This document shows positions 1 to 22,067 of a stretch of DNA of 22,067 nucleotides, in pieces. Below the pieces are notes generated by a model that was not told where the DNA came from, did not search any database, and saw nothing but the letters and a program-made list of their open reading frames with translations. Made by a program: the position numbers and the translations under genes. Source of the DNA: a virus; IMG/VR virus record IMGVR_UViG_3300022845_000025, positions 1-22,067 of that record; one strand, written 5' to 3'. The stretch's first letter is position 1. Each line of letters opens with the position of its first letter.

Positions 1-1429
1 TGTCGACACCGTTCCAAAGGTGTAACCACACTTTCCCCGGTGTCCCCGGGGCTGCAACAATACGCTTTAGCGACTTCCACGAATGAGGCAGCGCGTCAAC
101 CCTGTTCTTGTAGTAAACACCCGATATAACGGATTTCCACGTTTCGTCCGTATCGTCATAAGCAAGCCAATCTCCCGATAGGTCCTGCTGAGACAGGGAC
201 CAAAACATAGGACGGGAAAGGCGTGAGTTGACCCACGTTCCATCTCCTTCTGCGTCAATCTTGAGGGCGCGAAACATACCTGACAACTGCATTTGAGTAT
301 CGCTATTGATATACCCCGCAGACTGTCCCCTGTTTTTCGTCGCTAGATTCTGAACAGGCCCGGAAGTATAGGCCACAGAGTCGAAAGCAAGCGAATAGGT
401 CGTATTGTAGCCACGCGCATAGGATTCGCCCGCTCCAACTGCTGATGCCGTCCAGTTATCCGGTTCACCTGCCGTAACGTCCTCAAAATCCCCGTTTTCG
501 ATGAGGATTTCGTCCCTAATGCCGTGTATATACTTCGTTTTTGACTTTCTAAGTGCCGAGGCTCCACTTATTTCGCCGTCAACGGTTAGTTCAATATCAT
601 TTGCGCCCGCTGCACCCGACCCTACTACTATTGGGGTCACGGTTGAAACGGAGGCCGAGGTCACGGCTGCTCCCGCCGTATCGTATTCATACGCTGTATA
701 GCTTGCCCCTCGGGTAAGGTGAGGCTGAGTCACGTACCACTTACCTGCAACCTGCATCACTCGCATTCCGAACCGCGAAGCGATTTCCTTCATTACGGTA
801 TAGGCCGAATAGCTTGCTCCCGTATCGGCTAATAACCAACTCTGATTTAGTTCAACCGTATTAAGCGGGTCTCCGGAGATATCTGAGGAGTCCCGGAACG
901 GGTACCAGTTCGAGGCAAAATTATTTGAATCGATCCCAAGATCAACACCGATCTTCGCCAATGCTCTTGAAAGGACTACGGATAGTTTTTCACGCCCGGT
1001 GTAGTTAGTCCCCGAATTATCGTAGGCCCGACCTTTTGAAAGGTCTATTCCACACAATGCCCTAACGGTAACATTCCGCTCTGTGTCATTAAGGGGTTTT
1101 GACTGAATCTCGGATTTTACGAAACCTGCCCAAAACAGGGCCGAATCTCGTTCGATCTCAATTATTACCTCATCCTCATCTGATTCAGAGATATCCGTCC
1201 GGAAAGTGCCTGAACTATCATCGTGAACAACAACCTCTGCCTGAGAGGCCATATTCCATTTTAGCAGATCAGCAACCCCTCCAGAGCCGTACTTGAGGAC
1301 CAAGAACGGATGAGCGAGTTCAACCGCGGTGATGCCCCCGCCGTAACCCTTGAACTTGAAGTCTATTTGGTAAGAGTGAACACCGTCTAATGTGTCAAAC
1401 GTCTCTCTGTATTTTGTGCCCCACGCCAT
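1..1429 (-). CDS. Distal tail / baseplate-hub-like protein, partial (runs off window start)
   Basis: This frame is open from an ATG at 1429 to the window edge (476 codons), so the C-terminus is missing. The start overlaps the tape-measure stop as TGATG, which suggests coupled translation. The N-terminus (MAWGTKYRETFDTLDGVHSY) and the following short beta-rich stretches resemble large phage tail proteins that sit at the tail tip after the tape measure. Around residues 310-325 a segment beginning ENGDFEDVTAGEPDNWTAS resembles the opening strand of jelly-roll carbohydrate-binding modules, so a host-glycan-binding insert is possible. Position directly downstream of the tape measure fits a distal tail or receptor-contact role. 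The tail-tip assignment rests mainly on position and general character; the carbohydrate-binding idea is inference. Confidence 0.72.
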   Translation of the reverse strand, partial: MAWGTKYRETFDTLDGVHSYQIDFKFKGYGGGITAVELAHPFLVLKYGSGGVADLLKWNMASQAEVVVHDDSSGTFRTDISESDEDEVIIEIERDSALFWAGFVKSEIQSKPLNDTERNVTVRALCGIDLSKGRAYDNSGTNYTGREKLSVVLSRALAKIGVDLGIDSNNFASNWYPFRDSSDISGDPLNTVELNQSWLLADTGASYSAYTVMKEIASRFGMRVMQVAGKWYVTQPHLTRGASYTAYEYDTAGAAVTSASVSTVTPIVVGSGAAGANDIELTVDGEISGASALRKSKTKYIHGIRDEILIENGDFEDVTAGEPDNWTASAVGAGESYARGYNTTYSLAFDSVAYTSGPVQNLATKNRGQSAGYINSDTQMQLSGMFRALKIDAEGDGTWVNSRLSRPMFWSLSQQDLSGDWLAYDDTDETWKSVISGVYYKNRVDALPHSWKSLKRIVAAPGTPGKVWLHLWNGVD

Positions 1430-3798
1430 CAGCTTAGTCCTCCTCTATCATAGCGGTCCGTGATTCGTTGATTCACGATCCATATATCTTCCCCTTTGAT
1501 AACGCCCTTGAGATCCATCACACCGCCACCGGATCCACCGAGGTTCGATTGCGCGTTCGGGATAACGTGTGAGCCTCGAGGCAGGATAACCTCCTCTGGA
1601 CCACGTTCACCGACGATGGCGCGACCACCCGAGAAACCACGTACACCGCGCTCAAACTTGGGAACGGCAGCGTTGAATATCATACTCATTCCGGCTCCGG
1701 CAGCAGCAGCGATTCCAATATTGAACGGGAATGGTACCGTTTTGATAATCTTCGCAATTTGCGTGGCGATTGATTCGGCTAGGCGGGCCTTGATTGCAGA
1801 CCGAACCGAGTTCAATACGGATGCCAAAGCCTCTTTTGCGGACTTGGATTCCGAAAGGTTCGACTGGATAATATCTAGCACGGCAGACTGTACGCGCCGG
1901 GCCTCCTCCTCTTTCGCTTCTGCGACCCTAATTGATAGGGCCTCCTGTGCTTCTGCGTTGGCAATGCCCGCTTCAAGCAGTATTGCCATATGCTCCTGTT
2001 GGAGTGCTAAAAGGGCTGCATTCTGTTCCTGCTTGGTAGCCAAGAACTCAGCATCCATTTCTGCTAGGCGTTCCTTTTCCTGCCCTTCCACTTCGGCGGT
2101 ATACGCGAGTTCAGCAGCCGAAAACTCCTGAGTTAGTGCGAGTAGGTCCGCTTCTTGCTCTTGTTTTAACTCAAGGAGCTTCGCAGCGCGGGCCTGAGCG
2201 ACTTTAAAGAACTCATCCGACCCGTTAACCTCGTTTGATAACAAGGTCGCTGTCTGCTCTTTCTCGAGAAGGAGAACGGCATCGTGATATTCTGCAAGTT
2301 GGGCCAGTTTCAGGGAATTGTTCTCCTTGAATAACTGGGTAGACTTGGCAATCCTTTCGGCTTCGTTCTTTAGTGCCTCATCATCTATTATCGGTGGGAT
2401 TTCCTCTTCACTACCTGATCCTGAATTGGCGCCACTTCCGCTATCACCAACACCCGGAAGGGACGTTGCCGATTCCCCAACATCATCAAGCCGGGTAGCG
2501 AACGTAGCCAAGCTGTCGTTGGCATCATCTACGAGACCTTTTAAACCCTTTACTGCCCCGGAGAAAATACCGAGCTTTTCAACGGCGGTTAGCAGACTAG
2601 AAACACCATTAACAACGATACCAAAGAAGCGAAGCCATTTAGCAGCAACGTCAGCGATTTCCTTCCTGAACTTGTACATAAGTCCTATCAGGATCGTGAT
2701 TGCTGCCACGACTGCGCCTACTGGGTTCAATGCCATTGCAAGGTTGAGCCCTTTTTGTGCAATAGTCGCTATAAATACGGCGGTACGGTACGCAATAAGC
2801 GCAGCCGTAAGGATAGCCGTGATCTGTGCTGCCTCCTTGATCTCTCCGTTGTACTTAACGAGAAAGTCAATCGTGCTAATTATAAGATCAAGGGCTGTCG
2901 ATAGCGATTCAGCAACAGCCTTCCCCATCTCCTTTACGAACTTGGAAACATCGTCACGTTGAGAGAACTTGTTTAATTCCGTGATGGTGTCCTTTACTCC
3001 GGGGATCAACTCTCCGGCGAACATATCTTTCAGGTCCTCTACTCGGGCCGTGAACTGCCTTGTCTGCGCTGCGACCTCAAACTGAGTGGCCTCAAGGTCC
3101 CCCATAGCAGGACCCGCTTTTTTCGTAATCAACGTCAGGGTAGCTAGGACCTTTTCTTGCTTGGTCAACTCTTGAGTTAACTTCTTCCCGGTCTGAGAAT
3201 ACGCTTCAACCTTGATTTCTTCCTCACTCAACGTCACGCCCAGGAGCTTCAATCGCTCACGTTCTCCAAGAAGTGCTGAGTTGATTGCCCGGAAAGTCTG
3301 CTCTGCCGGGACGTTCATAAACGAAGTCAGGTCCCCGGCTGTTTTCGCGATCTGGATTGAAAGGTCTGCCGAAGCATCTTTTGAGACCCCAATACCTTGA
3401 AGGATAAACGCGGAGGTCGAGGTCATTTCTTGACCGACCGCCTTTGTTAGGCCCGCCATATTCGCCCATACGTCTAGGAACTCATCTACCTTTTTGGTGG
3501 AGGTTCCAAATACTACGTTGAACTTGTTCTGCGTCTCTATGAGTTCAGAACCACGACCGATCATTTCGAGTCCCTGCCGGGCCAACTCCTTTATTGCCCG
3601 GCCCGTTGCTTGGATTGCCGAAGCCATAAGATTCCCGACCGCCATATTGAATGACTGACCGAGGCTAAATCCCGCCTTGCCCGTTTTGTCGGATTGTTTC
3701 TCGAGAGACTTAACCGCTCCATCGAGAGACTTAATGCCCTTAACGGCCCCTTTTTCATCTAGGACCACTTCGATGTTCAGGGTACGATTTCGGGCCAT
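1429..3798 (-). CDS. Tail tape measure protein
   Basis: A 789-residue protein placed between the tail chaperone pair and the tail-tip gene, the usual place for the tape measure that sets tail length and is packed inside the tube. Seen in the sequence: an alanine-rich helical N-terminus with Phe-Asn-Val-Val-Phe-Gly near residues 93-98, a hydrophobic helical region at about 323-377 ending LNPVGAVVAAITILIGLMYKF (compatible with membrane-active segments), a Gly/Ser-rich linker at about 450-470, and a long Glu/Ala/Leu-rich coiled-coil-like stretch from about 475 to 660. At the usual 1.5 angstrom per residue it would measure a tail of about 115-120 nm. No lysozyme or peptidase motif is visible. The stop overlaps the next start. 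Confidence 0.93.
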   Translation of the reverse strand: MARNRTLNIEVVLDEKGAVKGIKSLDGAVKSLEKQSDKTGKAGFSLGQSFNMAVGNLMASAIQATGRAIKELARQGLEMIGRGSELIETQNKFNVVFGTSTKKVDEFLDVWANMAGLTKAVGQEMTSTSAFILQGIGVSKDASADLSIQIAKTAGDLTSFMNVPAEQTFRAINSALLGERERLKLLGVTLSEEEIKVEAYSQTGKKLTQELTKQEKVLATLTLITKKAGPAMGDLEATQFEVAAQTRQFTARVEDLKDMFAGELIPGVKDTITELNKFSQRDDVSKFVKEMGKAVAESLSTALDLIISTIDFLVKYNGEIKEAAQITAILTAALIAYRTAVFIATIAQKGLNLAMALNPVGAVVAAITILIGLMYKFRKEIADVAAKWLRFFGIVVNGVSSLLTAVEKLGIFSGAVKGLKGLVDDANDSLATFATRLDDVGESATSLPGVGDSGSGANSGSGSEEEIPPIIDDEALKNEAERIAKSTQLFKENNSLKLAQLAEYHDAVLLLEKEQTATLLSNEVNGSDEFFKVAQARAAKLLELKQEQEADLLALTQEFSAAELAYTAEVEGQEKERLAEMDAEFLATKQEQNAALLALQQEHMAILLEAGIANAEAQEALSIRVAEAKEEEARRVQSAVLDIIQSNLSESKSAKEALASVLNSVRSAIKARLAESIATQIAKIIKTVPFPFNIGIAAAAGAGMSMIFNAAVPKFERGVRGFSGGRAIVGERGPEEVILPRGSHVIPNAQSNLGGSGGGVMDLKGVIKGEDIWIVNQRITDRYDRGGLS

Positions 3799-3802
3799 TT
3801 TA

Positions 3803-4335
3803 TTAACTCTTTATTTGGTCCTTTAAGTGGGCACCATTAACTGATATTCTACCCCAAAACACAAAAACTTCTTCTATATCGTCATTTAGGATCCGTTGAT
3901 ACTCCGAATAAGGGGGAGGATTACCGTCTGAATCAAGGGCTGCAAGAACCCTCATTACTGTAACGCTCCCCGAAGCACCCGGCCTACCTGCTCTTTTGAA
4001 GAGGGGAATGAGGCGAGCGTTCGCCCTTTCCAACGCTCCATGAAGCTGTGCAAAAAAAAATCCGTAATGACGTAGTACCCGATCCCACTTGCCCGGTCTA
4101 TGGGCATACTTGATAACTTAGGGGGCTTTACGAGAACAGCATCACAGAATGCTTGGAGTTGATCAACCGTTAGGTCGAGAGAATCGAGTACCGCTTGAGG
4201 GTTTTCTATCACTCGGTCAATCTCGGCTCCAATAGCAAGGCAAGCCCGCTCGAGCCGATTAAAGGTTACAGGAGTTTTGAAGGTAAGCTTGAACTTGCCC
4301 TGTGCTTCCCGCCTTTTTCTTCGGTTGAAAAACAT
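3803..4335 (-). CDS. Tail assembly chaperone, -1 frameshift fusion (GT-like) form
   Basis: The 3' reading frame (4060 down to the stop at 3803) lies in the -1 frame relative to the G-like gene, is open across the whole T run, and has no ATG of its own; its first possible internal start is a TTG at 4033. Slippage on T-TTT-TTT or T-TTT-TTG at 4051-4060 would give a product of 94-95 zero-frame residues plus 82-83 residues from the new frame, 177 in total. In lambda-like and many other long-tailed phages such a G/GT pair just ahead of the tape measure loads it during tail assembly. The frame relation and slippery run are read directly from the sequence; actual frameshifting and its efficiency are inferred. 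Confidence 0.72.
3955..4335 (-). CDS. Tail assembly chaperone, short (G-like) form
   Basis: A 126-residue protein directly upstream of the tape measure. The open frame extends further upstream but overlaps the preceding gene, whose TAA stop lies at 4337-4339; the ATG at 4335 (MFFNRRKRREAQGKFKL) is therefore the sensible start. The first part is basic and the middle is helical and acidic, fitting the helical tail-chaperone class that binds the tape measure during assembly. At codons 92-95 the frame reads GAT TTT TTT TTG, a run of nine T residues that suits -1 slippage. The zero-frame product continues for about 30 residues beyond the slip site. Sequence similarity to a named chaperone family was not recognised; the call rests on position and the frameshift architecture. 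Confidence 0.75.
   Translation of the reverse strand: MFFNRRKRREAQGKFKLTFKTPVTFNRLERACLAIGAEIDRVIENPQAVLDSLDLTVDQLQAFCDAVLVKPPKLSSMPIDRASGIGYYVITDFFLHSFMERWKGRTLASFPSSKEQVGRVLRGALQ
4051..4060 (-). promoter_or_regulatory. Predicted -1 ribosomal frameshift slippery site (nine T)
   Basis: On the minus strand the sequence GA-TTTTTTTTT-G contains two overlapping heptamers (T TTT TTT and T TTT TTG) correctly phased to the G-like frame. The -1 frame stays open for 82 further codons. A homopolymer of this length could also allow transcriptional slippage with the same protein outcome. Confidence 0.72.
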
Positions 4336-4336
4336 T

Positions 4337-4978
4337 TTACGCAGTCCTGTCGGTTTCAATAGTTGATCCTGAATTCCCGCCTGTGGCCTTGAAGCTGATC
4401 CGGGTATAGTTTTCACCACCACCAGCAGGACGAAGATTCGATTTTGCGTTTGACACCCTACAACCCTTTTCGCCACCATTGACGAGTTTAACGGCTGCCC
4501 CGGCGTTATCCTCGCCTGTAAAGCGAATCCATTGACGTTCTCCCGGGGTAGGCAGATTTGATCCATAAGCAAGAACAGAGCCATCAAGCTCCACCGCGTC
4601 CTGATCGTCTCCACCTTCTCCCATCCGAACGCCAATAATGCTCTCAAGGCCGGGTTCAAGGTCCTCCGCTAAGAAGTCCGTGATATCAACCCAATTAGGC
4701 CCAACGGACACCGCAGCGTTATCGGCTACGGCATCCGTGAGTCCACGTTCAAGCACTAAAGAACCCGCAGCCAAAGCCGTCAGGACTTTGTAGGCCGTAG
4801 TGTGGCCCGCAAAGGTTATCATATCGCCAATAGCGATTGTGCCGGACCCGGTATCAAGGGCAATCGTAACGGCTCCGGCAGCATATCCACCACCATTGTT
4901 TACGAGATATCCAGTACCAGTTCCTTTCGTTTGACCGAATGGATAGTCGGGGCAGTATGAAATTCCTGAAATGTGCAT
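4337..4978 (-). CDS. Tail-tube candidate A, with inserted beta-rich module
   Basis: A 213-residue protein whose N-terminal tip (MHIS) and residues 96-213 match the neighbouring 138-residue protein at about 70 percent identity by eye, including ITDFLAEDLEPGLE, WIRFTGEDNAG and TGGNSGSTIETD. It differs by an insert at about residues 17-94 that resembles the insert of this phage's coat protein (LVN-G, a GD-hydrophobic-T-aromatic/Ile-AG motif, then a DN-AV ending). Position two genes before the tape measure suggests a tail-tube or tube-decorating role: the duplicated copy may be a minor form displaying the extra domain outside the tube. No close family was recognised, so the tube assignment rests on synteny. 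A fused decoration domain is the likely reading of the insert. Confidence 0.65.
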   Translation of the reverse strand: MHISGISYCPDYPFGQTKGTGTGYLVNNGGGYAAGAVTIALDTGSGTIAIGDMITFAGHTTAYKVLTALAAGSLVLERGLTDAVADNAAVSVGPNWVDITDFLAEDLEPGLESIIGVRMGEGGDDQDAVELDGSVLAYGSNLPTPGERQWIRFTGEDNAGAAVKLVNGGEKGCRVSNAKSNLRPAGGGENYTRISFKATGGNSGSTIETDRTA

Positions 4979-5014
4979 TTGGGGTTCCTGTTTTTCGGGA
5001 AACTAGGTTATGAC

Positions 5015-5431
5015 TTAGGTTTGATCTGTTTCAATCGTTGAACCTGAATTGCCACCTGTCGATGAGAACTCGATCCTATTGAAACTTTCGCCACCGCCAG
5101 AGGGTCGCATATTCGATTTGGCCACGCGGATTCGGCAACCACGCGCACCGCCATTGACCAACGCTACGGAGTTTCCCGCATTGTCCTCGCCTGTAAAGCG
5201 AATCCAAGTACGTGTTCCTGCTGCCGGAAGCGTGGCTCCAAGAGCAAGAAAAGCACCGTTTAGTTCCACGCCGTCTTGTTCATCACCGCCTTCTCCCATA
5301 CGGGTTGCGATAATGTTTTCAAGGCCCGGCTCGAGATCCTCTGCGAGAAAATCGGTAATGGCTTGCCACGTAGGAGAACCACCGGAACCCCAAGTGTAGT
5401 TTGTTGCGAAATGAATTGCTGAAATATGCAT
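5015..5431 (-). CDS. Tail-tube candidate B, compact paralogue
   Basis: A 138-residue protein, the shorter of two adjacent paralogues. It carries the conserved core with ITDFLAEDLEPGLE, RMGEGGD, WIRFTGEDNAG and the C-terminal TGGNSGSTIETDQT, but only a short Gly/Ser linker where its neighbour has a roughly 78-residue insert. Many Gly, Thr and hydrophobic alternations suggest an all-beta fold. Located between the tail-completion gene and the second copy, it fits the place of a major tail tube protein. Being compact it could be the principal subunit and the longer copy a minor one, but the sequence does not decide this. ATG at 5431 is the only good start; no strong ribosome binding site is visible. 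Confidence 0.62.
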   Translation of the reverse strand: MHISAIHFATNYTWGSGGSPTWQAITDFLAEDLEPGLENIIATRMGEGGDEQDGVELNGAFLALGATLPAAGTRTWIRFTGEDNAGNSVALVNGGARGCRIRVAKSNMRPSGGGESFNRIEFSSTGGNSGSTIETDQT

Positions 5432-5442
5432 TGTATTAGGGG

Positions 5443-5868
5443 TTAGGCTGCTTTGAAGGAATCATTTATCGTGAGGCCGATACGGTCCACGAAGCATTCG
5501 TCTTGACCGATCATAACTTTTAGTTGTTTTGACCGGACACGTTGAATATGGAATCGGGTTTGCTCGGAGGCTGCTTTCAGGAACTTTGACCGCATAGTGT
5601 CCAAGTTCGAGTAAGACCCACCGTTCCCGTTGGGGTTATGGGGAGCGTCAATAATCCATACTCCGTACTGCATTGTCCCTTCATAGGAGTCCCTGAGTCC
5701 GGAGGAAATCTGTTCCATATCCATATCCCGGTCGTAAATAACCAAGACAGGATATTTGATATACTCGCTTGCGGGTTCATCTGATACCTCTGCAAAAAGA
5801 GGCACAGACGAATCCCTCACCTTTACGGCAAGTCCGGCAGCTATGAGTTTATCTACGTTGGTCTGCAT
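5443..5868 (-). CDS. Tail completion / terminator-like protein
   Basis: A 141-residue protein lying between the neck gene and the tail-tube genes, the normal place of a tail terminator or completion protein that caps the tube and joins it to the head. The N-terminal half has a helix then VPLFAEVSDEPASEYIKYPVLVIYDRDMDME, a pattern seen in small phage proteins of this position where an early strand carries a KYP-V-V motif. The ATG at 5868 overlaps the preceding stop by one base (TAATG), implying coupled translation. The functional name depends on synteny and general shape, not on a decisive motif. Confidence 0.55.
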   Translation of the reverse strand: MQTNVDKLIAAGLAVKVRDSSVPLFAEVSDEPASEYIKYPVLVIYDRDMDMEQISSGLRDSYEGTMQYGVWIIDAPHNPNGNGGSYSNLDTMRSKFLKAASEQTRFHIQRVRSKQLKVMIGQDECFVDRIGLTINDSFKAA

Positions 5869-6338
5869 TATAAAAACCGACTTATGACGGCGTTCATTTT
5901 AGGCTCTATCAAAGGGTTGTAAAACGCAAAGGCTTGATCCATAAAATGGATTCCCTTTGTCCCTTTCTTGTGAATCTTCCACCTTACGGCGTAAGCGATA
6001 CTGTCCTTTTCTTTTCCAAAGGCTCCGAATTTGTCCCGGGCCCACTTTTTCAAGGGAGCAATCGGGACCCATCGGGGGGGAGTATCTTCTTCAACGAAGA
6101 TGGCGTGAGGAGCGTCTGAGTTTGGACCAACCGTAAGGATTGAGGTAAACAATTCAAGCCGAACCTCCTCCTCTATCGAGTTGATCAGGTCTCCTGTGGC
6201 CTTCTTCCCTGCTGCCTCTAACACGTTTATGATATAACGCCTAATATCACCGCCTATCATATTCAATTCGCGCCGGAGAGCATCATACATCTGCTCATAT
6301 TCCTTCCCGATATCGAAATTGGCGATAATCTTGATCAT
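5868..6338 (-). CDS. HK97 gp10-like neck / head-tail joining protein
   Basis: A 156-residue protein with a helical N-terminus and a C-terminal section reading HAIFVEEDTPPRWVPIAPLKKWARDKFG, then AYAVRWKIHKKGTKGIHFMDQAF. Proteins of the HK97 gp10-like group show the same order: an H-aromatic-VE-GT/T-PR-hydrophobic-P turn, a Leu-x-x-Trp helix, and a late KGT-G-x-F-x-x-AF motif. They sit in the neck between connector and tail. The start shares ATGA with the preceding connector gene's stop. The family call comes from motif order read by eye and agrees with position; confidence is moderate to good. Confidence 0.65.
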   Translation of the reverse strand: MIKIIANFDIGKEYEQMYDALRRELNMIGGDIRRYIINVLEAAGKKATGDLINSIEEEVRLELFTSILTVGPNSDAPHAIFVEEDTPPRWVPIAPLKKWARDKFGAFGKEKDSIAYAVRWKIHKKGTKGIHFMDQAFAFYNPLIEPKMNAVISRFL

Positions 6339-6790
6339 AACGTGTAAACCGTATCGTTCCCGGGGCTTGTTCCGTAAGGTTGAAGCCCGGTCGAGGTATG
6401 CAGGGTAGACAGTAGGATATGCCCCTCTTTCAATATCTGATTCCGGTACCCAATGGATTCCCGGTAGCTCATAATATCAAGGGTATTTTCCACCATCCCG
6501 GATGAGCGGACGAATCCGCCTTTCCGGGTAACTCTGAGGTTGAGGCGGTTGAATGAATAGTACAACGCTATCCTCGCAACCACCGACTTCAAAGTTTGGT
6601 AGAACGCGCTCGAGGCACCAAGCGCAATTATCTCATCGTACCGGGTTGTTCCAAGAATCCGCTTAGACTCAATGATGGCCAACTCGTAACCGTGAACAAG
6701 AATAGCATTCCCTAGATCGTCAAGGGGTTGCTGATTCTCGTAGAGGACGTTTTCCTCTGCTACAAATTTGCCGTCAATGATCTTGGACAT
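6335..6790 (-). CDS. Head-tail connector-like protein
   Basis: A 151-residue, mainly helical protein between the small E3-binding-like gene and the gp10-like neck gene. Head-tail adaptors (gp6 / gp15 class) occupy this position, binding the portal and receiving the tail. The central helices (ILVHGYELAIIESKRILG, YDEIIALGASSAFYQTLKSV, VARIALYYSFNRLNLRV) fit such a helical bundle. The final third (ILKEGHILLSTLHTSTGL) looks like a flexible C-terminal extension. The stop overlaps the next start by four bases. The role is mostly inferred from position; no diagnostic motif was recognised. Confidence 0.5.
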   Translation of the reverse strand: MSKIIDGKFVAEENVLYENQQPLDDLGNAILVHGYELAIIESKRILGTTRYDEIIALGASSAFYQTLKSVVARIALYYSFNRLNLRVTRKGGFVRSSGMVENTLDIMSYRESIGYRNQILKEGHILLSTLHTSTGLQPYGTSPGNDTVYTL

Positions 6791-6796
6791 TGGGTA

Positions 6797-7027
6797 TTAC
6801 TCGGCTTGATCTAGGAATTCCTGGAGGTTCTTTTTGGTAACAGCCCCACCTTTCCCGGTTCCGACAACATCATCGAGACTTACGTCATTCTCGAGAGCGA
6901 ACTTTTCGACGGCAGACAGTTTTTTTGTCTCATCGTACAGTTCCATCGTCTTGGAATCGAAATCGGTTTCGTTTATGACTGCAAAACCATCATCATTGAC
7001 GACTTTTACAGTAGGTAGCTTTGCCAT
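6797..7027 (-). CDS. Small protein with E3-binding-domain-like motif
   Basis: A 76-residue protein whose C-terminal half reads KFALENDVSLDDVVGTGKGGAVTKKNLQEFL in two adjacent parts: a helix ending in a ALENDV-type turn, then GTGKGG-VTKKNLQEFL. That order matches the peripheral subunit-binding (E3-binding) domain of 2-oxoacid dehydrogenase acyltransferases, which carries a helix, then a GTG-GG-[IV]TK-D turn and a second short helix. Phages often place small LEM/HeH/SAP-like helical domains between the coat and connector genes. Here it probably mediates protein contact at the capsid vertex rather than metabolism. The N-terminal 35 residues are unassigned and acidic. The leader contains a repeated motif (7037-7064). 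Confidence 0.7.
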   Translation of the reverse strand: MAKLPTVKVVNDDGFAVINETDFDSKTMELYDETKKLSAVEKFALENDVSLDDVVGTGKGGAVTKKNLQEFLDQAE

Positions 7028-7036
7028 AATTCAGGG

Positions 7037-7064
7037 CCTCGTTTTTTTACTTGAACAAAAAAGG
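7037..7064 (-). repeat. Leader repeat, copy 1 (possible phage regulatory element)
   Basis: Read on the minus strand it is CCTTTT, two bases, GTTCAA, two bases, then AAAAAAACGAGG. A close copy lies at 9140-9169 with a four-base spacer in place of two. This copy ends 9 bases before the ATG of the 76-residue gene. It may be a phage-specific promoter, processing or translation element; only the repetition is observed. Confidence 0.45.
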
Positions 7065-7082
7065 TGGTGGTCGCTCAAGTAA
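7047..7082. repeat. Inverted repeat 3' of the coat gene
   Basis: A perfect 8-bp inverted repeat, TTACTTGA (7047-7054) and TCAAGTAA (7075-7082), separated by 20 bases, in the 111-base gap between the coat gene stop and the next gene. In neither direction is it followed by a T-run outside the hairpin, so it is not a standard terminator. It could modulate expression of downstream genes relative to the coat gene. Confidence 0.35.
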
Positions 7083-7138
7083 CGATAACGCGGGTTGGCA
7101 TCACCTCACTAGGAGGCAAGATGATGAGCTACCCAACT

Positions 7139-8275
7139 TTAACCCGCGACTCTGACAGCGAGGGCAGCGCGAACGAGTTTGACGCCATAAAGGATATCAA
7201 AGCTCCATCGGGTCCGCTTGTGCTCCCGAGATACTTCCAATCGAAGCGTAAGGCCCGACTTAGCATCTGAGATTGTACGGATGATGTTTCCAAGACCATT
7301 ACCCTCTGCCTCAAGCGAACGGGTCGCAAGGGCAAAAGCATCACGGTGGAACGCCATATTTACAACGTGAGAAGCCTTGAACGTGATAACCGCATCATTG
7401 TCAGGGGCAACGACCAATCCGGGAAGGAATTCCAATCCTGCCAAGGCGTTAGCAGCAGCCGTAGCAGCAGCCGTGACCACGTAGGTTTGGGAATCTCCGG
7501 CGATAGTAAAAATATCACCAACAACGACCGTTCCGGTCAACGTGGTTTTATCAATATTCATCGTGGTAGCGCCAACGGCAGGTGTACCGTTAACAAGAGG
7601 ACTCGCCAATAGCGTTCCTGCTGTATGCGTTGGTACCTGCTGATCAACGAACCAGTCGAAGCCGACTTTGCGACCAATGACACCTTCTTTGATGATTCCT
7701 GAATCAGCAGAGAAGCCAGAGTCAGCGAAATCAGAAAGGTCAATAGCGTTTGCTTCTGCATCCGGATCAAGAACCATTCGAAGGTCTCCCAACGGTGAGT
7801 TCTGATTCAACAGGGTCTTACGAGCCTGAGTCGCTACTGCGCGGGTGGATGCGAATGGGGTTGTTGCTGCCGTCCCTACATACCCGTAAATACCTTTGTA
7901 TTCAGCGAATATATCAGAGTTCACCTGATTTGCTAGGGATTTCACGGCTGCGGAGGCTTGCATTGGGATTGTCCCTTTCATAGCCTCTTTCTGCTCTTTA
8001 TCCGTGAGATAAAAAGCTGCTTCGTACCATTTGTTCAATTGGATCTGAACTTTGGTCGGAGCCACTCCTTCCGTAGCAGGTGGCGTTGCGCCCGCTGTTA
8101 CGGCTGCTGCTGCAATAGCAGATGGAATGTTTACGTCGATGGTGTCCCCGATTTCCGCAGCCTCAGAAGAGTAATTACGGTTTACTAGGAACGGCAAAAT
8201 TGTCTGACTACGCAATGCCAAAAGGCCCTGTGCGAGAATCTGAGGAACAACTTGCGTTAGATCGTTGGCTGCCAT
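7139..8275 (-). CDS. Major capsid protein, P22 coat (gp5)-like
   Basis: A 378-residue protein opening MAANDLTQVVPQILAQGLLA, followed by LVNRNY near residues 30-35, a pattern typical of P22-type coat proteins with the HK97 fold. GRKVGFDWFVDQQVPTHTAG (201-220) is the characteristic strand before the insertion domain, and the C-terminus SREHKRTRWSFDILYGVKLV plus AVRVAG is also family-like. Residues about 222-300 form a beta-rich insert (GDIFTIAG at 253-260, DNDAVITF at 292-299) at the place of the P22 insertion domain. A similar insert is in the tail gene at 4337-4978. At 378 residues it is shorter than P22 coat (430). A scaffold-like gene lies directly upstream. Confidence 0.93.
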   Translation of the reverse strand: MAANDLTQVVPQILAQGLLALRSQTILPFLVNRNYSSEAAEIGDTIDVNIPSAIAAAAVTAGATPPATEGVAPTKVQIQLNKWYEAAFYLTDKEQKEAMKGTIPMQASAAVKSLANQVNSDIFAEYKGIYGYVGTAATTPFASTRAVATQARKTLLNQNSPLGDLRMVLDPDAEANAIDLSDFADSGFSADSGIIKEGVIGRKVGFDWFVDQQVPTHTAGTLLASPLVNGTPAVGATTMNIDKTTLTGTVVVGDIFTIAGDSQTYVVTAAATAAANALAGLEFLPGLVVAPDNDAVITFKASHVVNMAFHRDAFALATRSLEAEGNGLGNIIRTISDAKSGLTLRLEVSREHKRTRWSFDILYGVKLVRAALAVRVAG

Positions 8276-8310
8276 TTGATTCGGTTGGTTTTACCGGATC
8301 TCAGGCCCAC

Positions 8311-9075
8311 TTAGACAACTGTGATCTCCCCTGATGCGATCTTCTCAACATCTACGTCACCCTGCGCCATTGATTGACTAGAAACTGTTTTTTGTCCCGA
8401 TCTGCCAGTAGCACCAAACTTGGTACCCTCCGGTTTACGATCCTCAAAGTAGTCTCCTGATTCATCAGACTTGCGGAGCTTCACGAATAGCTTATCAGGA
8501 CCCGCATAGTTCGCGCCGTCATAGACGGGGTTTCCTAGCTCATCCTTAAAGTAAAAATCGTCCCGCTCCTCATCGAAGGTGAACATCGTAGCAACCGATT
8601 GGATAAACTCAGGGTGTTGCCCTTTAAATATCGTCCTCAGTCTCGACTCCTTGACTCCGGCCTCCGGTGCTGCTTTGTGAATTCGATTCATCAGCCTATC
8701 ACTTCGTCCGGAGACTACCTGATCAGTTAACGTATCGACTTTTGCTTGGAGGGGAGTAACAAGTTCGCCTATGACCTGTTGCTTGATTCTGTTGAGTAAC
8801 TCGGGATCGTCTTTTGAGACAGGTAAATTCTTGTCATCAAGCGATATCCCCCGGGCAGTCGCAATCGAGCGGAAATGCTCATCGTCAGATCCAAGTGCAG
8901 CGATTTTTCCTTTGTACTCGGTTTCTGTGGCTTTCTTCTGCGAGTTTTTAGCGTTTTCAATCGCTGTGTTAAAACTTGCTTGAGGAGTTACCACCAAACC
9001 CTGCTCAAAGGTCACGTTTGCATCTTCGTGATCTACTTCGTGAGTCTGATCTCCAATCTTGATTGTGATTTTCAT
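8311..9075 (-). CDS. Capsid scaffold-like protein
   Basis: A 254-residue, charged, mainly helical protein immediately upstream of the coat gene, the standard place of a scaffold that guides procapsid assembly and is not kept in the mature head. It has a short beta-rich start (MKITIKIGDQTHEVD), a helical central part rich in Lys, Glu and Gln (35-135), and a long polar C-terminal tail (GRSGQKTVSSQSMAQGD at about 225-241). A globular segment with FTFDEERDDFYFKDELGNPVYDG lies at about 165-190. A minor capsid protein is an alternative. The start at 9075 lies about 65 bases downstream of the repeated leader motif. Confidence 0.7.
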   Translation of the reverse strand: MKITIKIGDQTHEVDHEDANVTFEQGLVVTPQASFNTAIENAKNSQKKATETEYKGKIAALGSDDEHFRSIATARGISLDDKNLPVSKDDPELLNRIKQQVIGELVTPLQAKVDTLTDQVVSGRSDRLMNRIHKAAPEAGVKESRLRTIFKGQHPEFIQSVATMFTFDEERDDFYFKDELGNPVYDGANYAGPDKLFVKLRKSDESGDYFEDRKPEGTKFGATGRSGQKTVSSQSMAQGDVDVEKIASGEITVV

Positions 9076-9139
9076 ACCTGAGGTTGTTGTCTAGGGGCTT
9101 TCAGTAACGCCCACACCGTTCGTTTTTTGGGTAGTATAC

Positions 9140-9169
9140 CCTCGTTTTTTTGCCTTTGAACGTAAAAGG
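9140..9169 (-). repeat. Leader repeat, copy 2 (upstream of scaffold gene)
   Basis: Minus-strand reading is CCTTTT, two bases, GTTCAA, four bases, then AAAAAAACGAGG, matching the copy at 7037-7064. It lies about 65 bases before the scaffold start and adjoins a small 5-bp hairpin (GGGTA TAC TACCC, 9129-9141). A weaker third match (CCTTTT, GTTTAC, AAAAAAC) is at 18031-18060 upstream of the QueE gene. Confidence 0.45.
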
Positions 9170-9204
9170 CTCTCCAAGAGGTCAGGAGCGGGTTGAATCT
9201 CCGC

Positions 9205-9232
9205 GCCGGGGCAATGTTTCCACTACCCCGGC
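9205..9232 (-). ncRNA. GAAA-tetraloop hairpin in the scaffold-gene leader
   Basis: On minus-strand RNA the arms GCCGGGGUAGUG and CAUUGCCCCGGC pair over 12 bp, with a U-G and a G-U wobble, closed by a GAAA tetraloop of the stable GNRA type. On the plus strand both wobbles would become C-A mismatches and the loop would be UUUC, so the structure is meant for leftward RNA. No U-tract follows, so it is not an ordinary terminator. It sits in the roughly 230-base leader between the upstream terminator and the scaffold gene. Candidates: mRNA stabiliser, processing site, or protein-binding element. Confidence 0.6.
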
Positions 9233-9307
9233 TTAGAGAAAATCGCCAATGAGCGACCACCGGATTGAACGTATGGACAAAATCAGTCTTTATCAAGTGG
9301 GTCTATT

Positions 9308-9344
9308 AAAAAAAGGGGAACCGCGAATAAACGAGGCTCCCCTT
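9308..9344 (-). terminator. Rho-independent terminator of the packaging/portal operon
   Basis: Minus-strand arms AAGGGGAGCC and GGTTCCCCTT form a 10-bp stem with one G-U wobble, 12-base loop, followed by a T-run ending in TTAATAG. The wobble is valid only in leftward RNA (it would be A-C on the plus strand), which fixes the direction. It lies 30 bases after the secreted-protein gene and separates the terminase-portal genes from the coat-tail genes. Confidence 0.85.
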
Positions 9345-9373
9345 GAATCTGTATTTCCTTTTGGCTCTGTAAG

Positions 9374-9748
9374 TTAACAGAGCATAGGCAGTCGTACCGC
9401 TTCAGCTGTGTTAAAACTGTCCTTATGCTGCGTTAAGAGGTCAGGATCTTGATGTTTTTCACCTCCACTTCGAGGTTCCAAATATCTTTGTTCGTAGTGG
9501 TTGACGGGGGTTCGGAATGCCGGGCCTTCGAATGGAGTATCGGCGCAGATTTCAAGATTCATCAGTAATCCGGAGTCCTGTAATTGAACAGCCGTTGCCG
9601 GAGCAAGGAATTCAATAGCAGGGGCCGGGGTCATATCTCCGACCGTGAAAGCGATTTGCCCTCGGTCGGTTGCTTCTGATACTTGAATATCTAGCACCCC
9701 CATCAAAAGAACGGAAAACATCAGAACGGTAAAAACACGTTTTAACAT
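9374..9748 (-). CDS. Small exported protein with signal peptide, unknown function
   Basis: A 124-residue protein. The frame opens at a TTG (9760) but the ATG at 9748 gives a textbook signal peptide: MLKR, a hydrophobic core VFTVLMFSVLLMGVL, then an Ala-ending cleavage region (DIQVSEA) near residue 26. The mature part is about 98 residues, polar, without further membrane segments; two Cys residues remain (CADTPF and the final residue). It is the last gene before the terminator at 9308-9344. Exported phage proteins can serve superinfection exclusion, lysis control or envelope changes, but nothing visible chooses between these. It interrupts the usual portal-to-scaffold order, as accessory 'moron' genes do. 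Confidence 0.6.
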   Translation of the reverse strand: MLKRVFTVLMFSVLLMGVLDIQVSEATDRGQIAFTVGDMTPAPAIEFLAPATAVQLQDSGLLMNLEICADTPFEGPAFRTPVNHYEQRYLEPRSGGEKHQDPDLLTQHKDSFNTAEAVRLPMLC

Positions 9749-9824
9749 TTGAGCGTACAATTTTGGTTCATAGCTATTCGGCGACTTGCCTAGGTGTTAA
9801 GAGTAGGAAATCCAGAGGAAAGAA

Positions 9825-9995
9825 TCAACCATTAAAATCGACAAAGGCATCGTGGGCTATCTGCGTTGCCTGTTCTACTTGGATCCGAATATTGTCCGTC
9901 TTGATCTTGGAGACTGGTTTTGCGTTAGGCCGATTATTGACCGCCTCCATCGCCAATCTCACCTCCTCGGCAGGTGGTACCCGGGGGACTATCAA
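9825..9995 (-). pseudogene. Second copy of the MuF-like protein C-terminus (56 codons)
   Basis: In this frame a TTG at 9995, overlapping the metallopeptidase stop as TTGA, is followed by VPRVPPAEEVRLAMEAV and ends in AHDAFVDFNG with a TGA stop at 9825-9827. It matches the last 54 or so residues of the MuF-like protein ending at 10383, with only about five substitutions, while the DNA differs at about 34 of 160 positions. Most changes are therefore silent. An upstream in-frame TAA shortly before rules out a longer gene. It may be a relic of a former gene end or a small translated peptide re-initiated after the metallopeptidase stop. Silent-change dominance shows both copies were constrained as protein for much of their history. 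Confidence 0.75.
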
Positions 9996-10544
9996 GTTCC
10001 GGCCAATGCTTCCCGCGTGATAGAGGGGAGTTTACGGTATTCCTTGAATTGCAGGATTTCATCCAACAGGAATTCTGCTATCCGGCAGAGCATTTCCTGA
10101 TCCTTTGACCGAACCGATACACCGATGTGATCACAAATCTGCCACGCCATATGAATACATTCGTGCGCTATCGTCGGGATCGGTGTCTTTTTGGGGAGTA
10201 ACATAACCATCCACCCCCTCCCGTCCGGATCTGTGAGGTACAGAGCACACCCTTTCGTCATTGTGAAATTTAGGACTATGCCTTTTTCCTTGAGCCATTC
10301 TTGCAGTTCATATCGTCCGTGCCAAATATGAACATAACTTGTGACAAGGGGAACTGAAATTCGTATATCGGGAATGTATTCACTATCCATTAAAATCCAC
10401 ATAGGCATCGTGGGCAATCTGCGTTGCTTGCTCGACTTGAATCCGGATATTGTCGGTCTTGATCTTCGAAACAGGTTTTGCGCCGGGTCGCGTATTCACG
10501 GCCTCCATAGCTTTTCTCACTTCCTCTGCACCGGGAACGCGGGG
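9831..10544. repeat. Direct duplication of the MuF 3' coding region flanking the metallopeptidase gene
   Basis: Bases from about 9831 to 9990 align with about 10385 to 10544, starting with the shared ATTAAAATC and staying in register without gaps over 160 positions, with 34 differences (79 percent identity). The metallopeptidase gene occupies the space between the two copies. No transposase or inverted terminal repeats accompany it. Confidence 0.85.
9992..10390 (-). CDS. Zinc metallopeptidase-like protein (HExxH)
   Basis: A 132-residue protein with HECIH at residues 76-80, an exact HExxH zinc-peptidase motif preceded by the hydrophobic PTIA and followed by a helix. A later acidic residue in KDQEMLCRIAEFLLDEI (97-111) could be the third metal ligand, as in small phage proteins with HExxH then a helix bearing Glu. 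The ATG at 10390 is chosen because it overlaps the MuF stop (TAG at 10383-10385) by eight bases; a longer in-frame start at 10417 would run deeper into MuF. Its gene is flanked by two copies of the MuF 3' end, which suggests acquisition. Possible targets are head proteins or host factors; activity is unproven. Confidence 0.68.
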   Translation of the reverse strand: MDSEYIPDIRISVPLVTSYVHIWHGRYELQEWLKEKGIVLNFTMTKGCALYLTDPDGRGWMVMLLPKKTPIPTIAHECIHMAWQICDHIGVSVRSKDQEMLCRIAEFLLDEILQFKEYRKLPSITREALAGT

Positions 10545-11492
10545 TATGACCGGGGTTCGTTTCGGGTCCCCCCAGTTCTCAGGCGGTCGCATTATTCGGG
10601 TGACGTAGTCCTGACAGTGCGGGTGGGGCAGCGAGGGAACCGTAGCCGGGTAGTATATACCGGGGCCGAATCCGTGAAGATTCAATTCCTTTAGTCCGTC
10701 ACAAACATCAGGAGCGTGGCCCATTGTAGCGTGTTGTGCCGATACGTGCCATTGCAACAGGTCTACCATTGGGGATTCGTGAGAAGCGAGAGCATCGGCT
10801 TCGTGGTACATCGAGTTCATTTCGTGGATAAGGGTCCGCTTTGCGTTCGTGTACATACCCCGGCCCGGCGTAGCGATATCGTCTTTCGCCCGGCCCGCCC
10901 GAGTAATTCCCCGGCGTACTGCCTCGCCACGCGCCCCGAGGTTTCGTAGCGCCTTCTCAACGTGTGGATGCTGAGACACCTGCCTTAGAAGTTGATCGGA
11001 CGCTTCCCTTGATGGCCTTCCAATATTCTTACGGATATAGTGATTGATCTCTTTTGCTCCGAGATCAGTCCACCCCTCGATAAGTCCACCCTCATTGCCC
11101 GAGAAACTGCCCCGGCGTGACTGTGCATACTTCGTCACGTTCGATTTGACGCCCGCTAATCCCGCAAGGGCAATACTCACCCCCGCTTCCGCGATAGCCT
11201 CCGTTGCGCCCCTAACGTGTGCGTCCACAGCCGTACTTACTGCCATAGAGGAACCTCTTCTCACTATGACCTGCGTGAGCCTCGAGTATTCAGCTATGAT
11301 CGCAATAATTCGGAGCGACAGAACCTCGGCTTGCTTTTTCGTGAGCTTCTCCACGTCCGGGAACGCGGTCTCAATCTCAACGAGCATATCGACATACGCC
11401 TTCGTGATGGCTCCAACGGCCCCGAGGATTCGGAGGTGAAGGTGTAACCGGGCCTCTTCTACAAGTTTCTCGTATCTCTCTTTCCAAGCCAT
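10383..11492 (-). CDS. MuF / SPP1 gp7-like head morphogenesis protein
   Basis: A 369-residue protein directly after the portal gene. Minor head proteins of the Mu gpF / SPP1 gp7 group follow the portal, are packaged in the capsid, and carry a late motif. Here residues about 245-298 read WHVSAQHATMGHAPDVCDGL, then a Gly-Pro-x-x-Tyr-x-P turn, then SLPHPHCQDYVTRI, the expected His/Cys arrangement. The N-terminal half is alpha-helical and Ala-rich (AVGAITKAYVDMLVEIE, AEAGVSIALAGLAGVK). The final 55 residues are duplicated downstream at 9825-9995. There is a one-base gap to the portal stop, so the two genes are likely co-translated. Confidence 0.85.
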   Translation of the reverse strand: MAWKERYEKLVEEARLHLHLRILGAVGAITKAYVDMLVEIETAFPDVEKLTKKQAEVLSLRIIAIIAEYSRLTQVIVRRGSSMAVSTAVDAHVRGATEAIAEAGVSIALAGLAGVKSNVTKYAQSRRGSFSGNEGGLIEGWTDLGAKEINHYIRKNIGRPSREASDQLLRQVSQHPHVEKALRNLGARGEAVRRGITRAGRAKDDIATPGRGMYTNAKRTLIHEMNSMYHEADALASHESPMVDLLQWHVSAQHATMGHAPDVCDGLKELNLHGFGPGIYYPATVPSLPHPHCQDYVTRIMRPPENWGDPKRTPVIPRVPGAEEVRKAMEAVNTRPGAKPVSKIKTDNIRIQVEQATQIAHDAYVDFNG

Positions 11493-11493
11493 A

Positions 11494-13125
11494 TTAAACG
11501 ACTACCCCAAACTCTTCTGCTTGTGCTTTAAACTGTGCTTCTCGCTCAAGTCCGGTCTTGGCGAGTTCGATTAGTGCTTTTTCCCCTTCCTCATCGAGTG
11601 GATATCCGTTCTCTCTGAGTGACGTGATTGCGAGCTGTGCTATTGTCTCGGGATCAATAGGTAGATAGCCCCCGGGAACGTGACGGCGAACTAATCGGTC
11701 AATACGATCCTCGATATCAACTCCTGAGAAGTCAGTAGACCGTGTTACTCGAGTACCGCCCCATAAATCCGGTTGATCCGGGAAGTAGACCTGTTCAATA
11801 GCGTAAAATGCTTGGTTCTCGAACTCATCGGCAAACCGGGTGATCAGGGTTAGGATCGCCTCGACCCCTGAACGCTCTTCTCGGGCAATCTCGGTTGCTG
11901 TCTGCTCTTTGGCCTTGTCTCCCATATCAAGGAAAAAAGTCGTGTAGAAATCAGACCGGAATTCCTTGATAACTTCGTGCTTGACTTGAGCGGGTTCCAT
12001 CGGTGGTGCTGCAAACTTACTGCCCGCCCCGGGAACGAGGTTTGAACCTGCTTTTAGCTGCTTCTTGATCTCGCTCCATAGCTGCTCATCGAACGCCCCG
12101 TCCTCACGGTTGATAACGTCTGCAAAGAGCTTGGGGAAACAGGCAATCCAAAGCAGGAATTCGAGCGTATTCTCTTGATTAAACAGCGAGTTTGCTCTCC
12201 GGGCCTGAATGTAGCCGAGATTCGCGGGAAGTGATAAATCGACAGTAAAAACGGGTGGTACCGGGATTCCCGATTCTGTTTTCCACGTAAACCCGGCCTG
12301 AGAGTATGGCGTGAACGGAGTCACTACTTCCGGGATATCCTTCTTTTCGTTTATTCGCCATACCTGATAGCCGTTTACCTCGTAAATCCTGTAATGCAAC
12401 TCAGGGTTAGGCTCTTCCATAAAGGAATCAGAAAGGTCTACCATTTCCATCAGCATCACGCCGATCAGAGAACCACTTTCTTTTGAGTAGATTTTACGGG
12501 GGATATATTGCGGATCAATTAGCTTTATGGTGGCCTCTCTGATCGTCTGTTTCTTGCCATCCTCAGAGGTCACAGTCTCAGGCCCCTCAACGAGAAACGA
12601 TAGCGTTGAGTAGCCAATAGCTTTAAGGGTGGCACGTTGGAATAGCGTCCTCCAATTCATTCCCTTACCATCAGCATCTTCCCATAGTTTATGCAGGATT
12701 GAATCAGGGGCGCTCGGGTCTCCAAGACCCTCCCCATCATCTTCTTTTGAGTAGGTACGGGCTTCGTCTTTCTGATTCGCCCACGTCATTCCCGCCAATG
12801 AAGTTATCGCCCGGGCGAGGTGAGGAGAAAACTGTGCTAATCTTACCCGTTCGGCATATGCGTCTGTTGATTCCCCTTGAGACCGGGCTATCAGGTACTT
12901 TTCGATTTTATCATCGTCAAGAACGAGGCCCTCAATATGATCGTATACGTATTCGTACTTGTGCGCGTTTTTCTTGTGCTCCGGGGAGCGATACTTGAGC
13001 CAGTTCTTATCACCGGACCCTTTCGACATAAGACCAAGAAGAGACCCAACGGCTGCCTCATCCCGAGCATTTCCCCGGGACGTTCCTAGATTGGGGTTCG
13101 ACGTTGATTGAGGGTTTTTTGGCAT
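11494..13125 (-). CDS. Portal protein, DUF4055-like
   Basis: A 543-residue protein between the large terminase and the MuF-like gene. Portals form the dodecameric vertex ring through which DNA enters. Visible portal-like features: an early YEYVYDHIEGLVLDDDKIEK, then SPHLARAITSLAGMTWANQ (the common F/S-N-hydrophobic-R-hydrophobic-L-G-hydrophobic pattern), NWRTLFQRATLKAIGYSTLS, and a long helix ANLGYIQARRANSLFNQENT. The C-terminal third has FFLDMGDKAKEQTATEIARE, with the EQTATEI motif commonly seen in portals, and a later LDEEGEKALIELAKTGLE helix. The DUF4055 label is by general resemblance. The start ATG at 13125 lies 12 bases after the terminase stop. Confidence 0.88.
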   Translation of the reverse strand: MPKNPQSTSNPNLGTSRGNARDEAAVGSLLGLMSKGSGDKNWLKYRSPEHKKNAHKYEYVYDHIEGLVLDDDKIEKYLIARSQGESTDAYAERVRLAQFSPHLARAITSLAGMTWANQKDEARTYSKEDDGEGLGDPSAPDSILHKLWEDADGKGMNWRTLFQRATLKAIGYSTLSFLVEGPETVTSEDGKKQTIREATIKLIDPQYIPRKIYSKESGSLIGVMLMEMVDLSDSFMEEPNPELHYRIYEVNGYQVWRINEKKDIPEVVTPFTPYSQAGFTWKTESGIPVPPVFTVDLSLPANLGYIQARRANSLFNQENTLEFLLWIACFPKLFADVINREDGAFDEQLWSEIKKQLKAGSNLVPGAGSKFAAPPMEPAQVKHEVIKEFRSDFYTTFFLDMGDKAKEQTATEIAREERSGVEAILTLITRFADEFENQAFYAIEQVYFPDQPDLWGGTRVTRSTDFSGVDIEDRIDRLVRRHVPGGYLPIDPETIAQLAITSLRENGYPLDEEGEKALIELAKTGLEREAQFKAQAEEFGVVV

Positions 13126-13137
13126 CGGTGTGACCTG

Positions 13138-14670
13138 CTAGTATGTGACGGTTTCGCCGTCTGATTCAAAAGTGGTTCGTCGTAAGTGTTTCCAAGACCA
13201 ATACGCAGCATCCATAAGATCGTACGGCTTGAGCACTAGGAATCGGCGGGCAGCCCGTTCCAGTAGTTCGTGAGTACCTCGAACGTGGAATATACGACCG
13301 TGTTCATAGTCAACAAGCATCTTTCCGGATCTGTGGCCTTTCGAGCCGTCTCCACCGCCTTTCGCGTACTTGTAAGCGGGTCTCCGTGAGCCTTTAGGTA
13401 TTAGGTCGTTCTTGACTAGGTGATCCCACGCACGTTTGTAGACCGACTTCCAAGCAAGACCGCCCTGATCCGTCTCCACCCCGAAAGATTGGGCCCCAAT
13501 TTCAACGGCCTTTATTAAGCCTCGCCTGAATGCCTCTTCCGGGCTTGCTATCTGTTCCCACGACCAAAGGCGGTAAATATCTCCCTTTTCGTCGATTCCG
13601 TCAGCTTGGATTCCCATTGAATCCGACTTCTTTGTTTCGGAAATAGATGGATCGATCCAAACGGTAGTCCTGACGAGCGATTTCATAAGAGCCTCGGACC
13701 AGTCCACTAACTGGAACTCAACGTGCCCATACATACCGCCCGTAATATTGTGGATATCGTGCTGCGCTTCCCGAAGGAACGTGGTATAACCCCACGTATC
13801 AATAGCGTTTTGGCAATGGGTAATTCCCTGCCCCTTCCAAGTCGGGGTTCCTCGAGTCACGAAGTACCGGAGTTTACCGTTCTCATCGAGCTCTTGAGCG
13901 AACTCAGCATCAAGCAGGGCCGGGACCGGGCCGATCTCCTTCCTGTACCCCATCATATCCGACTTGCGGGTGATGATCTGATCCATAACCGAATCGGCGT
14001 GGATCGGGTTCTGAATAAACATAACGTGGGCTTGCTCCGATCCCATCGGCAGAATATCGGAGGTCAACATATCGAGCTTGCGAAGTACCGTTGCTGCCGA
14101 CTGAGTCCGTGTGTCCACATCATCAATAATAATCAAGTCGGGTCTTAAATCATCATCTTTAAAACCACGTTTCCCGCCATCTAGACCAAATGCAACGAAG
14201 TAGGCCCCGCCGTCAGTAGCTACTCGAGACTGCGACCAAGAGCCTTTAGTGTGTTCATAGAGTCGGGGCTTCGCGTGGAGGGGAAAGAACTCTTTTACGT
14301 TGTCAGACTCGAGCTTGCGCTTTATTGAACTTAGATGGTCGTTTGCCTGAGAGGTGGTGCCACAAACGTAAGCGACAACCTTCTTCTTACCTGTTACCGT
14401 CAGAGCGACAGCAGCAGCCTCGGCAGTCGTTGACTTACCTCCCCCTCGAGCCAATGCAAAAAGGATGTTCTGCATTGGGTCCTGTTCCGGGGTACCAATC
14501 TTCCACGCCCACTCCCAAAACTCGGCGTGGTGGTCAGCGAAGCCGTGATAGACCGTCTTAGGAAACATTTCATTTAGCCAAGCCTCCCAATCATCAGGGA
14601 GCGACTCTTCTCGGGTCTCTTGTTTAAGCCCGTCCGCTAATGTTTCCCAAAACCGTTTTCTCAATGGCAT
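13138..14670 (-). CDS. Terminase large subunit (ATPase-nuclease packaging motor)
   Basis: A 510-residue protein from the ATG at 14670 (an upstream TTG at 14706 lengthens it by 12 residues but overlaps the preceding gene further). ATPase: Walker A ARGGGKST at 74-81 and Walker B LIIIDDVD at 179-186, with the coupling region VMFIQNP at about 216-222. Nuclease: WIDPSISETKKSD (D340 first metal ligand) and a later DQGGLAWKSVY region. It pumps DNA into the procapsid through the portal, driven by ATP, and cuts the concatemer. It overlaps the end of the HGG small-terminase gene by 47 bases. Confidence 0.95.
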   Translation of the reverse strand: MPLRKRFWETLADGLKQETREESLPDDWEAWLNEMFPKTVYHGFADHHAEFWEWAWKIGTPEQDPMQNILFALARGGGKSTTAEAAAVALTVTGKKKVVAYVCGTTSQANDHLSSIKRKLESDNVKEFFPLHAKPRLYEHTKGSWSQSRVATDGGAYFVAFGLDGGKRGFKDDDLRPDLIIIDDVDTRTQSAATVLRKLDMLTSDILPMGSEQAHVMFIQNPIHADSVMDQIITRKSDMMGYRKEIGPVPALLDAEFAQELDENGKLRYFVTRGTPTWKGQGITHCQNAIDTWGYTTFLREAQHDIHNITGGMYGHVEFQLVDWSEALMKSLVRTTVWIDPSISETKKSDSMGIQADGIDEKGDIYRLWSWEQIASPEEAFRRGLIKAVEIGAQSFGVETDQGGLAWKSVYKRAWDHLVKNDLIPKGSRRPAYKYAKGGGDGSKGHRSGKMLVDYEHGRIFHVRGTHELLERAARRFLVLKPYDLMDAAYWSWKHLRRTTFESDGETVTY

Positions 14671-15292
14671 CGAGGATTTTTGTAAGAACCCGTCTATCAC
14701 GTACAAACTCTCTGAGAATGGCTATAAACCTGTTAATGAGGAACATCATTTCTTCAACTGAAACGACTTTTTCTGCAATCGAATTCGTCTTGTTTTGCGC
14801 TTCTATGAGCGTCTTTTTATGTGCTTGCAGCTTCGTGATCTGCTCATACTTCACGGCCTTGACTGCGCCAAGCCGGATGATGTTCATAATCTTCTTCATT
14901 GCCACGCCTTTGGATATCGTCCCGGCCTCCCCTTGTTTCCGGAGATTATCCATACGGAGCCACAACTCCGGCAGGGTGCTTTCATCTTCATCCGTTGAAA
15001 ACACCTCGACTATTTGCATATCAACGATGGCAATATCGTCAAGCAATGATAACGGTGCTTCGCTCGAGAGAGCGTCAAGGTAACGTTGGAGCGAAGATCC
15101 CTTGAGGTACTTAGAGTATTTACCGTGTTTGTAGTTCGCTGATGCTACGCCTCTAGGTGTGGCCCCGCCGTGAAATCGACAACGACCATTCGCAAGCCCG
15201 GGATTCTTACAGGGCTTGCCTGATCCTTTCGTTTTCGCTCCACAGAACTCCGTGTCAGAGACAGGAATAGGGGCCGTTTTCGACTTGTCCAT
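14624..15292 (-). CDS. Small-terminase-like protein with HGG zinc motif
   Basis: A 222-residue protein just before the large terminase. The N-terminus carries FCGAKTKGSGKPCKNPG and GRCRFHGGATPRG (C17, C28, C38, H41), a Cys/His set likely to bind zinc, followed by the HGG-[AS]-TP-G motif common in phage proteins in the TerS position. The rest is helical: residues 65-150 and 175-215 look like coiled-coil oligomerisation segments, with LDDIAIVDMQIVEV and LINRFIAILREFVRDRRV. A TerS would recognise pac or cos sites and form a ring. The direct DNA-binding evidence is only the motif class, so 'small-terminase-like' is used. Confidence 0.75.
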   Translation of the reverse strand: MDKSKTAPIPVSDTEFCGAKTKGSGKPCKNPGLANGRCRFHGGATPRGVASANYKHGKYSKYLKGSSLQRYLDALSSEAPLSLLDDIAIVDMQIVEVFSTDEDESTLPELWLRMDNLRKQGEAGTISKGVAMKKIMNIIRLGAVKAVKYEQITKLQAHKKTLIEAQNKTNSIAEKVVSVEEMMFLINRFIAILREFVRDRRVLTKILDAIEKTVLGNISGRA

Positions 15293-15307
15293 AGGGTTGC
15301 TATCGTT

Positions 15308-15970
15308 CTAAGGGGTTTTTTCGCCTGATTCTTTCTCAAAGTCTTTTCGGAGCCGGATCATTCGGGCGGTCTCCCAAGCTTGGCGGTACTCTGTTTCCTC
15401 GAATAGTTTAGAGAATCCGGTAACGTGCTTGAGTTTGAGGATCTCTTCTGCCGACATACCTAGATTCTCGCATACCTCAGAATCCGTCATTCCGTTCTCG
15501 AGCATTTGGAAAACCATATTCCCCATTCCTGTTACGGAGTGTTCTCCCCGGGCACGGTTGTGTCTGACTGTTGCTGCCATCCGCTCGTTGATATCCTTCT
15601 TTAGTACCACGATTGGCAATCTGCCGTTGTTGCGCTCGAGGATATCCTTTTGGGTCTTTGCCACGAAGTACCTATGAAACCCGTCGATGATTACGTATTT
15701 CTTTTTTTCCTCGTCATAAATCGTCACAATCGGTTGCGTGTAGCCATCTGCCTTGATGGACTTGTACAGCAGGCTCATTTCTTTTCGGGCTACTGCGTTG
15801 GGGTTGTAGTCGTTAGGCTCAACCTTTTCTATTGGGACCCAACGCACCAAGTCGATGGGTTGCTGAATAGGGGATAAAGAGTGCAGGAGTTCCCTTAGTT
15901 CGTTGAGGAGTTCAGCCTGACTATGTGAGCTTCGTACGTAGTCGGTTATGGCCTTTTTGATATCGCTCAT
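15308..15970 (-). CDS. ParB-fold protein with C-terminal HTH (IbrB-like)
   Basis: A 220-residue protein. After a helical start, residues 44-145 form a ParB/sulfiredoxin-like domain: WVPIEKVEPNDYNPNAV, the core IIDGFHRYFVAK (94-105) and VRHNRARGEH (135-144). This matches ParB-domain and IbrB-like co-activator proteins. A likely helix-turn-helix follows (NGMTDSEVCENLGMSAEEIL). ParB-fold proteins bind DNA and use CTP or ATP in several families, but there is no ParA here and no partition system is implied. In phages they may regulate late genes, aid packaging or modify DNA. It overlaps the 95-residue gene upstream by ATGA. Confidence 0.8.
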   Translation of the reverse strand: MSDIKKAITDYVRSSHSQAELLNELRELLHSLSPIQQPIDLVRWVPIEKVEPNDYNPNAVARKEMSLLYKSIKADGYTQPIVTIYDEEKKKYVIIDGFHRYFVAKTQKDILERNNGRLPIVVLKKDINERMAATVRHNRARGEHSVTGMGNMVFQMLENGMTDSEVCENLGMSAEEILKLKHVTGFSKLFEETEYRQAWETARMIRLRKDFEKESGEKTP

Positions 15971-16254
15971 ATGCTTGTTGCTTTCGGTATTGGGGTTACA
16001 GGTATCGAAATGTTGATCTGCGGACCACCAAAATAGGGTCGGTTTATTATTTTGTGCGCGTTTTTAGCAATTAACGAGCGTAATCCGTTGGCGGTGTCGG
16101 TTGCGAATTGATCCCACTCCGCGATAGTTGATTCCCTGCGTCTGCCCGTATTTTTGTCGAGAAACCAAATTCCGGAGCCGATGTAGCCCCGCATTTGCCG
16201 TCGAATAGCCTTTAGGTTTTCCCGCTCTATCCTGTATGGGTCCAGTTTGCTCAT
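15967..16254 (-). CDS. Small conserved-looking protein of unknown function
   Basis: A 95-residue basic protein, MSKLDPYRIERENLKAIRRQ at the start, then GSGIWFLDKNTGRRRESTIAEWDQFATD and a Pro/Ile-rich tail (ISIPVTPIPK). No motif was recognised. Its ATG overlaps the stop of the 53-residue gene and its stop overlaps the ParB-like start, both by ATGA, so it is coupled to both neighbours and is almost certainly translated. The Arg-rich first half and its place among DNA-binding genes allow, but do not show, a nucleic-acid role. Confidence 0.65.
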   Translation of the reverse strand: MSKLDPYRIERENLKAIRRQMRGYIGSGIWFLDKNTGRRRESTIAEWDQFATDTANGLRSLIAKNAHKIINRPYFGGPQINISIPVTPIPKATSI

Positions 16255-16412
16255 TTCTTTTTTGATTTCTTGTTTAGCCGGGCCTGTTCCTTCACCTGCA
16301 GGGCGGTGACTTTATCGTTTTCGAATGGGTGTTGAACCGGGTCAACCTTTAGGCCCATTGCCATCATTTGCGCCCTGTCTCCTAGTGTTGCCAAAAGCAT
16401 ATACCGCATCAT
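16251..16412 (-). CDS. Small 53-residue protein with coupled start and stop
   Basis: A short frame that fills the gap between two accepted genes. The ATG at 16412 overlaps the preceding stop (ATGA) and its TGA at 16251-16253 overlaps the next ATG (ATGA), so it fits the translational chain at both ends. It starts MMRYMLLATLGDRAQMMAMG and ends in a Lys-rich tail (ARLNKKSKKK). Met-rich and basic, without known motifs. The double ATGA arrangement is the main evidence that it is real. Confidence 0.65.
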   Translation of the reverse strand: MMRYMLLATLGDRAQMMAMGLKVDPVQHPFENDKVTALQVKEQARLNKKSKKK

Positions 16413-16717
16413 TTTATTCGCTCCCTGTTTATGATTTCAATATCGCTTGGAGGCTTCATCCCTGTCCAGTATTTGTAGCCGTCTAGGTAGAGGTGTGGCT
16501 TTATCTCTCCCTTAAAGTCCTCGAGTGTACCGTGATCCCGGGTGTACTGAATCACCGCGTTCCATCTGTCCCGTTTCCAAGAGTTCATCTTGCTACGAAC
16601 GAGATACCAATGGGGCCACTTTGCCATCGTCTTGGCGAAGTACCAAGTATCGTGTTCGAGCCACTTGGCAACCTCCTCCGGGGTCATTTTATCATCGTCT
16701 ACTGATAGCTTGCTCAT
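16409..16717 (-). CDS. Phage protein with YFAKTM-PHWYLVR motif
   Basis: A 102-residue protein. The ATG at 16717 is chosen (MSKLSVDDDKMTPEEVAKWL) because it overlaps the preceding stop by ATGA; the longer frame to 16753 would run into that gene. Residues 22-40 read TWYFAKTMAKWPHWYLVRSK, a form of the Y-FAKTMP-PH-Y-LR motif that recurs in small uncharacterised phage and prophage proteins; the biochemical role of that group is not known to me. A C-terminal YLDGYKYWTGM segment also looks conserved. Aromatic and basic character suggests binding of nucleic acid or a nucleotide. Confidence 0.7.
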   Translation of the reverse strand: MSKLSVDDDKMTPEEVAKWLEHDTWYFAKTMAKWPHWYLVRSKMNSWKRDRWNAVIQYTRDHGTLEDFKGEIKPHLYLDGYKYWTGMKPPSDIEIINRERIK

Positions 16718-17250
16718 TCTTTCACCTTGTATTCGTGTCCACACTCGGGGCATATAACATCCCGGTAGGTCATATCACCAACCATTTTAAGGGCTAGTTC
16801 GCGGGCTTGTCTTTGGATATCCTCCTCGGTCACGGTTTGTCCGGAGAACTGGGGTTCGCTTGTTGGGCTAAACTCCGGCCCGAAGGCTTGCGGAGCCTCA
16901 ACTCCCCAGTCAATTAGGTCCTCTTTCTCCCATTCGTTTGCTAATTGGTCCCAGTCCCATTCCCCGGGGTGGGTGTTATCCTTGATGATGAACTCCCGGA
17001 CTTTCTCCGGGCTAAGATCGGAGGACCTGATGAATGGTACCGCCTTCATCTTTAGTTTCAGGACTGCCCGGAGCCTCATGTTCCCACCGAGGACCACGTT
17101 GTTTTCATCAATAACGAACGGCCTCAACTCAAGCATTTCAGGGAAACCCCGGACGGACTCGACCAACTCCTTGAACTTTGATTCCGTTATGGTTCGCGGG
17201 TTATTGGGGTTCGGCGTAAGGTCCTTTGGGTTAATTTTTTCGAGTGGCAT
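16714..17250 (-). CDS. ParB-like domain protein with C-terminal Cys pair
   Basis: A 178-residue protein. LTPNPNNPRTI (11-21), VVLGGNMRLRAVLKLKM (52-68) and a helical VREFIIKDN region (84-92) are the classic ParB/Srx order: N-P-x-N-P-R, then GG-x-R-hydrophobic-x-A. The C-terminal VICPECGHEYKVKE (166-178) is a zinc-knuckle-like Cys-x2-Cys with only one cysteine pair, so a metal site would need a partner subunit. The N-terminal half resembles ParB domains that accompany DNA adenine methyltransferases, but no methyltransferase is fused or adjacent. It follows the QueE-like gene by four bases and precedes the YFAKTM gene with ATGA. Confidence 0.8.
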   Translation of the reverse strand: MPLEKINPKDLTPNPNNPRTITESKFKELVESVRGFPEMLELRPFVIDENNVVLGGNMRLRAVLKLKMKAVPFIRSSDLSPEKVREFIIKDNTHPGEWDWDQLANEWEKEDLIDWGVEAPQAFGPEFSPTSEPQFSGQTVTEEDIQRQARELALKMVGDMTYRDVICPECGHEYKVKE

Positions 17251-17254
17251 AGGT

Positions 17255-18007
17255 CTATTTTATCCTGTTCATTATCCGCACAAAATGCGGGTTACAGTTG
17301 TGTTCCCTAGTGAGACTCTCGGACAGCATTTCCTCTGTCCCATCTAGGTTGTGGATGAAAACTAGGGGTAGACTTTCGATTGGGTTTTCTGATCCCTGCT
17401 CCTGTTGGTACTCGGTCTCGATCTGTGTGCTTGGGTGAGCCAGTAGCCTTGAAAGTACGCCCGGGAAATCCTGGGGTTTATAATCAGGCATCGCGAAGAT
17501 GGCCTCGTTTGCTATCTCGAGACGAATATCTTTATCAATAATCTTGGGGGAAACCGTTATCCAGTTTGGCCATACCGCCTCCTTGTTCTCGGGAAGATAC
17601 CGCTCGGACATTGAAATGCTTCCGTTGGTTTCAAGCAGTACATAGAACCCGGCTGTACGGAGCGTTTCAACTAGGTTCGGGTCAATCTCGCTCAGGGGTT
17701 CTCCTCCTGTTAAAACGACAAACTTAATATGCTTCCCGGCCTCTTCTTTGACTTGGGCTAATATCGTTGAGGCGGTCAAGAACCTTGATCCCTGCTTCGT
17801 GAAGTCGGCGTTGCACCAAAGCGGACATAATGCCCCTGTTTTCTCTGCGTATCGTGTTCGGTCGCGGTCTGCTCCGTTCCACATATTGCAGCCGATAAAG
17901 GAGATGATAACGGCCTTTCTTCCCGAGTGATACCCGGTGCCATAAACCCCGGACTTGATAGATTTTACTCGGTAGGACATTACCGAGTTGGGGTTATTAC
18001 TGCTCAT
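17255..18007 (-). CDS. queE: 7-carboxy-7-deazaguanine synthase-like radical SAM enzyme
   Basis: A 250-residue radical-SAM protein of QueE type. QueE converts 6-carboxytetrahydropterin to 7-carboxy-7-deazaguanine on the route to preQ0 and queuosine. Seen: GYHSGRKAVIISFIGCNMWN with C40, then CPLWCNADF with C61 and C65 (C-x20-C-x3-C instead of the classical radical SAM CX3CX2C; other QueE enzymes have spaced variants), VVLTGGEPL at 97-105, LLETNGS near 125-131, and ITVSPK. Phages use this route to place 7-deazaguanines in DNA against host nucleases, but no QueC, QueD, FolE or DpdA is in the window. First gene of the leftward operon; its leader holds a weak third leader repeat. Confidence 0.85.
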   Translation of the reverse strand: MSSNNPNSVMSYRVKSIKSGVYGTGYHSGRKAVIISFIGCNMWNGADRDRTRYAEKTGALCPLWCNADFTKQGSRFLTASTILAQVKEEAGKHIKFVVLTGGEPLSEIDPNLVETLRTAGFYVLLETNGSISMSERYLPENKEAVWPNWITVSPKIIDKDIRLEIANEAIFAMPDYKPQDFPGVLSRLLAHPSTQIETEYQQEQGSENPIESLPLVFIHNLDGTEEMLSESLTREHNCNPHFVRIMNRIK

Positions 18008-18027
18008 AATGGGTAGCTAGTTTTAAT

Positions 18028-18068
18028 GTTGGTTTTTTAACTTACGGTAAACGGAAAAGGAAACCAAC
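18028..18068. repeat. Inverted repeat in the divergent control region
   Basis: GTTGGTTT (18028-18035) and AAACCAAC (18061-18068) form a perfect 8-bp inverted repeat with a 25-base spacer that contains the weak third leader repeat. It lies between the QueE start and the rightward promoter, where an operator for the leftward genes would be expected. It is not followed by a T-run in either direction. Confidence 0.4.
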
Positions 18069-18070
18069 CC

Positions 18071-18099
18071 TTGCATATGCCGTATACCGGAACTATATT
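18071..18099 (+). promoter_or_regulatory. Early rightward promoter, sigma70-like
   Basis: TTGCAT at 18071-18076 (4 of 6 to TTGACA), 17 bases, then TATATT at 18094-18099 (5 of 6 to TATAAT). Transcription would begin near 18106, giving a 110-base leader before the ATG at 18220. GCATATGC (18073-18080) is a perfect palindrome overlapping the -35 edge and could be an operator. The 9-mer CGTATACCG within the spacer recurs upstream of the gene at 19867. Confidence 0.6.
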
Positions 18100-18110
18100 A
18101 TCAGAGGAAC

Positions 18111-18135
18111 AGGGTAATTGTTGCGGAGTTACCCT
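18111..18135 (+). ncRNA. Leader hairpin 1 of the early operon
   Basis: AGGGTAA (18111-18117) and TTACCCT (18129-18135) form a perfect 7-bp stem with the 11-base loop TTGTTGCGGAG, starting about five bases after the predicted transcription start. The loop base run GTTGCGG (18120-18126) is fully complementary to CCGCAAC in the loop of hairpin 2. The palindrome could also serve as a DNA operator. Confidence 0.55.
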
Positions 18136-18163
18136 TTCCTTGAAACCTCCATCGGTTTTCTTT

Positions 18164-18213
18164 AGTCCTGTCTCGGTCGGCCCGCAACGCCACCGGGACG
18201 GGACTTTCTTTTT
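18164..18213 (+). terminator. Leader hairpin 2: intrinsic terminator / attenuator before the early genes
   Basis: Arms AGTCCTGTCTCGGT (18164-18177) and ACCGGGACGGGACT (18192-18205) pair over 14 bp with two wobbles that are U-G only in rightward RNA. A 14-base loop separates them and TTCTTTTT follows. This is a good Rho-independent terminator placed about seven bases before the first early ATG, so readthrough must be controlled. Since nothing is encoded upstream on this strand in the leader, an attenuation role is likelier than a simple gene end. Confidence 0.75.
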
Positions 18214-18219
18214 GCGACA

Positions 18220-19026
18220 ATGATTATAAGAGTCAGAAAGCGGGTTGCGAACTACGTTGTGGTCGATCAAGAAACGGCCCGGCTAAAAAGCATATCATTT
18301 AAGGCCCGGGGGTTGTGGCTCCTCATAATGAGTTTCCCCGACAACTGGGAATCCAACCCCGAACACCTCGCTAAACAGTCTGGAAAAGACGGACTCACCG
18401 CCGTTCGATCTGCACTAAAAGAACTTCAATCAGTCGGCCTTGCCCGGCTCATAAAACAGAAGGATCCAAGCGGGCAGTTTACAGGATCTCATTGGGACGT
18501 TTACGAAACACCGGACCTAAACACCGGGATGCAGGAAACCTCCATCCCGGTCCGAGATGCAGGTTTCCCGGAAGTCGGGAAACCCGAGAGTCGGGAAACC
18601 CTCGCTATAAGAAGTAACAACTCAGAAGAAAGAATTATCTCTCTAAGAGAGCCGACCCATTCGGGTTCATTGAAGGAGGACAGGAAAGTACACCCTGCAT
18701 TATCAATCTATGTTGACGTTTGCGGATTCGATCCCCCTCTTTATTTCTCGGACCTGATTATTCAGAAGGTCGGAATAGCCCCCAAAGGTTTAGAGCATTG
18801 GCGGGCAGTCTGTGAGACTTGGGTTGCCACGCCCGGTTGGAACGAGCGTCAGGTTAAGAAGATGATCGACGATCTTGATAACCAACGAGAAGAGAAGCCC
18901 AAGCGGACGTTCAGCAAGGACTCAGGTTCAGATCGTAAGCGAGGCAAACTTGGTACCGCCTCAAATCCCGGAAGGCCCGGGGGCTACATTCAAGGCACAG
19001 GCCCACTTCCATTTATAAAAAAATGA
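18220..19026 (+). CDS. Winged-helix replication-type DNA-binding protein
   Basis: A 268-residue protein, first gene of the rightward early block. Residues 1-90 (VANYVVVDQETARLKSISFKARGLWLLIMSFPDNWE, then EHLAKQSGKDGLTAVRSALKELQSVGLARLI, read as separate parts) form a helix-turn-helix or winged-helix domain of the type in phage replication initiators and primosome proteins: fixed-order helices with a KARGLW-L turn and a GLTAVR-AL-EL-S-GL recognition helix. The middle (95-165) is Ser/Gly/Pro-rich, likely disordered. Residues 170-225 (ALSIYVDVCGFDPPLYFSDL; HWRAVCETWVATPGWN) form a second helical region like the DnaD-type C-terminal part. The Lys/Arg- and Gly-rich tail follows. It probably binds the phage origin and loads replication proteins. 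Confidence 0.75.
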   Translation: MIIRVRKRVANYVVVDQETARLKSISFKARGLWLLIMSFPDNWESNPEHLAKQSGKDGLTAVRSALKELQSVGLARLIKQKDPSGQFTGSHWDVYETPDLNTGMQETSIPVRDAGFPEVGKPESRETLAIRSNNSEERIISLREPTHSGSLKEDRKVHPALSIYVDVCGFDPPLYFSDLIIQKVGIAPKGLEHWRAVCETWVATPGWNERQVKKMIDDLDNQREEKPKRTFSKDSGSDRKRGKLGTASNPGRPGGYIQGTGPLPFIKK

Positions 19027-19664
19027 TTTCGACCCACGACTTAAAAATCGACCTTGAACACTACCGGGCAGTTGAGGCTCGATTAAAACCTTTTGAGTTT
19101 CGGATTATGGATCGGGACTACAAGGTCGGGGATCGGATTTGCCTCCGCGCATATGACCGGGGACTATCAGAATATATTCAGGGACTCGGCATCATCTACG
19201 GCGAGATCACCTACATACTCGATCTCGATACCGTCACGTTCGCCAAGTTTCCTCCGGGGTTCGGAATACTCGGAATTTATTACGCGCCACTAACGAAGCC
19301 TCAAGGGGGAAATCCGATCAGTAGCTTAATTACAGAAGATCCGGATGAGTTCCTTAAAAAGATGACAGGCAAAACGCTCAAGGAGTTCGATCAAGGAGCA
19401 AGTAAACAATTGAGGTCCCAACTTCTCAGGGAGGATATCAACTCTCGTATATTTTACTCCCGCTCAGAAATGACTTCCCTTATTGCTAATTATAACATCC
19501 CGGGAAATGCTTTTTTCAGAAAGGCCGTTCCATTTGAAATGGTGGACCCAAGAAATTACACCGAGGGAGAAAAACTGATGCTATCAAAAGGCAGCAAGAC
19601 ACCTGTATTTGTTAACAGGTACAAAATTACAGAGTCTTGGATCAGGGGGTATCTACTAAAATAA
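19023..19664 (+). CDS. DUF3850 (ASCH/PUA-like) protein with unassigned C-terminal extension
   Basis: A 213-residue protein. Residues 1-95 match DUF3850: HDLKIDLEHYRAVEARLKPF, FRIMDRDYKVGDRICLR, ITYIL, and FGILGIYYAPL. The domain is ASCH/PUA-like, a fold that binds RNA or modified bases, and is commonly about 75-100 residues. Here about 115 residues are added, including TGKTLKEFDQGASKQLRSQL and a late KTPVFVNRYKITESWIRGYL. That extension is not recognised. Its ATG overlaps the previous gene by four bases (ATGA), so the two are coupled. The known proteins of this domain lack an established biochemical activity, so the function is open. Confidence 0.8.
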   Translation: MISTHDLKIDLEHYRAVEARLKPFEFRIMDRDYKVGDRICLRAYDRGLSEYIQGLGIIYGEITYILDLDTVTFAKFPPGFGILGIYYAPLTKPQGGNPISSLITEDPDEFLKKMTGKTLKEFDQGASKQLRSQLLREDINSRIFYSRSEMTSLIANYNIPGNAFFRKAVPFEMVDPRNYTEGEKLMLSKGSKTPVFVNRYKITESWIRGYLLK

Positions 19665-19700
19665 AAAAACCCGGGTGAGGAGACCGACCAACTCACCCGG
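19663..19700 (-). terminator. Leftward-facing terminator-like hairpin after the DUF3850 gene
   Basis: CCGGGTGAG (19671-19679) and CTCACCCGG (19692-19700) pair perfectly over 9 bp. Read leftward, the stem is followed after one G by TTTTTTT (19669-19663), a good intrinsic terminator for minus-strand RNA; read rightward it is followed by ATTCGAG with no U-tract. Nothing leftward is encoded above it in the window, so it may stop antisense transcription or protect the rightward mRNA end. Confidence 0.6.
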
Positions 19701-19866
19701 ATTCGAGAGACACGAGAACCTTTCGATTAACGATATCAAAAACTAACAACTAAAGATCGCCGAGTCAATACGGAAAAAACTACCATAACCTTCCGCTTTA
19801 CGGAACCTTACGTATACCGTACCGTCTAATCTATAAACAGGCCCCTATCAATAAAGAGACACCAAA
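19701..19866 (+). promoter_or_regulatory. Intergenic region upstream of the 129-residue gene
   Basis: About 165 non-coding bases. CGTATACCG (19811-19819) repeats a 9-mer found in the promoter spacer at 18081-18089. TATAAA at 19832-19837 could be a -10 box, with only a weak -35 (TTACGT, 18-base spacing). A small inverted repeat TTCCG/CGGAA lies at 19791-19805. An early promoter is plausible here. Confidence 0.4.
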
Positions 19867-20256
19867 ATGAGCAAGTTCAGCACCACCGTAAACTGCTTGG
19901 GACAGGAAATAACCGTCGAGTCAGCCACCTTCCTTGAACACTTCAAGGCCCTAGCCGGGATCTCGGACCTGAATCGTGATTACCGCTACTTCCACAAACG
20001 AACGGATGCCCTAATTAAGGACCGTTGGAGTTTGGCCCCGGTCAATAATCGGCCCGCGAAAGCCCCTTCACCAAATATCTATTTGTCTCACTCGGTCATA
20101 ACGGAGAAAGGTAAAAAAGGGGAGTATTTCAAACTGAGGGAGTTTCACACGCAATGCAATCAAACGCTCGGGCAGCTTAACGAGGAAAATCCAATAATCG
20201 GACTGTTTCCAAAGGCTGACGATGGTTTTTATAATCCAGAGGAGCAAACAGCGTGA
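19867..20256 (+). CDS. Early protein of unknown function (129 residues)
   Basis: The first gene after the second rightward control region. The N-terminus is beta-rich and reads MSKFSTTVNCLGQEITVESA; the rest is mixed, with a basic run KGKKGEYFKLREFHTQ near 80-95 and an acidic end. No domain was recognised. It begins at an ATG with AAAGAGAC upstream as a weak ribosome binding sequence. Its TGA stop overlaps the GTG start of the VRR-NUC gene, so it is likely translated together with the nuclease and may share its early role in DNA metabolism. Confidence 0.65.
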   Translation: MSKFSTTVNCLGQEITVESATFLEHFKALAGISDLNRDYRYFHKRTDALIKDRWSLAPVNNRPAKAPSPNIYLSHSVITEKGKKGEYFKLREFHTQCNQTLGQLNEENPIIGLFPKADDGFYNPEEQTA

Positions 20257-20666
20257 GCCGACCCAACCTTGAAGAACACCGCATTCAAAAGTCTTTTTTG
20301 GAGTGGTGCCACTACCAACGGCACAGCTTTCCAACGCTTGATCTTTTATATGCGATTCCAAACGGAGGGAATCGATCCAAAAGCGAGGCCGGGAGGTTCA
20401 AGGCCGAGGGAGTCAAGGCCGGAATGCCGGACCTGTGCCTGCCCGTACCGTCAGGTAGTTACTCGGCCCTATACGTAGAGGTGAAAACCAATAAGGGTCG
20501 GCTCCGCGATTCTCAGAAGGACAGGATCGACCTTTTGCGCCAAGCAGGGAATGCCGTAGTGGTGTGCCGGGACCTAGATTCTTTTATCGCCGTGATTCTT
20601 GCTTATTTCAAACTTAACTACCTGCGTGACGAACAACTCTTTAACGTTCCAATAGAGGAAATGTGA
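20253..20666 (+). CDS. VRR-NUC domain nuclease
   Basis: A 137-residue protein starting at a GTG that overlaps the preceding TGA (GTGA). It shows the stand-alone phage VRR-NUC pattern: an early Glu (EEHRIQKSFLEWC), YAIPNGGNRSKSEAG, RFKAEGVKAGMPDLCLPVP with D60, then YVEVKTNKGRLRDSQ with E76 and K78, and AGNAVVVCRDLDSFIAVILAYF. The D-(x)n-E-x-K order gives the PD-(D/E)xK active site. VRR-NUC enzymes act as structure-selective DNA nucleases; small phage versions are often near replication or recombination genes, as here. The stop overlaps the following GTG. Confidence 0.88.
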   Translation: MSRPNLEEHRIQKSFLEWCHYQRHSFPTLDLLYAIPNGGNRSKSEAGRFKAEGVKAGMPDLCLPVPSGSYSALYVEVKTNKGRLRDSQKDRIDLLRQAGNAVVVCRDLDSFIAVILAYFKLNYLRDEQLFNVPIEEM

Positions 20667-21073
20667 TAATGTTCAAAACCGTATACCCAACGACTGCTCA
20701 CCTGATTAAACAAGCTAGGGGCCGTGTTCACGATAAATCACTTGCTGAACGGCCGCAACCCGAGTTTTTCATTATTGACGATATCGACGAATCTTGGACA
20801 CCTACCCCGGCTGACCGGGCGAAGATGTTTCACTCTAAAAATCCGGAGGTTATGAAAAGGATCGTGGGGTTATGCCGGAAGTTCAGGAAAGACGGTAACG
20901 AGGGACAGTGGGGGATCAAGGGGGCCTTCGAGCAACTGCGATATATGGCCTCTGAAAACGGGCGGTATGATGATTTTAAACTCAACAACTCATACACGGC
21001 TTGGTACTCCCGGGAGATAATGAGGCTAAATCCGGATCTTGGGGAAATTTTCAAAACGAGAGAACAGCGATGA
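20663..21073 (+). CDS. Phage protein with NN-Y-A-YSR-IM motif, unknown function
   Basis: A 136-residue protein starting at GTG (20663, GTGA overlap with the nuclease stop) or, two codons later, at ATG 20669. The last 55 residues (WGIKGAFEQLRYMAS, then FKLNNSYTAWYSREIMRLNP, ending in DLGEIFKTREQR) match a recurrent phage pattern: a helix with E-LR, then a YKLNNN-Y-A-YAR-LM-x-P-E helix and a FxTR end. The function of that group is not known to me. The N-terminal half includes a disordered acidic IDDIDESWTPTPAD segment. It is coupled to neighbours on both sides. Confidence 0.72.
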   Translation: MIMFKTVYPTTAHLIKQARGRVHDKSLAERPQPEFFIIDDIDESWTPTPADRAKMFHSKNPEVMKRIVGLCRKFRKDGNEGQWGIKGAFEQLRYMASENGRYDDFKLNNSYTAWYSREIMRLNPDLGEIFKTREQR

Positions 21074-21456
21074 ATGAACTACGGGAAAGGATTGAGAAGT
21101 TAACACGATACGTGCCTGACTATGAGGCCCGTGTAGGGTGGATTGAATCACTAATGGTCGTGGACGAGGATGAGGATAGTGACTACATAAAGTTATCAGA
21201 CGTTCTCGACTCCCTTCATAGTGTGGAGGGGGAGAAGATACCGAAGCCCGTTGTTGGCTATTGGGCAACGTGTGAGGGTTGTGGTTCGGCTGTTGCAGGA
21301 ATGAGCGCGTCACACTTGACAGGTATTGAGGTATCTGAAAATATAGCCGAATGGGCTAGCGACGGGTATTTAGTCCATTGTTCAAGAGATCAGGATTGGT
21401 CGGTCACTATGGGCACTTGTTCTTGCCCCACAACCAAACAGGAGGGAGAGGGATGA
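21070..21456 (+). CDS. Small Cys-containing early protein, unknown function
   Basis: A 128-residue protein. The ATG at 21070 is chosen because it makes ATGA with the previous stop; the longer open frame overlaps that gene. The first 75 residues are helical and acidic (YVPDYEARVGWIESLMVVDE, IKLSDVLDSLHSVEG). A CEGCGSAV motif at about residue 80 and a late SRDQDWSV-GTCSCP segment bring four Cys, which may bind zinc. No named family was recognised. The stop overlaps the following start (ATGA). Confidence 0.65.
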   Translation: MNELRERIEKLTRYVPDYEARVGWIESLMVVDEDEDSDYIKLSDVLDSLHSVEGEKIPKPVVGYWATCEGCGSAVAGMSASHLTGIEVSENIAEWASDGYLVHCSRDQDWSVTMGTCSCPTTKQEGEG

Positions 21457-21731
21457 AAGCATACGCTTGGACACCCGCACCCGATAGGTACGCCGACTAT
21501 TCAACATTGATCTTCGCCAACAACAGGCAGGAAGCAAAGGTTTTAGGGTTTAATACAGATCCTAACCGTGGATGTGGCGACTTTATAGATTGCCGTATTC
21601 GCTTACTTCAGGAAACCCCTGATATTATGAATCAGGCTTTTTCAGAAGAACCACATTGCGTGGACAATCCACTTGCTTGTCAAGGGTGTGGACAATGGCA
21701 GCCAAACGGATGCACTTGCGGAACGATCTAA
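21453..21731 (+). CDS. Small Cys-rich early protein, unknown function
   Basis: A 92-residue protein with a strong ribosome binding sequence (GGAGGGAGAG) just before its ATG at 21453, which overlaps the preceding stop as ATGA. The N-terminus (MKAYAWTPAPDRYADYSTLI) is followed by FANNRQEAKVLGF, a segment suggesting a small alpha/beta domain. The C-terminal CVDNPLACQGCGQWQPNGCT ends in CGTI, a set of Cys that could form a zinc site. No family recognised. Confidence 0.65.
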   Translation: MKAYAWTPAPDRYADYSTLIFANNRQEAKVLGFNTDPNRGCGDFIDCRIRLLQETPDIMNQAFSEEPHCVDNPLACQGCGQWQPNGCTCGTI

Positions 21732-21767
21732 TTTTAACCACCCCTAGTACGGGAAGAGAGGACTACG

Positions 21768-22067
21768 ATGAAAAACACCGAACTAATTGAAAAATACAAT
21801 GAGGGCGAACGGTCTTTTAGACTAGCCGACCTGTCTGGAGCCAGCCTGTCTGGAGCCAACCTGTCTGGAGCCAACCTGAGGGGAGCCAACCTGTCTAGAG
21901 CCAACCTGTCTAGAGCCAACCTGTATGGAGCCGACCTGTATGGAGCCGACCTGTCTGGAGCCGACCTGAGGGGAGCCAACCTGTCTAGAGCCAACCTGTA
22001 TGGAGCCGACCTGTATGGAGCCGACCTGTCTGGAGCCGACCTGTCTGGAGCCAACCTGTATGGAGCC
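21768..22067 (+). CDS. Pentapeptide-repeat protein, partial (runs off window end)
   Basis: An ATG at 21768, preceded by AGAGAGG at a good spacing, opens a frame that runs to the window end (100 codons visible). After a short [19 protein letters not shown] lead it consists of 16 near-perfect A-[DN]-L-x-x units, read as [20 protein letters not shown] and so on, with Tyr, Ser or Arg at variable positions. Such proteins fold as a right-handed quadrilateral beta-helix; some (Qnr, MfpA class) mimic DNA and bind gyrase, others have unknown roles. A 70-base DNA stretch is exactly repeated at 75-base offset, a sign of recent expansion. Final length cannot be told. Confidence 0.9.
21899..22043 (+). repeat. 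Direct 75-bp repeat inside the pentapeptide gene
   Basis: Bases 21899-21968 recur without change at 21974-22043. They cover four 15-base units plus 10 bases, equal to protein units [15 protein letters not shown] and ADLSG. The offset keeps the frame (five units). Confidence 0.9.

Follow-up and report, generated by a model that had tools for sequence, protein, structure and literature searches.

To our knowledge, the control of early transcription is poorly known for phages beyond a few models, and the attenuation or antitermination devices made of RNA only that have been described amount to a handful. In the immunity systems of phages P4 (CI) and P1 and P7 (c4), a phage leader RNA with internal complementary segments controls early transcription, the processed RNA targeting rho-dependent termination or translation. 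Helices formed between loops occur in regulatory RNAs such as ColE1 RNAI and RNAII, whose 7-nt loops pair fully, and in the purine and other kissing-loop riboswitches. The put RNA of phage HK022 consists of two stem-loops directly behind an early promoter, and acts in cis without a dedicated protein (PMC9378689). In plasmid pIP501, where the leader of the replication-initiator gene bears a terminator, read-through is set by loop-loop contacts between RNAII and RNAIII (PMC4981023).

The leader analysed here comes from an uncultured tailed phage represented by a 22-kb fragment (22,067 nt; this whole stretch of DNA is called the window) and has two hairpins with complementary loops, the second of them a terminator. 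It resembles HK022 put (putL and putR) in position and number of hairpins only, a layout analogy: put carries a triplex, binds RNA polymerase, with antitermination acting through the beta' zinc-binding domain, and is not itself a terminator, whereas here hairpin 2 is the terminator and the loops pair. The likeness to put drawn in an earlier, sequence-only reading of this DNA therefore holds for layout but goes no further: when the put sites were located in NC_002166 and compared with the leader, sequence matches were at chance level and the put loops were not complementary. An initiator leader with a terminator and a loop-loop logic is also found in the rep attenuation of pIP501 (and of pT181-type plasmids), but the pIP501 partner is a separate antisense RNA from the other strand, while here both loops are in one leader. 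Unlike the P4 CI and P1/P7 c4 RNAs, the target here would be the loop of an intrinsic terminator, and the element has no Rfam match. With ColE1 and the purine riboswitches it shares the loop-loop helix, but there is neither the junction nor the ligand pocket of a riboswitch and, in contrast to both ColE1 and the kissing-loop riboswitches, one kissing partner is the terminator loop itself.

Results

Two hairpins with complementary loops precede the first early gene

The window encodes P22-like coat, terminase and ParB-like genes, with leftward genes at 1429-18007 and rightward early genes beginning at 18220, the first of which is an HTH_36-type replication initiator. The divergent gap of 212 bp contains a weak promoter-like sequence and the leader, with these features:

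18071..18099, + strand: promoter-like TTGCAT-17-TATATT (from sequence; matches 3/6 and 5/6, below the cut-off of the consensus scan; boxes of this kind are similarly placed in homologous leaders)
18104..18141, + strand: hairpin 1 (HP1), at the 5' end, 15 bp and a single bulge (−17.2 kcal/mol when folded by itself as RNA)
18120..18126, + strand: HP1 loop GTTGCGG, 7 nt, complementary to the terminator loop at 7/7 positions (from sequence; the same in at least 27 leaders)
18142..18159, + strand: weak spacer hairpin in the linker, 6 bp (−4.1 kcal/mol; absent as a shared feature elsewhere in the family)
18164..18205, + strand: hairpin 2 (HP2), stem of the intrinsic terminator, 17 bp interrupted by a bulged C (−29.2 kcal/mol when folded by itself)
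18182..18188, + strand: terminator loop CCGCAAC, 7 nt (from sequence; same loop in homologous terminators)
18206..18213, + strand: terminator T-run TTCTTTTT (from sequence)
18220..19026, + strand: first early gene, HTH_36-type replication initiator (phrog_4707, E=2.5e-18; HTH_36)

The sequence-only reading had described a sigma70-like promoter, a 7-bp hairpin at 18111-18135 and a 14-bp terminator at 18164-18213. The promoter-like sequence is present, but is weaker than had been claimed and was not listed by a consensus scan; the perfect arms of the first hairpin exist as the core of a larger one, and the terminator with its T-run is real, the fold extending its stem to 17 bp at 18164-18205. 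The exact complementarity of GTTGCGG and CCGCAAC was borne out, both loops being exactly 7 nt with 7/7 Watson-Crick pairs, and the isolated duplex was calculated at −10.2 kcal/mol. HP2 has the form of an intrinsic terminator, a GC-rich stem followed directly by a T-run.

Folding of the complete leader (18104-18213) gave −52 kcal/mol (z = −5.1), an energy that none of 200 dinucleotide shuffles matched (mean −34.4, sd 3.5). Transcription is predicted to start at about 18105-18106, the first bases of HP1, and the initiator ATG lies 6 nt past the T-run. Alignments with homologs begin at residue 2, which makes the start codon at 18220 secure; a transcript initiated at the upstream promoter therefore has to cross the terminator. 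When folding was simulated by stepwise transcription, HP1 was complete before any HP2 existed and the leader ended as HP1 plus HP2, with no competing antiterminator helix found in the leader. Pairing of HP1 with the terminator arms was considered as an antiterminator and rejected, the heteroduplex (−21 kcal/mol) losing to both hairpins. With regard to leader-peptide attenuation, short ORF frames overlap the leader. At 18028-18068, just ahead of the −35 region, GTTGGTTT...AAACCAAC form a perfect inverted repeat of 8 bp, possibly an operator.

Within the window, HP1/HP2 is the only pair of strong hairpins (both at or below −12 kcal/mol) with 7 or more complementary loop bases, and comparable pairs numbered 0 in 60 shuffled genomes. 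Such pairs are rare in related phage DNA yet present, chiefly in GC-rich coding DNA, and because of these occasional matches the single case in the window is suggestive only and not decisive.

The two-hairpin leader recurs in phages with unrelated stems

Scans with terminase, ParB, QueE and the initiator found a single close relative over the leader, IMGVR_UViG_3300022821_001131, which is the same virus; the element was absent from the DNA examined of coat-protein relatives. As the leader of IMGVR_UViG_3300022821_001131 is identical it provides no covariation, and IMG/VR was therefore searched for the loop pair by pattern (GTTGCGG-gap-CCGCAAC, without and with a T-run; at least 120 matches listed for each). 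Two loci from this search had both motif copies as the loops of strong hairpins with unrelated stems. Among the matches listed, both loops were held in strong hairpins (at or below −6 kcal/mol, loop of 8 nt or less) at 19 of 106 distinct T-run sites, compared with a mean of 0.45 when the 20-nt arms were shuffled and 0 sites when the hairpin test was slid by 60 nt. Single hairpins at the listed T-run sites were likewise more frequent than with shuffled arms (HP1 29 vs 5.7, HP2 42 vs 6.8). Slightly looser limits gave at least 27 leaders, the window's virus included, in at least 15 clusters of stem sequence. Nearly all cells pair at the loop-closing positions of these 27 leaders, with several different pair types; as the list was chosen by hairpin energy, it is the shuffle test and not this pair count that carries weight. 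At terminators the canonical loop pair was found 32 times compared with at most 2 for any other loop 6-mer, a difference that the design of the search has enlarged. In alignment, the stems of leaders with 7-nt and 8-nt loops fall into different registers, which stands in the way of one covariance model for all.

The order in the family is promoter box, HP1 at or near the 5' end, linker, terminator hairpin, T-run and start codon, with promoter boxes of either the TAnnTTTG (Bacteroidota) type or the sigma70 type. Seven members have TATATTTG or TAACTTTG as their box, exactly 17 nt before the HP1 loop, and, given this fixed position, HP1 would comprise about the first transcribed bases. The window element has the HP1 and T-run terminator with fully complementary 7-nt loops that define the family, an early gene directly downstream and a promoter box directly upstream, the box being weak in the window. 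In one subgroup (L226, L252, L264, L269, L294, L299, L307, L316, L328 and L333) HP2 contains a conserved internal loop rich in purines, approximately GAGTA/GAAA, which is sarcin-ricin-like and is separated from the terminator loop by about three base pairs; loops of 8 nt, with one more base on the 5' side, are frequent in the same subgroup.

Replication initiators or DnaD-like loaders lie downstream of the leader in the window, L195/L300 (as the second gene), L243, L254, L259 and L127; ERF in L231; VapE/primase in L333; and helicases in L295 and L297. NUMOD4/HNH genes follow the leaders of L252, L269, L294, L307 and L309, and a GIY-YIG or other homing endonuclease follows those of L260 and L264. 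On their predicted products, the genes behind family leaders are early or mobile.

Taken together, these comparisons support a two-hairpin leader, with its architecture, stem pairing and loop complementarity, that recurs across stem-unrelated phage leaders. They refute the reading of the element as an ordinary terminator with a chance loop match, which is now hardly credible: a 7-base loop match over many windows is not astronomically rare, but the 19 sites observed among the matches listed, where 0.45 were expected, have the same architecture, with a fixed promoter position and an early-gene context.

Alternative loop pairs

That the loops are identical in the 27 members follows from their use in the search and is no evidence of pairing; loop-free scans were therefore run, in which terminators with any complementary upstream loop were sought in 688 kb of member phages and then in approximately 4 Mb of loci. 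A strict intergenic mask dropped true members from the arbitrary-loop scan and was replaced. A second leader in the L284 phage has the loops GTAGTGC/GCACTAC, complementary at 7/7 positions, on stems of −15.3 and −14.6 kcal/mol, with a TATCTTTG box, a T7 run and an ATG that opens an HTH_36 initiator. This pair differs from the canonical one by three compensatory double changes and is a strong case of an alternative loop pair. A second leader in the L301 phage (CGGTCAG/CTGACCG, with a good sigma70 promoter, SD-ATG and a weak HP1) and the leader of L246 (GGGTCAG/CTGACCC, with TATAAT, terminator and ATG) are possible further alternatives, as supporting cases only. When a promoter box, a terminator and an ATG were all required, 7-bp loop pairs other than the canonical one numbered 2 vs 0, 0 and 0 for three control relations; once the promoter and ATG requirement was lifted, complementary loops of non-canonical sequence were not above the controls (5 vs 3 and 6 at 7 or more bases).

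The sequence-only reading had put forward loop covariation in related phages as a check, with stems kept while loops change uncompensated as the pattern that would speak against it. The stems were found to change completely while the loops stay complementary, and the opposite pattern was not seen. Of that reading's overall proposal, an early-operon leader with two hairpins, loop pairing and a terminator, the architecture has thus been found again in at least 15 stem-unrelated clusters, with at least one element having different complementary loops, so that comparison supports both structure and loop pairing, while an effect on termination is what this architecture would suggest.

The alternative pairs bear on two further explanations. 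GTTGCGG and its inverted copy could be DNA operators that bind a phage repressor or initiator, the hairpins being a by-product of palindromic sites, and in the window the loops are indeed inverted copies with GGT...ACC flanks, adjoining an initiator gene. In other members the flanks are unrelated, yet each loop is closed by its own stem; a T-run follows the second hairpin, the centre distances of 48-62 bp have no evident helical phasing, and the alternative pairs change both copies together. This explanation is disfavoured already, and we regard it as highly improbable. The leader could instead be a put-like RNA, in which the two hairpins, joined to each other by the loop contact, bind RNA polymerase so that early-operon terminators are ignored, the loops being conserved because the polymerase reads them. 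Two hairpins at the same site as putL, directly after an early promoter (PMC9378689), would fit, and a conserved host protein that recognises the loops could account for one pair being shared by leaders with unrelated stems. We nevertheless consider this quite improbable, given that the HK022 put sites have neither complementary loops nor similarity to the leader, that the second hairpin here is itself a terminator with a T-run, and that alternative loop pairs speak against a fixed sequence read by a protein.

The leader among isolates, bacterial genomes and known RNA families

Among phage isolates we found no relative of the window leader, the L127 leader or the L195 leader. BLAST matches of two other leaders were short pieces, in one case mostly of an endonuclease gene and in the other isolated stretches of 26-32 bases. 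No convincing element was present in six isolate phages of Bacteroidota hosts, searched whole or in large part. Among 398 bacterial genomes (phylum of G005) the pattern was found in 4, by eye as chance occurrences, at a rate similar to that of the reversed-pattern control, from which the element looks viral in this sample.

Searching the window region with the Rfam 15 covariance models at E up to 1 gave only an unrelated sub-threshold match at 17900-17960, and no family matched at the element in 18 member loci. The L234 phage, which also carries the leader element, has a match to the int-alpA RNA family (RF02996) at 9418-9483. In the literature searched, which lay outside most subscription journals, no description of this leader element was found, and the leader family is apparently undescribed.

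Discussion

A 5' hairpin that may capture the terminator loop

The window leader probably belongs to a so far undescribed family of attenuators in early phage leaders, whose 5' hairpin would kiss the loop of a terminator; the effect on termination and its direction we infer. The HP1 loop (GUUGCGG) and the HP2 loop (CCGCAAC) would form a loop-loop helix of 7 bp, with the intrinsic terminator (HP2 and its U-run) placed about 20 nt after HP1 and directly before the first early gene. HP1 would already be complete when RNA polymerase comes to make the terminator's 3' arm, so that the HP1 loop could capture CCGCAAC first. Closing a stem around a loop already held in a 7-bp helix may be slower, or the stem may be remodelled, which would favour read-through into the early operon. 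Kissing leaves every base of the terminator stem unoccupied, so any effect has to be kinetic or steric, and on/off action is not obvious. The sign may also be the opposite, with kissing stabilising the terminator. By rough estimate, full coaxial kissing in cis would need the spacer hairpin open and the linker nearly stretched (approximately 115 of 126 Å), so the loops may touch only in part, at an earlier stage of transcription, or between leaders in trans.

A terminated leader would bear both loops and could bind in trans to newly made ones, in competition with the contact in cis; such binding would restore termination as copies build up, and replication-initiator and endonuclease genes would thereby be under a dosage brake. 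Feedback of this kind would fit the many replication-initiator targets and resembles pIP501 control. The regulation might also lie mainly in trans, a short terminated RNA accumulating and kissing leaders while they are transcribed from the same phage or from a co-infecting one, in the manner of plasmid antisense RNAs such as those of pIP501 or of P4/P1-type immunity. The terminated product would be compact (about 110 nt) with both loops on board, replication-initiator genes are common targets, and shared loops in unrelated phages would permit cross-talk; in pIP501, RNAIII attenuates repR transcription via two loop pairs (PMC4981023). A TATAAT box does face the leader in the window, but family-wide an antisense promoter box directly behind the T-run is present in 9 of the 27 listed members vs approximately 17% of background segments, which is not a clear enrichment and does not support a general antisense transcript. 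Regulation mainly in trans appears rather unlikely. The box in the window belongs to a promoter-like sequence on the minus strand (TTCGCA-17-TATAAT, 18223-18251), which would yield RNA antisense to the whole leader.

Short, without a dedicated protein, with programmable loop pairs and present in unrelated phages, the leader would define a new regulatory RNA family; lying before replication initiators and homing endonucleases, the element could serve as an orthogonal transcription switch. As a tentative extension, there may be a new class of RNA switch across phages of several bacterial groups, with a 5'-terminal hairpin that captures the terminator loop ahead of its closure, interchangeable loop pairs and orthogonal copies per phage, in which terminated leaders would act as a copy-number sensor in trans, possibly between co-infecting phages.

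Other features of the window

Among the genes of 1429-21073, Shine-Dalgarno sequences are scarce, a hint that initiation in the host is SD-poor. At 19663-19700 a 9-bp hairpin (CCGGGTGAG...CTCACCCGG) preceded by an A-run reads as a canonical intrinsic terminator of the minus strand, with no obvious leftward gene there. Approximately 650 bp at 9326-9979 are present in the window and in L011 and missing from the near-identical contigs L009 and L010. Two predicted minus-strand ORFs, 9825-9995 and 10383-11492, have a C-terminal segment in common, as if the end of a gene had been duplicated. At 21740-22067, on the + strand, tandem repeats of the GCCAACCTG type read as a pentapeptide-repeat protein that runs off the window, and align out of register with L002.
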